Source: Desulfitobacterium dichloroeliminans LMG P-21439
GTDB lineage: Bacteria; Bacillota; Desulfitobacteriia; Desulfitobacteriales; Desulfitobacteriaceae
NCBI RefSeq assembly: GCF_000243135.2
Contig: NC_019903.1
Span: 3,200,001-3,264,000, forward strand
Direction: 5' to 3'
DNA length: 64,000 bases
Part shown: piece after piece, positions 1-64,000 of the stretch
Position numbering within the stretch: the stretch's first letter is position 1
Layout: each line of letters starts with the position of its first letter
Program-made: the position numbers and the translations under genes
Notes under the pieces: model-generated
Told to the model about the DNA's origin: nothing
What the model saw: only the letters and a program-made list of their open reading frames with translations
Databases searched by the model: none

Positions 1-862
1 GTGTTACATCTATAATCTGGGAAACCTTATAATTATTCATTATTGATGTAAACGCTTTATAATACGTACTCCTACTTTCATTAATATAGGCAGAAAACGG
101 AATGAACAGCGCAGAAGTATAGCCCTTTTGTACCAAATACCAAAGCTGCATGAGCCGTGCCATTCTCCCATTGCCATCGAAATATGGATGCAGATAGGCA
201 AAGTAATAGTGAATTACAATGGATTTAACAATTTGGTCCAACCCGTCATCCTTCTGCATATAGTCAATCAAATCTGCTATATACTCCGGAAGCAGCTGAT
301 GTTTAAGCCCCTGATGTTCGATATCCTGCCCTACTACATACACTGCGTCATGCCGATATTTTTGCTCCTGCATTAGTCTATCTTCATCGTTTAAAAAATC
401 ACCAACCGCAAGCTTGTAGAGCTGATATAAATTTTCCTCTGTGATTTTGTTTGTCGAGTCTGCTATAAAATCTAAGCCTCGCTTAATGCCATATGCTTTA
501 TTTTCATTACTTGTTTCCGGTGCCCCGCCATTTAAGATTTTCCTCACACTCTCCCTTGATGAGTCAATTTGCTCAATGGACAGCGTTGAAATAATTTCAT
601 CCTCCATGGCTTGAATCCCGTACTTTTCACCCGAATAGGAAATTGCTATAGACCTTGAAAGCTGAGTTGTTAGGTTGATTTTTGCAGGAAGCAGTACTAT
701 TGGCATACCTTTAAAATCACACAATTGGATCTTATAATAAAAGCTCTCACTTAGTGTAGCTAAATATCCAGTTAAATTTTCTTCTCCATATTTGTACTTT
801 AGTTTATTAAAGTTTAAGGCATTTTTATCTCTAAGCATCTCAGTAAAGATTTTCAATTCCAT
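1..862 (-). CDS. Fic family protein (C-terminus beyond window edge)
   Basis: An open frame starts at ATG 862 and runs without a stop to base 1, so about 287 residues are visible and the C-terminus is missing. The Fic core motif HPYFDGNGRMAR lies at about residues 224-235. Fic proteins usually transfer AMP or another nucleotide monophosphate from a nucleotide to a hydroxyl side chain of a target protein. The His, Asp/Asn and Arg residues expected for catalysis are present. The N-terminal 200 residues are helical-looking, with no obvious second domain. The target is unknown. A second, different Fic gene lies at 14.0-14.8 kb. Confidence 0.85.
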   Translation of the reverse strand, partial: MELKIFTEMLRDKNALNFNKLKYKYGEENLTGYLATLSESFYYKIQLCDFKGMPIVLLPAKINLTTQLSRSIAISYSGEKYGIQAMEDEIISTLSIEQIDSSRESVRKILNGGAPETSNENKAYGIKRGLDFIADSTNKITEENLYQLYKLAVGDFLNDEDRLMQEQKYRHDAVYVVGQDIEHQGLKHQLLPEYIADLIDYMQKDDGLDQIVKSIVIHYYFAYLHPYFDGNGRMARLMQLWYLVQKGYTSALFIPFSAYINESRSTYYKAFTSIMNNYKVSQIIDVT

Positions 863-950
863 AGTCGCTTTCACACCCCGTCTGATATATTTTAGTATCA
901 ATAACTATCAATCCTATTTTACCATAAAAATGCAGGATGTAAACCTGAAG

Positions 951-982
951 AACCCAGGTCGCTCAAAAGAGTGACCTGGGTT
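951..982 (-). terminator. Hairpin after the CWB2 surface-protein gene
   Basis: Fourteen-base arms beginning AACCCAGGTC surround an AAAA loop, about 40 bases past the stop of the large surface-protein gene. The arms carry the GTCGCTC/GAGTGAC core seen in other hairpins of this window. There is no long T tract, so terminator function is inferred from position and stem strength. Confidence 0.6.
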
Positions 983-1021
983 CCCGTATGTTGCTTATTC
1001 AGTTCAAGGTGCCTTTTACGA

Positions 1022-4000
1022 TTATCTTGAATAAGTCGCCATATAGGTTACATTATCAAATACAACTTCAACAACCAATTGATTCGGTACACTTGCATTG
1101 GTTGCTGTACAAGCCGAACTTATCCAATAACTATTGTTAGATTCCTCAGTCCTAGTGCTAAATGCAGCTGACATCGTTCTTTTACCCTTAACTTCCGTAT
1201 AGGTATCTGCACTCTTTTCCCAATATTGGGCACAATCTTTTAAGAGATTAACCAGATTGTCACCGTTTGAGAATCGCGTGCCTAGTAATTCATTGTTGTT
1301 ATACAATGAGAATTTAATCGAATCAATATCCGAAACATTCACGATATCGAAATCAAAGTATATCGATGTATCCAAGTATTTATTCTCATCACCATACCAA
1401 CTGGTGATGTTCGCTCCGAACACCTTACTTGCATCTTTAGTAAATACTGAATAATTTGGTGGTGCTACTATTTCCACATTACCAGCATCTGAGACAATTT
1501 GCTTCGCTTCAGCTATTATTCCGCTATTGAGCGTAAATCTTGTTGCTGGGGCGCCTAAACTGGGATTAGAGCCGTTGTCAACATTAATTCCATATCCCCA
1601 GGCATTGCCACTTGTATTTAAACCATCAGCGACAACTATCGAGTTATTTACGACCAAGCCAGCTCCCGCGTTGTTAATAGAAGAAATATTTTTCAATGCC
1701 ACATTGTCCGATTCAAAGACATTAATCCCTGATCGTGTAGAACTTTGAATCACCATATTTTCCAGCTTAACGAGGCCCCGGACACTATTAATTGAAATCA
1801 AATGCTTATCTGAGTTTTGAGTTCCCCCATTGAAGGGGTCAGCAACTGTAATTATCACTCCCCCAGCGCCAACAATAGCTAACGGTTTGGTAATTTTCAG
1901 TTGTTCGGATAGTTCATACACTCCAGCCGCCAACAGCATTGTCCCGCCGTCTCCCATATATTCCAGACTGCTTAGTTGCTCTTTATTTGAAGCGAAGTAA
2001 TATTTGTATTCCACCACTCCGCCAGTCCAATTACTGTGGACATAATTGTTAGTACATCCAGTATAAGTATTACCTGTCGCTAAAATTTCTTCTGCCGCAC
2101 CAAGATCTACCACAGCAGACACAGTACCGCCCATGTTAAATCTCTTCAAGTCCAGTCCTTCAGCGATTTGTAAGCCTGTAGATGACCAATTTGCTGTATC
2201 AGCGCTGTATCCCACAAAAGTGTTACCACTGATATTATAATTAGCTTCCGTGGTACTTGCGAGTCCATTAGGCCATATAGTCACGCCATTCCCTACCCCA
2301 CCGCTTGATGCTAAGGCAGCTGGATTAGGTAATTCAAAAATATTATTTGTAATAGTTACATTCTTCGCAATAACGTCAATGGCTGCTTTTAACGGTCCAT
2401 TGCCACCACCGCGAGTGTACATAGTTAATCCATTAATCACGACTCCGTCAGTTTTGATGATAAATGATCCGTAAACCTTTGCTTCCGGTAGACCAGTGAT
2501 CTTAACTGATTTGGTTATTTCGTATGCGGTATAATTGTCGGCAGCTCCAATCGTGCCGCTTATATTAATTATCGTAGTATTAACATTGGCTAATGCTGTT
2601 TCTAACTCTTCTTTTGATGTTACAGCCGCTAGCCGATAATCCTTGACTTTATTTCCTTCCCCATAACTGAATGTATTATTGGATTCCAGATAACTAACAT
2701 CCGCAGCGCTTTCACCTGGAGTTGTTGAGCCGATAACCATGACACCACTGCCTAGCCCAATACCTTCTCCGCCCGCTTGAATAGAAGCAAATGTGTTACC
2801 TGTTGCGGTTAGATCAGTTTTTTGCGTACCACCAATACCGGCCCATACATTTGTAAAGGTGTTGCCAGTAGCTGTTAACTTATTTTGAAAAGCTGATTCA
2901 GTGTTGCCAAGATGGGCAAATACCCCTGTCAATACATTGGCAAAATCAGAATTCGCAACTGTGTATTGTGCACCCTTCCAGCCAATGACAGCAATTGAAG
3001 GAGTAATTGAGTTCCCATCTACCTTTATGTTATCCAACGTAACATTGTTCGCATTTACAAAGAATGCCATTGCACTCCCAACACCGCTTAATTGATGTGT
3101 TTCTCGATCCACTACCGTGCCGGTAAGATTCTTTATCGTCACATTGTCTGCTGCAATATTAACAGCCTGATTAACAGAAAATCCCCTTCCGTCAATTGTA
3201 ACTGCTCTGTCCACAACTAACGTACTATCTAATGTAAGATCTGCTCCTAATTTGATTAGATTTACACTTGGGTCTGCTACTGCTGACTTTAGTTCATCTG
3301 CTGTTGTGACTATCTTGGCAACCTGAGCCGCTGCACTTGTTTGTGTCCCCGTATAGCTACCAGTTCCTGTAGCAGTAACTTTGATAAACTTGGACAGATC
3401 CTCATTTGTTAGGGTATACGTTTTGCTTGTTGCTCCGATAATGTTTGTATACGTGCCGTTTACTGTATCGCATCTCATCCACTGATACGTTACCGTCGCA
3501 CTTGCTGGTGTCGGATTTGCTGTTAGTGTCTGTCCAACAGTAGCATCACCGGTAACACTAATACCGCTTACTGGGGTGGTGCTCGGGGTATTATCACCGC
3601 CGCCTCCACCACCAAAGCCTCCGCCGCCACCTGCTGCCGGTGCCGGAGGTGCTGGAGGTGGCGTTGTAGCATCGACCTTCGCACCGCCTACGCTGGCATC
3701 CTTAACCCCTTCAGAAACAGTCACATTCTGTGGTTTTTGCTCGATGGACACTCCATCTGTCTTAATGTTAGCGTTGGTTATTTGACCCTGACCAGTGACG
3801 CTGGCTGCTGCTTCGGCATTTAATGTTGTTACCATGACTTCGCTTGCTAAGTTCACAACAGCATTCGTCGCCGATTGGGCAATAGTCATTGTATTAATAC
3901 TACCTTGCTGCACATTGACTTGGGCTCCCGCACTTTGTATATTGACTTGGTCAAAGGTTCCGCTTAAAGTCACTTGAGCGCCGGCTGGGATCACCACATT

Positions 4001-5416
4001 CGTGAAACCGGCTCCGGTAAGATTTGATTCCTGAAGCTGACCGTTTGATTCCATGGAAAGACTTGCTACACTCGTGCTCCCCTGAGCAACTAAGCGGACG
4101 TTGCTTCCTTCGGGTACATCAACAGTTATGCTTTGACCATTAAAATTTATTAAGATAATACTATTCGGTCCACCACCGTTGACAATGGTTTTCCCTTGGA
4201 CCGTGACATTATTTAATTCCACATTGCCATCACCAATACTACCGGCCAGTAAAAGATCTCCTTCGATAATCGTGTCTCGCAGGGTAATGTCGCGACTACT
4301 GATGATTACATCTCCTGCGATCGTGGCGGTTCCGCTTTCCGGTCCGTAAGTTCCTGCGAGACTGTATTTTTCACTTACCTTGATCTGTGCCTTACTGTTG
4401 ACAATCCCGGCTAGGATGTCGACTGCCACAACTTGCTTGCCGCCAAGTCCGATAACCTTAGTATCCAGTTCAAGACTAGAGGTAAGATGGGCAGTGGTAC
4501 TGTCCGATAGCGTCTTACCGGCTAAGACGAGGGGCGCCGATTTCTTAGCTGCTAAGACTGCTCCCGCTAGCGCATCTGGAAAATTATTGCCCTGGGCAAC
4601 ATAGACATTACTATAATCCAGTTCAGCGGCAAAATGCTCCATGACCGCGATATTGGTACCATAGCGGTCCTTTCCCTCGATACGTACAGGATGAGGAACG
4701 GATTTCTCGATAGCGGAGCTGATGACTCCAGTTCCGCCAAGAATATAGGTCTTGGTGACTGCATTTTCTTCCAAATAAGCTTGCACACTCTTCGGCAATT
4801 CATCCTTCCCGCTAAGGAGAATGGGGATACCGAGTTTGGCAGCTAGAGCTGAAATAGAGAGAGTATCGGGAAAGTCGCTACCTGTAGCCAAGATAACCTC
4901 GCTCTTCGCACCAAGTTTTTTGGCCACAGCGACAGCTGTATCGTAGCGGGAACCTCCCATAATTCGTTCGATCTCCATGCCGGAATTAACAATTTTATCG
5001 GCTACCGTTTGAGAAATGGCAGCTTCTCCACCGACAAGGAAGACCTTTTTACTTCCTAAGCGCTTCAACTCTTGTAAGGTAGCTTCATTAAGCGCATTAG
5101 GAGCAGTCAGTAGAATAGGAGCATCATAAGCGTAGGCTAAGGGACCAGCACTGAGGGCATCTGGGAACTCATCCCCTCTAGCCACAACGGCATACTCGGA
5201 TTCTTCCCACCCCTTTTGGGCAACCGCGATGGCCGTTTCATATCTGTCTCCACCAGCAAGACGCGCTGTGTTAAAAGCATTGGTGGATGGGTCAACTGTG
5301 GCACCCCATACAGGCGGTGCTGAGAAGATTTGAGTTAAAAGAAAACAAACGCTTAGCACCCATGCCAAAGCACTTTGCTTCGCTTTATGGGTCGGCATTA
5401 TTGACTTATATTTCAT
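1022..5416 (-). CDS. Giant CWB2-anchored surface protein with beta-helix domain
   Basis: The protein has 1464 residues when started at ATG 5416, which has GGAGG six bases upstream; the frame is open further upstream but without a better site. A signal peptide covers about residues 1-35. Three cell-wall-binding type 2 (CWB2) repeats follow at about 45-330, each with an RLxGxDRYxT-like core; they bind anionic wall polymers non-covalently. A strand-rich region leads to a Pro/Gly-rich linker at about 580-610, an Ig-like domain at about 615-700, and a long right-handed parallel beta-helix at about 705-1300 with many NNxF/NxTF turns. A separate C-terminal domain ends the protein. The beta-helix could bind or cleave a polysaccharide, or act as an adhesin; no catalytic residues can be assigned. 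It is monocistronic, with the hairpin at 951-982 downstream. Confidence 0.9.
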   Translation of the reverse strand: MKYKSIMPTHKAKQSALAWVLSVCFLLTQIFSAPPVWGATVDPSTNAFNTARLAGGDRYETAIAVAQKGWEESEYAVVARGDEFPDALSAGPLAYAYDAPILLTAPNALNEATLQELKRLGSKKVFLVGGEAAISQTVADKIVNSGMEIERIMGGSRYDTAVAVAKKLGAKSEVILATGSDFPDTLSISALAAKLGIPILLSGKDELPKSVQAYLEENAVTKTYILGGTGVISSAIEKSVPHPVRIEGKDRYGTNIAVMEHFAAELDYSNVYVAQGNNFPDALAGAVLAAKKSAPLVLAGKTLSDSTTAHLTSSLELDTKVIGLGGKQVVAVDILAGIVNSKAQIKVSEKYSLAGTYGPESGTATIAGDVIISSRDITLRDTIIEGDLLLAGSIGDGNVELNNVTVQGKTIVNGGGPNSIILINFNGQSITVDVPEGSNVRLVAQGSTSVASLSMESNGQLQESNLTGAGFTNVVIPAGAQVTLSGTFDQVNIQSAGAQVNVQQGSINTMTIAQSATNAVVNLASEVMVTTLNAEAAASVTGQGQITNANIKTDGVSIEQKPQNVTVSEGVKDASVGGAKVDATTPPPAPPAPAAGGGGGFGGGGGGDNTPSTTPVSGISVTGDATVGQTLTANPTPASATVTYQWMRCDTVNGTYTNIIGATSKTYTLTNEDLSKFIKVTATGTGSYTGTQTSAAAQVAKIVTTADELKSAVADPSVNLIKLGADLTLDSTLVVDRAVTIDGRGFSVNQAVNIAADNVTIKNLTGTVVDRETHQLSGVGSAMAFFVNANNVTLDNIKVDGNSITPSIAVIGWKGAQYTVANSDFANVLTGVFAHLGNTESAFQNKLTATGNTFTNVWAGIGGTQKTDLTATGNTFASIQAGGEGIGLGSGVMVIGSTTPGESAADVSYLESNNTFSYGEGNKVKDYRLAAVTSKEELETALANVNTTIINISGTIGAADNYTAYEITKSVKITGLPEAKVYGSFIIKTDGVVINGLTMYTRGGGNGPLKAAIDVIAKNVTITNNIFELPNPAALASSGGVGNGVTIWPNGLASTTEANYNISGNTFVGYSADTANWSSTGLQIAEGLDLKRFNMGGTVSAVVDLGAAEEILATGNTYTGCTNNYVHSNWTGGVVEYKYYFASNKEQLSSLEYMGDGGTMLLAAGVYELSEQLKITKPLAIVGAGGVIITVADPFNGGTQNSDKHLISINSVRGLVKLENMVIQSSTRSGINVFESDNVALKNISSINNAGAGLVVNNSIVVADGLNTSGNAWGYGINVDNGSNPSLGAPATRFTLNSGIIAEAKQIVSDAGNVEIVAPPNYSVFTKDASKVFGANITSWYGDENKYLDTSIYFDFDIVNVSDIDSIKFSLYNNNELLGTRFSNGDNLVNLLKDCAQYWEKSADTYTEVKGKRTMSAAFSTRTEESNNSYWISSACTATNASVPNQLVVEVVFDNVTYMATYSR

Positions 5417-5574
5417 AGTATCCTCCATTCCGCCGCTACCGCTGGCGGCACAAATAGTAATGAAAAATGGGTGCGCGGTTTTACCATTATTTGTTAAGAC
5501 TATTCTAAGGAGAAGATACACTACAAAGCACGGCGAGGTGAGTCGTAGACTGTCCTTCGCGGCTTAAATCAGTA

Positions 5575-5700
5575 TAGTAACCTGTGTGAGAATCGTCTTT
5601 CAAGCACAAATAAGTGGTTCCTTGAGACCGCACGCTAATCATTGTTTAAGCTATTCGCTAATGTGTGACGATTCAGTCAATGTCTTCCTCCTCGACAATG
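5575..5700 (+). ncRNA. Candidate bridge RNA leader of the IS110 element
   Basis: The non-coding leader directly 5' of the IS110 transposase contains an 8-bp inverted repeat (GAATCGTC at 5590-5597, GACGATTC at 5667-5674) closing about 70 bases. Within it is CACGCTAATC, which is repeated just past the transposase gene. IS110 elements are known to encode a bridge RNA in this position, with loops matching the target and donor ends. Whether this leader is such an RNA is inferred from position, structure and the match. The rest of 5417-5715 holds the start region of the surface-protein gene and no other gene. Confidence 0.35.
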
Positions 5701-5715
5701 AAAGGAGGTTGTGCT

Positions 5716-6972
5716 ATGAAAGTTGTTTACCCTATCTGCTGTGGTGTCGATGTGCATAAGACGTTTCTCGTCGCCACAATCATTACTTCACAGGGAATTA
5801 TCCCTCACTATTCCAAAAAGAGATTCTCTACTTTTAACAAGTCCATTCTCCAATTTAAGCAGTGGCTAATTGAAAATAACTGCTTTGATGTGTGCATGGA
5901 ATCCACCGGGAAATACTGGGTCCCCATCTTTAACCTTTTGGAAGATACCATTCGTACCACTGTCGCCAATCCCAAATGGGTAAGGGCTGTCAAGGGAAAC
6001 AAGGATGATACCAAAGATTCCAAATGGATTGGAGACCTTTTTCGTTTAGGCTTAGTTCCAGGAAGTTATATTCCCCCTAAGCCCATTCGCATTCTGCGTG
6101 AATACACCCGCTATCGATTCAAACTTGTTTCCTGTAGAAGTAGTGAGAAGAACCGTTTTCAGAACGCTTTCACCATCTGTAATGTAGCCCTTGATGCTGT
6201 CGTTTCCGACATGTTTGGCAAATCTGCCTCTTCCATCACGGATTACTTAATTTCATCGGACTCTTTCAACCCGGAATACTGTTCATCCCTTCTCCAAAGG
6301 TCTTTGAAGAAAAAAGCAGTTACAGTGGTTGAATCCATTGAAGGGTATCAGATGACCAAGGAGCAAAAGGAACGTATCGTATTGGTTCGTTCTCATCTTG
6401 AATTCATCGAACAGTCTATCGCAAAGTTAGATAAAAAGCTGGATAAGCTGATCGAACCGTATGAGAGTGCGATTACTCTTCTTTGTACCATTCCCGGAGT
6501 TGACAGAGCTTCTGCTATCACCATCATCTCCGAGATTGGTACTGATATGTCTCAGTTTGCCAACTCCAAGCGGTTATGCTGCTGGGCGGGCTTAACGCCT
6601 GGCAACAATGAATCTGCTGGCAAGAAAAAATCGGTTCGAATAACACGTGCTGGTGTCTACCTCAAACCTGCATTGGTACAAGTTGCCCATGCAGCCGTGA
6701 AATCGAACATCTCTCCTTACTACAGAGTCAAGTATGAACGCATCAGTAAAAGAAGAGGCAAAAAAAGAGCCATAATCGCTATCGCAAGGATGATACTCAC
6801 CGCCATCTACAACATGTTTGTTACGGGTGAAGAGTTTAATCCGAGTGATCTGTATAAAATTGATATGCCACATGAAATGGTGGAAAAGCAGAAAGAGAAA
6901 GCAGTTAAACAAGCAGCAAAACTTCTGATTTCTCTGGGTCTAATAAAAGAAACTGACATCTCTATGGTTTAA
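5716..6972 (+). CDS. IS110 family transposase
   Basis: The protein has 418 residues from ATG 5716, preceded by AAAGGAGG. The N-terminal RuvC-like DEDD domain shows CGVDVHK (first Asp), CMESTGKYW (Glu) and KDDTKDSKW (Asp pair). A central coiled region follows. The C-terminal IS116/IS110/IS902 domain has a helix-hairpin-helix at LCTIPGVDRASA and the LTPGNNESAGK segment holding the conserved serine. All key residues and the family length are present, so the enzyme looks intact. It catalyses RNA-guided recombination of the element, acting through a circular intermediate in this family. It is transcribed away from the divergent surface-protein gene. Confidence 0.93.
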   Translation: MKVVYPICCGVDVHKTFLVATIITSQGIIPHYSKKRFSTFNKSILQFKQWLIENNCFDVCMESTGKYWVPIFNLLEDTIRTTVANPKWVRAVKGNKDDTKDSKWIGDLFRLGLVPGSYIPPKPIRILREYTRYRFKLVSCRSSEKNRFQNAFTICNVALDAVVSDMFGKSASSITDYLISSDSFNPEYCSSLLQRSLKKKAVTVVESIEGYQMTKEQKERIVLVRSHLEFIEQSIAKLDKKLDKLIEPYESAITLLCTIPGVDRASAITIISEIGTDMSQFANSKRLCCWAGLTPGNNESAGKKKSVRITRAGVYLKPALVQVAHAAVKSNISPYYRVKYERISKRRGKKRAIIAIARMILTAIYNMFVTGEEFNPSDLYKIDMPHEMVEKQKEKAVKQAAKLLISLGLIKETDISMV

Positions 6973-7202
6973 AACGAAGCTTAATTTTTTCTGGGCCTTA
7001 GAGGCCTTAGTTTAGTGTACCCATTTTAGAGCTGAGCTAAGTTATTTTTCACGCTAATCCCCTTTCAGATGTTCTTAACGGTTAAACGCTTTAAGCATAG
7101 ACACTAAAGATATGAATAAAAATTAATGGAGAATCTCCTTAAAATATGGTATCGTTAATCTGAAAAAGCGTATAAGAAACCATCCGAGAAAACACTATGT
7201 CT

Positions 7203-7430
7203 TCACGGTTCTTCTACTTCTTGATCTGCTGCAATCAGTTCAAGGAGATTCTGTGCTTTTTCATACTCTGAGGCCTAACGGATTGGTGTCTACCTTTTCG
7301 TTAGGCTTTCCCCTATTCTAAGGCTGTCATTTGGCATGCCTTCATTCAACGCCTCCTCTTTTGAATCGACTAGGTCAAAGGTACTACACTCATAGGATAC
7401 CAGTCCTTTATTAGTTCTCGCTTTCTCGAA
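7203..7430 (-). pseudogene. Decayed remnant of an unrecognised gene
   Basis: One reading frame on this strand has coding character but contains two internal stops. It reads from about 7430 (TNKGLVSYECSTFDLVDSKE and on) to a stop at 7290-7292. It meets a second stop five codons later, then continues with EYEKAQNLLELIAADQEVEE to a stop at 7203-7205. Around the internal stops is an inverted repeat, GCCTAACG at 7273-7280 and CGTTAGGC at 7299-7306, which may be an inserted palindrome. The family was not recognised. The stretch 6973-7202 before it shows only the probable right end of the IS110 element and no gene. Confidence 0.35.
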
Positions 7431-7549
7431 TTATTCCTTTAGAAAAATAACGACCACTTATGACACCTTGTTCTAAATACTATTCATTATTCTCTTTTAT
7501 ACGACGCGATAGTGATACTGAAGCGATAGTAATGCCGCCACAATCAGAA

Positions 7550-7581
7550 AACCCAGGCCGCTCAAAAGAGTGACCTGGGTT
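7550..7581 (-). terminator. Hairpin after the LysM lipoprotein gene
   Basis: The arms start AACCCAGGCCGCTC and close over AAAA, with one mismatch. The hairpin is almost identical to that at 951-982 and lies 38 bases past the lipoprotein stop. Its role is inferred from position. Confidence 0.6.
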
Positions 7582-7618
7582 CCTTCGTCAGTTCATGAAT
7601 TGCCTTCTTGGTAAAACC

Positions 7619-9196
7619 TTAATTAGGAATGATAAGCTTTTGTCCCTCGTAAATCAAGTTCGGGCTCTTCAATCTTGCCTTGTTTGCCTCGTATATTTTT
7701 GTGTAAAGTGCGCCATTCCCATATACCTTTTCCGCAATGGCCCCTAAGGTCTCGCCTGCCTTCACAGTGTATACTTCCTTGACCCCTTCAGTTGATAAAG
7801 AGGCCAGTAATCCTTCGGCAGGAAGATGCAGAATCATTCCGGCATCTAAGCGATTATTACTTTTCTTAAACAAGTCGAGATTCGCTTGGTAGATTTTCAT
7901 AGAGCTCTCATAGCTACCATAATGATTCAGGGCGATCGTCGCCAAAGTGTCCCCTGGCTGGACGGTATAGTCCGTAGCGACTGGGCTAGGGAACGCTTCT
8001 GAATCTGTGGTTGGCTCAGGAGTCGGCTCCAGAGAAGACATGGTTGCTTCGATCATCTCAAAGTAATCGAAGGAGTTAGCAGCAGTCATTTCTGGAATCT
8101 GGATGTCCAAAGGAGCATTGATGTTTGAGGTATCCGTAGTATAACGAAGGACTAAATTGATAACCCCTTCCAGCTCTTCCGTAGGCTCAGCAAATTCTCC
8201 GGAAGCATTCAAAAGCTCACTGAGCTGGGCCAAGTCCAGTTGGAAATCAATGCTACCCGTGCTATTCGTAATATATCCGTCTGAGACAGTATACGTTAAT
8301 TCAATACCCTGCTCACCGAGAACTGTGACATCCCGCATGGATTCTAAAATCTCATTAAATTGTTCTAGCATCATCGCTGAATCAGTCTCTAGCCCGGCGA
8401 TAGCTTCCTCCATCTCCATGGTCGCTTCAGGACTACCGGCGCCAGCGCTAAACTCCATTATCGCCTCAAAGTAATCACTAAGGAAACCAGCGGCTTCTTC
8501 ATTTTGGGCGAAATTGTTGACCGTGTAGCTCAACAAATTCTTAAATTCTTGATCATCAAGCTTGATTGTGTATTGTGCGGAACCATCATTGCCCGGAACC
8601 TTTACGATTTCCAAATCAGGGTTAAACTGTTCAGCATAGCGAACCAAGAAATCGTTCCACTTGGTTTGGAAATTTACGCTGAAGTCCATAAGTTTCTTCA
8701 TATCTAGAGTGCTTAATTCTTGACTATCGATCTCCGTTAGATTCATTACCATATAATCCTTGTCCATGAATTCTGGAGGTAATGAGGCTTTAGCCATGGT
8801 CGGCAGTTGGAAAATCTCAACTAGCTTAGGATTGTCTCCACTCAGATCCATGTCAATCCAATAGGGCATATTGAGCTCTAGTCCAGGCATTGCCATCTTC
8901 ATATCGACTTCAGCTTGAACCGCAGTCTTATCTTCATTACCCGAAGTCTTCATATCAAGAACAAGGTTTGACTCATTAAGCATCGCCGCAATACTGTCGA
9001 CTTGTGCCTGAACATCCGGTTGCAATCCTGAACCGCTTAAATCTAGAGATACGGTAAGGTGCTGCTGCATGGATGTTGCCTTTTGCGTTTTATGGGAAGC
9101 ATCGAAAATTTCCATTTGGTTCGAAGTACATCCTGTCAATACAAGCATCACGGATAATAACAGGACAAGCAAAACTTGCTTTTTCTTCATCTTCAT
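7619..9196 (-). CDS. Lipoprotein with two C-terminal LysM domains
   Basis: The protein has 525 residues from ATG 9196, which has AGAGGAGG seven bases upstream. A lipoprotein signal peptide ends in the lipobox LTGC at about residues 25-28, so the mature protein is attached to the outer face of the membrane. A long central region (about 30-400), rich in Met, Asp and Glu, resembles no family I can name; its fold may resemble lipoproteins that bind hydrophobic ligands. LysM modules at about 410-462 ([13 protein letters not shown]) and 475-524 ([13 protein letters not shown]) should bind peptidoglycan. The protein is thus tethered to both membrane and wall. It is monocistronic, between two hairpins. 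Confidence 0.88.
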
Positions 9197-9338
9197 TAAA
9201 TCCTCCTCTGTAAGCAAAATTCCAGTTTATACTAGAATTCAATACGAACTGGAATTTTACCTTTATTATTTTGCTAAATATTTTTCGCCTTCCGTTGTAA
9301 TGGACCATAGAAATCGGGTAGATGCGTGGCGCACAACA

Positions 9339-9378
9339 AAAGGACCCTAATCGCACAAACGTGTGATCAGGGTCCTTT
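9339..9378 (-). terminator. Hairpin after the LysM/FMN-binding gene
   Basis: Arms of about 18 bases begin AAAGGACCCTAATCGCAC and close over a four-base loop, with one mismatch, 20 bases past the stop of the LysM/FMN-binding gene. Confidence 0.65.
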
Positions 9379-9398
9379 ACGCTAAGAGTTAGTTGATC

Positions 9399-10403
9399 TT
9401 AGAATTTTACTTCTTTTTGGTCATCGTTTGCTTTGTTTAAAGCATCGATGAAACGGGAGTGAGGATCTTGAAGTGCCATGGTAGCACCAGTTGTAACGTC
9501 TACAAGCATTTTCTTTTCAGCATCTGTGAAGGTAGCAGGAATAGCAGCTTTTTGTGCATCTGTCAGCTTATCAAGGTAAGCCATTTTGTAAGGTCTTCCG
9601 TCTGGACCGCAGTATTTAGCGAACCAATCGTTTACTTCTGCTACAGTCATACCTTTGAAGAGCTCTTCATAAACGTCAAGTTGCTCGAACCATTCTTTTT
9701 TAGAGAGGTTATCAGCTGCGCCTTTTGCTTTCAAATGAGTCATATCATACGCGTAGCCTTCTTCACGTTTGGTTTCCCAAGGGAATCCCTTAGTTTGAGC
9801 ATCTTTGTAAAAAGACTTGTCCTCTGCTGCAGGATCCATCCAGCCTGGGAACATCTTGGGGGTAATTTCCACGACATCCCACTCGAGCTCGACGATCTTA
9901 CCTTTGTCATCGAATAATACACTAGCGGTAGTAATGTTTAAGTTGTCGTTATTAGCGCCTCTTGCACTGTTGTCACGATAGTTAGCTACCATACCAACTC
10001 CTTGGTATAGTTTTTTAGCAGCAACAGCAGGTGCTGCAGGAGCAGCAGCTGGGGTAGCTTTGACGACGATTTTATCGCCAGGGAAGATTAAGTTGGTGTT
10101 TTTGAGTTGTGGATTCAATTTAATCAACGCATCTGTTGTCATGTTATGTTTCTGAGCGATCCTCCAGAGAACATCTCCACTTACCACAGTGTAAGTATCA
10201 CCTTTAATCATGGTTGCAGGTGCTGCAGCTGCCGGTGCTTTGGTAGCTGCTGGAGCTTTTGGAGCTGCCGGTGCAGCAACAGGTGCTGCTGATTCCGCAG
10301 GAATCGTGGAAGATGTCGTTGTGTCAACTGCAGCAAAGGCTGGCAATGCAGTTGCAGAGAGAACGAGTGATGCAGATAAGATAATAGCTAGGGTCTTTTT
10401 CAT
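9399..10403 (-). CDS. Secreted LysM protein with FMN-binding (flavinylation) domain
   Basis: The protein has 334 residues from ATG 10403, with GGAGGAG upstream. A Sec signal peptide ends at about residue 24 (LPAFA). An Ala/Pro-rich linker follows at 25-65, then a LysM domain at about 70-115 (YTVVSGDVLWRIA), a second Ala/Pro linker, and a domain at about 132-334. That domain starts YQGVGMVANYRD and ends with DVTTGAT at 302-308. This fits the D-x-x-[S/T]-G-A-T motif that ApbE-type flavin transferases modify by attaching FMN to the Thr. I infer a peptidoglycan-bound extracytoplasmic flavoprotein, possibly for electron transfer outside the membrane. No ApbE gene is visible in the window. Confidence 0.82.
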   Translation of the reverse strand: MKKTLAIILSASLVLSATALPAFAAVDTTTSSTIPAESAAPVAAPAAPKAPAATKAPAAAAPATMIKGDTYTVVSGDVLWRIAQKHNMTTDALIKLNPQLKNTNLIFPGDKIVVKATPAAAPAAPAVAAKKLYQGVGMVANYRDNSARGANNDNLNITTASVLFDDKGKIVELEWDVVEITPKMFPGWMDPAAEDKSFYKDAQTKGFPWETKREEGYAYDMTHLKAKGAADNLSKKEWFEQLDVYEELFKGMTVAEVNDWFAKYCGPDGRPYKMAYLDKLTDAQKAAIPATFTDAEKKMLVDVTTGATMALQDPHSRFIDALNKANDDQKEVKF

Positions 10404-10929
10404 TTTTCTCCTCCTCATAAAAATAATAATAGTTTATTTTTTAGGACTCAAAAACCCGACGTCATGAATCCCAAATCTATCCATCCCTAATAACAACAGA
10501 AAAAATTAACCAAATATGTAGTCCAAGTTCTTACTTTCATAAAGTATGTAAAAAAAATAATAGTTCGAGTATCGTCTACAAAATGATAACTTGGCGTCAA
10601 TAATTATTGCTTATATCAATTATTGCAAATGTAAATATTGTACCGACATGTAAAAATTAACACAAGTTAAATGCTAAGTCAATATCGAATTTTAGATTTT
10701 CTACAATTTATAAGTCGAAAATATTTTGCATGAAGGCTTGACTTTTTTAATATCCATCGTTCGTACAAAGCACGAATAAGGACGCAATAAACATCAAATT
10801 ATTACCATAAAATTAGGTAGCCACCCCATAAAATACCTGTACCCCTTCGTAGTAGATAATATAAGGGCGAAAAAAATCCAGTGCCCTTCAGAGAATTTCG
10901 TATCAGTAAAATTAAGGGAGGAACACCGA
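10404..10929. other. AT-rich intergenic region between divergent surface-protein genes
   Basis: There is no credible gene in these 526 bases. The region must hold the promoters of the FMN-binding gene (minus) and the Big_2 gene (plus). Near the plus-strand gene there are small complementary segments, AGGTA...TACCT near 10815-10840 and CCCTT...AAGGG near 10853-10869, which could fold in the leader. They match no riboswitch class I recognise. Confidence 0.4.
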
Positions 10930-12270
10930 GTGAAACGAACAACGAAAGCTTTATTCTCAACGATCTGTATGGCGAGTTTAATCTTAACTTCTTCATTACC
11001 TGTGTTAGCCTCACCCCCATCTTGGGCTCAATCACATGAAAAATCCAACTATAGCATCTCCGAAAAAACCAAAGATGAGCAAATCCAAAAGACTTATAAA
11101 ACACACAAAGTGTCTTCTATCATTCTAAAAAAGAGAATGTACCTTAAGGTCGGAGAAAGTTCGACCCTAGCCGTGAAAATCGCTCCTAAAAAAGCAAATC
11201 AAAAGGTCACCTGGGAATCCAGCAACACGGCTGTTGCAACGGTTGATTCCAATGGTAAAGTCGTCGGTGTCAGCGCCGGTCGAGCTTATGTCACAGCAAC
11301 GGCGGAAGACGGAAGCAAGAAAAAGACTTGTAGGGTTACCGTGGCTAATTCCCAAGTAACTGATGTGACAAAGGTAACCGGTGTCACATTGAGCCCATCC
11401 ACCCTGAATCTGTCTGCGGGCGGATCAACAGGTGTACTAACCGCCACAGTATCCCCTAGCAGCGCAACAAATAAGAAGGTTACCTGGACTTCCAGCAACT
11501 TAGCCGTGGCAACGGTTAATACTCAGGGTGTAGTCACTCCTTTAGCCCAGGGTGTGGCAACAATTACAGCCACAACAGTGGATGGCCTAAAGACCGCTCA
11601 AGCTACGGTAAATATCGTAGCACAACCCATCATCAGTAATGTAAAGATCTCCTCGAATAATGCAGATACGACTAAAGCTATGAATGGTGATACTATTATT
11701 CTAACCTTTACCTCGAGTGTACCTGTTACAAAATTAAGCAACTTCAAAATTAACGGAAGCAACCCCGATACCTTCACACAAGTTGGGAATGTATATACCG
11801 CCACGCATTTAGTCGATTCAGGAGATCTGATCACAGGAGTACCGGCGACCTTCCAAATCAACGTCCAAAACGCAGCAGGGATCTACTCCCAAACGATTGA
11901 AGCAACATCGAACAGTAGTGCAGTTACCATCATTAATAAATATGCCCGCATCTCGAAAGTAACGATAGCTTCTGATAACGTAATCCCAACCAAAGCTACC
12001 CTTGGCGATGTTATCACCTTAAAATTCACTACCGATGAAGCAATCACCAAGCTTAGTAACTTTAAAATCAACAGCAGCAATCCGGATAGTTTTGTTGAAG
12101 TCTATAATAGCGACGGAACCTACACTTATACTGCAAAACACCTCGTGGATTCCGGGGATCGGATTACCAGGCTTCCCGCAACCTTCCTCATCAATGTACA
12201 GAATGCGGCAGGTATTTACTCACCAACAATTGAGAAGACATCGGACGGAACGAGTGTAACAATCCAATAG
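10930..12270 (+). CDS. Secreted protein with two Big_2 Ig-like domains
   Basis: The protein has 446 residues from GTG 10930, preceded by AAGGGAGGAAC. A signal peptide covers about residues 1-28. Two bacterial Ig-like group 2 (Big_2) domains follow at about 55-140 and 150-230, with VTWESSNTAVATVDSNGKV and VTWTSSNLAVATVNTQGVV as their cores. Two further repeats of about 100 residues (about 235-335 and 340-446) share LSNFKIN, HLVDSGD and INVQNAAGIYS. They resemble each other strongly but not a domain I can name. There is no LPXTG or SLH anchor, so the protein is either released or held by interactions. The long hairpin at 12307-12362 ends the transcript. A wall or matrix role is inferred. Confidence 0.85.
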   Translation: MKRTTKALFSTICMASLILTSSLPVLASPPSWAQSHEKSNYSISEKTKDEQIQKTYKTHKVSSIILKKRMYLKVGESSTLAVKIAPKKANQKVTWESSNTAVATVDSNGKVVGVSAGRAYVTATAEDGSKKKTCRVTVANSQVTDVTKVTGVTLSPSTLNLSAGGSTGVLTATVSPSSATNKKVTWTSSNLAVATVNTQGVVTPLAQGVATITATTVDGLKTAQATVNIVAQPIISNVKISSNNADTTKAMNGDTIILTFTSSVPVTKLSNFKINGSNPDTFTQVGNVYTATHLVDSGDLITGVPATFQINVQNAAGIYSQTIEATSNSSAVTIINKYARISKVTIASDNVIPTKATLGDVITLKFTTDEAITKLSNFKINSSNPDSFVEVYNSDGTYTYTAKHLVDSGDRITRLPATFLINVQNAAGIYSPTIEKTSDGTSVTIQ

Positions 12271-12306
12271 TTGATCAGTATATGTATCCTCTGGATAAAC
12301 GTAACT

Positions 12307-12362
12307 GACGCAGTAAAGAACCCTAGTCACTTATATGAGCGACTAGGGTTCTTTACTGCGTC
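12307..12362 (+). terminator. Long hairpin after the Big_2 gene
   Basis: A perfect stem of about 22 bp starts GACGCAGTAAAGAACCCTAG and ends with its complement. The hairpin carries the GTCAC/GCGAC core of the local family. It lies 37 bases after the Big_2 stop and could also serve the convergent XRE gene. Confidence 0.75.
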
Positions 12363-12395
12363 GTACAATTGTCAAATCTATGGAGGTCCATACAC

Positions 12396-12638
12396 TCAAA
12401 CCGAACAGCCATACAGAGCTCTGGCTTCCTTAATCTCATCGGAGAAGAATGTCTTTGCAGGTACTTTTAATTCCTTCGCAATCTTAATCCAGGTATTCGG
12501 CGTCCCTTTCCGCAAGCCACTTTCCAGTTGGCTCAAATAGCTAGTCTTAAGTCCTGTTCTCGCCGCCAGCTCTTGCAACGTCATGCCGTTCGCTAAACGC
12601 CACTCGCGCAGGTTATTGTCCTCTCTCATAAATGACAT
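12396..12638 (-). CDS. XRE-family helix-turn-helix regulator
   Basis: The protein is an 80-residue single-domain DNA-binding protein. The helix-turn-helix lies at about residues 12-65: WRLANGMTLQELAARTGL, then the recognition helix SYLSQLESG. The family binds operator DNA as a dimer. The start at 12638 follows a G-rich site; ATG 12629 is also possible. It is divergent from alanine dehydrogenase, with about 170 AT-rich bases between them, so it may regulate that gene or itself. This is inferred from position only. Confidence 0.82.
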   Translation of the reverse strand: MSFMREDNNLREWRLANGMTLQELAARTGLKTSYLSQLESGLRKGTPNTWIKIAKELKVPAKTFFSDEIKEARALYGCSV

Positions 12639-12806
12639 TTCCCCCCAATTCGTGGCTTATTGCGAATATCATAGCACAAAATGTTAAACGTTGTAAATAT
12701 TTAGAAGTCAAAGAATATTATATTTACATTTCCTTTTCTATTATATATTATTAGAGTATTACAGAATATTTTGTATAAAAGAAACTAAAGCTAAAAGGTG
12801 ATTAAT

Positions 12807-13922
12807 ATGATTGTAGGAATTCCAAAAGAGATTAAAGCCCATGAAAATCGGGTAGGCATGCCTCCTGCCGGTGTTGACGCTCTTGTGAAAGCCGGTCATA
12901 CGTGTTATTTGGAAAAATCAGCCGGTTTAGGCAGTGGTTTTCCCGATGAGGAATACAGAGAGGCCGGTGCTCTTCTTGTTGATACAGCTCGAGAAGTATA
13001 TGAACGGGCAGAGATGATTGTTAAGGTTAAGGAACCCTTAAAATCCGAGTATTCCTTTTTAAAGGAAAATCAAATTCTCTTCACCTATCTCCATTTAGCT
13101 CCCAATCCCGAATTGACACAAGCCCTTCTGGAGTCTAAGGTCATCGGGATAGCTTATGAAACGGTTGAACTTCCTAATAAGTCCTTGCCTCTGCTGGCAC
13201 CGATGAGTGAAGTAGCCGGCCGCATGGCTATTCAAGTAGGTGCTTACTTACTGGAAAAGACAAACGGTGGCAGAGGTATGCTTCTCGGTGGGGTCTCAGG
13301 AGTAGAACCGGCTATGGTAGTTATTATCGGCGGCGGTAATGTCGGTATTAATGCTGTGAAGATCGCTACAGGCTTAGGTGCCCAGGTTATGGTACTGGAT
13401 GTCAGCGGTGCCAGACTGGCCTATCTGGATGATATTTTTGGCGGTCGGGTGATCACCTTGATGTCTAATAACTACAATATTGCCAAAGCAGTTAAGAGAG
13501 CCGATTTAGTCATCGGAGCCGTTTTGATTCCCGGTGCTAAGACACCTAAGGTGATTACGGAAGAGATGGTAAAAACCATGAAGCCCGGTGCGGTATTAGT
13601 AGACGTAGCCATCGACCAAGGTGGAGCTATTGAGAGCATGGATCGTGTTACTTCCCTTGATGATCCTTATTTTGTTAAGCATGGAGTTATTCACTATTCA
13701 GTAGGCAATATGCCAGGTGCTGTGCCCCGAACCTCCACCCAAGCTTTAACTAATGCAACCTTGCCCTATGTCCTAAGAGTTGCTAATTTGGGTGCTGAAA
13801 AAGCGATGAGTGAAGATCCCGCACTGCGAAAAGGGCTGAATACTTACAAAGGAAAGCTGACGATTAAGGCTGTGGCTGAGGCTCATGGCTTGGAGTATAC
13901 ACCTAGCGAAGAGCTATTTTAG
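12807..13922 (+). CDS. ald: Alanine dehydrogenase
   Basis: The protein has 371 residues, the usual length for the family, from ATG 12807, with AAAGGTG six bases upstream; a GTG three codons earlier overlaps that site. It interconverts L-alanine and pyruvate plus ammonia with NAD(H) in the cytoplasm. The N-terminal domain has the family start ([19 protein letters not shown]), the substrate Lys in VKVKEP and the catalytic His in YLHLAP. The Rossmann motif [18 protein letters not shown] lies at about 173-190, followed by an acidic residue that fits NAD. The C-terminal part contains [11 protein letters not shown]. It is monocistronic, with a hairpin downstream. Confidence 0.96.
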
Positions 13923-13971
13923 TATGGGTCGCCAAGTTTTTCCCAAATCCTCTATAAAGCGTACGTAACAT

Positions 13972-14011
13972 GAAGCACCCTAGCCACTCTTTTGAGCGAC
14001 TAGGGTGCTTC
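13972..14011 (+). terminator. Hairpin after ald
   Basis: The arms begin GAAGCACCCTAG and end CTAGGGTGCTTC, with the GAGCGAC core. The hairpin lies 50 bases past the ald stop and 26 before the convergent Fic gene, so it may end both transcripts. Confidence 0.7.
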
Positions 14012-14036
14012 TAGTATCGTCTAAAGCCAATGGGAT

Positions 14037-14807
14037 CTAGAAGTCATTATTGGCCATCATAATAAGCTCGAGATACCGTGTAAGTTCCTCCTCTACATAT
14101 TCCTTAACTAAAGAAACCATCTCTAATGGATTATTTCCATCCGAATGATAACTTTTAAAGCAATCATAATACCGTTTACGATCAGAAAACTTAATGTCTA
14201 TTGGTGGATAGCCTTCCTTCATAAGCTCAGTATTCAAGAGCAAGCGCCCAGTTCTACCGTTACCATCAATAAACGGATGAATAGCCTCAAATTCCAAATG
14301 GAAAAGCGCTACACGCTCAAGGGTATGAAGTTGAGTCGGTTGTTGGTATCTTAAAATAAGTTGCTCCATCTGTAGCGGAACTTGATAAGGCTGCGGTGGA
14401 GTATTAGTAGCTCCCATGATGGTTACCGGCACCCTCCGGTATACGCCTCTATCCTCTCGCTTATCCATTAAAACTAAGCTGTGGATTTCCTTAATGACCT
14501 TCTCCGACATTTGATCCTTTTGCTTAACTAACTCTTCTACGTAGTGCCAAGCTTCTTTATGTCCAACAGCCTCTAAGTGATCCTTAAGAGGTTTCTTATC
14601 GATTGTGATACCCTCTTTTATCACCAGAGCAGTCTCTTGCAAAGTAAGAGTGTTCCCCTCAATTGCGTTAGAGTTATAAGTAAAGCTGATCAGGAACTCT
14701 TCTCTTATTCTTTGAAGTTCCCCTTCGGTAAGTGGCCTATAGCTATTCAGTTTTATTAATAACTCATCAATTTTAGCAAAGTGCTCTATTTGCCATCCCT
14801 CTTTTCT
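14037..14807 (-). CDS. Fic family protein with N-terminal inhibitory motif, start unclear
   Basis: The Fic core HPFIDGNGRTGR is intact at about two-thirds of the length. Coding similarity continues upstream of the only standard in-frame start (TTG 14642), through TYNSNAIEGNTLTL and KIDELLIKLNSYRPL, back to about 14780. That upstream part carries the S/TxxxEG-type inhibitory helix of class II Fic proteins. The frame is open to 14807 but contains no ATG, GTG or TTG in this extension. An ATG after AGAGGG at 14794 is out of frame by one base, so a single-base shift near 14781 has probably separated the start from the gene. If translation starts at 14642 the product lacks its inhibitory helix. Confidence 0.75.
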   Translation of the reverse strand, partial: RKEGWQIEHFAKIDELLIKLNSYRPLTEGELQRIREEFLISFTYNSNAIEGNTLTLQETALVIKEGITIDKKPLKDHLEAVGHKEAWHYVEELVKQKDQMSEKVIKEIHSLVLMDKREDRGVYRRVPVTIMGATNTPPQPYQVPLQMEQLILRYQQPTQLHTLERVALFHLEFEAIHPFIDGNGRTGRLLLNTELMKEGYPPIDIKFSDRKRYYDCFKSYHSDGNNPLEMVSLVKEYVEEELTRYLELIMMANNDF

Positions 14808-14834
14808 TTACTCTAGCAAATAACCCCAACCATA

Positions 14835-14987
14835 TTATACCATGTTGTGATTAAAATACCTATCCATATAGTCTCCTCTAAGGATGGGAATCAATCAGAT
14901 TATAGAGAACCGTACCTACAATAGCTCCCCCACTATCGAGCAGCACATCCATAATCTGACCGCTGCGCCCTGGGACAAAGAGTTGAT
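14835..14987 (-). pseudogene. Remnant of vanZ joined to the tail of the XRE-like gene
   Basis: The segment up to 14987 encodes the last third of VanZ (QLFVPGRSGQIMDVLLDSGG and on), matching the intact gene at 24.8-25.3 kb. It then runs into sequence matching the last codons of the small XRE-like gene (PILRGDYMDR in another frame). The vanZ frame stops at 14878-14880. Relative to copy 2, most of vanZ has been deleted, bringing its tail to within one base of galE. Confidence 0.7.
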
Positions 14988-14988
14988 A

Positions 14989-15981
14989 TCAATTCCCATA
15001 GCCATGGGGATGCTTTTGATGCCATCCCCATGCTGTTTTTATAATGGTCTCCAGATCACTATATCGAGCCTCCCAGCCCAGTATTCTTCCAATCTTTTCT
15101 ACCTTGGCTACTAAAACCTCCGGATCTCCGTCCCTTCTGGGAGCCTCAAGAACCGGAATCTCTATGCCGGTAACTCTCTTGGCCATGGCGATCACTTCCC
15201 GTACGGAATACCCTTTGCCCGTTCCCACATTACAAGCGCCACACGGCACACCTTGATCCAAAGCTTCTAAAGCACGAATATGAGCTTCTGCCAGATCCAA
15301 GACATGGATATAATCCCGGATACAGGTCCCATCCGCAGTCGGATAATCCGCACCGAAAACTGAAATCGCCTCTCTTTGTCCTAGGGCAGTTTTTAGGATT
15401 AGAGGAATCAGATGGGTCTCAGTTGTATGATCCTCCCCCAGAGAGCCGTCCAAAGCCGCTCCCGCCGCATTAAAATAGCGCAGTGCAATCCACTTTAGGC
15501 CATAGGCCTGCTCCAACCAAAAAAAAGACTGCTCAATCATGAGCTTGGAAGCCCCATAAGGGTTGATAGGCTCTTTTTTCGATTGTTCCGGTATGGGAAT
15601 CGCCTCAGGATTACCATAGGTGGCAGCTGTAGAAGAGAATACAATTTTATTCATGCCGCATTTTAGCAAAGTACTTACAAAGCGATTGGTTTTTGCTACA
15701 TTTTCTTCAAAATACAGATCCGGCTTTTGCACTGATTCCCCTACCAGGCTCCGAGCCGCAAAATGAATCACTGCGCTTACTTTTTCCTTTTTTACGATGT
15801 CCGCGACAAGGCCTTCATCGGCGATATCCCCTTGATAAAAGGGAATATCCTCGCTTACAGCTTTGCGATGTCCGGTGATTAAACTATCGAGCACCACAGC
15901 CCCATACCCTGCCTCAGACAAAGCCTGAACCGTATGACTGCCGATATACCCTGCCCCACCTGATACTAAAACCGCTTTCAT
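14989..15981 (-). CDS. galE: UDP-glucose 4-epimerase, copy 1
   Basis: The protein has 330 residues, the normal length. It interconverts UDP-glucose and UDP-galactose (or the N-acetyl forms) using tightly bound NAD. The N-terminus has GGAGYIGSHTVQ for NAD binding. The catalytic Ser/Thr region SSTAATYG and YGASK (Tyr and Lys) lie at about 120-155. ATG 15981 follows AGAGGTG. It is nearly identical to the copy at 25.3 kb, with small differences such as AGYGAVV against AGYQPVV. The UDP-galactose made could feed the UDP-galactopyranose mutase of the glycan locus. Confidence 0.95.
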   Translation of the reverse strand: MKAVLVSGGAGYIGSHTVQALSEAGYGAVVLDSLITGHRKAVSEDIPFYQGDIADEGLVADIVKKEKVSAVIHFAARSLVGESVQKPDLYFEENVAKTNRFVSTLLKCGMNKIVFSSTAATYGNPEAIPIPEQSKKEPINPYGASKLMIEQSFFWLEQAYGLKWIALRYFNAAGAALDGSLGEDHTTETHLIPLILKTALGQREAISVFGADYPTADGTCIRDYIHVLDLAEAHIRALEALDQGVPCGACNVGTGKGYSVREVIAMAKRVTGIEIPVLEAPRRDGDPEVLVAKVEKIGRILGWEARYSDLETIIKTAWGWHQKHPHGYGN

Positions 15982-16033
15982 AATTCACCTCTTATTTATA
16001 GCTCAATAAAGATTTTCTTTGCATGTGTATAAG

Positions 16034-16061
16034 GCCCAGCCGCTTGATGGTGCGGCTGGGC
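16034..16061 (-). terminator. Hairpin upstream of galE copy 1
   Basis: GCCCAGCCGC and its exact complement close over TTGATGGT. The hairpin lies between galE and the lipoprotein remnant and would end the lipoprotein transcript. The same hairpin is at 26358-26385 in copy 2. Confidence 0.65.
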
Positions 16062-16104
16062 AAATTTGAAGCTATTGTTATGGAATTTGTTTCGAGTCCT
16101 TTTA

Positions 16105-16229
16105 CTACGATTGGAAGTTAACCGAGTCAATAACTTGTCCATCGCTAATACCCTGCACTGTAATAGGCTTTCCCGGATAATTGGTCTTCATCTGCGCCAG
16201 AAGCTCTTGGAGCAACTGATTGATATAGG
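16105..16229 (-). pseudogene. C-terminal remnant of the duplicated lipoprotein gene
   Basis: The sequence encodes the last 40 or so residues (QLLQELLAQMKTNYPGKPIT and on) of the lipoprotein that is complete at 26428-26853. Similarity stops abruptly at about 16229, where cargo sequence begins. There is no start or signal peptide. Confidence 0.75.
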
Positions 16230-16241
16230 GAATTTATTTCG

Positions 16242-16271
16242 GGGAAGGTCGACCGAATGGGAGACCTTCCC
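16242..16271. repeat. Imperfect palindrome, left flank of the SNF2 cargo
   Basis: GGGAAGGTC and GACCTTCCC enclose GACCGAATGGGA. A very similar palindrome in opposite orientation stands at 20575-20609. The two bracket the DUF2442, DUF4160, SWIM and SNF2 genes. Confidence 0.6.
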
Positions 16272-16336
16272 TCGATCAAAAATTGGCGATAGCCGATTTC
16301 TGATCGAGCAAAGAATAGACTAGTTTCTGGTCGAGT

Positions 16337-16585
16337 TTAATTTATCGGTATACTATCAAGATAAAGTTCATCTGGGCAAATATCTACACCGTTTGGCCAC
16401 TCAACAGAAAGTCCAGCTACACGAACTCCTTGGAAAAGCTCTGTACCTTCCAGCTCTTTAAAGAGTTTGAAGTCAAAATATGGCTTTACATCAAATATTC
16501 GGTTTTCACCATTATTAAATGTAACTATTATTTTATAGTCATCGAGAGGCTTTACTGCAATAGCTCTTGGACGTATAAATCCCAC
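16337..16585 (-). CDS. DUF2442 protein, probable antitoxin partner
   Basis: The protein is 82 residues long. DUF2442 features are visible: a short beta-strand start (PRAIAVKPLDDYKIIVTFNNG), then FDVKPYF and a C-terminal VEWPNGVDICPDELY. The gene begins five bases after the DUF4160 gene, so the two are co-transcribed. DUF4160/DUF2442 pairs are often predicted to be toxin-antitoxin modules; DUF2442 proteins often act as the smaller partner. No biochemical role is certain. Confidence 0.8.
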   Translation of the reverse strand: MGFIRPRAIAVKPLDDYKIIVTFNNGENRIFDVKPYFDFKLFKELEGTELFQGVRVAGLSVEWPNGVDICPDELYLDSIPIN

Positions 16586-16590
16586 TTAAT

Positions 16591-16887
16591 TCACTCCAAT
16601 CCTTTAATCTTTATTAATTCACCATCGTTTCTATAAGCGAACCAGGAAGCTCTTAGTTCATCACTATGCAAAAGAACCCAAGCTTCAACAAGTTTTGTCT
16701 GTTTACGTGGTAACTCACCTGCTAGAATATTGCCATCAAAGTCAATTGACATTTCATAATCATTATATCTTGCATGGACATGTGGAGTATTATGTTGAGT
16801 GCCTTTCTCTAAGTATAGATATATCAAGATTCCATAAAAAGAAGATATTGGTCCAACTCCTCTCAAAATGTTATCGTGCATATTCAT
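16591..16887 (-). CDS. DUF4160 protein, probable toxin of a two-gene module
   Basis: The protein is 98 residues long. The hallmark is a small alpha/beta fold with HVHARYNDYEMSIDFDGNIL and a C-terminal WVLLHSDELRASW. It is first in a two-gene unit with the DUF2442 gene. The ATG at 16887 is followed by a second Met three codons on. The family is commonly predicted to be a toxin component; its activity is unknown. It sits in the inserted cargo, as expected for a maintenance module. Confidence 0.8.
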   Translation of the reverse strand: MNMHDNILRGVGPISSFYGILIYLYLEKGTQHNTPHVHARYNDYEMSIDFDGNILAGELPRKQTKLVEAWVLLHSDELRASWFAYRNDGELIKIKGLE

Positions 16888-16971
16888 ACATATTATATCT
16901 CGATTTGCCTATGCAATCAATTATGAATAGGTTTTTGGCTGGAGAATGGGTCTGCTAATTTTGCTGTCAAG

Positions 16972-17688
16972 CTATAATCCAAATATATCCAATACATCTT
17001 CGGCAGCGATTTCTCGCATACTTTTCTTTCCTGCGTTCATTAACATATTTTCTAGTTTTCTTTCCATTGATTTTTTCACAAGTTCTTGACCGTCTATATC
17101 TCGAAGCTCGAAAAAGAGCATCGGATTTGCATCTAATCTAGCACCAATCCCATACAGTACTGCCGCCACATGTTTGCACATGATTGCCCAGTCTGGACAA
17201 TTACAAGTAAAATGAATTCCTTTTGGAGTTGGAAATAAGCCATACTTTTTCTCAGTAAATAAAACCTCTAATTCCTTAGGAAATCTTCCCTCAATCAATT
17301 GTTCCAGAGAATCAATCCTATGATTGCACAGCTCAGTCACCTGAGCCCATTTCTGGTTACTTAGGGTATCTATCTGGATTTTAACAGTGTATGGTTTAGC
17401 CCCACTTCCCTGCACCATAGCCATAACAATACCCTTTGATATCTTCAAATCCAGTACTGCATTATTACGGACATAGCTTCTTCCTCTGGATATTCGGTTA
17501 CTGTAATCTGCGTAACTTTCTAGATTCTGATTCCAAGCCTTTCCCCACCAGGTTTTAGCTAGTGTCCTACCCTCAATGATAACAGGTTCGATATCTTTAT
17601 TTTTCTTTTTTAGTTTATCAATGGCTTTCATCGCTTTTGCCCTTTTCTCAGCTACGGAGACATATTGCGGGAATCCATAATAGCTCAT
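16972..17688 (-). CDS. SWIM zinc-finger protein (YwqB-like)
   Basis: The protein has 238 residues. The SWIM zinc ligands are at about 160-178: CNC, then CKH in FTCNCPDWAIMCKHVAAVLY. The N-terminal part has TWWGKAWNQNLESYADYSNR, typical of the SWIM partner of bacterial SNF2 proteins. The start overlaps the end of the SNF2 gene by four bases, so translation is probably coupled. In Bacillus the same pair is known as ywqB-ywqA. The SWIM protein probably helps the helicase contact DNA or protein; the exact role is not known. Confidence 0.88.
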   Translation of the reverse strand: MSYYGFPQYVSVAEKRAKAMKAIDKLKKKNKDIEPVIIEGRTLAKTWWGKAWNQNLESYADYSNRISRGRSYVRNNAVLDLKISKGIVMAMVQGSGAKPYTVKIQIDTLSNQKWAQVTELCNHRIDSLEQLIEGRFPKELEVLFTEKKYGLFPTPKGIHFTCNCPDWAIMCKHVAAVLYGIGARLDANPMLFFELRDIDGQELVKKSMERKLENMLMNAGKKSMREIAAEDVLDIFGL

Positions 17689-20360
17689 TTCACATCACCG
17701 CCTAGCACAAACAACTGCATCAACTCTTCATTATTGTACTCCGTAATCCACTGCTCTCCACTAGCACTTAAGATATCCCCTGCTAATTTCTGTTTTGCTT
17801 CAATCATAGCATCTATCTTTTCTTCCACTGTTCCTTTGGTCACGAATTTGTGCACCATGACATTCTTAGTCTGACCAATCCGAAACGCTCGGTCAGTGGC
17901 TTGATTTTCAACGGCTGGATTCCACCATCTGTCAAAATGAATCACATGATTTGCTGCTGTCAAATTCAGTCCGACACCCCCAGCCTTTAAAGAAAGCACC
18001 ATATAAGGAATGTATTGCTCGCCATTAAATTGTTCAACCATTTGGTTGCGTTTTTTTATTGGGGTACCCCCATGTAAGACAAAGCCCTCTTTTAAAAATA
18101 TGTTCTTCAGGAAATCTGAGATTGGCTCAGTCATCTCTCTAAACTGTGTAAATACAAGGACTCTCTCTCTTTTCACATAAATCGTTTCACATATTTCTCT
18201 AAGCTGTTCAAACTTTCCACTGTTTTCCGGCTTAAATTCCTCTCTGCCCAGATACTGATCAGGATGATTACATATTTGCTTGAATTTCATGATACTTGAT
18301 AAAATAAGTCCTTTTCTTTCGATCCCTTCTGCTTCCTCAAGCTTCACTGCAATCTGTTCAAGCAGCTGTTTATAAAGTGCCACCTGTTTCTTCGATAAAG
18401 TCGCATATTCATTCATCTCGAGCTTGTCTGGTAAATCCGAGATAATTTTCTTATCTGTTTTTAATCTTCTTAAAACAAATGGATTGATCATCTTGCGTAG
18501 CTTGGCATACCCTATGCCATCATCAGTAAGCCCTTTTGTAAAGTTTGTAAATTCTTTTGCCGTACCAAGAAGCCCCTGATTAAGAAAATCAAATAAGGAC
18601 CACAAATCACTTAGGCGGTTTTCAATCGGCGTTCCTGTCATAGCAATTTTCATCTTGGCTGGAATCCCTTTGATGGCCTTTGTTTGCTTCGTTCCCGGAT
18701 TTTTTATTGCTTGTGCTTCATCTAAGATCAGAAAATCCCATTGTCTATTTTTCAATTCTTCCAACCGTACTGCCATACCATAGGTAGTAATACATAAAAA
18801 AGCACTATCGCTTACGCATAATTCCTCTGCACCTTTTCTATCACTTTTATGTAAAATTTGATAGGTTAACTCAGGTGCGAATTTTTCGATTTCCTTCTGC
18901 CAGTTTCCAATAAGAGAAGCCGGAAGAATCAGCAAAGCTTTTCCGCCATAATGAATTCTCGTATATTCTAAGAAAGCAATGATCTGTACCGTTTTACCAA
19001 GACCCATATCGTCTGCCAGACAAGCCCCAAATCCCAATTGCGACATCTTATATAGCCACTGAAAGCCACTTTCCTGGTAGGCTCGAAGCGTTGCCTGAAA
19101 GGAAGGAACTGTATCGACTTTTTGCATAGACATGGGATGAATCAATGTTTCCTTCATATTTCTAAACCATTGACCATTGGAAATAGATACTTCAATCTCC
19201 TCGGATGAAAGGTCAAGCACCTTATTAATATTTAATTCCATTCTCATGGCATCACCAAGTGATAAAACCTCGTCTTTGGCAAGGTCCTTTACCTTCTCAA
19301 AGGCCTGCAATACGACTTCTAATTTTTCTTTGTTGACCTCCACCCATTTTCCTTTGTATTGAACCAGCCCCTCTGCCATGGCAAGAAAATCTCGCAATTC
19401 TTGCTCTGTAAGCGCTTCATCTCCTATCTTTAGAGATGGAGAAAAGTCCATAATAGCATCGAGCCCTACCTTTGCTGGTTCCTTTTCCCCAATTGTCACC
19501 GAAAGTCGGACAGAATTGTTACTTTTTCTCCACCAATCTGGCACTCTGCACATGATGCCAGCCCCTTCATAAATCACAATCTCTTTTAAGAAGGTGTACG
19601 CTTCCTTGTTAGTGAGCTTCAGTGGCGAAAACAATTCACCACTCTCTAGCAATTCCGAGATGAATCTACTTTGCTCTGCTGCCTTTATTACCGTTGCCAT
19701 GAGCGCAAGCAGCGTCTTTTCATCCCCTTTAAACTCCACCAAGGCATTTTTCAAAGGGGTATGTACTGCTTTTTTACTTTTAACTGGTTTTGTTGAATAG
19801 GTGGCCATAAACGCAAAAGGGTACTGCTCTTCCTTATTTTCAACCAGGTGAAAAAATACTCTTCCTACGACATTGATATTGGAGCTATACTCCGCAAAAT
19901 ACCTGGAGACTGTACCTTCATACGTCCTGATTTCCATCCTAAAGACTGCTAGTAGTTTCTCCCATAACGCTTGAAGCCAAGTGGCGTCCACATACTCCGC
20001 CCCAATAACAAAGGGCACCTCTTCCTTCAACCTATTTAGCTCTTCTTCAATTAATTCAACTTGTACGGACTCCCGACTAAATTCAAGATCAGACTGCTTA
20101 GATAATTTTTTAATTAGCAAATCTACAATATGATAAAGATATTCAATCGCAGGAGAAAACCACTTTTCCTTTTCTAAAAAGCCAAGGTGAAATAAAGCTA
20201 TGTACTTATTTGCCTCAAATTGTCCGATCCATTCATTAAGGGGATCTTGCTGATCTATCTGTAGCTTATCTATGTCGTCTGTCGTTTCCTCAATTACAAA
20301 GCCTACTGGAGTGAAATATGCGTTTAATTCTCTTATCTTTCTTGATTTTACTAGTGACAT
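17685..20360 (-). CDS. SNF2-family DNA helicase/translocase (YwqA-like)
   Basis: The protein has 891 residues. The N-terminal 400 residues resemble the bacterial SNF2-associated region. Walker A lies in DDMGLGKTVQ at about 448-457, and Walker B is DEAQ at about 546. TGTPIENRLSDLWSLFDF is motif III, and the second RecA fold holds LVFTQFREMT, LSLKAGGVGLNLT and FRIGQTKNVMVHKF. All helicase motifs are intact, so it should be an ATP-driven double-stranded DNA translocase. It is first in an operon with the SWIM gene. Its presence in inserted cargo suggests a genome-defence or DNA-repair role, which is inferred only. Confidence 0.93.
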   Translation of the reverse strand: MSLVKSRKIRELNAYFTPVGFVIEETTDDIDKLQIDQQDPLNEWIGQFEANKYIALFHLGFLEKEKWFSPAIEYLYHIVDLLIKKLSKQSDLEFSRESVQVELIEEELNRLKEEVPFVIGAEYVDATWLQALWEKLLAVFRMEIRTYEGTVSRYFAEYSSNINVVGRVFFHLVENKEEQYPFAFMATYSTKPVKSKKAVHTPLKNALVEFKGDEKTLLALMATVIKAAEQSRFISELLESGELFSPLKLTNKEAYTFLKEIVIYEGAGIMCRVPDWWRKSNNSVRLSVTIGEKEPAKVGLDAIMDFSPSLKIGDEALTEQELRDFLAMAEGLVQYKGKWVEVNKEKLEVVLQAFEKVKDLAKDEVLSLGDAMRMELNINKVLDLSSEEIEVSISNGQWFRNMKETLIHPMSMQKVDTVPSFQATLRAYQESGFQWLYKMSQLGFGACLADDMGLGKTVQIIAFLEYTRIHYGGKALLILPASLIGNWQKEIEKFAPELTYQILHKSDRKGAEELCVSDSAFLCITTYGMAVRLEELKNRQWDFLILDEAQAIKNPGTKQTKAIKGIPAKMKIAMTGTPIENRLSDLWSLFDFLNQGLLGTAKEFTNFTKGLTDDGIGYAKLRKMINPFVLRRLKTDKKIISDLPDKLEMNEYATLSKKQVALYKQLLEQIAVKLEEAEGIERKGLILSSIMKFKQICNHPDQYLGREEFKPENSGKFEQLREICETIYVKRERVLVFTQFREMTEPISDFLKNIFLKEGFVLHGGTPIKKRNQMVEQFNGEQYIPYMVLSLKAGGVGLNLTAANHVIHFDRWWNPAVENQATDRAFRIGQTKNVMVHKFVTKGTVEEKIDAMIEAKQKLAGDILSASGEQWITEYNNEELMQLFVLGGDVK

Positions 20361-20783
20361 GTAATTTTAACCCCCGTGAATTTACAATCATAGAACAGTA
20401 TTTTCCCCAATAAACAAAATCGCCCCACATAAGCAGGGCGCCACCATAGTTACACCTTGCCCTGAACAATAGCGGTCTTTTCGTCTTCCATTGTTTGTCC
20501 AACAATACTTTACGCTTATCCTTATTGTACCATTGTTACGTTAACGGATAAACCAGAAGTTTGTTCTTGCTAGAGGGAAGGTCTCCCATTCCATTCGGTC
20601 AACCTTCCCCCTAGACATAAAGAACTGTCATCCGCTTCCCGCGGTTCTGTTTGACCTTACCGGCCGAATGAAAAGATATACATAATATTCATGTATCTTG
20701 GTGTAAAATATAGCTCCAATTTGCTTATATTTCACGCGAATATGTGATATGCTATTTGAGTGAAGAGTTGGGAGGTGTATGCG
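20361..20783. other. Intergenic region between SNF2 and the ATPase gene
   Basis: There is no gene. It holds a small GC-rich hairpin near 20426-20442, the palindrome at 20575-20609, and near 20680-20745 AT-rich palindromic sequence (ATACATAATATTCATGTAT) that could serve as promoter or operator for the ATPase gene. Confidence 0.4.
20575..20609. repeat. Imperfect palindrome, right flank of the SNF2 cargo
   Basis: GGGAAGGT and ACCTTCCC surround CTCCCATTCCATTCGGTCA. It is the inverted counterpart of the repeat at 16242-16271, with about five extra bases in the centre. Confidence 0.6.
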
Positions 20784-22079
20784 TTGCAAAGGAAAATTAT
20801 AAAATACCTAATCGACTGGAAAAAGAACCCTTATCGTAAGCCTCTAATATTACAAGGAGCGCGACAGGTTGGTAAAACGTATTCACTTCTTGAATTTGGT
20901 CGGGAACAGTACGAAAATGTAGCCTACTTTAATTTTGAGACTAGTCCTACTCTTAACAGAACTTTTGAAGAGAATATTGACCCCAATTATCTAATTCCCA
21001 TCCTGTCGCGTCTTTCTGGTCAAACTATAATTAAAGAAAAAACTTTAATAATATTAGATGAAATTCAGCTTTGCGAAAGGGCATTGACTTCCCTAAAATA
21101 CTTTTGTGAAAACGCACCAGAGTATCATATTGTTGTAGCTGGTAGTTTGCTGGGGGTTGCAGTGAATAGAGAAAACTTCTCCTTCCCCGTTGGTAAAGTA
21201 GATATGAAAACGCTCTATCCTATGGATATAGAGGAATTCCTATTAGCGTGTGGTGAAACTGAACTCGTAGATCAGATAAATAATTCTTTTTTAAATAATA
21301 TACCCTTACCCTCTGCACTGCACGAAACTGCTCTTTCGTATTATCGTCAGTATCTTGTCGTCGGCGGAATGCCCGATTGCGTCAAAAAGTTTATAGAAAC
21401 AAAAGACTATATTCTAGTTCGTCATACACAAGACATGATTTTAGCAAGTTATCTTAATGATATGAGCAAATATAATAATTCAAATGAAATAAAAAAGACA
21501 CGTTTGGTTTACGACAATATAACTGTCCAACTCTCAAAGAAAAACACACGCTTCCAGTATAAATTGATTAAAACCGGAGCAAGAGCTGCCGAATTTGAAA
21601 ATGCAATCGAATGGCTGGTATTATCAGGGATTGTTACCCTAATTCACCGTGTTGAGCACCCGAAAAAACCTCTTGAAAATTATCGTGATATTGATTCCTT
21701 CAAAACCTATGTATCCGATGTCGGTCTATTAGGTGCTAAGAAAGATATAATAGCTGAAGATGTTTTGTTCCTCTCTGATGAACTTAACGACTTCAAAGGT
21801 GGTATGGTAGAAAACTTTGTTTGTTGTCAATTAATTGCTAACGGATACAAAAGTTATTATTGGACATCCGAACGAGGTGCAGAGGTTGATTTTATTATTC
21901 AAAGGGAAGGAAAGATCATTCCTTTAGAAGTTAAATCTGCGGACAATACAAAGGCAAAAAGTCTTACTGTATATATAAATACACATAATCCCGAATACGC
22001 GATTAAGCTCTCAACAAAGAACTTTGGTTTTGAGGATGGCAAAAAGACAGTTCCATTATATGCTGCATTTTGCATTTAA
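20784..22079 (+). CDS. AAA_14 ATPase with DUF4143 C-terminal domain
   Basis: The protein has 431 residues from TTG 20784, eight bases after GGGAGGTG; a GTG eight codons upstream overlaps that site. Walker A is GARQVGKT at about 25-32 and Walker B LIILDEIQ at about 93-100. An arginine-finger region and the DUF4143 domain follow. Near the C-terminus GAEVDFII and PLEVKSAD match the acidic and E-x-K positions of a PD-(D/E)XK nuclease-like fold usual in this family. The function of these archaeal/bacterial ATPases is largely unknown. The gene is alone, in cargo sequence, with a hairpin downstream. Confidence 0.88.
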   Translation: MQRKIIKYLIDWKKNPYRKPLILQGARQVGKTYSLLEFGREQYENVAYFNFETSPTLNRTFEENIDPNYLIPILSRLSGQTIIKEKTLIILDEIQLCERALTSLKYFCENAPEYHIVVAGSLLGVAVNRENFSFPVGKVDMKTLYPMDIEEFLLACGETELVDQINNSFLNNIPLPSALHETALSYYRQYLVVGGMPDCVKKFIETKDYILVRHTQDMILASYLNDMSKYNNSNEIKKTRLVYDNITVQLSKKNTRFQYKLIKTGARAAEFENAIEWLVLSGIVTLIHRVEHPKKPLENYRDIDSFKTYVSDVGLLGAKKDIIAEDVLFLSDELNDFKGGMVENFVCCQLIANGYKSYYWTSERGAEVDFIIQREGKIIPLEVKSADNTKAKSLTVYINTHNPEYAIKLSTKNFGFEDGKKTVPLYAAFCI

Positions 22080-22162
22080 TTAGCCCATTTCAGTAAAGTA
22101 CTCACAAAGCAATTGGTTATTAAGTAAAAGACAATTCTACCTCAATTTTTGATAAACGTAAA

Positions 22163-22195
22163 GAAACCTGGCTACTCCGAGAGCGACCAGGTTTC
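22163..22195 (+). terminator. Hairpin after the AAA ATPase gene
   Basis: GAAACCTGG and CCAGGTTTC arms close over a loop that contains the GAGCGAC core. It lies 84 bases past the ATPase stop. Confidence 0.65.
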
Positions 22196-22459
22196 TCAAA
22201 TTTTGCCGAATCTTGAGGGGGTCAGACCCCGGGGAGACCTTCGCTTGCTCTGCCGCGCCAGTTTTCCTTTGCATTATCATAAACTATATTATCCCATTAA
22301 TAAATTATGTTTTCTAATCTTATATGTTTTATAATACAAAACTCCAAAATCTTACACGTGTACGATTTTCACCGGACAAGCTACTCCTTGCTTGGCACAC
22401 TTATCCATCTACTTCAGCATATCTTATGAGTGAAGTATAAAAAAAGAGGAGCTTACGCT
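22196..22459. other. Leader of DUF3102 copy 1; right edge of the cargo
   Basis: There is no gene. GGGGTCAGACCCC near 22209-22221 can fold on itself. From about 22328 the sequence matches the region upstream of DUF3102 copy 2 (26933-27061), including CTTACACGTGTACG and the ribosome site. The point where the match begins marks the edge of the cargo insertion. Confidence 0.5.
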
Positions 22460-23344
22460 ATGTCAGATATAATCATCTACGATCCGGCCATGACAGAGGC
22501 CCCCCTGGCAATAGAACGAACACCCCAGGTCATCGCCGCGGAAATCAATACCATCAAACATCAGGCCGGGAAGATATTGCTTTATAGTTTCATCGAGATC
22601 GGCAGACGCTTGCAAGAGGCCAAGTCCCAAGTTAACCATGGTGAATGGGGCACATGGCTGAAAGAATCCGTCAACTTCTCACAAAACAAGGCCGAAAAAC
22701 TGATGCGCATCGCCACCGCCTACGGCTCCCTATACCCGGCATCCCATGACACCGGCACTCGGACACAGGCTCTTCCCAATCTGACTTACTCCAAGGCCCT
22801 CCTTCTTTTAGGCATCCCCGAAGAAGAACGAACTGATTTCGTCGCTGAACTGGATATTGAAGGCATGACTACCCAGGAGCTACAAAATGCCGTAACAGAA
22901 AAGAAAGAGGCCTTACAGGAACGAGACCAAGCCAAAAGAGAAAAAGAGCTGGCCGTCGTAGCCGGAAAAGAGAGCAGCCAAAAGATCGAGAAACTCACAC
23001 AGGCTAATCAAGAACTAACAAAGCGGTTGGCCGAAAATATAAGCAAACTCGATCGATTAACCGCGCAAAACCACACTCTAGAGCAACGGGCTCAAAGCAG
23101 CAGTGATTCTATGCCCAACACTAGCTTGGAAAATCAGATCATGAACTCAGAAGCGAAATACGTCTCTTCTCGGGATCAACTGCTCAGAGCATTTGAAACA
23201 ATTTTAATAGCCCTCCGTGAATTAAGCTTTAAGAGTCCCGAGGTGAAAGAGAAACATCGCGACGCAGCCTATATAATGATGCAAAACCTGACCAAGCAAC
23301 TAGAAGTGTACCCGCCTATACCAACCTTCACTGTCAGTCGATAG
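22460..23344 (+). CDS. DUF3102 protein, intact copy 1
   Basis: The protein has 294 residues from ATG 22460, preceded by AAGAGGAG. The N-terminal DUF3102 domain (about 20-140) has EINTIKHQAGKILLYSFIEI and VNFSQNKAEKLMRIA. A long charged coiled coil follows (about 150-215), and then a C-terminal domain from about 230 (SRDQLLRAFETILIALREL). The role of DUF3102 is unknown; its N-terminal helices look like a DNA-binding or scaffold region. Relatives are often found with plasmids and phages. A second copy at 27.06 kb is split by IS66. Confidence 0.85.
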   Translation: MSDIIIYDPAMTEAPLAIERTPQVIAAEINTIKHQAGKILLYSFIEIGRRLQEAKSQVNHGEWGTWLKESVNFSQNKAEKLMRIATAYGSLYPASHDTGTRTQALPNLTYSKALLLLGIPEEERTDFVAELDIEGMTTQELQNAVTEKKEALQERDQAKREKELAVVAGKESSQKIEKLTQANQELTKRLAENISKLDRLTAQNHTLEQRAQSSSDSMPNTSLENQIMNSEAKYVSSRDQLLRAFETILIALRELSFKSPEVKEKHRDAAYIMMQNLTKQLEVYPPIPTFTVSR

Positions 23345-23409
23345 ATGTAACAAATGAGATTTTTTCGCCTTCCGTGTCCGGATTACGATACAATTGATAA
23401 TCCGGGGCA

Positions 23410-23610
23410 ATGTCTTCGATAGTAGAGAGGGGTCCAAAGTGGAGCTTTCGGCTCCTCTCTATCGAACGGTTGGAGGATTTCCTGGATTCAGGTTCTATAA
23501 CAGCGGATGCGTGGTTGAATAAACAAGGCTATCGTATGGTCATTTATAAAAAGCATGCGGCGATTTATCGTAAGATTACTAGTTATCTGTTCACATACAT
23601 GCGCTCATAA
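23410..23610 (+). CDS. Doubtful small ORF after DUF3102 copy 1
   Basis: This is a 66-residue frame with no clear ribosome site, overlapping the end of convergent rfbB by 28 bases. Its last 45 residues (LEDFLDSGSITADAWLNKQG and on) look protein-like. Its first bases lie in the duplicated sequence and diverge from the matching stretch near 35710. It could be a remnant. Confidence 0.22.
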   Translation: MSSIVERGPKWSFRLLSIERLEDFLDSGSITADAWLNKQGYRMVIYKKHAAIYRKITSYLFTYMRS

Positions 23611-24596
23611 TACTTTTGGTATTCACCGCTGAGGATCCGTTGCCACCATGCCTTATTGTCAAGATACCAACGGATAGTCATCTGAATTCCTTCGTCAAAG
23701 GCTGTGGATGGCAACCATCCCAGATCATGCTGTATTTTCGAGGAATCTATGGCATACCTCAGATCGTGTCCCGCCCGGTCTTTGACGAATTCGATACGGC
23801 CACGCCCCAACTCTTGGATGATTGTTTGAACAACCTCAAGATTGGTCCGTTCATTATGCCCCCCGACATTATAAATTTCGCCTTCTTTTCCGTGTCGGAT
23901 AATCAAATCAATTGCCGAACAATGATCTTCGACATACAACCAGTCCCGTACATTCTCACCTTTGCCGTATACCGGCAGCTGCTTATCATTTAAGGCATTA
24001 GCTATCATCAGCGGAATAAGTTTCTCTGGGAACTGATACGGTCCGTAGTTGTTTGAGCACCGAGAAATGCTGACCGGTACTTTGAAGGTACGAGAATATG
24101 CCAGGGTAAGCAAATCCGCGGATGCTTTGGAGGCCGAGTAGGGCGACGAAGTATGTATTGGGGTTTCCTCCGTAAAGAGAAGGTCGAGACTGTCGAGGGG
24201 AAGGTCCCCATAGACCTCGTCGGTTGAAACCTGATGAAATCTGTCGATACCAAAAATGCGACAAGCATCCAGAAGCACTTGTGTACCTATAACATTTGTG
24301 GTGAGGAATAAGGCCGGATTTTCAATTGAACGATCAACATGGCTTTCGGCAGCGAAATTGACTATGATATCAGGTTTCTCAGACTCAAATATCGTGTAAA
24401 TAGCTTTTTGATCTGCAATATCAGCCTTTATAAATTTAAAGGCAGGGCTGGACATTACGCTTTCTAAGGTTTCAAGATTTCCGGCATACGTAAGCAAATC
24501 TACACAGATGATGCTGTCTTCAGGGTGTTTAGCGAGTTCATAAAAAATAAAATTGCTGCCGATAAATCCGGCCCCACCGGTAACCAATATCTTCAT
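23583..24596 (-). CDS. rfbB: dTDP-glucose 4,6-dehydratase
   Basis: The protein has 337 residues, the usual length. It converts dTDP-glucose to dTDP-4-keto-6-deoxyglucose with NAD, the committed step to dTDP-rhamnose and other deoxysugars. The N-terminal GGAGFIGSNFI binds NAD. TDEVYGDL carries the catalytic Thr, Asp and Glu. YSASKAS holds the Tyr and Lys. RCSNNYGPYQFPEKLIP is the family signature. No rfbA, rfbC or rfbD is in the window, so the rest of the pathway must lie elsewhere. It stands between the two galE modules and is probably read with the XRE-like and vanZ genes. Confidence 0.95.
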   Translation of the reverse strand: MKILVTGGAGFIGSNFIFYELAKHPEDSIICVDLLTYAGNLETLESVMSSPAFKFIKADIADQKAIYTIFESEKPDIIVNFAAESHVDRSIENPALFLTTNVIGTQVLLDACRIFGIDRFHQVSTDEVYGDLPLDSLDLLFTEETPIHTSSPYSASKASADLLTLAYSRTFKVPVSISRCSNNYGPYQFPEKLIPLMIANALNDKQLPVYGKGENVRDWLYVEDHCSAIDLIIRHGKEGEIYNVGGHNERTNLEVVQTIIQELGRGRIEFVKDRAGHDLRYAIDSSKIQHDLGWLPSTAFDEGIQMTIRWYLDNKAWWQRILSGEYQKYYERMYVNR

Positions 24597-24617
24597 ATCT
24601 ATTTCCCTTCCACCACC

Positions 24618-24830
24618 CTAATTCGGCAACCTATCCATATAATCCCCTCTAAGAATGGGGATCATCTCCGATTTAAGAGGCTCCTCAATATCTTTCAGCC
24701 TTCTTTCATCCATGTTAAGGACATCGATTGTATCAATGTGAAGCTTATCAGCAAACTCTTTAGCTGTGAGATATTGATTCTTCCTTAATTCCTTTACTGT
24801 TTTTTTCATAAATCCCCAGTTAAAGAACAT
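24618..24830 (-). CDS. Small helix-turn-helix-like protein
   Basis: The protein has 70 residues. ATG 24830 lies seven bases after GGAGAGG at the end of vanZ; a start at the ATG seven codons later is possible. The sequence TVKELRKNQYLTAKEFADKL resembles the first helices of an XRE or MerR-type DNA-binding domain. The C-terminal half ends in ILRGDYMDRLPN. A piece of its end survives at 14.85-14.88 kb in copy 1. A regulatory role is inferred. Confidence 0.6.
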   Translation of the reverse strand: MFFNWGFMKKTVKELRKNQYLTAKEFADKLHIDTIDVLNMDERRLKDIEEPLKSEMIPILRGDYMDRLPN

Positions 24831-24833
24831 TCC

Positions 24834-25295
24834 TTATCCTCTCCTCTCAAACAACCTATGGAAGACAGTGCCTACAATAGCTCCCCCACTGTCAATTAGT
24901 ACATCCTTAATCTGACCGCTGCGCCCCGGGACAAAGAGTTGATGCACTTCATCACTGATAGCATAGAGAACGCAAATCACTATAGCTATAGCAACTAGCC
25001 GCAATCCTTTGACGCCACTCCTTCTCAAGGCATTCATGGTCAACAGACCCATCATCAAATAAGACAGAAAATGAGCGGATTTCCTAACAATGAAATTAGC
25101 CTGAATGTACTCCCCACTTAACCACGGAAAGGCTTTTGCGATGACACTAAAAAGCTTCTCGGCAATCCCTTGACTCAGTTCATCGGACTGGGTGGCCACT
25201 TGAGCCGACAGATAAAAGATGATAGCCATCCAAAGGAAGACTGCAGTCCATGAAACTACAAAGACTAATCTATTTTTCCCTTTTCTATCTCTCAT
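24834..25295 (-). CDS. VanZ family membrane protein
   Basis: The protein has 153 residues. Four hydrophobic segments are visible, at about 10-30, 70-90, 97-115 and 128-145. The family signature is present: RKSAHFLSYLMMGLL and ISDEVHQLFVPGRSGQIKDV. VanZ relatives occur near surface-polymer genes, and one member gives low-level teicoplanin resistance; the activity is unknown. It lies 17 bases after galE copy 2 and is probably in the same transcript. Confidence 0.88.
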   Translation of the reverse strand: MRDRKGKNRLVFVVSWTAVFLWMAIIFYLSAQVATQSDELSQGIAEKLFSVIAKAFPWLSGEYIQANFIVRKSAHFLSYLMMGLLTMNALRRSGVKGLRLVAIAIVICVLYAISDEVHQLFVPGRSGQIKDVLIDSGGAIVGTVFHRLFERRG

Positions 25296-25312
25296 CTGTT
25301 TTATCTCCTAGA

Positions 25313-26305
25313 TCAATTCCCATAGCCATGGGGATGCTTTTGATGCCATCCCCAGGCTGTTTTTATAATGGTCTCCAGATCACTATATCGAGACTGCCAC
25401 CCCAGCCTTTTTTGGATCTTATCTACCTTAGCTACTAAAACATCCGGATCTCCGTCTCTTCTGGGAGCCTCAACTACCGGAATATCTATACCGGTAACTC
25501 TCTTGGCCATGTCGACCACTTCCCGCACGGAATACCCTGTCCCAGTTCCTACATTATATGCCCCGCACGCCACACCTTGATCTAAAGCTTCTAAAGCACG
25601 AATATGAGCTTCTGTTAGATCCAAGACATGAATATAGTCCCGGATACAGGTCCCATCCGCGGTTAGGTAATCCGTACCAAAAACTGAAATCGCCTGTCTT
25701 TGTCCTAGGGCAGCTTTTAGGATTAGGGGAATCAGATGGGTCTCAGTTGTATGATCCTCTCCCAGAGAGCCGTCCAAGGCCGCTCCTGCCGCATTAAAAT
25801 AGCGCAGTGCAATCCACTTTAAGCCATAGGCCTGCTCCAACCAAAAAAATGACTGCTCAATCATGAGCTTGGAAGCCCCATAAGGGTTGATAGGCTCTTT
25901 TTTCGATTGTTCTGGTATGGGAATCACCTCAGGGTTACCATAGGTTGCAGCTGTAGAAGAGAATACAATTTTGTTCACGCCGCATTTAAGCAAAGTACTT
26001 ACAAAGCGATTGGTCTTTGCTACATTTTCTTCAAAATACAGATCCGGCTTTTGCACTGATTCCCCTACCAGGCTCCGAGCCGCAAAATGAATCACTGCGC
26101 TTACTCTTTCCTTTTTTACGATGTCCGCGACAAGGCCTTCATCGGCGATATCCCCTTGATAAAAAGGAATATCCTTGGCAACAGCTTCTCTATGACCAGT
26201 GATTAAACTATCGAGCACCACCGGCTGATATCCTGCTTCAGACAAAGCCTGAACCGTATGGCTGCCGATATACCCTGCACCACCTGATACTAAAACCGCT
26301 TTCAT
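25313..26305 (-). CDS. galE: UDP-glucose 4-epimerase, copy 2
   Basis: The protein has 330 residues and is a close paralogue of the gene at 14.99 kb. GGAGYIGSHTVQ, SSTAATYG and YGASK are intact, so it should be an active epimerase. ATG 26305 follows AGAGGTG. Differences from copy 1 are scattered, for example RRLGWQ against GRILGWE near the end, so the duplication is not recent or both copies are drifting. It is followed by vanZ and the XRE-like gene, the ancestral order. Confidence 0.95.
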   Translation of the reverse strand: MKAVLVSGGAGYIGSHTVQALSEAGYQPVVLDSLITGHREAVAKDIPFYQGDIADEGLVADIVKKERVSAVIHFAARSLVGESVQKPDLYFEENVAKTNRFVSTLLKCGVNKIVFSSTAATYGNPEVIPIPEQSKKEPINPYGASKLMIEQSFFWLEQAYGLKWIALRYFNAAGAALDGSLGEDHTTETHLIPLILKAALGQRQAISVFGTDYLTADGTCIRDYIHVLDLTEAHIRALEALDQGVACGAYNVGTGTGYSVREVVDMAKRVTGIDIPVVEAPRRDGDPDVLVAKVDKIQKRLGWQSRYSDLETIIKTAWGWHQKHPHGYGN

Positions 26306-26357
26306 GGTTCACCTCTTATCTATGGCTCAATAAGGACTTCCTTTGCATGAGTACAAG

Positions 26358-26385
26358 GCCCAGCCGCTTGATGATGCGGCTGGGC
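26358..26385 (-). terminator. Hairpin after the lipoprotein gene
   Basis: GCCCAGCCGC and its complement close over TTGATGAT. It lies 43 bases past the lipoprotein stop and corresponds to the hairpin at 16034-16061. Confidence 0.65.
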
Positions 26386-26427
26386 AAATTTGAAGCTATT
26401 GTTATGGAGTTTTCCTCATTCCTATTA

Positions 26428-26853
26428 CTACGGTTGGAAGTTAAGCGAGTCAATCACTTGACCATCGCTAATACCCTGCACTGTGATAGGCTTTCCGGGA
26501 TAATTGGTTTTCATCTGTGCCATAAGCTCTTGGAGCAACTGATTGACATAGGCCTTATCCGCCCCGGCCTTAAAGGTGATATCCCCAAAGACGGTTCCCT
26601 GTTGTTCATAGATTTGAGTACCCAAGACATTCTCCTGAGCCATAATCTGTTGAGACAAGTTCATGTTGGATTCACCAATGGGAGTTCCTTCAGGAATGGG
26701 TGTCAGATACTGCGATTTTAGAGGTTCGTTTTGTTGTGGCTGCTCGGTTGCGGGATTTTGAGGTTGCTTATCCACATTAGCATTACCACCGCATCCCCCT
26801 ATTCCAAATAATAGAGCAAGGATAATCAAGCTCATCGATAGTTTTTTTAGCAT
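26428..26853 (-). CDS. Small lipoprotein of unknown function
   Basis: The protein has 141 residues. The signal peptide has lipobox IGGC at about residues 17-20. A Gln/Pro-rich spacer (about 25-50) is followed by a compact domain with LSQQIMAQENVLGTQIYEQQ and QLLQELMAQMKTNYPGKPIT. No family was recognised. The protein should be anchored outside the membrane. It stands upstream of galE in the duplicated module; only its C-terminus survives in copy 1. Confidence 0.8.
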   Translation of the reverse strand: MLKKLSMSLIILALLFGIGGCGGNANVDKQPQNPATEQPQQNEPLKSQYLTPIPEGTPIGESNMNLSQQIMAQENVLGTQIYEQQGTVFGDITFKAGADKAYVNQLLQELMAQMKTNYPGKPITVQGISDGQVIDSLNFQP

Positions 26854-27061
26854 AGCTATTCACATCCTTCTTTAGCTTTCAAGTCCTTTTTAGGGTAACT
26901 CATTTTCGATGCTTTGGCAAGTGAGGGTATTTATAAATACAAACTTCTAAATCTTACACGTGTACGATTTTGACCGGACAAGCTGCTCCTTGCTTGGCAC
27001 ACTTATCCATCTTCTTCAGCATATCTTATGAGTAAAGTATAAAAAAAGAGGGGCTTACGCT

Positions 27062-27684
27062 ATGTCAGATATAATTATCTGCGATCCGGCCATGACAGAG
27101 GCCCCCTTGGCAATGGAGCGAACACCTCAGGTCATCGCCGCGGAAATCAATACCATCAAACATCAGGCCGGGAGGATCTTGCTTAATAGTTTCATCGAGA
27201 TCGGCAGACGCTTACAAGAGGCCAAGGCCCAAGTTAACCATGGTGAATGGAGCACATGGCTGAAGGAATCCGTCAACTTCTCACAAAACAAGGCCGAAAA
27301 ACTGATGCGCATCGCCACCGCCTACGGCTCCCTATACCCGGCATCCCTTGACACTGGCACTCGGACACAGGCTCTTCCCAATCTGACTTACTCCAAGGCC
27401 CTCCTGCTTTTAGGCATTCCCGAAGAAGAACGCGCTGATTTCGCCGCTGAACTGGAGAACGAAGGCATGACAACCCTAGAGCTACAAAAAGCCGTAGCAG
27501 AAAAGAAAGAGGCCTTACAGGAACGAGACCAAGCCCAAAGAGAAAAAAAGCTGGTGGTTGAAGCTGGAAAAAAGAGCAGCCAAAAGATTGAGAAACTCAT
27601 ACAGGCTAATCAAGAACTAACAAAGCGGTTGGCCGAAAATATAAGCAAACTCGATCGGTTAACTGCGCAAAATCACTCTATAGA
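27062..27684 (+). pseudogene. DUF3102 copy 2, 5' part, split by IS66
   Basis: The first 207 codons match the intact gene at 22.46 kb, including DUF3102 and most of the coiled coil. At 27684 the IS66 element begins and a stop arises two codons later (27688). Removing the element and one copy of the target duplication joins the frame to 35330-35633. The 5' fragment may still make a truncated protein. Confidence 0.88.
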
Positions 27685-27748
27685 GTAAGCGTCAAACAAG
27701 TCGGTGTATAGAAAAAGAGCAAAAACCAGTATAAACTAAGTTTTTGCC

Positions 27749-28558
27749 CTATTTGCAAACAGCCTGGACATCTGGACTCCACGGTAGATAATCTTCAAGA
27801 AATTCAGGGTATTGACCGAACTGCACCCCGGGCAACTCTTTGAAGATGAAAGAAAGATATTTATACGGATTCAGACCATTGGCCTTAGCAGTTTCAATCA
27901 TGCTGTAAACGGCAGCGCTAGCAGTTGCTCCTTTCGGGCTTCCACTAAACAGCCAGTTTTTACGCCCGATCGTAAATGGGCGGATGCTGTTTTCAGCCAA
28001 GTTATTGGAGATGGAGCAGTTTCCATCCTTCAGATAATTCATCAATTCCTGCTTATGGTTTATGGCGTAATTTAGAGCTTCCCCAAGTTTAGATTTAGGG
28101 AGAACCTTGTTCTTATTGTAATCCACCCATGCCCAAAAGGCCTCCAAAACAGGTTGCTCCTGCTTTAGACGCTGGGTTTGTCGCTCTTCTCTTGAACACC
28201 CTTCAAGAGTTTTCTCCATCTCAAAGAGCTCATTACAGAATCGAACCCCATCGCTTGCCAAAGTGGCTTCCGGGCTATGGATATCCTTCGGCAGGGCATC
28301 AACGAAGTTCCTTCGAACATGAGCCCAGCACAGGCATCTCATGATTCCCTCCACCTTATGGTAGCCTGAGTAGGCGTCCGAGTGGAGGTACCCCTTAAAC
28401 CCTTTTAGAAATTCTTTAGGGTATTTACCACTCCTTCCCGGTTGGTACTCGAAGATCCGGATGGGATGCTTACAGTGTTTGCCCGTACTGTAAACCCACA
28501 TGTAGGAATCCGTGGTATTCTTTCGGCCCTCTTCGTTGAGGACTTGTACCGGAGTCTC
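27749..28558 (-). pseudogene. IS66 tnpC transposase, C-terminal part
   Basis: This part holds the second catalytic Asp (SDAYSGYH) and the Glu region (NLAENSIRPFTIGRKNWLFS), with the IS66 C-terminal domain. It continues from the N-terminal part at 33671-34432 through the sequence HADET, which is split by the RIT element. The two parts together would give about 523 residues, full family length. Confidence 0.9.
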
Positions 28559-28561
28559 GTC

Positions 28562-28663
28562 TTATGTTGAGCGATATATTATGTAGAGTGATTCTGGATA
28601 AAGATAGAAAGTTATTGCATTCCAGCTAATTGGACATCTTTATGTAATTATGACTTAACATAA
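28562..28663. repeat. Left end of the RIT element with paired motif
   Basis: The end begins with the 28-bp inverted repeat. About 80 bases inward, CTTAACATAA (28654-28663) is a near-exact inverted copy of the outer TTATGTTGAG. The end thus has two facing recombinase-type half sites. No gene lies between the end and RitA at 28705. Confidence 0.6.
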
Positions 28664-28704
28664 CGTTTTGATGGTTATCCTCATAAAAAAGGAGGCACAT
28701 CAAA

Positions 28705-29640
28705 ATGCACAGTAAAACCGCGAAGATTCTTCTTAGGTATGATGCTTATTTGGACATCTTGGAAGAATACCTAAACCTAGAAGAATTCAGGAACCTGTCA
28801 CTACTGACAATTTCCTCAAAGAGAGTGACGATCACTTCTTTTTTGAATTATCTTGGTGACAACAAAGTAATGGATTTTCATCATTGCTTACAGAAAAACG
28901 TGACTGGCTATTTATCGTCAATTGCTAACTTATCTTCATCCACCATTAGTGGACGTACATTTACTCTGCGCCATTTTTTTAATTACCTCAGCCGCAGAAA
29001 CCTCACTCTGTTTTCAGGATATGAGCTTTTCCCGGTTATCTTTACAAACAAACGGGAACGTATACTTTCCTTTTATTCCATTGAGGAAGTCAGACGAATC
29101 ATATCTGCTATAGACAGAGGTACCCCCTATGGAAAAAGGGACTTTATCGTACTCCTACTAGCTGCGGAACTTGGTATGCGCTCCGGTGACATCATCCGGT
29201 TAAAAACATCGGATATCCATTGGGATCATGACACGATTGAGTTTGTTCAGTATAAGACTAAAACTTTTAATCAACTCCCCTTAATGGAAAATATAAAGTA
29301 TGCATTGATCGATTATCTAAAAAACGGGCGTCCGGAAAGTGACTCAGGGTACATCTTTATCGGCACAAAGAATGGCAAAAAGCCGTTAACTAATACCTGT
29401 ATACACCAGATAGTTTCTAAATACTTTCGAAAGGCAAACGTTGATACATCGGAACGTAAACATGGGCCACATGCCATGCGGCATTCTCTAGCAAGCAACA
29501 TGCTCCATAACAATACCCCTATGCATGTAATCAAGGAGGTATTGGGACATTCAAGCATCAATACGACCAGAATTTATCTTAATATCGATGTAGACTCCCT
29601 TAGAGAATTAGCTTTGGAGGTGCCATATGAAACAGTATGA
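28705..29640 (+). CDS. RIT recombinase A (tyrosine recombinase)
   Basis: The protein has 311 residues from ATG 28705, nine bases after AAGGAGG. It has an N-terminal SAM-like core-binding domain (about 1-110) and a C-terminal catalytic domain. Catalytic residues are visible: Arg in AAELGMRSGDI, HAMRHSLAS (His, Arg), LGHSS (His) and the nucleophile Tyr in TTRIYLNI. It cuts and rejoins DNA through a phosphotyrosine. The next gene starts within its last 14 bases. All three proteins are probably needed to move the element. Confidence 0.92.
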   Translation: MHSKTAKILLRYDAYLDILEEYLNLEEFRNLSLLTISSKRVTITSFLNYLGDNKVMDFHHCLQKNVTGYLSSIANLSSSTISGRTFTLRHFFNYLSRRNLTLFSGYELFPVIFTNKRERILSFYSIEEVRRIISAIDRGTPYGKRDFIVLLLAAELGMRSGDIIRLKTSDIHWDHDTIEFVQYKTKTFNQLPLMENIKYALIDYLKNGRPESDSGYIFIGTKNGKKPLTNTCIHQIVSKYFRKANVDTSERKHGPHAMRHSLASNMLHNNTPMHVIKEVLGHSSINTTRIYLNIDVDSLRELALEVPYETV

Positions 29641-30604
29641 AACCTTCGATTTCCCCGTGACTTACCGTGACATTGCGATGGATTATATAGATTATAAACA
29701 CTCCCTCGGATTTAACTATTCTTATATCGAACAGACAAAAGTAAATAGTATGCTTAATTTTATATACGCTAATTCGAAATCCGATCCTATACTAGCTTTA
29801 TTGCCAGAACTAGTTAATGCGTATGCATCGAGAAAGGGCACTGAAAGTGTCCAGAGCCTTCACGCTAGGCAATCTCATATAAGACAGTTTGCCCTTTTCT
29901 TAAACCTTAGAGGCATTCCAGCTTATGTTTACCCTAAAAAACTGGTTAAAACTACCGAGGTCTTTGTTCCGTATATCTTTACCAGCCAAGAAATCAGAAG
30001 AATTCTTCAGGAAGCAGATACAATCGGGCCAAACAAGAATAAGTTTGTAAATACCCCTTATATATATCCTGCGGTAATCCGTGTGCTTTATGGATGTGGA
30101 TTACGAGTAAGCGAAGCCCTTGCCCTTAAGCGCGAACATGTCGATTTAGATAATGGAGTTCTTGTCGTTATGAACGGCAAAAATAATGTATCCCGCCTGA
30201 TTCCGGTATCCGAATCATTACGACAGTATTTATCCTTATATGACTTAAAGGTTGAAAGGGCAGGAAATCCATATTTTTTCCCTGCGCTTCACAATGAAAG
30301 ATACTCTCCAACAACCATACGAAATCAGTTTATAAGGCTACAGAAAAAAGTCGGTATAGCTCAATTAAGTAATGGAAAGTACCCACGCGTACATGACCTA
30401 AGACATACTTTCAGTGTCCATGCTTTAGAACAGATGATTCACAAAGGAATAGATCCTTACTGCTCACTTCCCATACTTAGTACCTATCTAGGACACAAGG
30501 GTATCGAATCAACAGAAAAGTACCTCCGACTGACAAAACAATATTTTGTCGACATTCTGCAGTTCAGTAGCGAAGATGCTGAAAAGATTTTTCCGGAGGT
30601 GTGA
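29627..30604 (+). CDS. RIT recombinase B (tyrosine recombinase)
   Basis: The protein has 325 residues from ATG 29627, just after TTGGAGGTGCC inside the end of RitA. An N-terminal core-binding domain precedes the catalytic domain. Catalytic residues are visible: Arg in YGCGLRVSEAL, HDLRHTFSVHAL, LGHKG and the Tyr in STEKYLRL. It appears intact. Its stop TGA lies two bases before the start of RitC, so the three genes form one tightly spaced transcript. Confidence 0.92.
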   Translation: MKQYETFDFPVTYRDIAMDYIDYKHSLGFNYSYIEQTKVNSMLNFIYANSKSDPILALLPELVNAYASRKGTESVQSLHARQSHIRQFALFLNLRGIPAYVYPKKLVKTTEVFVPYIFTSQEIRRILQEADTIGPNKNKFVNTPYIYPAVIRVLYGCGLRVSEALALKREHVDLDNGVLVVMNGKNNVSRLIPVSESLRQYLSLYDLKVERAGNPYFFPALHNERYSPTTIRNQFIRLQKKVGIAQLSNGKYPRVHDLRHTFSVHALEQMIHKGIDPYCSLPILSTYLGHKGIESTEKYLRLTKQYFVDILQFSSEDAEKIFPEV

Positions 30605-30606
30605 CT

Positions 30607-31229
30607 ATGCAGAGAAAGGAATTGTCCTATTATATAACCATCTTCTTTACAGAATACCTTGGTAATGAGGCAGGGTTGTCAATCAATACCGTGAAGTCAT
30701 ACCGGGATACATTTATACTGTTCTTTAAATACCTTGATGAGACTAAAATTTGTAAGATTAGCAAACTAAGAATGGATACGCTGAATGCAGACAATGTAAT
30801 CGGATTTCTAGATTGGCTGGAACAGTCAAGAGGCTGCAGCATCAGTTCAAGAAATCTGCGGCTTGCAGCAATAAAAGCATTTTGTAATTATGTAGTACGC
30901 AAAAGTCCAGAGGAGAGTGGTCTGTGTCAAGGTGTTTTAAGCATCCGTGTTAAAAAAGCTCCTCAGAAATCGGTTGAATATCTAATTGTAGAAGCTGTGG
31001 AATATCTTCTGAAAATGCCTGACAGTCACTCAACGCGAGGTCTCCGTGACCTTGCAATAATTGCTTTACTGTATGAATCTGGCTGCAGGGTTCAGGAAAT
31101 CATTGATTTGAAAGTTGGGGACATTGCCTTCCGGAGCCCGAACACGGTTAAGCTTACCGGAAAAGGGAACAAGGCAAGAGTAGTACCCTTAAGTAGCAAT
31201 GTTGCAGACATAATTAAAGCTTATCTGAA
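30607..31229 (+). pseudogene. RIT recombinase C, N-terminal part, split by an IS
   Basis: ATG 30607 follows CCGGAGGTG. This part holds the core-binding domain and the first catalytic Arg (YESGCRVQEII). At AYL-K the gene is cut by the IS1634-like element, with target duplication CTGAA. Removing the element restores the reading AYLKSANISNMAHPVFVN. The open frame continues 61 bases into the IS (to 31290), so a truncated protein is possible. Confidence 0.9.
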
Positions 31230-33162
31230 CTCGGGTTCGACAGTCTGTAGGCACAAGAAGTGCCTCGAACCATTGCAGCACATAGGCTAGAGGCACCTGT
31301 GGATAACTTGCCGTGTATCTACGCTTTTTAACCTTTTTGAAGGGTAATATCCAATATTCTTGCGGGTTCCGGGACTTCAAGCAAAAAAAGAATTCTCTTT
31401 TGAGCTTCGGTTAATTCGGTTCTCTGCCAAACCTTTCCGTCTACCGATTCGTGTTCAATGAGGTGCATGGTATCCAATTCCGAACGAAGAGTAGACCATG
31501 TATTTAGAGTATTCACTTCTGCGACTCTCACAAGAAGGAGGGCTAGCCAACACAGAAGTACATGGGAACGAATTCTTTCTTCCTTACGATGGTAAACCGG
31601 TCGCAACTCCAGTGTCGTTTTTAGGGTTCTGAAGGCTCTTTCTACTTCAAGGAGCTGTTTGTAACCTAAGGCGATGTCTTCAGTGGAGAGTGTATCATCT
31701 GAGGTACGGATGAGATATTTTCCATCTAGATGTTCCATCGCTTTAACCGCTTGGGTATTTATTTTAAGATTTCCTTTGGCATCCATCTTAAGATACTTCT
31801 TGTAGGTAATATGAGTGTTGAGACGGCAATGAGCTTTGGTATGGGCTGTTCCATCTAGTTCCTTCAGTCGAGTAAGCTCGGCTCTAATCTTCTCTAAATG
31901 CTTTTCGCGTTTTACCGCATCCCTGCGTGCCTCGGCAGGATTGCGAACGAGCACATAGCGATTTCTAGCTTCTCCATCGCCGACAATGACTTCCTTCACT
32001 TCCAAGTTTTCACGCACACTACGAAAGCGACCGGGATGAGCTAAGGCTTTTTCAACTTCTGGCTTTCCTGCACTTAGTCGTTCTCCCACGATATAGTGCC
32101 CACCCGCTTGTTGTAAAGTCCGCAGATTCACCTCAGAAGAGAAACCCCGATCAGCTACGGTAATGACCCGGCCAAGCTTCCAACCGATGAGATCTCTCTT
32201 GATCTCGGGAATCACCGACATATCCGAGGTGTTTCCGGGCCACGACCAACAACGAATGGGAATCCCATCGCGGGTAACGGCCAAGCCGATCACGATTTGG
32301 GGAAGATCGGGTCGACTATCTTTCGAATGCCCTTGAAGCTTGAACTCCTCGTCATCCCACTCGTCCATTTCAAAATACGTCGAGGTGGTATCGAAGAAGA
32401 GCAGGTCGACTTCCAAATTAAAAAGGTCAGCCACCGCGTTGAAAATTTCATGTTGGAGTTCTTCCTCAGATTCTAAAAGGAAGTCCATCGCTCGATAGCA
32501 ATGATGAACATCGAGCTCACGAAGCCCAGGAATAGCTACTTTCTTAGCAACCCACTCTTCCAGTCCTAATTTGCTCGAAGGAGCTAATGCCCGATTGGCA
32601 ACCATAGCAAAGATGATGCGCTCCATTTCTACTCTGAATTCGCGATCCTTTAACCGCTTTCCAAGGATCTTATCGATTCCAATCCGGCGCCAAAGTCCAT
32701 CAAGAAACCAGGTTCCGCCCATAGGGCGACTTGAAATGAACCGAAGCTCAGGAACCTTGTCATCAAAGAGAGTGGGCTCTTCACCAAGAAAACGCTGAAT
32801 ACTCCGAGAAAGTCGTCGAAGGCCGTCCATATCTAGCTCATCCATCCGTCCGAAACTATGAATCACCTCTGCCTGCGGTGTACCCGTCTTCGGATTGCGA
32901 ACATTGTGAGCTAACTGAACGTATTTTACAACACTATGATCTTTGTTTTTACGAGAAGTTACACGAATATACATAATACTATTTTACCATTGTGTACCTA
33001 CCCTTTCAATATATATTCAGACAATATTTAGAGTTATCCACAGATTCGTGTGCCTACACGTTTTTGTGATATTCACTTGTGGATAACCCGTTAAACCCGC
33101 GTGGTTGATGTGTCTCATTTTTTTCCATGTGCCTAAAGTGAAGTTTGACTGTCGAACCCGAG
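31230..33162 (-). mobile_element. IS1634-like insertion sequence inside RitC
   Basis: The element is 1933 bp with perfect 16-bp inverted ends (CTCGGGTTCGACAGTC). It is flanked by the exact 5-bp repeat CTGAA (31225-31229 and 33163-33167). It contains one transposase gene. It is the youngest of the three nested insertions. Confidence 0.92.
31328..32974 (-). CDS. IS1634 family transposase
   Basis: The protein has 548 residues and is apparently complete. It has the long DDE domain of the IS4-superfamily IS1634 group: DTTSTYFE (first Asp) at about 195-202, ADRGF (second Asp) near 265, and the Y/E region ERAFRTLKTTLELRPVYHR, with the catalytic Glu at about 454. The N-terminus YIRVTSRKNKDHSVVKYVQL is also typical. 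It catalyses cut-and-paste movement. It is encoded on the strand opposite to the recombinase genes it interrupts. Confidence 0.93.
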   Translation of the reverse strand: MYIRVTSRKNKDHSVVKYVQLAHNVRNPKTGTPQAEVIHSFGRMDELDMDGLRRLSRSIQRFLGEEPTLFDDKVPELRFISSRPMGGTWFLDGLWRRIGIDKILGKRLKDREFRVEMERIIFAMVANRALAPSSKLGLEEWVAKKVAIPGLRELDVHHCYRAMDFLLESEEELQHEIFNAVADLFNLEVDLLFFDTTSTYFEMDEWDDEEFKLQGHSKDSRPDLPQIVIGLAVTRDGIPIRCWSWPGNTSDMSVIPEIKRDLIGWKLGRVITVADRGFSSEVNLRTLQQAGGHYIVGERLSAGKPEVEKALAHPGRFRSVRENLEVKEVIVGDGEARNRYVLVRNPAEARRDAVKREKHLEKIRAELTRLKELDGTAHTKAHCRLNTHITYKKYLKMDAKGNLKINTQAVKAMEHLDGKYLIRTSDDTLSTEDIALGYKQLLEVERAFRTLKTTLELRPVYHRKEERIRSHVLLCWLALLLVRVAEVNTLNTWSTLRSELDTMHLIEHESVDGKVWQRTELTEAQKRILFLLEVPEPARILDITLQKG

Positions 33163-33167
33163 CTGAA

Positions 33168-33555
33168 GTCGGCCAACATAAGCAACATGGCACACCCTGT
33201 GTTTGTAAATATATACGATAAGCCCTTGTCAAGATCTGGAGTATCCTACGTCCTTGATAAATATGCGCACAAGGCTCGTAAAATAAGACCAGAATTATAT
33301 TCATCAAAACTGCATCCCCACATATTAAGGCATTCCAAAGCAATGCATCTGCTTGAAAATGGAGTGAATTTAATTTATATTAGGGATTTTCTGGGACATT
33401 CATCGGTTACTACAACTGAGATCTATGCAAGATGCAACCCTGAATTGAAAAGAAAATACATTGAACAGGCTAGCAACTTGATTACAGAATCCGTTGAGAA
33501 ATACAGTAAAAGTGAAAAACAAAACCTGATTGCCTGGCTCCGAGAAAACATCTAA
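33168..33555 (+). pseudogene. RIT recombinase C, C-terminal part
   Basis: It encodes the rest of RitC after the IS: HPHILRHSKAMHLLENG, LGHSS and the Tyr of TTTEIYARC. Rejoined with 30607-31229 (minus one target repeat), it gives a protein of about 336 residues with all catalytic residues. The interruption is thus the only visible defect. Confidence 0.9.
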
Positions 33556-33558
33556 TAA

Positions 33559-33641
33559 TTATGTTGAGTGGTTATACCGCAAATCTTATATACGGGCGGC
33601 ATAACCACTCATAACTCTACATAATATATCGCTCAACATAA
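33559..33641. repeat. Right end of the RIT element with hairpin and paired motif
   Basis: TTATGTTGAG at 33559-33568 faces its inverted copy in the terminal repeat at 33614-33641. Between them TGAGTGGTTAT (33565-33575) and ATAACCACTCA (33601-33611) form a perfect 11-bp stem that could stop the recombinase transcript. The layout mirrors the left end. Confidence 0.6.
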
Positions 33642-33673
33642 GACGAGTTATGTAAAGCTTCGCATAATTCGTC
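33642..33673. repeat. Palindromic 32-bp segment at the right RIT junction
   Basis: GACGAGTTATG and CATAATTCGTC face each other around TAAAGCTTCG. It is not part of the expected IS66 coding sequence and repeats the GACGAG/TTATG pattern of the junction. It may be a scar of earlier RIT recombination or an added target sequence. Confidence 0.5.
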
Positions 33674-34432
33674 GGCATGCAGGTAGTTTTCCTCCAAGAG
33701 TATCTGCTGCATCCGCTTCAAAAGCGGGGTGAGCCAATCTCGGGCTGCTACCATGATCCAATTGGCCATGGTGGCACGACTTAATTCAACGCCCAGCGTC
33801 TTCCACTCCTTTTCCTGACGGTAAAGAGGAAGGGCGTTGACAAACTTCTGATGCATCACCCAAGCTACTGTGGAGGGAGATGCCATGGAGTGTTGAATAA
33901 CTGGAGAAGGTACGGGTGCTTTCTCCATATAGGGCAAGCCATTCTTACGACAGCTACGACACTCGAAGGTTTCGCGGTAGATATCGATCACCCTGACTTT
34001 CGCAGGGATGAACTCAATTTCGGTGCGCACAAACTCTTCTCCAACTGAGACCAGCGTCGTCTGACATTCTTCGCAGAACCGGTCATCTTCTAATAGAGTA
34101 CAGAACCGCTTTTCATGGGGAAGGTCTTTCAAAAGTTCTTTACGCTGACCGTCGAATTTCTTTCTCCGGTAACCCTCGACTTGCTTAAGGTCCGGTTCCA
34201 CAGCCTTGGGATTAGACTCCGTTTCTGCTTCATCAAAAAGAGACATCTGTCCCAGGTCAAGGACGGATGTCTTCTCAGAGCTTCGACCAAAGAGCTTACG
34301 GGTCAGATGCTGAATGGTTTCATGAAGAAGTTTGTTTTCCTTCTCTAGTTCGGTGATGCGATTTTCAAGAGTTTTTACCGATTTTACTTCACTCATCAGC
34401 CCTAAGTCCTTTGCGTTTTTCACTGCATTCAT
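33671..34432 (-). pseudogene. IS66 tnpC transposase, N-terminal part
   Basis: It has an N-terminal leucine-zipper-like coil (about 20-50, LENRITELEKENKLLHETIQ), the zinc-binding segment with the CEEC and CRSC cysteines (about 130-170), and the beginning of the DDE domain up to HADE, the first catalytic Asp. The gene is cut there by the RIT element. The frame carries on into the junction sequence and stops at 33617. Confidence 0.9.
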
Positions 34433-34486
34433 TATAGCATGAAAACGCCATAAAGTCCAGTAACCATGCGGGTTTTGGCTGTTTTT

Positions 34487-34849
34487 CTATACCGAAAAAC
34501 AGCCTGTGGAATCCCACTTTTTCACGGCCTTGGGTTGATCAATGGACAGCCCTTCCATAAGCCAGCGGAATTCCTGGCGGGTAATCCCGCGAACCGCTTC
34601 AGCATTCCTGGGCCATTGAAATTTGCTCTTTTCCAGTCGCTTATACAGAAGAACAAAGCCATCGCCTTCCCAATAGAGTGCTTTCAGTCGATCATGCCGA
34701 CGGCCACAAAAGAGAAACAAACTGTTTTGAAATGGGTTAAGCTGAAGGTTTTGCTGGACCAGCGCTGCCAGTCCGTCGATGGACTTACGCATGTCAGTAT
34801 ACCCGCAGGCGATGTAAATTTTCTCGGCCTTAGAGAGATCACCGAACAT
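34487..34849 (-). CDS. tnpB: IS66 accessory protein TnpB
   Basis: The protein has 120 residues, the usual length. The IS66 Orf2 signature is present: IYIACGYTDMRKSIDGLAAL and FLFCGRRHDRLKALYWEGDG. The protein is needed for IS66 movement but its role is not known. Its start overlaps the end of tnpA by 11 bases, so translation is likely coupled. It is intact although tnpC is split. Confidence 0.92.
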   Translation of the reverse strand: MFGDLSKAEKIYIACGYTDMRKSIDGLAALVQQNLQLNPFQNSLFLFCGRRHDRLKALYWEGDGFVLLYKRLEKSKFQWPRNAEAVRGITRQEFRWLMEGLSIDQPKAVKKWDSTGCFSV

Positions 34850-35204
34850 GTTGCAGTGCCCTCAGAGTATTTTCGATTAAGTCCAACGAGGCAGTGTTAT
34901 GAATTTCTAGACTTACGGAATCTAAGCGAACCACGATCGCTGGTGTCAATGAATCTGTCGCCGTAGGATTGACCTGGGGAAGTGAAAAGGATATAGGTAC
35001 GATAGAATTGGTTTCGGTCTGAAGTGCTGGAAGAGCTTCACAGGCGGCAGTGCGGACTCGTTTCAACCAATAAAAATAACTACTCGGATGAATATTATGT
35101 TCAGCACACCAGGCAGTGACTGTTTGTCCGCTGCTGCGGCATTCACGAATAAGTTGAGTCCATTTGTTCAATCGATAGTTTTGAGTGACTTTCTGGGTAT
35201 CCAC
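34839..35204 (-). CDS. tnpA: IS66 accessory protein TnpA (helix-turn-helix)
   Basis: The protein has 121 residues from GTG 35204 after AAAGGAGG. The N-terminal helix-turn-helix contains WTQLIRECRSSGQTVTAWCA and HPSSYFYWLKR, typical of IS66 Orf1. It probably binds the element ends. It is first in the IS66 operon, about 115 bases inside the right end. Confidence 0.88.
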   Translation of the reverse strand: MDTQKVTQNYRLNKWTQLIRECRSSGQTVTAWCAEHNIHPSSYFYWLKRVRTAACEALPALQTETNSIVPISFSLPQVNPTATDSLTPAIVVRLDSVSLEIHNTASLDLIENTLRALQHVR

Positions 35205-35329
35205 TTTAATCCTCCTTTAGAGTTTTTCAAGTAAACTAGAAAAACTCTAAAAACTTCAATTTACGAGGATTGTCTCATAGTTACCCAGATGGGTCTATAC
35301 ACTGCCTTATTAGGCGCTTACTCTATAGA

Positions 35330-35633
35330 GCAACAGGCCCAAAGCAACAGCTCTGTTAACTCAGGAGTGGGGCAGAAAACCATGAGAGAAAGTGATTCTA
35401 TGCCCAACACTAACTTGGAAAATATGATCATGAACTCAGAAGCGAAATACTTCTCTTCTCGGGATCAACTGCTCAGAGCATTTGAAACTATTCTAATAGC
35501 CCTCCGTGAATTAAGCTTCAAGAGTCCCGAGGTGAAAGAGAAACATCGCGAGGCAGCCTATACAATGATGCAAAACCCGGCCAAGCAGCTAGAAGTGTAC
35601 CCGCCTATATCAACCTTTACTGTCATTCGATAG
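35330..35633 (+). pseudogene. DUF3102 copy 2, 3' part
   Basis: After the second copy of the IS66 target repeat the gene resumes in frame (QQAQSNSSVNSG and on). It ends with the C-terminal domain SRDQLLRAFETILIALREL and a stop at 35633. The short segment SSVNSGVGQKTMRE is not in copy 1. The fragment has no start of its own in frame except internal Met codons. Confidence 0.85.
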
Positions 35634-35858
35634 AAGTAATTCAAACCTTCGTTCGAAAAGGAATATACTCACCTTCAGGTATTCGAATAACGAAATACAA
35701 TTGATAATCTGGGGTAATGTCTTTGGTAGCAGAGGGGGATCCAAAAATTGAGCTTTTGAACCCCTTCCCCTCAAAAATGGGGCATCCACCCTTCCTATAC
35801 TTTATAGAGAATTTAAGATAAAATTATATCGAAGAATTGATATCAGGAGTGCGGGACT
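35634..35858. other. Intergenic tail of module copy 2
   Basis: There is no gene. Up to about 35765 it resembles the sequence after DUF3102 copy 1 (23345-23440). The last 60 bases are AT-rich and may have been the promoter of the antitoxin remnant. Confidence 0.4.
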
Positions 35859-35924
35859 ATGATAATAAAACCATCAGCTGCATTGCGGGATGAATATTTT
35901 ATTAAGGGCCTTAAGGGAAAGTAA
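35859..35924 (+). pseudogene. Remnant of a Phd/YefM-type antitoxin gene
   Basis: An ATG after CAGGAGTGCGG starts a 21-residue frame, IIKPSAALRDEYFIKGLKGK, whose first half resembles the start of Phd/YefM antitoxins. It ends early at 35922-35924 and no toxin gene follows. Confidence 0.45.
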
Positions 35925-36057
35925 ATTATTTTGTGTAAATTGAAATTCTACATCAAAGTTTATTTGGTTAGACCTATAGTTGGCTCTTGCCAATTATGGA
36001 GAGTAAGGCAATGCTAGCGAGCAACCTGAGCGCCTAATTGGTTCTGCCACCATAGAG

Positions 36058-36087
36058 GGGAACCGAAGGGTCCCTTTTCTTTTTCTG
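36058..36087 (+). terminator. Possible terminator hairpin before the glycan locus
   Basis: GGGAACC and GGTCCC pair, with one bulge, around a short loop and are followed by TTTTCTTTTTC on this strand. No intact plus-strand gene precedes it, so it may belong to an earlier element. The rest of 35925-36129 shows no gene. Confidence 0.4.
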
Positions 36088-36129
36088 GCGGGAGAACTAA
36101 AGCGATAAACTCGGGGCGCAGCCCCAAAA

Positions 36130-36502
36130 TTATATAACCATTCGATCCTCAAAGTAGATCATGAATTGAGCTAAGCAACTTTGTCATTCTCTAATTGGCA
36201 TCGTCCACTTCTTAGATGCTTGTTCAGTCGCAAGGTAGATAATCTTTCTTAAGGCATCATCTGTCGGATACGCAGTCTTTGTCTTGGTTACTTTCTAAAC
36301 TGGCGATGAGAACCTTCGATGAGATTAGTCTTGTATATAATTCTTCGTATATCCGCAATATATGCAAAAATGCGGTGAGTTCTAACCAGTTGTTTTTCCA
36401 GGACTTAATAACGATGGGGTGTTTTTGGCCCCATTTCTCTTCGAATCCCAAGTAGTTATATTCTGCATCTTCCAAGGTTAAAGCCTGGTAAACCTTCTTC
36501 AT
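36130..36502 (-). pseudogene. IS256 family transposase, C-terminal remnant
   Basis: ALTLEDAEYNYLGFEEKWG and PIVIKSWKNNWLELTAFL are typical of the IS256 (Mutator) C-terminus. A frameshift near 36345 disrupts the frame. Another frame then carries ...[20 protein letters not shown], a TGA in place of a Trp codon, and a final stop at 36130-36132. The catalytic domain is absent. It lies at the boundary of the glycan locus. Confidence 0.8.
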
Positions 36503-36524
36503 GAAAAACCATTTGTTCTAGATA

Positions 36525-37262
36525 TTACCTTTTCTCAGCCAAAAACTCTTCATATCTATCACAGATTTCTTTTGTTTCACCGAAGGCAATTTGTTTTCCT
36601 TTATCTAACCAAAGCACCTTATTACACATTCTTCTAATTTGGTCTAGCGAATGCGATACCAATAGGGTTGTTACACCACTGTTAAGTATATCCATCATTT
36701 TAGTTTCGCTCTTCTTGCGAAAGGCACCATCTCCGACAGACAGAACTTCATCCAAAATTAGAATCTCTGGATTAACTAAACAAGCAATGGAAAAAGCAAG
36801 TCTTGATTTCATTCCGGACGACAATTGTTTAAACGGTCTGTCCTGAAACTCTTCGAGTTCAGCGAAAGCTATAATTTGATCATACATATCGTTCATAAAC
36901 ACCCTTGTGTATCCCAACATAGCTCCACGCAAATAGGTATTTTCCTTTACTGTTAAATCGCCATCAAAGCCAGAACCTAATTCAAGCAACGCAGCAATAC
37001 TCCCATTAACATTGGCAGAGCCTTTTGTCGGTACCATAATACCAGTAATCACCTTCAGTAACGTAGATTTTCCCGCTCCATTGCCACCAATGATTCCACA
37101 TAAATCTCCCTTATTAAGCGAGAAAGATACATTGTTAACTGCCCAAAATTCTTTTATCTCATATTTCCCTCGCAACCGTCTAATAAGATACTCTTTGATC
37201 CCTATATCTTTAAAGTCTCCCATAATGTATCTAACCGAAACGTTCTTTAAATCAATAACCAT
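36525..37262 (-). CDS. Polysaccharide ABC exporter, ATP-binding protein (Wzt/TagH-like)
   Basis: The protein has 245 residues from ATG 37262, six bases after AGAGGG. Walker A is GGNGAGKST, the signature LSSGMKSRLAF, and Walker B ILILDEVLSVGD. The protein lacks the C-terminal glycan-binding domain of some Wzt proteins. With the permease encoded just upstream (10 bases), it would export a lipid-linked polysaccharide through the membrane using ATP. It is last in the locus. Confidence 0.92.
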   Translation of the reverse strand: MVIDLKNVSVRYIMGDFKDIGIKEYLIRRLRGKYEIKEFWAVNNVSFSLNKGDLCGIIGGNGAGKSTLLKVITGIMVPTKGSANVNGSIAALLELGSGFDGDLTVKENTYLRGAMLGYTRVFMNDMYDQIIAFAELEEFQDRPFKQLSSGMKSRLAFSIACLVNPEILILDEVLSVGDGAFRKKSETKMMDILNSGVTTLLVSHSLDQIRRMCNKVLWLDKGKQIAFGETKEICDRYEEFLAEKR

Positions 37263-37272
37263 ATTATCCCTC

Positions 37273-38040
37273 TTAAACATAATAAAGAAATTTGTAATTA
37301 TATTTCTTATAAATAATACCACCGATAAATAGCACCATGAGCGAGTAAAAAGCAGCAAGCAAATGAAAACTATATGTCGGGATTGTATTCTCTATAACAA
37401 TCTTTCTGAAATAAGTAATATAAACATAAATAGGATTTAAATAAAACAAAGACTGGATATCAGGTGCATAGGCATTAACTGTATAAAAGATTGCAGAAAA
37501 ATACATTAGTAGAGTCGTAAATACATCATATAAATACTGAACATCCTTAAAAATAATATAAAGTGCTGATAAAATTAGGCCAAGCCCTATATTGAAAACG
37601 AGTAAACAAACAATAGGATAGATTAGCATCAGAAACTTCCAGGTAAACGGTATTCCCTCAATAGCTACAAAAAGAAAGAAAATAACCAGAGTTAGACCAA
37701 AATTGATTAGAGATGATATATTTTTTGAAAGCAAAAACATATACTTAGGAACATTTACTTTAGAAAAAATTGTAGAATTGGAGACAAGAGCATTCATTCC
37801 CCCATTAGTTGCCTCACGATAATAAGAGAATATCAAGTTTCCTGCAAACATGTAGATAATAAAGTGCGGAGTACTATTCCCAAAAAATTGGGTAAATACC
37901 ATGGCCATCGCGAGTAGCGTTAGTAGTGGAGCAAGCATACTCCACAGCATTCCCAAAACTGTTCTCTTGTACTTCTTTTTAAAGTCCCTCTTTACGAGTT
38001 CCTCAAATAGAAACCTATGTTTCTTCATTTTATTTAACAT
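37273..38040 (-). CDS. Polysaccharide ABC exporter, permease (Wzm/TagG-like)
   Basis: The protein has 255 residues from ATG 38040, seven bases after GAGGAG. It has six hydrophobic segments of the ABC2 type. The N-terminal amphipathic stretch RDFKKKYKRTVLGMLWSMLA is typical of glycan exporters, and RTVLGMLW precedes the first membrane segment. It pairs with the ATPase to move a completed glycan out, so the polymer is probably built in the cytoplasm by the ABC-dependent route rather than by Wzy. Confidence 0.9.
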   Translation of the reverse strand: MLNKMKKHRFLFEELVKRDFKKKYKRTVLGMLWSMLAPLLTLLAMAMVFTQFFGNSTPHFIIYMFAGNLIFSYYREATNGGMNALVSNSTIFSKVNVPKYMFLLSKNISSLINFGLTLVIFFLFVAIEGIPFTWKFLMLIYPIVCLLVFNIGLGLILSALYIIFKDVQYLYDVFTTLLMYFSAIFYTVNAYAPDIQSLFYLNPIYVYITYFRKIVIENTIPTYSFHLLAAFYSLMVLFIGGIIYKKYNYKFLYYV

Positions 38041-38177
38041 CAAAAGTCTCCTCATATATCAACGGCTTACTTGTTAAGTATAAACATACAAATCGTTTAA
38101 GTCACTTTAGTATTAGAAATCGAAATTAGCCAACCCCCAAATATGAAGATTCTCTTTCAACTTCTAAAAACACAAAT

Positions 38178-39779
38178 TTATTCCTTTTCAATATCTAAGT
38201 GACGGCACCAAAAATCAAGTGATGTAGCCTCCTCCATCCGTTTTCGATAAGTTTCAGCAGCTTTCCGATACCCATGTAACAGCTTAACTGACATTTTAAT
38301 AAATTGTAAACCGTAACTTATTAGCATAATTGGGAAATATATCAACGAGCCATCATGTAATGACTCCTTACTTCGCTGTATCAATTCTATGTTTAGAGAC
38401 TCTTCGTCCGTTTGAAGTAGAAAATCAATGCCTTTAAGAAAATCATTATAGGCTCGCAACAAAAAGTTAAGTGCAGAGTAGTTTCTTTTCAAAAGCTGCT
38501 TTCCCATAGCTAATAACAACTTAACAATATGGGCAAGCGCTCCGAATTGCGGAAAGTGGATAGCAGTCAGAATAGTTCCGTTCCGTTTATTGTAATACTG
38601 CAAATACGCCCTGTACTTGAAGTCAAAATATTCATGCCATATCCCTATTCCATTCACGAGAAGAATTTTATTAGAAAGCCGGATTCCATATTCCATGTCA
38701 TCCATTTTAATAAATAGTGGGAGAGGAAAATTATTATCATCAATTAGGCTAAGCGGAATGCACATATACCACCAGCCACTATAATTTACGAATTCCTCAT
38801 GTTCATTGAATACTAACTTTTCTCTTACACGTAAATCAAAGTTAGGTTTTATACTTTTAACACGCATCCCTTTCCAAAAAGCACCTGCTTCATGCTGCAG
38901 ATATGGCAAATCCTCTCTTATCATACTTGCACCAATACAAATGTCAAGGCGCTCAGCTCTTAACACTTTTAGAAAAGTTATTGTCCTTGCTAGTACCTCA
39001 CCCTCGAACAATATATCATCATCCATCAACAACACATGGGTATATTCATCACTCCGCTTGTATGCTTCAATAATGCCGCGAGTAAATCCACCACTTCCAC
39101 CATAGTTCTTGTTTTCAAATACTTTTACATGTTCACTTTCAACCTGTGCTGCATCAATCGTATGTCCGTTATCAACAATAAAAAAGTTTAAATTATTTCT
39201 AACAGGTGAACGCGGATTACTAAATATATAGTCGTTTGCAGTTCTAATGTTACGATAAACAAACTTCTCGCGTTTGTAGGTGCAGATAATAAAAGCAACT
39301 TTGACTGGATTGACCTTATGAGCAGTTTCATCAATAAAGTAATGTCCACCAAAAAAAACAGCTTCATCGGATAGGGCTGTCAACTCTATATAGTAAATCC
39401 CTTCGGATCTATCAGACGTAAAGTTGTGTGTGAATTTAAACTCACTAATTTCAGAGGACTCTATCCGATGCTCCTGCAAAACCTCGTTTAGACTCTCTGA
39501 TTCATGTCTGGCCGCAAACAATCTTACTAAAAACTTTCCCGTGATCCTTAAAGAGATTCCGACACAATCTACCCATGTATACTTCAAATATTTTGAATAA
39601 GAAAAGCAATTAAAGTAGGTATCAAAGGAAATTAATGCACCTTTCTTGAGTTTTATTTCCTGCGACTGTTCATTGTAGGTGACACTATTATCATAACCTG
39701 AAGATGGAACCGTTCTAAAGTACAGTTCCTCCTCGTTACAGATACCTGATTTTGGGAATATAAAACGGAATAATTCCAT
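38178..39779 (-). CDS. Galactofuranosyltransferase GlfT2-like (GT2 family)
   Basis: The protein has 533 residues. An N-terminal beta-rich domain (about 1-160) precedes a GT-A domain with VAFIICTYKRE, VDNGHT and the metal-binding LLMDDDI at about 250. KMDDMEYGIRL and WHEYFDFKYRAYLQYYNKRN follow, as in GlfT2-type enzymes that add galactofuranose from UDP-Galf. The neighbouring UDP-galactopyranose mutase supplies that donor, which strongly supports the assignment. No signal peptide is seen, so it acts at the cytoplasmic face. Confidence 0.88.
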   Translation of the reverse strand: MELFRFIFPKSGICNEEELYFRTVPSSGYDNSVTYNEQSQEIKLKKGALISFDTYFNCFSYSKYLKYTWVDCVGISLRITGKFLVRLFAARHESESLNEVLQEHRIESSEISEFKFTHNFTSDRSEGIYYIELTALSDEAVFFGGHYFIDETAHKVNPVKVAFIICTYKREKFVYRNIRTANDYIFSNPRSPVRNNLNFFIVDNGHTIDAAQVESEHVKVFENKNYGGSGGFTRGIIEAYKRSDEYTHVLLMDDDILFEGEVLARTITFLKVLRAERLDICIGASMIREDLPYLQHEAGAFWKGMRVKSIKPNFDLRVREKLVFNEHEEFVNYSGWWYMCIPLSLIDDNNFPLPLFIKMDDMEYGIRLSNKILLVNGIGIWHEYFDFKYRAYLQYYNKRNGTILTAIHFPQFGALAHIVKLLLAMGKQLLKRNYSALNFLLRAYNDFLKGIDFLLQTDEESLNIELIQRSKESLHDGSLIYFPIMLISYGLQFIKMSVKLLHGYRKAAETYRKRMEEATSLDFWCRHLDIEKE

Positions 39780-39799
39780 GCTTTGATCTCCATCCTGTA

Positions 39800-40912
39800 C
39801 TATACAGTATAATCGCCAAACTCGAGAGCAATGGCCTCAAGCGCTGAGTTTATCACCTTATCCATATCATAATACTTATAGCTTCCAAGCCTGCCCCCAA
39901 AGATAACATTGCTTTCGGCTTCAGCAAGTCTTGTGTACTTAGCATACAGCGCATCATTTTTATTATTGTTAACCGGATAATACGGATCATCACCAGGTTT
40001 CCATTCAGAAGGGTACTCTGTAGAAATCACAGTTGTAGGTTGTTTTCCAAATTCAAAATGCTTATGCTCAATAATTCTAGTGTATGGCACCTCACGCTCT
40101 GTATAATTGACAACAGCATTACCCTGATAATTATCGCATTCTAACCGTTTATGTTCGAAATTTAAAGAACGATATTCTAGGTATCCTAGCTTATAGCCAA
40201 AAAAAGAATCAATCATACCCGTGAAAATGGTTTTAGAGGCACAGTCTTTTTCAAACTCAATAAAATCAAAGTAATCCGTATTCAGTCTCACCTCAACCCC
40301 GGAGAGCATCTTTTCGACAATAGGGGTATAACCGCCGATAGGGATTCCTTGATAGCGGTCATCAAAATAATTATTGTCATAAGTAAAACGCAGGGGAAGT
40401 CTTTTGATAATAAAAGCAGGAAGCTCTGTGCATGCACGACCCCATTGCTTTTCGGTATATCCCTTTACCAATTTTTCGTAAACATCCCTACCAACCAGTG
40501 AAAGGGCCTGTTCCTCTAAATTTGAAGGCTCTGTGATACTTAGCTCTCGGATTTGCTCTTCAATTATTGCCTTTGCCTGAGACGGTGTTTTGATATTCCA
40601 CATTTTGCTGAAGGTATTCATATTGAATGGTAAATTATATAATTCGTTTTTATATGAAGCAATAGGAGAATTGATGTAATTATTAAACTTCGCAAACTTA
40701 TTGATGTACTGCCAGACCACTTCATTATTGGTATGGAAAATGTGCGCACCGTATTTGTGTACATTGATTCCATCAATAGATTCACAATATATGTTACCAC
40801 CAATGTGGTTACGTTTATCAATGACTAGGCAATTTTTACCGCGCTTCTTTGCCTCATTAACGAAGACGGAACCAAACAGACCTGCGCCTACTACAAGATA
40901 ATCGTATTTCAT
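39800..40912 (-). CDS. glf: UDP-galactopyranose mutase
   Basis: The protein has 370 residues, the family length. The flavin-binding VVGAGLFGSVFVNEAKKRGK lies at the N-terminus, followed by DKRNHIGGNIY. Downstream, KQWGRACTELP and RLPLRFTYDNNYFDDRYQGI line the substrate site. Near the C-terminus FGGRLGSYKYYDMDKVI closes the flavin site. The enzyme uses reduced FAD to convert UDP-galactopyranose to UDP-galactofuranose. It lies between the galactofuranosyltransferase and a DUF4422 gene, three to twenty bases from each. The UDP-galactose could come from either galE. Confidence 0.96.
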   Translation of the reverse strand: MKYDYLVVGAGLFGSVFVNEAKKRGKNCLVIDKRNHIGGNIYCESIDGINVHKYGAHIFHTNNEVVWQYINKFAKFNNYINSPIASYKNELYNLPFNMNTFSKMWNIKTPSQAKAIIEEQIRELSITEPSNLEEQALSLVGRDVYEKLVKGYTEKQWGRACTELPAFIIKRLPLRFTYDNNYFDDRYQGIPIGGYTPIVEKMLSGVEVRLNTDYFDFIEFEKDCASKTIFTGMIDSFFGYKLGYLEYRSLNFEHKRLECDNYQGNAVVNYTEREVPYTRIIEHKHFEFGKQPTTVISTEYPSEWKPGDDPYYPVNNNKNDALYAKYTRLAEAESNVIFGGRLGSYKYYDMDKVINSALEAIALEFGDYTV

Positions 40913-40915
40913 ATT

Positions 40916-41833
40916 CTATGATCCTCTCACACCATTCAATAACTTCTTGACTAAAGCGCGTCGCCGTGTGCCAGGAGGTAACAGAGTGTAAATACGCTTC
41001 ATTTGCGAAAAATTATCTGTTTCCCCTTGGAATGCTTCAAAATGGGCGCGCGGCAATTCGGCATAACACACGTGCGGCTGTTTTTTCAGCCACGTGTAAT
41101 AGATTCCAAAAAGCCTCTCTCCTAAAAATCCATCTACTCGAGAGGCCTTTCCGCTATATTTTGAATAATCTGCAATGCGGTCAAATTCAGTCAGGATACT
41201 GAACAGCCAAGCACAGTAGCTATTGAAAATCTCCTTTTTCATAATGAACATATTGCAGAAATAATGCTTGGTATTATTCATGTATTCATTTGCTGACTCT
41301 GTAAAGTTGGGAAATTTCTCTGAGATAATGCTTAGAATCAAATCTAAATCCTCAATAAAATTAAACGCTGTATCTTTGTAGTGATTGTAGATGGAAACAT
41401 ACATCTCCTCCGCAATTGGTGCAATAACTTCATAGCGAGAGATAAGTCTGCTCAAACCTTCAACATTAAACTTAAGAGCGTCCAACGTCTCTGGAGTTGG
41501 TTCGTCAAATATTTTGTATGGTATCACCGGCTTGTGAGATGACTGCGTGTTTAAATCCACTAAATAACGTTCGTCAAAACAAAGATAGCGCCTGTAATGG
41601 AAAAAGCCAACGTAATCGGCCTTATCGTTTTTCCATACCCAATACTGAGCTGTAAGCTCACAGTATGATTTGTTTTTTAATGAAATTGAATCACCCGTAT
41701 CGTCATAAAGCATCCCCTCTAGCCTTCTTGGGCTCAGAGCAGCACCAACCTGAATTGGGTAAAGCAGAGGATGTATGGGTACATAGTAATCCTTGTGGCA
41801 GGATACATAAATTTTTATTATATTTTTTCCCAC
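40916..41833 (-). CDS. DUF4422 glycosyltransferase
   Basis: The protein has 305 residues. The DUF4422 signature is clear: IYVSCHKDYYVPIHPLLYPI, then ELTAQYWVWKN, DYVGFFHYRRYLCF and FLGERLFGIYYTWL. Members are glycosyltransferases of surface-polysaccharide loci, usually thought to transfer a hexose or galactofuranose. It ends four bases before glf, so it is co-transcribed. The acceptor and the sugar are not known. Confidence 0.88.
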   Translation of the reverse strand: MGKNIIKIYVSCHKDYYVPIHPLLYPIQVGAALSPRRLEGMLYDDTGDSISLKNKSYCELTAQYWVWKNDKADYVGFFHYRRYLCFDERYLVDLNTQSSHKPVIPYKIFDEPTPETLDALKFNVEGLSRLISRYEVIAPIAEEMYVSIYNHYKDTAFNFIEDLDLILSIISEKFPNFTESANEYMNNTKHYFCNMFIMKKEIFNSYCAWLFSILTEFDRIADYSKYSGKASRVDGFLGERLFGIYYTWLKKQPHVCYAELPRAHFEAFQGETDNFSQMKRIYTLLPPGTRRRALVKKLLNGVRGS

Positions 41834-42026
41834 ATTTGACTCCTTTACTTAACCCAGAATATCTCAACATTCAATTGAATCTTATTTTGCTATTACTATG
41901 ATCTTTTCAACAAAAGGGTAAATATACAATATGTGAATTTCAAACTATTTTTATCAGAACTAATTAGACTTGACTAAGTAACTGCATCCAATTCATTTGA
42001 GTAGTAGAACTGATAATTTTCTAATT

Positions 42027-42986
42027 TCAATTTGAACATTTAAAATTTTCGCTTTTGGGAGGGAAATCGTTAGTATCAAACCGAGGTAATATAAACCTAT
42101 CGCAGACAGAAATATCCGCAAGGGCTACTTCAGTTGTCACTCCAGCTATAGCTCCTTGGCTCTTCACATAATCGATCACCGTTTCGCTACAAGAGCCATA
42201 AGGATAACAACAAATCCAGTGATTAGGATCAACTATTCCATCAAACACCTGTAAGGCATTCTGAATATCGTTTTGCAATTGCTCTTGCGTCAGTCGGTTC
42301 ATCCAATAATGATCATAACCGTGAATTCCAAACAACATTCCCTCTTTTGACATGAGCCTAACTTGATCCTCACTCATGTATAATTCCTGTGCAAAAGCCT
42401 CCTCGGACATACCAACACATTTATTAAATAACTCTTTTACAATTAGATGACGAAGGTTCTCCTCTAATTCCACTTGAAGCAAACGCTTCACAAATATTAC
42501 TTCAGCACTATCAAATCGATTTGCTTTTGCCAGTTTAATGTAAAGTTCTTCATTTGCCGGTATATCAAATTCATTTCCACGGTAATAATCAAGCCGATCA
42601 TAAACAAAAGAAAGCAGTTTATCAATTGGTGTGCTTGCCAAAATAAAATGAATCATATTAACATCTAACAATTTATGCTCTGCCAGTATCTTACCGGGCA
42701 TCGAGAAAAAGCCTTGTATTCCGTTTTCCTTTAATATTGGAAATACATTTGTATAGTGGTCTATATAACCATCATCGAATGTGAGGAGCACACTTTTTTT
42801 CGGTAGAGCTCTCCCTCCGTCTATTGCTTCAAGCAGTTGCTCGAAGGAAATAAAATTCCCATATTCTTTTAAGAAAGCTATCTGTTGACGGAAGAGTACC
42901 AAATCCAGGCCCTTAATATCCGAATAACGACTGGAAGCTATACTACGCACATAATGGTACATAATAATAGAGACTTTATTGTTCAT
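42027..42986 (-). CDS. Polysaccharide deacetylase (NodB family)
   Basis: The protein has 319 residues from ATG 42986, eight bases after GAGGAG. The catalytic motif TFDDGYIDHYTNVFPIL at about 70 gives the two Asp of motif 1. The family His motif is unclear, although HGYDHYWMNRL near 225 could supply it. There is no signal peptide, so it would act in the cytoplasm, perhaps on a glycan intermediate. Its start overlaps the end of the acyltransferase-like gene by 11 bases. Confidence 0.82.
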   Translation of the reverse strand: MNNKVSIIMYHYVRSIASSRYSDIKGLDLVLFRQQIAFLKEYGNFISFEQLLEAIDGGRALPKKSVLLTFDDGYIDHYTNVFPILKENGIQGFFSMPGKILAEHKLLDVNMIHFILASTPIDKLLSFVYDRLDYYRGNEFDIPANEELYIKLAKANRFDSAEVIFVKRLLQVELEENLRHLIVKELFNKCVGMSEEAFAQELYMSEDQVRLMSKEGMLFGIHGYDHYWMNRLTQEQLQNDIQNALQVFDGIVDPNHWICCYPYGSCSETVIDYVKSQGAIAGVTTEVALADISVCDRFILPRFDTNDFPPKSENFKCSN

Positions 42987-44019
42987 TACAATCACTCCTC
43001 AGCCAGTTCGGTCTATCTTGGTCAGCATCGGCTTTGAAAACATAATAAGGTTCTTCAAAAGATGTGTGATACCACATATCAATGTTTTCTTGAACAAAAG
43101 GCTCAAAATAATTAGGAATTATATTTAAGTCATCTTCCGTTTTTAAAACAAAACCAGCTTTAGCCATAATTACGTGATCAATTCCTTGCTGATAAAAATC
43201 TATATACTCGTATTTATTATTAATCATAATATTGTTAATTGATCTACCCGCTTCACCGAGTGCATTATCCTCACCTATAAAGTCAACAATTCTAAGTATT
43301 TTACTTCCATTTCGCTCGATCTCTCTACCGACGAGCACAGCCTTTACCTTAGATTCCGATTCAATACCCCAAATATTATAATTATAAATCGGATGTTTAA
43401 AATAACGTTTTTCAAAATACCATTCATCCTTATAAGGCTTACGCTGCGAATAACCCAAATCAAATTTGCTCCTCAACTCTTCCATTGTTGCAAGTTCAAT
43501 CAGGTTGTTTTCTCCATCTACCTCATCAAGAATTCGTTTATCTTTTATAACTGCTATCCTATATTCCTCTATATTGGCTAAACGATAGTAGTGTCTCAGA
43601 TGCCCAATCGTTTGGTCTTTCATTGTTTTCATAATTCGTACTGTTGTCTTTGGATTCAGCCCGACCCCGCTATGAGATTTGGCACCTGTTATTTTACAGA
43701 TATTCTTCATTAGCAACTGACCTAGAAAAGGCACCTTACACTCGGAACTAACCTTCCAAAGCGATCCCCACAAATCGCAATTAGCCAAGTTTTTAGAAGA
43801 CTGATAAAATGCAAAAATACAGTCAATCTTTTTTGTTTCTTTGTTAATTGCTAAAGCAACGTTAATTCTGTTTCCAACAGCATACTCATAGTTAAACAAC
43901 TTTCTGGATTTGACTAAAATATGTTCAGGATTCCATTCCTTCTTAATAAACTCTTGAACCCTTTCGACATCTTCTATCGTACCTAATCGGAAATAATGCG
44001 TTTTCGTTTCAATATCCAT
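42976..44019 (-). CDS. GNAT-like acyltransferase of the glycan locus
   Basis: The protein has 347 residues. The N-terminal part (FRLGTIEDVERVQEFIKKEW) and KSHSGVGLNPKTTVRIMKTM look like a GNAT or FemAB-type fold, as found in many surface-glycan clusters. It probably adds an acyl or aminoacyl group to a sugar or to the product of the LuxC/transketolase block just upstream. It follows the transketolase genes after 13 bases. The exact reaction is unknown. Confidence 0.6.
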   Translation of the reverse strand: MDIETKTHYFRLGTIEDVERVQEFIKKEWNPEHILVKSRKLFNYEYAVGNRINVALAINKETKKIDCIFAFYQSSKNLANCDLWGSLWKVSSECKVPFLGQLLMKNICKITGAKSHSGVGLNPKTTVRIMKTMKDQTIGHLRHYYRLANIEEYRIAVIKDKRILDEVDGENNLIELATMEELRSKFDLGYSQRKPYKDEWYFEKRYFKHPIYNYNIWGIESESKVKAVLVGREIERNGSKILRIVDFIGEDNALGEAGRSINNIMINNKYEYIDFYQQGIDHVIMAKAGFVLKTEDDLNIIPNYFEPFVQENIDMWYHTSFEEPYYVFKADADQDRPNWLRSDCNEQ

Positions 44020-44032
44020 TAAACTTCCCTCT

Positions 44033-44998
44033 TTATTCTATTTCCAGAATTCTAGCCACAATTTTTTCTGCAGTTAATCCACATTTATCTAGCAAATATT
44101 TATATTCTCCAGCTTTCCCAAATGCATTTGGCAAACCAATAATCAGCTGTTTTGGTGTACCTTCCTTACCCGCCTTGTATTCAGCAACTGCACTACCTAA
44201 TCCACCAATATTACCGTGCTCCTCCACTGTGACAATTAGATTATGACTAGCAAAAATCTCATCTAATATTTTAGTGTCCAAAGGTTTAATCGTATGCATA
44301 TTAATAACTGAAGACCTTATTCCTTGCTTTTCGAGTATTTCTGAAGCCCGCAAAGCTTCATATACCATACTACCCGTAGCAATTATTGCAATGTTTCCAC
44401 CATTTGTAAGTTGTATAGCTTTTCCAATGCTAAATTCATAATCTTTGTCATATACAATTGGGTGATTTGCATTACCTGTTAATCTAATATAAACAGGCCC
44501 TGAGTACTCTGTTGCCGCAATTGTTGCTTTGATTGTTTCTGCAGCATCTGCAGGCGAAAGAACACACATATTGGGTATCGCTCTTGTTATAGCTATATCT
44601 TCAATTCCATAATGTGTATTTCCAAAAAACCCCATCGCAACACCGCTTGCTAAACCAACTATTTTTACATCAAAATTCATATACGATACGCAATTTCGCA
44701 TCTGTTCAATTGCTCGCATTGAGGCAAAGGTTGCAAAGGTTGTCGTGAAAACTTTGTATCCCTCTTTTGCTAGGCCTGCTGCCATTCCAACCATATTCTG
44801 TTCTGCAATTCCTGTATTAATTAAACGGTCGGGAAATGCATTTTGAAAACGATCTAGCCCTGAAGTATTACACAAATCCGCAGTGAGTACCAAAACATCC
44901 TCACGCTGCTGCCCAATATCTAAAAGAGCTACACCCAATGCGCCCCTTTCTCCAAGCATCGACCATGTACGAATATTCTTTCTATTAAAATCAAGCAT
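44033..44998 (-). CDS. Transketolase, C-terminal subunit
   Basis: The protein has 321 residues. It contains the pyrimidine-binding domain with the catalytic Glu in TGIAEQNMVGMAAGLA and the C-terminal domain (TVEEHGNIGGLGSAVAEYKA). It forms one enzyme with the N-terminal subunit, whose gene overlaps it by eight bases. Together they transfer a two-carbon ketol group with thiamine diphosphate. Split transketolases in glycan loci usually serve unusual sugars and not central metabolism. Its position in an acyl-reduction block suggests an aldehyde acceptor, which is inference. Confidence 0.9.
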   Translation of the reverse strand: MLDFNRKNIRTWSMLGERGALGVALLDIGQQREDVLVLTADLCNTSGLDRFQNAFPDRLINTGIAEQNMVGMAAGLAKEGYKVFTTTFATFASMRAIEQMRNCVSYMNFDVKIVGLASGVAMGFFGNTHYGIEDIAITRAIPNMCVLSPADAAETIKATIAATEYSGPVYIRLTGNANHPIVYDKDYEFSIGKAIQLTNGGNIAIIATGSMVYEALRASEILEKQGIRSSVINMHTIKPLDTKILDEIFASHNLIVTVEEHGNIGGLGSAVAEYKAGKEGTPKQLIIGLPNAFGKAGEYKYLLDKCGLTAEKIVARILEIE

Positions 44999-45836
44999 CT
45001 CTGTTTTCCCCCGTTAATTCAGCTAAAGCCATTTCAAGCTGTTGCTTGGTAAGTCGCCCATGATGCCATTCTCTATTATTTTCAATAAAAGAAACTCCTT
45101 TTCCTTTTACTGTTTTTGCGAGCAAGACATGGGGTACCCCTTGTAATGGTATATTTGATAGCTGTGCATATAATTCTTCAACGTTATGTCCGTCTCCCTG
45201 TTGCACATTCCATCCAAAACCTTTCCACGCAGCCTCCATATTCGACATTTTCATCAAATCATCACAGAATCCATCGCTCTGCATCCCATTATAGTCTATA
45301 ATAGCCACCAAATTATCGAGATGAAAATGATAAGCACTCATTGCCGCTTCCCAAATTGAACCTTCGTTGCACTCACCATCTCCTAGTAAAACAAAAACGC
45401 GATGTTTCTGAGCCTTTCGCTTTGCTGCTAGAGCCATTCCGACGGCAATCGGCAGCCCCATTCCAAGACTACCACTTGAGATTTCAATACCCTTCTCCAT
45501 ATTCATAGAAGGTTGCCCGGAGAAAATACCATCATTCTCTTCAAATGTAAATAACTCTTCTCGTGAAAAATATCCACTCTCACATAAAGCTGTGTAATAT
45601 CCAAGCGTCCCATGGCCTTTACTTAGAATGAATCTGTCACGTTCATCCCAATTGGGATTTGAGCTTAAATGCCTCATAACGCCACCATAGAGTGTAGCTA
45701 ATATCTCAATAGTTGAAAGTCCTCCGCCTATATGCGCTCCATTATTTCGCGCATGATATGCTAGTTCCAGTGCCGTTCTTCTCATTCGCATAGCTATTCT
45801 ATTTATGTTTTCTATCAATTCTTTATTATCTTCCAC
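44991..45836 (-). CDS. Transketolase, N-terminal subunit
   Basis: The protein has 281 residues from GTG 45836, eight bases after AGGAGGG; an upstream reading would overlap the SDR gene deeply. The thiamine-diphosphate motif GDGECNEGSIWEAAMSAYHF runs to IIDYNGMQSDG. HIGGGLSTIEIL and SKGHGTLGYY supply the phosphate and cofactor His residues. The motifs are intact. It is co-transcribed with the SDR genes, 13 bases after the second one. Confidence 0.9.
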   Translation of the reverse strand: MEDNKELIENINRIAMRMRRTALELAYHARNNGAHIGGGLSTIEILATLYGGVMRHLSSNPNWDERDRFILSKGHGTLGYYTALCESGYFSREELFTFEENDGIFSGQPSMNMEKGIEISSGSLGMGLPIAVGMALAAKRKAQKHRVFVLLGDGECNEGSIWEAAMSAYHFHLDNLVAIIDYNGMQSDGFCDDLMKMSNMEAAWKGFGWNVQQGDGHNVEELYAQLSNIPLQGVPHVLLAKTVKGKGVSFIENNREWHHGRLTKQQLEMALAELTGENRDA

Positions 45837-45849
45837 AGTAAATTCCCTC

Positions 45850-46590
45850 CTACATACCTCCATCAACACGAAAAACCTGCCCTGTGATATAAGATGCTCT
45901 GTCTGAGGCAAGAAACGCTGCAGTATTTGCAATTTCAATTGGTTGCCCGATACGCTTAAGGCAACTGTTCATAACTGTCTCGTTTATCACTTCGTCCGAC
46001 ATACTTTGACCCACCATATCAGTATCTGTTATGCCAGGGGCGATAGCATTTGCCCGAATACCAGAAGCGCCCAGCTCCTCTGCTATTGCTTTTGTTTGAC
46101 AAATTACGGCCGCTTTACTTGCTCCGTAAGCAGCGCGTCCTGCATTTCCATCCAGCGCAGCAGAAGATGCGATATTCACAATACTCCCAGCTTTATGTTT
46201 TAACATCTGTTTAATCACAAATTGTGTAAACAAAAATGGGCCAAAGAAATTAATCTGGAAGGTCTCCTTCATTTTTCCCATGGAAGTCATTTGGAATAAT
46301 GCATTATAAGTAACTCCTGCATTGTTAATCAATGAATCCACCGAAAGCTTATCAGCCGCGATGGTTTTAAATCCAGCTTTGATCTGATTCTCATCAGCAA
46401 TATCGAAGTATATTGGCTTAACCCAAACTCCGTATTTCTGCGCAATCCCAGTAATTTCTGCTTCAAATTCATTATTTTTATTTCTCGCACAAGCCCAGAT
46501 ATTTGCGCCATTCTTTGCAAACACCTCTACCATTGAATGTCCTATTCCGCGATTCGAACCTGTAATGATTACGTTTTTTCCCTTAAGCAT
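45850..46590 (-). CDS. Short-chain dehydrogenase/reductase (FabG-like) 2
   Basis: The protein has 246 residues. TGSNRGIGHSM binds NAD(P). The catalytic Ser is in IVNIASSAALDG, with YGASK supplying Tyr and Lys. The C-terminus TGQVFRVDGGM is classical. It is about half identical to the next gene by eye, so the two are tandem duplicates with perhaps different substrates. In this block it could reduce a 3-oxoacyl-ACP or the ketone formed by the transketolase. Confidence 0.9.
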   Translation of the reverse strand: MLKGKNVIITGSNRGIGHSMVEVFAKNGANIWACARNKNNEFEAEITGIAQKYGVWVKPIYFDIADENQIKAGFKTIAADKLSVDSLINNAGVTYNALFQMTSMGKMKETFQINFFGPFLFTQFVIKQMLKHKAGSIVNIASSAALDGNAGRAAYGASKAAVICQTKAIAEELGASGIRANAIAPGITDTDMVGQSMSDEVINETVMNSCLKRIGQPIEIANTAAFLASDRASYITGQVFRVDGGM

Positions 46591-46604
46591 ATTAATCTTC
46601 CTTT

Positions 46605-47348
46605 CTATCCGATACCACCGTCAACACGGATAACTTGTCCAGTTACAAATGATGATAAATCCGAGGCTAAAAACACTATTGTATTGGCCACTTCCTCATC
46701 AGTTCCTAAGCGTTTAAGCTCACATGGTTGAATCAAACCCGCTTTAACTACATCAGATAGACTTCGCGTCATCGTTGTATCAATAACACCTGGTGCAACT
46801 GCGTTTACACGTATATCTGATGCCGCAAGCTCCTGTGCCATTGTTTTCGTCGCAGAAATCAATGCCCCTTTAGCCGCACTGTAAGCCAGCTGTCCCGCAT
46901 TTCCGTCTAACCCCGCAATTGATGAAATATTGATGACACTCCCTCGTTTATTCCGAGCCATTAGTTTTGTAACGAACTGTGAAATCTGCATCTGTGAGAA
47001 GAAATCTACTTCAAATACGGTTTTCATTATATTCATGCTTGTCATATGGAATAGTGCATTATGTGTCATGCCTGCAATATTGACAAGAGCGTCAATTGGC
47101 TTCTTGTCAGCCATAATCGACTTAAGTCCTAATTTAATAGACTCCGGATCCGTTAAGTCAAAATATATTGGTTTTATCCATACTCCGAACTGTTCGCTCA
47201 ATTGCTGAATTTGCTTTTCTAATTCTGCATCTTCCCTCTGACAGCAAGCCCATATATTGGCACCCTCTTTTGCGAAAACTTCCATTGTTTTATTGCCTAT
47301 TCCGCGTAAGCATCCGGTTATAACCGCATTCTTTCCTTTTAATAACAT
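46605..47348 (-). CDS. Short-chain dehydrogenase/reductase (FabG-like) 1
   Basis: The protein has 247 residues from ATG 47348, eight bases after AAAGGAAG. TGCLRGIGNKT is the cofactor loop, INISSIAGLDG holds the catalytic Ser, YSAAKG the Tyr and Lys, and TGQVIRVDGGIG the C-terminus. Compared with the second SDR, the cofactor loop has a Cys and Leu. It follows luxC after 28 bases and is probably an NADPH-dependent keto reductase. Confidence 0.9.
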   Translation of the reverse strand: MLLKGKNAVITGCLRGIGNKTMEVFAKEGANIWACCQREDAELEKQIQQLSEQFGVWIKPIYFDLTDPESIKLGLKSIMADKKPIDALVNIAGMTHNALFHMTSMNIMKTVFEVDFFSQMQISQFVTKLMARNKRGSVINISSIAGLDGNAGQLAYSAAKGALISATKTMAQELAASDIRVNAVAPGVIDTTMTRSLSDVVKAGLIQPCELKRLGTDEEVANTIVFLASDLSSFVTGQVIRVDGGIG

Positions 47349-47376
47349 AGCTGTTTCTTCCTTTATCTTTTTTCTC

Positions 47377-48549
47377 CTATTTAAAATCAACAATTCTCGA
47401 TAACATCTCCACCACGTTATAGCCATCCCAGATTATTCCGATATCCATCGCAGTACCCACAGGAACAATCCTATCAATACCTCGGAACTTATTTTCTATA
47501 ACAGAGTTTCTAAGTAGGTCAACATCCATTCCGAAGTATGTTAGTGTCTGAAATTTTTCATTAATTAGAGGATACAATTCCTCAAAATTACTTAATGAAT
47601 ATTCATAAAAATATCCACATTTTCCTCTACATACTGTGAAGTCTTGTGGTAATGCATTAATTTCGATTCTGTAAAGAAGGTTATCTTGTTGCATACAACC
47701 AGACATTTTCTCAATATCTATAGCATCTTCACAAAGCTGAACGTATTTATCAACTGCAGATGCAGGTTGGACTATGTATTTCTGTTCGGCAACTTTATAT
47801 ACAGCCTCCCAAAACCTCGTTCTGGCTTCTTTTTTATCATTTATCCAAAATACAGTTTGCGGAGATGAGCAGGCATTTTGATCCATCAGAAAGGTATCAT
47901 TATAAAACCCCTCGGCTAGTTTCTTTATCGCAATATCATCCGCGGCTAATACTTTTTCTCCATTAATTATACAAACTGAATACCTGTCTGCAAAAGAAAT
48001 ATCAACACAGCGCGGTTTTGCAGGCATCGACCGTATTGCTTCAATAGTATTGTCTCCACCCCATATTATGCGAGCATCTGCCTCTGCGCTGAACATTTTA
48101 GTTGCGTCATGACCGGAAGGATATTGTACAAAAGCGTTTCTTTTAAACAAATCGGGAAAAGAAGCTAAAGTGCTTTCTATGGCTTGACAAATGATATCTA
48201 CTTGCGGAAAATATTTTGATGGTATACGAACAATATTTGCATTTCCAGCTAGGAGTGAAAACAAAAAAGAAAATGCAAAGTTTACAGGGACATTTGCTGG
48301 CGCGATGTGAAAAGCGAGACCGCGACCTAGCCGAGATAGTTTGCCCTGATAAAGTTTCTTCATCCTCACTACATTTGATCTTCGACACCAAAAAGCTAGC
48401 GATATTACATCCGGATACATCTTTGCTTTTTTGTCATTCATCAGATATTCTGACAAAACCTCCATAAAAGAACAAACTATATCATCGTACGGACGCATAG
48501 GTATATTACAAACGTCATTAGTACCCGCTATTAGTTTAACGCCGTTCAT
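47377..48549 (-). CDS. Acyl-CoA/acyl-protein reductase (LuxC-like)
   Basis: The protein has 390 residues. LuxC features are visible: GRGLAFHIAPANVPVNFAFS (NADPH and acyl site), GGDNTIEAIRSMP, and the catalytic Cys in DQNACSSPQ at about 225. LuxC reduces an acyl group, delivered as a thioester by LuxE, to an aldehyde. It overlaps the luxE-like gene by 14 bases. No luciferase genes are present, so this is not bioluminescence. The aldehyde probably feeds a glycan or related product made by the neighbouring SDR and transketolase genes. Confidence 0.88.
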   Translation of the reverse strand: MNGVKLIAGTNDVCNIPMRPYDDIVCSFMEVLSEYLMNDKKAKMYPDVISLAFWCRRSNVVRMKKLYQGKLSRLGRGLAFHIAPANVPVNFAFSFLFSLLAGNANIVRIPSKYFPQVDIICQAIESTLASFPDLFKRNAFVQYPSGHDATKMFSAEADARIIWGGDNTIEAIRSMPAKPRCVDISFADRYSVCIINGEKVLAADDIAIKKLAEGFYNDTFLMDQNACSSPQTVFWINDKKEARTRFWEAVYKVAEQKYIVQPASAVDKYVQLCEDAIDIEKMSGCMQQDNLLYRIEINALPQDFTVCRGKCGYFYEYSLSNFEELYPLINEKFQTLTYFGMDVDLLRNSVIENKFRGIDRIVPVGTAMDIGIIWDGYNVVEMLSRIVDFK

Positions 48550-49579
48550 AAGTATCGCTGCACCCCCTTATTTCTGCTCCCTTAACTCTCCCATAAATCC
48601 GAAAATATTTACCCTTACGTCCACACGGACAATCGTCTATTCCTAAAATCTCTCCCTCATCTTCTGTCAGCAAAACGTGTCCAGGATAACTCGTGGGTAG
48701 CAACGAGTTACATTGAATCAAACCTTTACCGCTTTCTTTCACTGAGAAATCCTTTGGGTCAAGTATGTTGACATCAGAAAATATCGAAGCGTGAAGATGA
48801 CCTTGCTCACATTCCATGAAAATTGAACCAGTTTGCTCAACCATTCCATAATAATTAAATATATGATCAATTCCGGTAATTGAACTAATTTCATTTTTGA
48901 ATGTATCATTATCTACTGCTAAATCGATTAATTTCTTCCATCCACCGCCATGAATCATCAATCCATCCATTGCTAAAGAAATATTCCTTTCCTTTAACGC
49001 CAAGTAGAAATACTCCCAAATCATAAACGTAAATCCAAATAACAATATTTTTTCCCCTGAATGTTTTTCGCAAAACGCTTCGATTACTGGCAGATTCAAC
49101 TCCATATTTTCATCTAATGCATAAGTAACATCCCTGCCCATCATGGAAAAACCCAATATTCCCGCTCCTCTGGCTGAAAACATATTTCTGTTTTTAAGCA
49201 CAGCACACGAATCAATGACTAACATAGGCATTCGTACTTTACCCGTGAAATCTGTAACGATCTTTGACAGTGCTTTCGACTGTCTAGCTGATGTTGCTCT
49301 ATCCAAAAATATCTTCGACACTGCCTGACCGCTAGTCCCAGAGGAAGTCATCGTTTTAATTACTTCCTCTTTTTTTATACTCAGTAAATCATATTTTTTA
49401 AAAAGTCGTACAGGTAGAGCTGCCCCCATACCTAAAACAGCGGATAGCTTCCTGTACTCTTCACAATTTTCACTATGATGCTTGGATAACTTTATAATTA
49501 CTTGATTATACAATCTATCCTTCTCTGCTTGAGCTAGTGAAAATGGAGGTATTAAAAACAATGCATCATAATCAATCAT
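48536..49579 (-). CDS. Acyl-protein synthetase (LuxE-like)
   Basis: The protein has 347 residues. The adenylate-forming motif TSSGTSGQA lies at about 78-86. The acyl-binding region DHIFNYYGMVEQTGSIFMEC and the Cys-rich end IDDCPCGRKGKYFRIYGRVK match the LuxE family. LuxE makes an acyl-AMP, then carries the acyl group on a Cys and passes it to LuxC. The gene lies seven bases after the AMP-ligase gene. Substrate length cannot be told from the sequence. Confidence 0.85.
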   Translation of the reverse strand: MIDYDALFLIPPFSLAQAEKDRLYNQVIIKLSKHHSENCEEYRKLSAVLGMGAALPVRLFKKYDLLSIKKEEVIKTMTSSGTSGQAVSKIFLDRATSARQSKALSKIVTDFTGKVRMPMLVIDSCAVLKNRNMFSARGAGILGFSMMGRDVTYALDENMELNLPVIEAFCEKHSGEKILLFGFTFMIWEYFYLALKERNISLAMDGLMIHGGGWKKLIDLAVDNDTFKNEISSITGIDHIFNYYGMVEQTGSIFMECEQGHLHASIFSDVNILDPKDFSVKESGKGLIQCNSLLPTSYPGHVLLTEDEGEILGIDDCPCGRKGKYFRIYGRVKGAEIRGCSDTYERR

Positions 49580-49585
49580 ACCTAA

Positions 49586-50968
49586 TCACCTCAATTCCGC
49601 ATACAATATTTTACCAGCCTCGTTTCGCGGAATTTTCTCTGCTTTACAAACCTCAAACGCACTTCTGTTCAGACCTGTCAGATTTGCAATCAATTTAAAT
49701 ACAGTGTCTGGTTGCCCATTTTCAAGATAAATCTTCATTAGGTCGTCTTTGCCTGTGCAAGCAACAATAAACCCATGCTTTTTCAGAAGACTTTCTATTT
49801 CGTCCAAATTCACTCGGTTGCCAAATATTTTTAAAAAACGCTTTTTCCGACCTACAATATAATAAAAACCATCTGTATCTTTCATGGCCATGTCCCCAGT
49901 TTTAAGAACACCGCCATTTCCATCTTCCTTAGCTAGATCCTCTTTGCAGGTAGCGTAACCCATTGTTACATTATCCCCATGATAAACTAATTCGCCTACT
50001 ATGTTCGGTTCTGTAATTGTTCCACCATTTTCATCCTCAAGCCAGAACTCTCCACCAGGAATTGCTATACCTATACTTCCAGCTTTACTAATTGCGTACT
50101 CTCTAGGAACATACGACATACGAGCTGTGGCCTCAGTCTGTCCATACATAACAACAAAGTCAATGCCCTTTTCTGAGCAAGCAGTGGCAAACTCTAAATG
50201 CCTCTCCTTGCCCAACTTACCTCCTGCTTGGGTTAGAACCTTTAAGTCAGGCAAATTCATTTTAGAAAACCTTAGTTTCTTAAGAATTTCATAGGTATAT
50301 GGCACGCCACCAAATGTGGTAGCACACTTCTCCTTAAGCAATTTCCAAAACGATTTTTCCATTAGAGTGGCATCGGTCAAGATTATTGATGCCCCCCTTA
50401 GTAAATGGCTGTTAATAATGGATAGTCCATACGTATAACTCATCGGGAGCGTAGTGATTGGTCTATCCTCGCCACTAATATTCAAGTATTGAGCAATTGA
50501 CTCGGCATTGCTATTTATATTGCAATAAGATTGACGCACCAGTTTAGGGCTCCCAGTACTACCTGAAGTTGTAAGCAGCAAAGCTAAATCCAGATTGATT
50601 TCAACTTCCTGCTGGTACTCCGTTTTAAATAAGGCATAATTCTTATACTCATAACATATTATTCCAGCACAAAACCCTTTGGGTGCCCATACATAGTGCG
50701 GCTCATAATTATATAATAGGTTCTTAAATAGCTCTGTATTAATTCCATGGTTAATCAACACGGGCACAACTCTCATCTGCAAAAAAGCGATATACCCTGT
50801 TATTGATTCAACATTATTATTACAGACGCAAAATACCAAACACCTTTCGTTTATCTGTTCTTGCAATTTACAAACTTCATTCTGTAGCTGTGCATAGCTT
50901 AGGCAATCTTGCTCACTAATTAGTGCTGTTGTTTCTCCAAAACTTTTGAGCATATCATAAAATGCCAC
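49586..50968 (-). CDS. AMP-dependent acyl ligase (acyl-ACP synthetase-like)
   Basis: The protein has 460 residues. P-loop LLTTSGSTGSPKLV is at about 131-144. AMP-site VMYGQTEATARM, GELVYHGDNVTMGY and KTGDMAMKDTDGFYYIVGRK follow, and the C-terminal Lys is in RNEAGKILYAEL. All adenylation motifs are present. It should activate a carboxylic acid as its adenylate and load it on the acyl carrier protein encoded immediately upstream. The gap to the ACP is two bases. The acid is unknown. Confidence 0.9.
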   Translation of the reverse strand: MAFYDMLKSFGETTALISEQDCLSYAQLQNEVCKLQEQINERCLVFCVCNNNVESITGYIAFLQMRVVPVLINHGINTELFKNLLYNYEPHYVWAPKGFCAGIICYEYKNYALFKTEYQQEVEINLDLALLLTTSGSTGSPKLVRQSYCNINSNAESIAQYLNISGEDRPITTLPMSYTYGLSIINSHLLRGASIILTDATLMEKSFWKLLKEKCATTFGGVPYTYEILKKLRFSKMNLPDLKVLTQAGGKLGKERHLEFATACSEKGIDFVVMYGQTEATARMSYVPREYAISKAGSIGIAIPGGEFWLEDENGGTITEPNIVGELVYHGDNVTMGYATCKEDLAKEDGNGGVLKTGDMAMKDTDGFYYIVGRKKRFLKIFGNRVNLDEIESLLKKHGFIVACTGKDDLMKIYLENGQPDTVFKLIANLTGLNRSAFEVCKAEKIPRNEAGKILYAELR

Positions 50969-50970
50969 TA

Positions 50971-51210
50971 TTACAACTCCACTTCATATTTTTTCATTAT
51001 TTCTTTACCCTTTTCATATGAACTAAAATCAATTATATCATCCGTATCCATCATAATATCATATGTGTCCTCAAGCTCGGCAATCAGCTGCATATGTCCC
51101 ACGGAATCCCATGTATTAACAGACTGATAAACCAACTCACTATTTAATTGTTCTTCACTTACCTCAAATACCTCTATGAACGCTGAATTGTACTTTTCTA
51201 GATTTGTCAT
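50971..51210 (-). CDS. Acyl carrier protein
   Basis: The protein has 79 residues from ATG 51210, eight bases after GGAGG. The phosphopantetheine attachment site is DSVGHMQ, with Ser at residue 36, in the usual place before a helix. The acidic helix LIAELEDTYDIMMDTDDI is typical. It is a dedicated carrier, not the fatty-acid synthase ACP, since its neighbours are ligase, LuxE and LuxC genes. It begins the block after the MBL hydrolase gene. Confidence 0.92.
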   Translation of the reverse strand: MTNLEKYNSAFIEVFEVSEEQLNSELVYQSVNTWDSVGHMQLIAELEDTYDIMMDTDDIIDFSSYEKGKEIMKKYEVEL

Positions 51211-51286
51211 AATAAGTTCCTCCAATAATTTTGTTTATAATTAAAGCAACATTTCACTGCTTTAAACCCCAAGTATTTTCATGATA

Positions 51287-51937
51287 TTATATCCAGTACT
51301 TATATTCTTTCAGCCTAAATTGATCATAATGCCCTGGATACACAATAGCTTCGGAAGGTAACTTCTTTAACAAAGGAAATGTGATATCCTTCAATTCTGT
51401 TTCGCTTCCTCCACGAAAACGTGTATAAGTTTTGCTCTCAAGAAACAAAGTGTCTCCAGAAAACAACATTTTTTCATCAACAACAATACAAATGCTTCCT
51501 TTCGAATGCCCTGGCGTTTCTATCAGATCTACCACATGATCTTGCCAATGAAAGTGTTTCTTCTTCTTAAATGTGAAATCCGCATGGCAAATATAATCCG
51601 CTATTTCACCAATGCTAATACCTTTTTCCATACTTTGGATTGTACAAAAAGCATCAAAATGTCGTGATTGGTTTAATCTTGGGTCACAAATACGTTGTCC
51701 ACATTCTCCACTACAAACTATAGGACATCCAAAATGATCCCGTAAATCGTTAGCTCCACTGATATGGTCATAATGTTCATGGGTTAGAATCAGATAATCT
51801 ACCGAATCCGCCGCTTTCTCGATTTTATTGATAACCTCTGCAGATGAGTATGGATCAATTACAATCATCCTTCGATTTTCAAGAATAAAATACATATTTG
51901 AGTGAAGTAATGGTGTCCTAACGTTCATAACCTGCAT
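51287..51937 (-). CDS. MBL-fold metal-dependent hydrolase
   Basis: The protein has 216 residues. The metal site THEHYDH at 52-58 supplies three His and one Asp. ETPGHSKGSICI and PGHYD give the next ligands. It resembles glyoxalase-II type thioesterases. In this locus it could release an acyl chain from the carrier protein or CoA, which is an inference from position. Its start overlaps the end of the glycosyltransferase gene by 20 bases. Confidence 0.85.
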   Translation of the reverse strand: MQVMNVRTPLLHSNMYFILENRRMIVIDPYSSAEVINKIEKAADSVDYLILTHEHYDHISGANDLRDHFGCPIVCSGECGQRICDPRLNQSRHFDAFCTIQSMEKGISIGEIADYICHADFTFKKKKHFHWQDHVVDLIETPGHSKGSICIVVDEKMLFSGDTLFLESKTYTRFRGGSETELKDITFPLLKKLPSEAIVYPGHYDQFRLKEYKYWI

Positions 51938-53026
51938 TAGATTCTACTCCTTCTAAGCTTCTTACAGTATTGCTAACCATTTCTTGAAGTTCACGAATAG
52001 AGTTTGGAATCATAACCCGTTTTTTATCCTTATAAATTGACATTAAGTCACTCGCATACCGCTCTGTCTTCCACTCTCCATTTTGATGATAATACTGATA
52101 TAATCTAAATGTAAAAATCACAAATGGTTCTTTCCCATACATAAATTTAGGATTTAATGCAATTGAAGAATTTCTTAGAATAAATATTTTCTTATTAAGT
52201 TCCATTTGTTCATAATTACTTTCAAAAAGATAGTTTTCATTATCGACGTAAATTCCTTCTAGCTCGAATTCCTGTAGTTTTTTGGGATCTTGTTTAATCA
52301 TAGTAGGATGAGGTTTAACTATGAGTTTTCTTGCGCCAACAGCTTCAATTATCGCGCTTAAAATTTCGTAAGTTTTGTCGTAATTATCCTCATAACCTTT
52401 TAATCTGCCTGGCGGGAAAAATAACACGTTTCGCTTATTATACCAAACGCTATGAACATCTTCTATACCTTTGCCTACTGATTCTAACAATTGTTGACAA
52501 ATTTCATTTTCATTTATTCTCTTCATGCCATGAGTAACAAGTTTAGGCATAACATGATTTAATTGCGGAGCATATAAATGTATACCCTTCACTAACCTTT
52601 TATAATTATATTTAAATTTACCTTGACAGAAAAATCGTATCAGGCTCTGTTTCACACCTTCATGTTGCCCATAACGAAATAAATAATTCTCTTCATTAAA
52701 ATAACTAATTGTACCTTCGTCATAAAACTCAACAATTAGCCTTGGATTTTTCCTATAAAAATAGTCAATAAGATATAGCGAATCAGTAAAAAAACTACCA
52801 GTCAGGAATATAGAATAATTAGCTTCGCCCTGCAATAAATTATCTAACGTTCGGTTATAATACTTCTTTCTTGCAATTGAAAAGAACAGCATACGTAAAT
52901 TGGGGATCCTACCAAACTTGAGTGACTTATAGTTAATTTGTGGAAGTTCAAGAAAATATATATTCCTATATAATCCACTTTTCTTTATACCACTAATAAA
53001 CTTGCTTGAAATACGTTCAGAGCTTC
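51918..53026 (-). pseudogene. KPHP-type glycosyltransferase, C-terminal part, split by IS1380
   Basis: The frame extends upstream of the internal ATG 52892, through RSSERISSKFISGIKKSG, to 53026, where the IS1380 element's target repeat begins. Joined with 54689-54785 (minus one TAATA) it gives 401 residues in frame. The rejoined protein aligns along its whole length with the paralogue at 54.8-56.0 kb. The signature KLIVKPHPT with ILRNSSIALNPKFMYGKEPF suggests a GT-B enzyme of the polysialyltransferase or GT52 type. The fragment from 52892 could still be made. Confidence 0.88.
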
Positions 53027-53031
53027 TAATA

Positions 53032-54688
53032 CCTAGATTCTACGTCAGTACTTCAAAAAGCATAATCAAAGCCTTGATAAATATGCGTTCCTTCGAAATT
53101 CAGCTTTCACCCATTGGGTGAAAGAAAAGTGCTCAAAAATATGTTAAATTATCAGCTTTTATGACTCGATATATGGTAAAATAATAGTAAGAAAAGTAGT
53201 AAAAAGGGGTTCTAATTATGATTAATAAAATTGATTTCAAAGCTAAGAATCTAACATCAAATGCAGGTCTTTTTCTGCTCCTTGAGAATGCAAAAAGCAA
53301 TGGGATTTTTGATTTTATTGAAAATGACCTCGTATTTGATAATGACTCAACAAATAAAATCAAGATGAATCATATAAAGACCATGCTCTGCGGTCACTTC
53401 ATTGGCATTGATAAGTTAGAACGTCTAAAGCTACTTCAAAATGATCCCCTCGTCAACGAGTTTGATATTTCCGTAAAAGAACCTGAAACAGTGTCACGGT
53501 TTCTAGGAAACTTCAACTTCAAGACAACCCAAATGTTTAGAGACATTAATTTTAAAGTCTTTAAAAAACTGCTCACTAAAAGTAAATTGACATCCATTAC
53601 GATTGATATTGATAGTAGTGTAATTAACGTAGAAGGTCATCAAGAAGGTGCGTCAAAAGGATATAATCCTAAGAAACTGGGAAACCGATGCTACAATATC
53701 CAATTTGCATTTTGCGACGAATTAAAAGCATATGTTACCGGATTTGTAAGAAGTGGCAATACTTACACTGCAAACGGTGCTGCGGAAATGATCAAAGAAA
53801 TTGTTGCTAACATCAAATCAGACGATTTAGAAATTTTATTTCGAATGGATAGTGGCTACTTTGATGAAAAAATTATCGAAACGATAGAATCTCTTGGATG
53901 CAAATATTTAATTAAAGCCAAAAGTTATTCTACACTCACCTCACAAGCAACGAATTCATCAATTGTATTCGTTAAAGGAGAAGAAGGTAGAGAAACTACA
54001 GAACTGTATACAAAATTAGTTAAATGGGAAAAAGACAGAAGATTTGTCGTATCTCGCGTACTGAAACCAGAAAAAGAAAGAGCACAATTATCACTTTTAG
54101 AAGGTTCCGAATACGACTACTTTTTCTTTGTAACAAAATACTACCTTGCTTTCTGAAAAAGTAGTTATATACTATGAAAAGCGTGGTAATGCTGAAAACT
54201 ATATCAAAGAAGCCAAATACGACATGGCGGTGGGTCATCTCTTGCTAAAGTCATTTTGGGCGAATGAAGCCGTGTTTCAAATGATGATGCTTTCATATAA
54301 CCTATTTTTGTTGTTCAAGTTTGATTCCTTGGACTCTTCAGAATACAGACAGCAAATAAAGACCTTTCGTTTGAAGTATGTATTTCTTGCAGCAAAAATA
54401 ATCAAAACCGCAAGATATGTAATCATGAAGTTGTCGGAAAACTATCCGTACAAGGGAGTGTATGAAAAATGTCTGGTATAATAAGAATATCATCAATAAA
54501 ATTGAGTGTTGCTCTGTGGATAACTTGCAGAGTTTATTAAGTATCATTGCAGCAAAGATGAAATCAATGATTTATCAAAAATGATTGAAAGGTGGTTGTA
54601 AATAATGTTACAATGTGTGAGAAGCAGTCTAAATTCTTCGTGAAATAGTGATTTTTGAAGCTAATAAAAAACACACGTGGAATTTAGG
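53032..54688 (+). mobile_element. IS1380-type insertion sequence in a glycosyltransferase gene
   Basis: The element is 1657 bp. The left end starts CCTAGATTCTACGT and the right end, read inward, CCTAAATTCCACGT. It is flanked by the 5-bp repeat TAATA (53027-53031 and 54689-54693). It contains one transposase gene with a frameshift. It is inserted on the plus strand in an otherwise all-minus locus. Confidence 0.88.
53218..54481 (+). pseudogene. IS1380 family transposase, frameshifted
   Basis: The first 305 or so codons hold the DDE domain: TSITIDIDSSVINVEGHQEG with the first Asp and LFRMDSGYF with the second. At about 54135 an extra A in an AAAA run shifts the frame and stops it at 54156. The correct continuation TLLSEKVVIYYEKRGNAENY, which holds the catalytic Glu, runs from about 54134 to 54481. 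The element is therefore probably unable to move by itself unless frameshifting occurs. Confidence 0.88.
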
Positions 54689-54785
54689 TAATAAATAAAT
54701 CAGCAGTCTCATTCGGATATGTATTTACACGAATATTCGTGACATTTAGCAACATAAGTTCCGTCCACGCGTAACAAGCAATCAT
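54689..54785 (-). pseudogene. KPHP-type glycosyltransferase, N-terminal part
   Basis: ATG 54785 follows GGAGGTATAATA and reads MIACYAWTELMLLN, ending in TADLFI at the IS1380 target repeat. The paralogue begins MIVCYGWTNTQLIN. The fragment is too short to be functional. The region 54482-54688 before it is the right end of the IS and holds no gene. Confidence 0.85.
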
Positions 54786-54787
54786 TA

Positions 54788-55972
54788 TTATACCTCCACC
54801 TCTGGTGACACTGAATTTGTCACACATATCTCTCTTAACGTATTTTGCAAATCGAAGATCGAATCTACTATTTTAATTTTATTTTTATTACTATAACAAC
54901 TCATCAAATCTAAAGCGTATAACTCCTCTGTCTGCCGATCCTCTTTTCGAATACAATTATAAATTCTATATGTGAAAATAATGAATGGCTCCTTGTTAAA
55001 TATAAACTTAGGATACATTGCAACAGTTGAATCCTTTGTCACTAATATTTTATTTTCCATATTCACCTGATTGAAAATCCCTTCAAATAAGAAATTCCGT
55101 CGATCAACAAAAACACCTGCATTCTCGTACTGAATTGCAAAATTCGGATCGTTTTCTATAGTTACGGGATGGACCTTAATTACAATCTGATCTTTTCCCA
55201 CTGTCTCAACCACTTGAGGAAGAATTTCGTTATATTTGTCATAAATCTCACCATCTCTATTTAATGTTGGTGTCGCAATATAATAGATAGTACGTTTATC
55301 GTATTGGCTAAAGTCGAATTCTTTATATACTTCTTTTAAGATTCCATAACAAACTTGGTTTGATTCATTGATCTGTAGAATTCTATATGGTTTCAGGATT
55401 TTCTTGTCACGGCGTAAATGGGGTTTATATAAGTAGATACTATCTACCATATTATTGCATCGTCTACTAAACCATCCAAAGTATAAAACCCTAATTATTC
55501 TTTCCTTTACCCTCCCGCCAATTATAACTTTACACAACCATTCTTTATCCGCATAGTAACCATTAATTCCTTCCTCAACAAAGCTAACCATTATATTTGA
55601 GTTAGTACTGGAAAAGTATCTCAAAAGAAAGATAGTGTCTGCCCAATACCCAGCTGTAAGCATCTTGCAATATACAGTATTTCCTACACTTGCTTTAAGC
55701 ACTTTATTATAATATTCTTTAAGATGCTTTCCAAATAAAAAATTTTTTATCAGTGGAATTTTTCCTAGTAAACTACATTCCAATGGAGAAGGAGGATCAA
55801 TATAAAATACGCTATTGAAAATCCTACTATCCTTTATGCTTTGAACAAGGCGCTCTGAAATTCGTTCTAGCTTAAGAATTATAAGGTCTGCCTCTTCTTT
55901 TTCATAAGAATTAACCTTAACATTCACTAAATTAATAAGCTGTGTATTTGTCCATCCATAGCAGACTATCAT
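54788..55972 (-). CDS. KPHP-type glycosyltransferase (intact paralogue)
   Basis: The protein has 394 residues from ATG 55972, six bases after GGAGAG. IVIKVHPVTIENDPNFAIQY and ILVTKDSTVAMYPKFIFNKE correspond to the HP and S motifs of GT-B sialyl/polysialyltransferase-like enzymes that use CMP-activated sugars. The CMP-nonulosonate synthetase upstream in the same locus supplies a suitable donor. I infer transfer of a legionaminic-type residue. It is the only complete one of the two paralogues; its stop is two bases before the start of the disrupted one. Confidence 0.75.
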   Translation of the reverse strand: MIVCYGWTNTQLINLVNVKVNSYEKEEADLIILKLERISERLVQSIKDSRIFNSVFYIDPPSPLECSLLGKIPLIKNFLFGKHLKEYYNKVLKASVGNTVYCKMLTAGYWADTIFLLRYFSSTNSNIMVSFVEEGINGYYADKEWLCKVIIGGRVKERIIRVLYFGWFSRRCNNMVDSIYLYKPHLRRDKKILKPYRILQINESNQVCYGILKEVYKEFDFSQYDKRTIYYIATPTLNRDGEIYDKYNEILPQVVETVGKDQIVIKVHPVTIENDPNFAIQYENAGVFVDRRNFLFEGIFNQVNMENKILVTKDSTVAMYPKFIFNKEPFIIFTYRIYNCIRKEDRQTEELYALDLMSCYSNKNKIKIVDSIFDLQNTLREICVTNSVSPEVEV

Positions 55973-56167
55973 TTTTTCTCTCCACTTTACTTGTTTATTT
56001 AAAAGGCAACGCATGTAACATAATTATACTTTACGTTTTTAAAGATATTAGTTAATTACATTTGGCACAATAAATATTTGAAAGTAAATATTTTTGAATA
56101 TTTTCGACATTATCTAATAATGCATCACACATATTTTAAATGAATTATGCTCAATTATGGTAATTAA

Positions 56168-57226
56168 TTATATGATCTTATATCTTCTTATTCGTAATCT
56201 AGTTTCAATACTAAAGAAAACAACTCCAATAAACAAACAAATTGTAATACTGACTATAATTTGACCCAATAAACCAAATGAAGAAAGAAAATAATTATCT
56301 AGCTTACTATTAAAATATACCATTTGTACTAGAAATATATGATAGGAGGATTTGCCAAGTATTGATAACACATTGTGCAAAACTATCGAAAACTGTGTAA
56401 TATCAACTTTACTAAAAATATATACTAACGTGAAGGCGTAAAATGCACTCGGAAAAGAAGTAGTCGGCCAAAATTTAAATATTAATGGTTTATATCCAAG
56501 ATATCTAAGCGAAAAGATAAAGACAAACCCAACACTGAATAAGATATGCAATATTGTATTACTTTTTAAAACGTCCTTTATAACGTCTTTATACAAGTAA
56601 TAAATGACACCGATCATAACACAACCTAAATATCTGAGAAACATCAAACGATATGCACTTACAGGGATCTTAAGTAATTGAATTGTAATTTCAAATAGAA
56701 ATTGGATTAGTACAATATAAGTAATACCTACTGTATTCTTCTGCTTTATCAAAAAATAAATAAAAGGAAAAATGATTAACAATTGAATAAGTACAGGGAA
56801 ATAATAACTTCCTGGGCCCCATCCTCCAGTTAAAAAGCCTATAGCAATTGATTTTAAATTAATATTAATTCTTAAATCAATTATGTTTTTTATCCCAACC
56901 TTATCAACTATTTCGATCAAAAATGCAATTATAAAAGGCGAAAATATTCGTAGGAACTTATCAGAAAAGTTTTTTGCCTCAAACCATTCAAGCACTGAAT
57001 GGATAGAACGATTTTCCAAACTCATTGAGTATGTATATCCACTAATAATCATAAAAATCGGAACTGCCATATCAATATAAAACGGGAATAAAAATCTAAT
57101 TCTCAAATCACTTGATATTGCAGTATGAGTAATAACCACAAATATGATACAAATTGCTTTTAAGTAATCTAAATGTACTAATTTTTGCCTATTATTCACA
57201 ATCAAACCGTTACTTATAGCATACAT
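56168..57226 (-). CDS. Acyltransferase family 3 membrane protein
   Basis: The protein has 352 residues with about ten membrane segments. The family start HLDYLKAICIIFVVITHTA is present at 18-36, with the catalytic His at about 34. Such proteins acetylate or succinylate surface glycans, using a cytoplasmic acyl-CoA and an extracellular acceptor. It follows the nonulosonate genes after 70 bases and precedes the glycosyltransferases. It probably O-acylates the exported glycan. Confidence 0.88.
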   Translation of the reverse strand: MYAISNGLIVNNRQKLVHLDYLKAICIIFVVITHTAISSDLRIRFLFPFYIDMAVPIFMIISGYTYSMSLENRSIHSVLEWFEAKNFSDKFLRIFSPFIIAFLIEIVDKVGIKNIIDLRININLKSIAIGFLTGGWGPGSYYFPVLIQLLIIFPFIYFLIKQKNTVGITYIVLIQFLFEITIQLLKIPVSAYRLMFLRYLGCVMIGVIYYLYKDVIKDVLKSNTILHILFSVGFVFIFSLRYLGYKPLIFKFWPTTSFPSAFYAFTLVYIFSKVDITQFSIVLHNVLSILGKSSYHIFLVQMVYFNSKLDNYFLSSFGLLGQIIVSITICLFIGVVFFSIETRLRIRRYKII

Positions 57227-57297
57227 AGGCTCTTATAAACCTTCTCTTTCAAAAATAGAATCTAGTCCATATCTGTCGAACTTTATTTTCTTTTTAA

Positions 57298-58077
57298 TTA
57301 ATTGTTGGTCGCCCACTCTTTGCAACACAATGCTATATTATCTCTCACCACTCTGAATTCCGGTAATTTATCAAACAAATATTCTGCTATAACCTGCATC
57401 AATTCAAAATCACTCTCATGGTCTAAGTCTAAAACAGCCGTATCCATCATTTTAATTGATTCGCATTTCCCTTCAAAAATTGACTTCTTTCTCTCAAGAA
57501 ACGAAGGGGAATATGCATACAGTGAAGCATTCATGTCAAATATCTCTGGAGCTTCCTGCCTAGCATTAAAATTTGAAGCAATAACTCTTTCATACCCATT
57601 TTCTGTTTTTTTAACCATATTAAAATAAGGATTGCGCCTTGAATCCGTTACCGAAAAAACTACGTCGGCATTGGAGATTATCTTGTTTTCTATAAGATTT
57701 CTAACATCCTCAGCAGTTCTTAACGGGGACGTAACATCCAAGTCAACAACCATATCATAGAAAACTGCTTTTCTCTGCCTCATTATTTCTAAACAATTCA
57801 AAATCACCGCTACTTTAGGTGTACTATCTAATCCTAACGATTCATCTCTCTCAATTATGTTCACATCAAAGCATACTCGTTCTTTAAACAATGCAGCTAA
57901 GTCTTTACTGTCAGTATTTAATACTACGTCGCACTGAACATCAGGATTTTGTTTCCTATACAAATCAATTGCCGAAGCAGTATAGAAAGGCAAGGGATAC
58001 CCCAAAAACTCCCTTAGATTCTTATTCTTTATTCCCTTTGAACCAGCTCTGCCGCAAATAGTAAATAAGATATTCAT
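57298..58077 (-). CDS. CMP-nonulosonate synthetase (LegF/NeuA-like)
   Basis: The protein has 259 residues. The N-terminal CTP-binding motif CGRAGSKGIKNKNLREFLGY is clear, and VDLDVTSPLRTAEDV carries the metal-binding Asp. It activates a sialic-acid-like sugar with CTP to CMP-sugar. With the NeuB, NeuC and PtmE-like genes upstream the likely substrate is legionaminic acid. The start overlaps the oxidoreductase gene by four bases, showing an operon. Confidence 0.9.
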   Translation of the reverse strand: MNILFTICGRAGSKGIKNKNLREFLGYPLPFYTASAIDLYRKQNPDVQCDVVLNTDSKDLAALFKERVCFDVNIIERDESLGLDSTPKVAVILNCLEIMRQRKAVFYDMVVDLDVTSPLRTAEDVRNLIENKIISNADVVFSVTDSRRNPYFNMVKKTENGYERVIASNFNARQEAPEIFDMNASLYAYSPSFLERKKSIFEGKCESIKMMDTAVLDLDHESDFELMQVIAEYLFDKLPEFRVVRDNIALCCKEWATNN

Positions 58078-59027
58078 TTTCTCTTCCCCTCCTTTGCTAT
58101 TTTTAATGTATCTAGAGCAGTTGAGATATCATTATCGTTAACAACTCTACCTTCCATCATATCAAAAAAATGCGATATCTCCTTACGTTGATAATCATTT
58201 CTTTGCTCTTTAAAAGATATAATTTCCCTACGCTTTAAGAACCTTATCTCGCTATTAATGAGATCACCTATAATTGTGTCATCATTTGTAAACAGTTGCA
58301 CTTCTCTTATACTCTGACGGCCAAAGTAATCAAGATGTACTTCTATTGCCATTGTAGGATACTGAGCAATATATAATGATAAATCATCGCTATCAATTTC
58401 TAAATTAGAATATTTACCTTTTATATTTAAAACTTCATCGGGCTGTCCAAATAAATAACATAAATAATCCCACTCATGTATTAAGTCAATTGATACACCA
58501 CCGCCCTGTTCCTTATGGGCACTGTAGTTTTTTCGATAATCTTGACCCGGTCTCCACTCTGGGAGATAACTGGAACAAATAACCCTAGCGCAAAATACTC
58601 GACTCAAATTCAATTTAAATTTGAGATATTGAATGACATCGGTATATCTTAATGGACAAGCTACATAATATACACCATCACTTTTCAAATGCAATGTCTC
58701 CAATGAAACATCTATCTTATCAAATACCGGTTTCTCTATAAACATATGCTTAGTCTTTTCAACGAAATGCTGGATAGTTTGATAGTGCAGATCTGTAGGG
58801 TTCGTAACAAAAATTACATCATAATCACTCGGGGCGAAGCAGTAAGAATAATATACTTGATTGATATGTTGAACTACCTTGCTATCAGGTTCTGTACCTA
58901 TACCACTCCTAATTAAATCAATCGTATAGGATATGCCACGTTCTTTTAAAATAGATACGATATTTAAAAGATGCCTTGTGCCGATCGAACCCAATCCAAC
59001 CATACCTATTTTATATAAACCTTTCAT
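58074..59027 (-). CDS. Gfo/Idh/MocA family oxidoreductase 2
   Basis: The protein has 317 residues. The Rossmann motif MVGLGSIGTRHL is at about 9-20. The catalytic Lys lies in MFIEKPVF near 95, and the His in IDLIHEWDYL near 180. Members oxidise or reduce sugar derivatives with NAD(P). In nonulosonate clusters such proteins probably act on a precursor or modify the sugar; the substrate is unknown. It is one base from the preceding oxidoreductase gene. Confidence 0.85.
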   Translation of the reverse strand: MKGLYKIGMVGLGSIGTRHLLNIVSILKERGISYTIDLIRSGIGTEPDSKVVQHINQVYYSYCFAPSDYDVIFVTNPTDLHYQTIQHFVEKTKHMFIEKPVFDKIDVSLETLHLKSDGVYYVACPLRYTDVIQYLKFKLNLSRVFCARVICSSYLPEWRPGQDYRKNYSAHKEQGGGVSIDLIHEWDYLCYLFGQPDEVLNIKGKYSNLEIDSDDLSLYIAQYPTMAIEVHLDYFGRQSIREVQLFTNDDTIIGDLINSEIRFLKRREIISFKEQRNDYQRKEISHFFDMMEGRVVNDNDISTALDTLKIAKEGKRK

Positions 59028-59028
59028 A

Positions 59029-60006
59029 CTATGCCTCTAATCTATCAATGATTCTGAGAATGTTCTTGTCGTTTTCAAAACTGTAAATGGGAACTTTCCC
59101 TTCAATTATTGCATTGAAGAAGGAATCTATTTCATTTGAGTAGGCATTTTCAACCACGAAACTACTATAATTTTCAAGCTGATCTAATTCTTTATATAAT
59201 TGAACTTTGACATCTCTTTTTTCCGCATAATCATATACGTATAACCCGTTTGGAGAACCATCCCAATGAAGATAAAGTTGTTCTCCAAAAACCTCTAAAT
59301 TTCTAACCGCTTTTCTAGATACAATGTCAACTGCTAAGGTACCTTTATAGCCTGAGTCGTGTTGGATAAGTACTAAATAGTTATCCTCATAATCAATATT
59401 CAAATTACTCATTTTACTTTTTATCACATCTACTTTTATAATATCCCCAAACACATCCGACAACCACGGGAGCTCAATCGCAAATATTTCGCGGCATCCA
59501 TTTGAGCGCTTATTACCAACGAAGAAGTCCTCGTAGTTCTCCCAAGGATGCCAGTCAGGAAGATATTGACCAATATGGTATGTATAATTAAGCTGACAAT
59601 TTGTTTGTTTTGTCAAACTCTTAATCTGTTTGATTTCATCTCTATATAAAAAAGTTGATGAGAGAAATAAGACTACGTTTTTTTGTTTTGCCAATACAAT
59701 ATTTTCTTCATATCCGTCCGCTACTAAGTTTAATTCAGAGAATACATGCAACCCGCTATTTAAACATTGAGTAATAATGTTGCAATGTGATAGAGGTGAC
59801 GTGCAGATGAATGCACAATCAATCTTGGTTGTAGCAATAGCTTCTGTTAAGTTGTTATAGGTGGTAATTCTCCACTCTTCTTCGCAAGTCTTTCTGCGTT
59901 CTTCATTTGTATCCACGCCAATAATATCAAATGCTCCATATTTCTTTTGAATTAAACGAATCCTTCTTTTTCCCATTGATCCTAAACCAATTACTACAAC
60001 TCTCAC
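59029..60006 (-). CDS. Gfo/Idh/MocA family oxidoreductase 1
   Basis: The protein has 325 residues. The cofactor motif VVIGLGSMGKRRIRLI is at the N-terminus. The Lys of the usual EKP motif is not present: the matching position reads FSELNLVADG near 95. That is odd for the family and could mean altered catalysis or a binding role. The C-terminal domain has NGCREIFAIELPWL. It begins immediately after the NeuC-like gene. Confidence 0.82.
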   Translation of the reverse strand: MRVVVIGLGSMGKRRIRLIQKKYGAFDIIGVDTNEERRKTCEEEWRITTYNNLTEAIATTKIDCAFICTSPLSHCNIITQCLNSGLHVFSELNLVADGYEENIVLAKQKNVVLFLSSTFLYRDEIKQIKSLTKQTNCQLNYTYHIGQYLPDWHPWENYEDFFVGNKRSNGCREIFAIELPWLSDVFGDIIKVDVIKSKMSNLNIDYEDNYLVLIQHDSGYKGTLAVDIVSRKAVRNLEVFGEQLYLHWDGSPNGLYVYDYAEKRDVKVQLYKELDQLENYSSFVVENAYSNEIDSFFNAIIEGKVPIYSFENDKNILRIIDRLEA

Positions 60007-61176
60007 TTATCTCACCTCACAATCATAAAATTTCTTCTTCAGGTCTATTTTTCCGCTAAGGGAAAATTCTTTTACCTTAGCGACTATTTTCTCAGATGTA
60101 TTCCCATCACCATATGGGTTAATAGTGTTTCTAGCTCTATTTTGGGCCTTATCCGTAAGTGCCAAAGCGATCGCTTTTTCAATTTCATTCGAAAGAGGCT
60201 TGCAGTTGATAATACTGTCTGCCTGTAATCTCCCTTTTTGACGATCACCTATATTAATAGTCGGTACTCTAAGGCTCGGTGCCTCAACTAACCCGCTTGA
60301 TGAGTTGCCCATTACCATTGCACTATACTTGACTGTACTCAAATAACGAACCATTCCCAGTGATGCAAAGGCAATAGAATTTTCATTCTCTTTCACATAT
60401 GCATCTAGCATTTGGTTGATAATACGGCCATTTGCATCAGCATTAGCCTTGCTAAACACAAATTTCATTTCTTTATGCTTTTTACATACATCTAATACTG
60501 CTTTAAACTGCTCAGCAGAATTATTATCTTTAAGCGTGACCGGATGGAATGTTACCATTGCATATGGTTTGTCTAACTTAAAGTTAAGGGCAACCTCTAA
60601 TTCTGACTTACTCAGGAGTTCTTCTTGAAGGATATTCTCTATACCAATCGCGCCTACGCAAAATACTCTATCCGGTTGTTCACCTAATTGAATAACCCGA
60701 TTCCGATATTGTTCTGTACTGGTAAAATGCAGATAGCTTAACTTTGTGATAGCATGACGAATACATTCATCAACTGCACCTTCTGTTATTTCTCCCCCAT
60801 ATAAATGTACAATCGGTATTCTCTGATTCATAGCAGCACAACATACCGCCAATGTTTCATAGCGGTCACCTAATACCATCAACAGATTGGGATTCTGTCT
60901 AGCAAAATAGTCTGCAAACCCTAGCAATGCTAATCCCATAGATTTCGAGATTGCAATTGGCGTATCTCCACTTAATAGGATTTCAATTTTCTCATCAATA
61001 GGAATTCCGTCTTGTCCAATTTCTTTATAGGTTAATCCAAACTCAGGTGACAAATGTGCTCCTGTTACAACTACGCGCACATCAAAATTCGGATCTGCCA
61101 TCAGCTTTAAAATAACTGGTTTCAAAAGTCCGTATTCTGCTCTTGTTGCAGTTAATACGCATATTTTCTTTTTCAT
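60007..61176 (-). CDS. Nucleotide-sugar 2-epimerase, hydrolysing (NeuC/LegG-like)
   Basis: The protein has 389 residues, typical length. The N-terminal TATRAEYGLLKPVI, VLGDRYETLA and YGGEITEG are family motifs. GNSSSGLVEAPSLRVPTINI binds the nucleotide. Hydrolysing epimerases convert a UDP- or GDP-linked amino sugar to the free 2-epimer, here probably 2,4-diacetamido-2,4,6-trideoxymannose for legionaminic acid. The PtmE-like gene suggests a GDP-linked precursor. It overlaps the NeuB-like gene by four bases. Confidence 0.93.
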   Translation of the reverse strand: MKKKICVLTATRAEYGLLKPVILKLMADPNFDVRVVVTGAHLSPEFGLTYKEIGQDGIPIDEKIEILLSGDTPIAISKSMGLALLGFADYFARQNPNLLMVLGDRYETLAVCCAAMNQRIPIVHLYGGEITEGAVDECIRHAITKLSYLHFTSTEQYRNRVIQLGEQPDRVFCVGAIGIENILQEELLSKSELEVALNFKLDKPYAMVTFHPVTLKDNNSAEQFKAVLDVCKKHKEMKFVFSKANADANGRIINQMLDAYVKENENSIAFASLGMVRYLSTVKYSAMVMGNSSSGLVEAPSLRVPTINIGDRQKGRLQADSIINCKPLSNEIEKAIALALTDKAQNRARNTINPYGDGNTSEKIVAKVKEFSLSGKIDLKKKFYDCEVR

Positions 61177-62168
61177 AGCACTATCAATTCATCCTCTTCA
61201 AAATCTTTAATAGCCTTTTTCCCCAGTACTTCAAACCATCTCATTGGGCTAATCCCATTTCCAGGGCGTTTTGTTGTAATATTTGTCTCTGAAAAGGTTT
61301 CCCCTTTTTTAATATTACGACTAGCTATAATACTCTTTCTCGCTACTGCAATATTTTTCTTCTCAGATTCTGATGGCCTCTTTTCACCATTTCCAATCGC
61401 TAATTCTACATTTCTGATTGCTCTCACCATACTTGCGAGCTCATCCGGTTCCAAACTTGCTTTATGGTCGGGACCTTCCATATTTCTATCTAAAGTAAAA
61501 TGTTTCTCAATAACCGTTGCACCCATAGCCACTGCAGCAATCGAGATCTCTATTCCTTTGGTATGATCTGAATATCCTACTGGAACATTGAATTCTTCCT
61601 TCAAAGTTTCCATTGCCTTTAAATTTACATCTAAATAAGGTGCCGGATATTCTGTTGTGCAATGAAGTAATGTTATCTTACCGCTACCGTTGTCTCGTAA
61701 TACAGTAATTGCAGCTTGAATCTCCTCTAGCGTGCTCATGCCTGTTGACAAAATGATGGGCTTATGAGTATTGGCAATTTTAATCAAATACGGGAGATTT
61801 GTAATCTCGCCGGAGGGAATTTTCCAAAAAGGCATATCTAATTTACTAAGAAAATCTATACTTGCTAAATCAAAAGGAGTTGATAAAAAGATAATGTCAT
61901 TTTCGTTACAATATTTATCCAACATGTCAAACTGCTCATACGTAAGTAACAGTTTTTTTATCATCTCATATTGATTTTCCTCATTACCCGTCGTTTCTTT
62001 TTGATAGTCAGCTTTTGCAGCGTTCTTTGACAGAAGCATACCTAATTGAGCAGTTTGAAATTTAACAATATCTGCTCCGCATCGTTTTGCTTCAATTATC
62101 ATTCTTTTTGCAATTTCTATAGATCCATTATGATTAACGCCAGCTTCCGCTATGATTAATGTTTTCAT
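61173..62168 (-). CDS. Nonulosonic acid synthase (NeuB/LegI-like)
   Basis: The protein has 331 residues. The N-terminal barrel starts AEAGVNHNGSIEIAKRMI and has KIPSGEITNLPYL; the Glu is in that segment. GATVIEKHFTLDRNMEGPDH gives the metal-binding His. The C-terminal SAF domain is at about 275-331. It condenses phosphoenolpyruvate with a six-carbon amino sugar to make the nine-carbon acid. Whether the product is legionaminic or N-acetylneuraminic acid cannot be fixed from the sequence alone. The context supports legionaminic. Confidence 0.93.
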   Translation of the reverse strand: MKTLIIAEAGVNHNGSIEIAKRMIIEAKRCGADIVKFQTAQLGMLLSKNAAKADYQKETTGNEENQYEMIKKLLLTYEQFDMLDKYCNENDIIFLSTPFDLASIDFLSKLDMPFWKIPSGEITNLPYLIKIANTHKPIILSTGMSTLEEIQAAITVLRDNGSGKITLLHCTTEYPAPYLDVNLKAMETLKEEFNVPVGYSDHTKGIEISIAAVAMGATVIEKHFTLDRNMEGPDHKASLEPDELASMVRAIRNVELAIGNGEKRPSESEKKNIAVARKSIIASRNIKKGETFSETNITTKRPGNGISPMRWFEVLGKKAIKDFEEDELIVL

Positions 62169-62185
62169 TTTTCAGCTTTCCCCAT

Positions 62186-62839
62186 TTATTTCTTTTGCCT
62201 TATTACTTTAGCTGGATTTCCCACCGCGGTACAATTATTAGGTGTATCTCGAATTACAACTGATCCTGCACCTATTATCGTATTTTCTCCAATACTTAAT
62301 CCTTGGATTATCTGCGTTCCTGTTCCAATTTCTGTTTCTGCTTTGATGTGTACATTTCCTGAAACATTCACACTTGGATATAAGGTAACATAGTCCTCTA
62401 ATTCCGCATCATGTCCAACAGTACAATCATAAATAATAGTAACAAAATCTCCTAAACATATATCGACCGTCAAAATACTATTCGACCAGATAATACAACC
62501 CTTACCCATTCTTACACTATCAGATAAAATCGCATTGCGGGATATAATGTTGGGGAATATAATATTCTCTTTATTTTTGAACTTCTGTACTATTTCTTTT
62601 CTTAAAGATGCGTTAGCTACACCGCACACCACATGTATTTCATCCTCATAGTTAGCCAGCCACTCATCATCTCCAAGAATGCAATATCCGTGAATCTGCT
62701 CTGAATTGAAAGTATCCAATCGGTCTACAAAGCCCAATATATTCCACTCGTTTTCAATCTTATTGTTTTCCTCAAGCAACCATAGTACTTCTTTTGCAAA
62801 TCCCCCTGTACCTAAAATTACTATGTCCTTCTTATTCAT
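62186..62839 (-). CDS. Sugar O/N-acetyltransferase (NeuD/LegH-like)
   Basis: The protein has 217 residues from ATG 62839, six bases after AAAGGAG. The N-terminal PglD-like domain starts VILGTGGFAKEVLWLLEE. From about 95 the left-handed beta-helix shows hexapeptide repeats, ending in GIGENTIIGAGSVVIRDTPN-type turns. With acetyl-CoA it would acetylate the 4-amino group of the precursor or the finished nonulosonic acid. It is in the same direction as and 17 bases before the NeuB-like gene. Confidence 0.88.
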   Translation of the reverse strand: MNKKDIVILGTGGFAKEVLWLLEENNKIENEWNILGFVDRLDTFNSEQIHGYCILGDDEWLANYEDEIHVVCGVANASLRKEIVQKFKNKENIIFPNIISRNAILSDSVRMGKGCIIWSNSILTVDICLGDFVTIIYDCTVGHDAELEDYVTLYPSVNVSGNVHIKAETEIGTGTQIIQGLSIGENTIIGAGSVVIRDTPNNCTAVGNPAKVIRQKK

Positions 62840-62913
62840 TGACTTCTCCTTTAACAACAAATCCATCCACCTATACTCACCATCAAGTCATTATTGAAAT
62901 TGACCAACATCTT

Positions 62914-63993
62914 TTATCTAATCGACCTATCTTTACTCTCCTCTTTATCCTCTATCTTTTTTCTCATTTCTTCCATTTCATCGAGCTGACCCATATCCAT
63001 CCATGAGTTCTCACTGATAGGGTATACGCCGACTTTTTCTCCAGATTTTTTATACTTTTCAATAATATCCGGAAAGCCAATATCCGTATCAGTATCCAGT
63101 TCCTCAATTACCTTAGGCTCTACGATATAACATCCTGTATTCGTAAAAAAGGATAATTCTGGTTTCTCCTTCATGCTATCTATTTCGCCATGTTCGCCAA
63201 TCTTAATTACGCCGTAGGGTATTTTTATATTCTTTAACGAACAAACCATGGTAATTAGGTTTTTCTCTTTCTTATGATATAGATACATCTTTTCATAGTC
63301 TTCCTCTATGAGAATATCGCAGTTAGAAAGAATGAATGTCGTTTCAATTTGCCCTTTCAGTAGGCTTAAGCCTCCTCCAGTTCCGAGTGGCTTATCCTCT
63401 TCGATATAAGTCACCTCGTAATCTCGTTCTATCTCATTGAAATAGGCCTTAATCATATTCTTTTTATGATTCACAATTAAGAAAAAATCCTTACATCCAT
63501 AGTCATTAAATCTATTGATGATATGCTCAGCAATTGGAATATCACCTATAGGTATTAACGGCTTAGGAAGTATCTTTGTATATGGATATAGCCTTGTCCC
63601 AAGTCCTCCAGCCATAATAACAACCGGAATATTCAGCACTCTCTTAGTTGCTATCTCCTTATCATTCCATAGCATAACAGAGATAATCTTCATATTTTTA
63701 TCAACAACAGGCAGTGCTTCCACCGATTTCCTTCTCATATAATCTCTCGCAGTTGAACTATCTCTTTCGTATATGAACTTCGGATTATAATTAGCAATAT
63801 CCTTGACCCTAGCATCAAGGTTTCCTTTTTTCAAGATCCATCTTCTGATATCTCCATCCGTAAGTGCAGCTATTAGCTTTTCGTCTTTCTCAACAAAAAG
63901 TACTTTTTGGGCGGCCTTATCTAGGGCTTGCATCGCTTCTATCATTGTGTTCTCTTCATTTATTAAAATATCTTTGATGTTCACGGCAACCAC
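62914..63993 (-). CDS. CBS-domain sugar-phosphate nucleotidyltransferase (PtmE-like)
   Basis: At least 359 residues are present. A pair of CBS domains (about 1-115) is followed by a nucleotidyltransferase domain with VVIMAGGLGTRLYPYTKILP at about 124-145. In Campylobacter the similar protein PtmE makes GDP-GlcNAc at the start of the legionaminic pathway. The GTG at 63993 is near the window edge and the frame is open beyond it, so the true start may lie upstream; GTG 63984 is an alternative. The next pathway genes (dehydratase and aminotransferase) are not in the window. Confidence 0.85.
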   Translation of the reverse strand: MVAVNIKDILINEENTMIEAMQALDKAAQKVLFVEKDEKLIAALTDGDIRRWILKKGNLDARVKDIANYNPKFIYERDSSTARDYMRRKSVEALPVVDKNMKIISVMLWNDKEIATKRVLNIPVVIMAGGLGTRLYPYTKILPKPLIPIGDIPIAEHIINRFNDYGCKDFFLIVNHKKNMIKAYFNEIERDYEVTYIEEDKPLGTGGGLSLLKGQIETTFILSNCDILIEEDYEKMYLYHKKEKNLITMVCSLKNIKIPYGVIKIGEHGEIDSMKEKPELSFFTNTGCYIVEPKVIEELDTDTDIGFPDIIEKYKKSGEKVGVYPISENSWMDMGQLDEMEEMRKKIEDKEESKDRSIR

Positions 63994-64000
63994 ACATCCA

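Follow-up and report, generated by a model that had tools for sequence, protein, structure and literature searches.

The eight-gene block at positions 44033-51210 of the window (the whole 64,000-nucleotide stretch of Desulfitobacterium dichloroeliminans DNA that was analysed) is, judging from comparative sequence data, rather probably a cassette that synthesises a short, polyhydroxylated acyl group as a decoration of a surface glycan. All eight genes are located on the minus strand and encode an acyl carrier protein (ACP; 50971..51210), an AMP-forming acyl ligase (49586..50968; PF00501, 3.5e-39), a LuxE-like acyl-protein synthetase (48536..49579; PF04443, 2.2e-48), a LuxC-like, aldehyde-forming acyl thioester reductase (47377..48549; PF05893, 9e-29), the second reductase SDR2 (46605..47348) and the transketolase-adjacent reductase SDR1 (45850..46590), both matching PF13561/PF00106 (adh_short), and a split transketolase with a ThDP-binding N-half (44991..45863; PF00456, Transketolase_N, 1e-36) and a C-half carrying the pyrimidine-binding and C-terminal domains (44033..44998; PF02779, Transket_pyr, and PF02780, Transketolase_C). 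The likely true starts are internal Met codons for the ACP (51210; ORF open from TTG at 51225), SDR2 (47348; ORF open from 47426) and the transketolase N-half (45863; ORF open from TTG at 45938), and with these starts the intergenic distances are -14 to +28 bases; therefore the block reads as a single operon. ORF positions and Pfam matches confirmed the sequence-only reading in its description of eight co-directional, tightly spaced genes of these families.

The key residues named in that reading (ACP Ser36, the LuxC cysteine and the GDG...N thiamine motif of the transketolase) are indeed present. The ACP phosphopantetheine serine (Ser36; Ser41 in the longest ORF) lies in an intact DSxGH site and is conserved in 80/80 homologues, and the catalytic Lys453 of the ligase (76/76), Cys340 of LuxE (88/88) and Cys227 of LuxC (86/86) are invariant. 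The ACP itself gave weak NCBIfam ACP matches and none in Pfam, and a genome search with it returned the ACP alone at E<=0.001. The LuxE profile matches the solved LuxE structure 7xc6_E, and LuxC shows a weak match to 7xc6_A. With the bioluminescent lux fatty acid reductase the block shares its LuxC and LuxE domains, both of which retain the catalytic cysteine, while it differs by the additional ligase, ACP and transketolase and by scores far below the curated NCBIfam cut-offs (LuxC 40.2 bits against 750; LuxE 60 bits against 550). As had been noted before, there is no luciferase: the genome-wide search for PF00296 found none, while the control search was positive in 10/14 genomes, and bioluminescence was rejected on this basis.

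In the transketolase, equivalents of H37, K75, H77, E160, N185, K244 and H258 of the N-half are conserved in 43/43 block enzymes, and those of E366 and F392 are kept in the window and in all block transketolases; the H110 equivalent, which is His in 34/43 block enzymes, is Gln in the window, and therefore its ketol donor may differ. H416, D424 and R474 (human numbering) are replaced in the window by A, F and N and are lost in 44/44 block transketolases, while 24/24 canonical split transketolases checked keep them. Thus block transketolases retain the ThDP and proton-transfer residues, while the residues for sugar-phosphate and hydroxyl recognition are apparently gone. Sugar-catabolic split transketolases are also without D424, so its loss alone is no proof of a non-hydroxylated acceptor; the hallmark of the block is the joint loss of D424 and R474, which is seen in Solidesulfovibrio (L120) as well. 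Block transketolases, including that of the window, form a single clade (43/44 at support 100), outside which stands the one LysW-linked homologue (L115) that keeps H416 and R474. A role of the block enzyme in central metabolism, such as pentose formation, was rejected, since a second, canonical split transketolase is encoded elsewhere in the genome, at about G000:3,496,492-3,498,250, between ftsEX and prfB/secA.

Conservation of the block was studied in 85 LuxE loci from many phyla, which are not independent (L015 equals L080 in sequence). These loci contain the ligase in 79 cases, LuxC in 78 (plus three fused to LuxE), the ACP in 69 and the transketolase in 38, and the full set of seven (ACP, ligase, LuxE and LuxC together with one or more SDRs and the transketolase pair) in 30/85. 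An SDR immediately precedes the transketolase N-half in 26/38 transketolase loci, and SDR2 of the window falls in one clade with the second SDRs of transketolase loci that carry two (support 99/97). Both SDRs of the window are outside the SDR-A clade (19 rows, support 100/100), which is the SDR clade of the five-gene relatives. SDR-A was found in 0/37 loci with the block transketolase against 14/48 without it (p = 2e-4), and an IlvB-like TPP enzyme in 0/38 transketolase loci against 12/47 others (p = 4e-4). Such exclusion would be expected if these enzymes represent alternative fates of one aldehyde. The LuxE tree indicates repeated cassette exchange, with 26 changes of which at least 12 are forced. 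According to these sequence comparisons, what is conserved is a core of four genes (ACP, ligase, LuxE and LuxC) with an exchangeable cassette; the genes of the set recur together across many phyla, as the earlier proposal of a conserved block implied, while a fixed eight-gene order had to be rejected from the loci and the LuxE tree. The gene set, the intact active sites, this modular conservation and the loss of transketolase recognition residues can all be read directly from the sequences.

The association also appeared in an unbiased test. In a transketolase-only search of 299 genomes of one family, where block-type enzymes scored at least 441 bits and canonical ones at most 351, all eight genomes with a block-type transketolase have LuxE against 22/299 overall (p = 2e-10), and H416, D424 and R474 are lost in 8/8 of these enzymes; one genome (G491) with a looser relative of 390 bits has no LuxE above threshold. 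The block does not always sit in a surface-glycan locus: a labelled sugar gene occurs in the fetched stretch of 57/85 LuxE loci, and in L027 and L032 the complete block stands alone among housekeeping genes with no glycan gene nearby. The transketolase version is present in Kosakonia (L064), beside genes which we take to be fliZ/fliA; only 4 of 369 genomes searched from the class of Kosakonia have LuxE, and the Kosakonia luxE-luxC stretch gave no DNA match to E. coli genomes.

In the window the block is surrounded by minus-strand glycan genes. Nonulosonic (sialic-type) acid genes at 57298..63993 encode a cytidylyltransferase, two Gfo/Idh/MocA-type proteins, NeuC (470 bits, cut-off 236), NeuB (514 bits, cut-off 400), a PglD-type acyltransferase and a CBS-nucleotidyltransferase, and glycan export and assembly genes at 36525..41833 encode an ABC ATPase and permease, a GlfT2-like transferase, UDP-galactopyranose mutase and a DUF4422 protein (Pfam). 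The first operon gene (51918..52892) has no Pfam or NCBIfam match and is a paralogue of 54788-56014 (33% identity over 306 aa, E 1e-56). Two further genes, which the sequence-only reading had missed, probably belong to the block: an upstream MBL-fold hydrolase (51287-51937; PF00753), a candidate acyl-ACP thioesterase that adjoins the core in L014, L042, L062 and others and is fused to the ligase in L100, and a downstream gene at 42976-44019. The product of the latter has no Pfam or NCBIfam match; its AlphaFold2 model (pLDDT 69) resembled GCN5-related acetyltransferase, NMT and VipF in Foldseek (probability 1.00, E ~1e-6, with TM only ~0.4-0.46), and it is therefore a predicted GNAT-fold acyltransferase and a candidate for acyl-group transfer. 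Its homologues are found within the block in L085, L099 and L090, and L128 has one next to a block transketolase. The adjacent polysaccharide deacetylase gene (42027..42995; PF01522, 7e-23) overlaps it by 20 bases, and the deacetylase may free an amine for re-acylation.

Several known systems resemble parts of the block. The tetronate genes of Vibrio cholerae O1 (wbe/rfb KLMNO, VC0248-VC0252) belong to a surface polysaccharide cluster by which perosamine receives a short hydroxyacyl group, 3-deoxy-L-glycero-tetronyl, the comparison being made by description. There the 471-aa WbeL is the acyl ligase, RfbK is the ACP and RfbN is LuxC/LuxE-like, a dehydrogenase reduces the aldehyde, and a tetronate-type pathway yields an amino sugar bearing 2,4-dihydroxybutyryl; to our knowledge these genes include no transketolase. 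In the window, too, a single surface-glycan operon encodes the ACP, AMP ligase, LuxE and LuxC. A dedicated aldehyde reductase of the SDR-A clade is absent from it, and the split transketolase and SDRs replace that reducing step. In the flagellin glycosylation islands of Enterobacteriaceae and Group II Aeromonas the ACP, FabG, AMP ligase, LuxE and LuxC lie beside pse or other glycan genes. A fatty or liposugar function has been proposed for them, and neither publication mentions a transketolase (PMC7874193, PMC4875605). Locus L107, taken as a stand-in for the Aeromonas gene order, shows the same ACP-FabG-ligase-luxE-luxC order after a PseH-like gene. The Aeromonas island goes with a 376.14 Da Pse derivative and an unknown 102 Da moiety; the exchange of one Pse acetyl for C4H6O3 (102.03) gives a calculated mass of 376.148.

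For the extension step the azinomycin/vazabitide-type transketolases are the published precedent, as the split AziC5/AziC6 adds two carbons onto an acid-derived aldehyde (PMC9570651). In this type the aldehyde arises by a kinase and an ArgC-type reductase and an aminotransferase follows, while the window has LuxE/LuxC, and its transketolase does not share the LysW/Azi clade, for which L115 was the only comparator. The Shewanella oneidensis sfmABCDE operon, whose NeuB-type protein, IlvB-type TPP enzyme and FabG are required for normal flagellin modification with a nitrogen-free C9H16O7 unit, resembles the alternative IlvB/NeuB cassette, while the published description of this five-gene operon includes an ATP-grasp protein and no LuxE, LuxC or ACP. 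The parts of the block thus have precedents in V. cholerae, Aeromonas and AziC5/C6, while the combination was not found described: no account of LuxE or acyl-protein synthetase with transketolase and glycan was found among the open-access papers covered by the search, which is weak evidence of absence, subscription journals being mostly uncovered.

From these data we infer the order of reactions, the acid, the ketol donor, the product and the acceptor sugar. A small carboxylic acid would be activated by ATP and passed through the LuxE cysteine to LuxC, which would reduce it to the aldehyde; the split transketolase would add a two-carbon ketol; one SDR would reduce the new ketone and the second another carbonyl. 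The ligase and ACP would carry the acyl chain, most likely by activating the finished acid, and the GNAT-fold protein would transfer it to a sugar amino group, possibly one exposed by the deacetylase. Malate is tentatively proposed as the starting acid because of the LDH-family gene located 3' of LuxC in seven loci, with Arg at the LDH/MDH discriminator in 7/7, and because of the five-gene relatives. The best guess is the conversion of malate via malic semialdehyde to 2,4,5,6-tetrahydroxyhexanoyl (3-deoxyhexonyl)-ACP, the acyl increment of which (C6H10O5, 162.053) is isobaric with hexose. The earlier suggested sequence of LuxE/LuxC aldehyde formation, two-carbon extension, SDR reduction and transfer to the glycan is the reading that the comparative data fit best, while nothing supports the branched chain that had been offered with it.

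The tandem relation of core and transketolase is known from gene order alone, and LuxE and the ligase could use different acids, so the transketolase may bypass the LuxC aldehyde. The core and the transketolase might then make separate decorations, a hydroxyacyl group from the core and an unrelated ketose or chain-extended sugar from a transketolase that acts on a sugar aldehyde, sharing the locus without a shared intermediate. This would agree with Ruegeria plasmid pSD20, where a block-clade transketolase adjoins dTDP-rhamnose genes with no LuxE nearby (the LuxE plasmid tally has no Ruegeria record among the matches listed), and with G561 and G622, where the transketolase is ~16 and ~26 kb from LuxE. 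However, the exclusion of SDR-A and the IlvB-like enzyme is unexpected for independent products, and together with the 8/8 co-occurrence with LuxE and the solitary complete blocks of L027 and L032 it makes separate decorations unlikely.

Two other readings are weaker still. The light-organ LuxE and LuxC act on tetradecanoyl chains, in agreement with a pathway for a fatty acyl group or liposugar. That is also the published reading for the Enterobacteriaceae and Aeromonas islands (PMC4875605, PMC7874193), but a lipid role was judged very unlikely, as the Aeromonas masses fit short C4H6O3 groups, similarity to true LuxC and LuxE is low (40 and 60 bits against 750 and 550), and fatty chain synthesis has no role for a transketolase or for a malate/lactate dehydrogenase of the Arg type. 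The presence of an ACP and a split ThDP enzyme in one operon would also suit the loading of a two-carbon glycolyl unit on the ACP for an N-glycolyl group, with LuxE/LuxC serving another step. NapB/NapD-type enzymes load such a unit on an ACP in naphthyridinomycin assembly; however, no lipoyl E2-type protein is encoded by the eight genes or by those directly adjoining them, both halves resemble transketolase more closely than E1, and the exclusion of SDR-A and the IlvB-like enzyme would be left unexplained, so that glycolyl loading is highly improbable.

If the preferred reading of a short polyhydroxylated acyl group is true, the two-carbon extension of an acid-derived aldehyde joins bacterial surface-glycan chemistry, and an explanation is at hand for the flagellin-island genes that currently carry fatty acid synthesis annotations, with a proposed identity for the published Aeromonas masses of 376 and 102 Da. 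Block transketolases, where phosphate recognition is apparently lost, may naturally extend unphosphorylated aldehydes, which would be of use in biocatalysis. In a broader and tentative view, for which we see a serious though not prevailing possibility, a single core converts malate or a comparable acid into an aldehyde, and swappable cassettes (SDR, transketolase, or IlvB-like enzyme with NeuB) determine whether this is reduced or lengthened, which would represent a widespread unrecognised route to sugar-like acyl chains on surface glycans and flagellins; the 162.053 product would be misread as hexose, and it is predicted that some "hexose" mass increments are polyhydroxyacyl groups.

The eight-gene block that had been proposed from the sequence alone is real and occupies 44033-51225 on the minus strand of the window. 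Pfam recognises in it both transketolase halves (TK-N and TK-C), two SDRs (SDR1 and SDR2), LuxC, LuxE and an AMP-binding ligase, while for the ACP, whose DSxGH site is intact, there are only weak ACP family matches. With starts taken at likely Met codons (ACP 51210; SDR2 47348; TK-N 45863) the genes overlap by at most 14 bases or leave gaps of at most 28. The same minus-strand run is opened by the gene at 51918-52892, followed by an MBL-fold gene (51287-51937), and continues downstream of the block after a 13-base gap with 42976-44019 and then 42027-42995, which overlap by 20 bases; a transposase gene (53218) lies just upstream of the run. Among relatives the catalytic residues are invariant: LuxC Cys (86/86), LuxE Cys (88/88), ACP Ser (80/80) and ligase Lys (76/76).

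The surroundings are a nonulosonic-acid surface-glycan locus. One flank encodes an ABC exporter, UDP-galactopyranose mutase, a GlfT2-like transferase and DUF4422, and the other NeuB, NeuC (both scoring above their curated cut-offs), a cytidylyltransferase, Gfo/Idh/MocA enzymes, a PglD-type acyltransferase and a nucleotidyltransferase; this agrees with the "glycan locus" of the sequence-only reading. The products of 51918-52892 and 54788-56014, which flank an IS, are paralogues (33% identity, E 1e-56) without a match in Pfam and NCBIfam, and are possibly glycosyltransferases of an undescribed family. Elsewhere in the window two near-identical UDP-glucose 4-epimerase-like genes (14989-15981 and 25313-26305) lie about 10 kb apart among many transposase/integrase ORFs (5665-6972, 27749-34432).

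The LuxE alignment was scanned against 84,980 species, one genome each, which confirmed at least 579 relatives; 80 loci were kept, and the scan loci together with same-class and plasmid loci made up the 85 LuxE loci compared. Ligase is present in 79 of these, LuxC in 78 and in three more as a LuxE-LuxC fusion (L028, L033, L079), ACP in 69, and transketolase in 38, where the order SDR, TK-N, TK-C, directly adjoining, is kept in 26. The full set occurs in 30 loci from Bacillota, Pseudomonadota, Campylobacterota, Synergistota, Bacteroidota, Melainabacteria and others. In two Helicobacteraceae (L027, L032) the eight genes form one run amid housekeeping genes, in Kosakonia (L064) they adjoin flagellar genes, which we take to be fliZ and fliA, and two loci (L044, L047) carry two LuxE-LuxC pairs each and more than one transketolase set. 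On the Rhizobium anhuiense T24 plasmid pRA_T24_2 (L012, 5242-15024) transketolase, ACP, ligase, LuxE, LuxC, DegT, GMC oxidoreductase and FabZ genes adjoin a siderophore receptor gene, a setting that is not obviously a surface-glycan locus; similar genes are found on plasmids of R. leguminosarum and R. beringeri.

To escape the LuxE bias, the block TK-C alignment was run against 299 genomes from the single family to which G086, with the Butyrivibrio locus L073, belongs. The scores were bimodal, with eight genomes at 441-520 bits, two matches at about 389 and the remainder at or below 351. LuxE was present in all eight strong genomes versus 22 of 299 overall (hypergeometric p = 2e-10), within 4 kb of TK-C in six and at about 16 kb (G561) and 26 kb (G622) in the others.

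In human transketolase numbering, all block enzymes retain the thiamine diphosphate and proton-transfer residues H37, K75, H77, E160, N185, K244, H258, E366 and F392. H416, D424 and R474 are lost in 44/44 block enzymes versus retention of all three in 24/24 control split enzymes (a second split transketolase encoded in this genome, 6yak/6yaj from Carboxydothermus, one Fusobacterium copy and 21 enzymes with lower scores from the family sample). In transketolase structures the phosphate of the substrate is contacted by H416 and R474, and the hydroxyl adjoining the aldehyde by D424, which is D469 in E. coli; D469 changes shift preference toward non-hydroxylated aldehydes. Sugar-catabolic split enzymes (L116, L121, L123) lost D424 and retain R474, and a LysW-linked Streptomyces homologue (L115) retains H416 and R474 with Tyr at D424. 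Losing recognition of phosphate and hydroxyl together is as expected if the acceptor aldehyde has neither a phosphate nor an adjacent hydroxyl, as a LuxC product might; by the same token the ketol donor would not be bound classically. The H110 equivalent, His in 34/43, is Gln in the window, which may be relevant to this donor. In the tree a single clade (support 100) takes in 43 of the 44 block TK-Cs and one Ruegeria copy, the exception being L037, whose gene does not adjoin the core. On the Ruegeria sp. PR1b plasmid pSD20 (L114, 7971-9749) a block-clade split transketolase, its TK-C half annotated "SDR family oxidoreductase", stands beside dTDP-rhamnose genes with no LuxE nearby.

In the best-supported order LuxE and LuxC would turn an acid into an aldehyde, TK-N/TK-C would add a ketol, SDR1 (and SDR2) would reduce the product, ligase and ACP would activate it and an acyltransferase would transfer the acyl group. 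The ACP could instead act before LuxE/LuxC: an MBL-fold hydrolase recurs across loci (fused to ligase in L100) and a type II thioesterase occurs in 10, mostly between ligase and LuxE, as if a thioester hydrolysis or editing step were needed, so either position could apply. Labelled acyltransferases occur in 34/85 loci and DegT aminotransferases in 35/85. The product of 42976-44019 has no family match; its AlphaFold2 model (moderate, pLDDT 69) gave GNAT-fold acyltransferases as top Foldseek matches (E about 1e-6, TM about 0.4-0.46), and homologues lie within the block in L085, L099 and L090 and beside transketolase in L128.

Clues to the product come from V. cholerae O1 and Aeromonas, and bear only on the core version without transketolase. 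VC0248-VC0252 include an ACP, a ligase and LuxC/LuxE-like proteins. Through the genes VC0248-VC0252 V. cholerae O1 makes N-tetronyl perosamine (PMC3441752), and in Aeromonas Group II islands ACP, FabG, ligase, luxE and luxC adjoin pse genes (PMC7874193), an order which in L107 comes after a PseH-like acyltransferase gene. For A. piscicola, published flagellin data show a 376.14 Da derivative of pseudaminic acid and an unidentified 102 Da moiety, the latter being lost in a glycosyltransferase mutant in the same publication. Calculated masses are 376.148 for Pse5Ac7Ac with one acetyl replaced by C4H6O3 and 102.032 for C4H6O3, so by mass match both would fit dihydroxybutanoyl, other C4H6O3 isomers being equally compatible. 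In seven loci an LDH-family gene lies directly 3' of LuxC; all seven have Arg at the malate/lactate dehydrogenase discriminating position, although their overall score is still best to lactate dehydrogenase. With malate as the acid the aldehyde would be malic semialdehyde, which is unphosphorylated and has a CH2 neighbour, in keeping with the transketolase residues. S. oneidensis flagellin is reported to bear a nitrogen-free C9H16O7 unit on mono-acetyl pseudaminic acid (PMC3765264); this would fit an N-acyl hexahydroxynonanoyl chain, and genes for NeuB, an IlvB-like enzyme and FabG are found in the sfm operon.

Each half of the block has chemical precedent, in LuxC/LuxE-type short-acyl clusters and in split-transketolase aldehyde extension, as by AziC5/C6 (PMC9570651); in the open literature no paper joining the two was found.

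The second half of the block is exchangeable. SDR-A, a separate SDR clade (19 rows, support 100/100) frequent in loci without transketolase, is found in 0/37 loci with block transketolase versus 14/48 others (p = 2e-4), and an IlvB-like thiamine enzyme in 0/38 versus 12/47 (p = 4e-4), both p values assuming independent loci, an assumption only partly true of related ones (L015 equals L080). The scattered LuxE tree eases this concern: on it the label for transketolase switches 26 times, close to the 27.9 expected for shuffled labels, and well-supported branches require at least 12 of these switches. The core has thus swapped its second half repeatedly. The IlvB-like cassette (L029, L039, L042, L059, L067-L069, L079, L086, L090, L092, L100), usually accompanied by NeuB and a FabA/Z-like dehydratase (Pfam), is a second alternative to the transketolase cassette on the LuxE/LuxC core. 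Read most simply, a single aldehyde would have three possible fates: it is reduced, extended by a ketol or used to form a different carbon-carbon bond.
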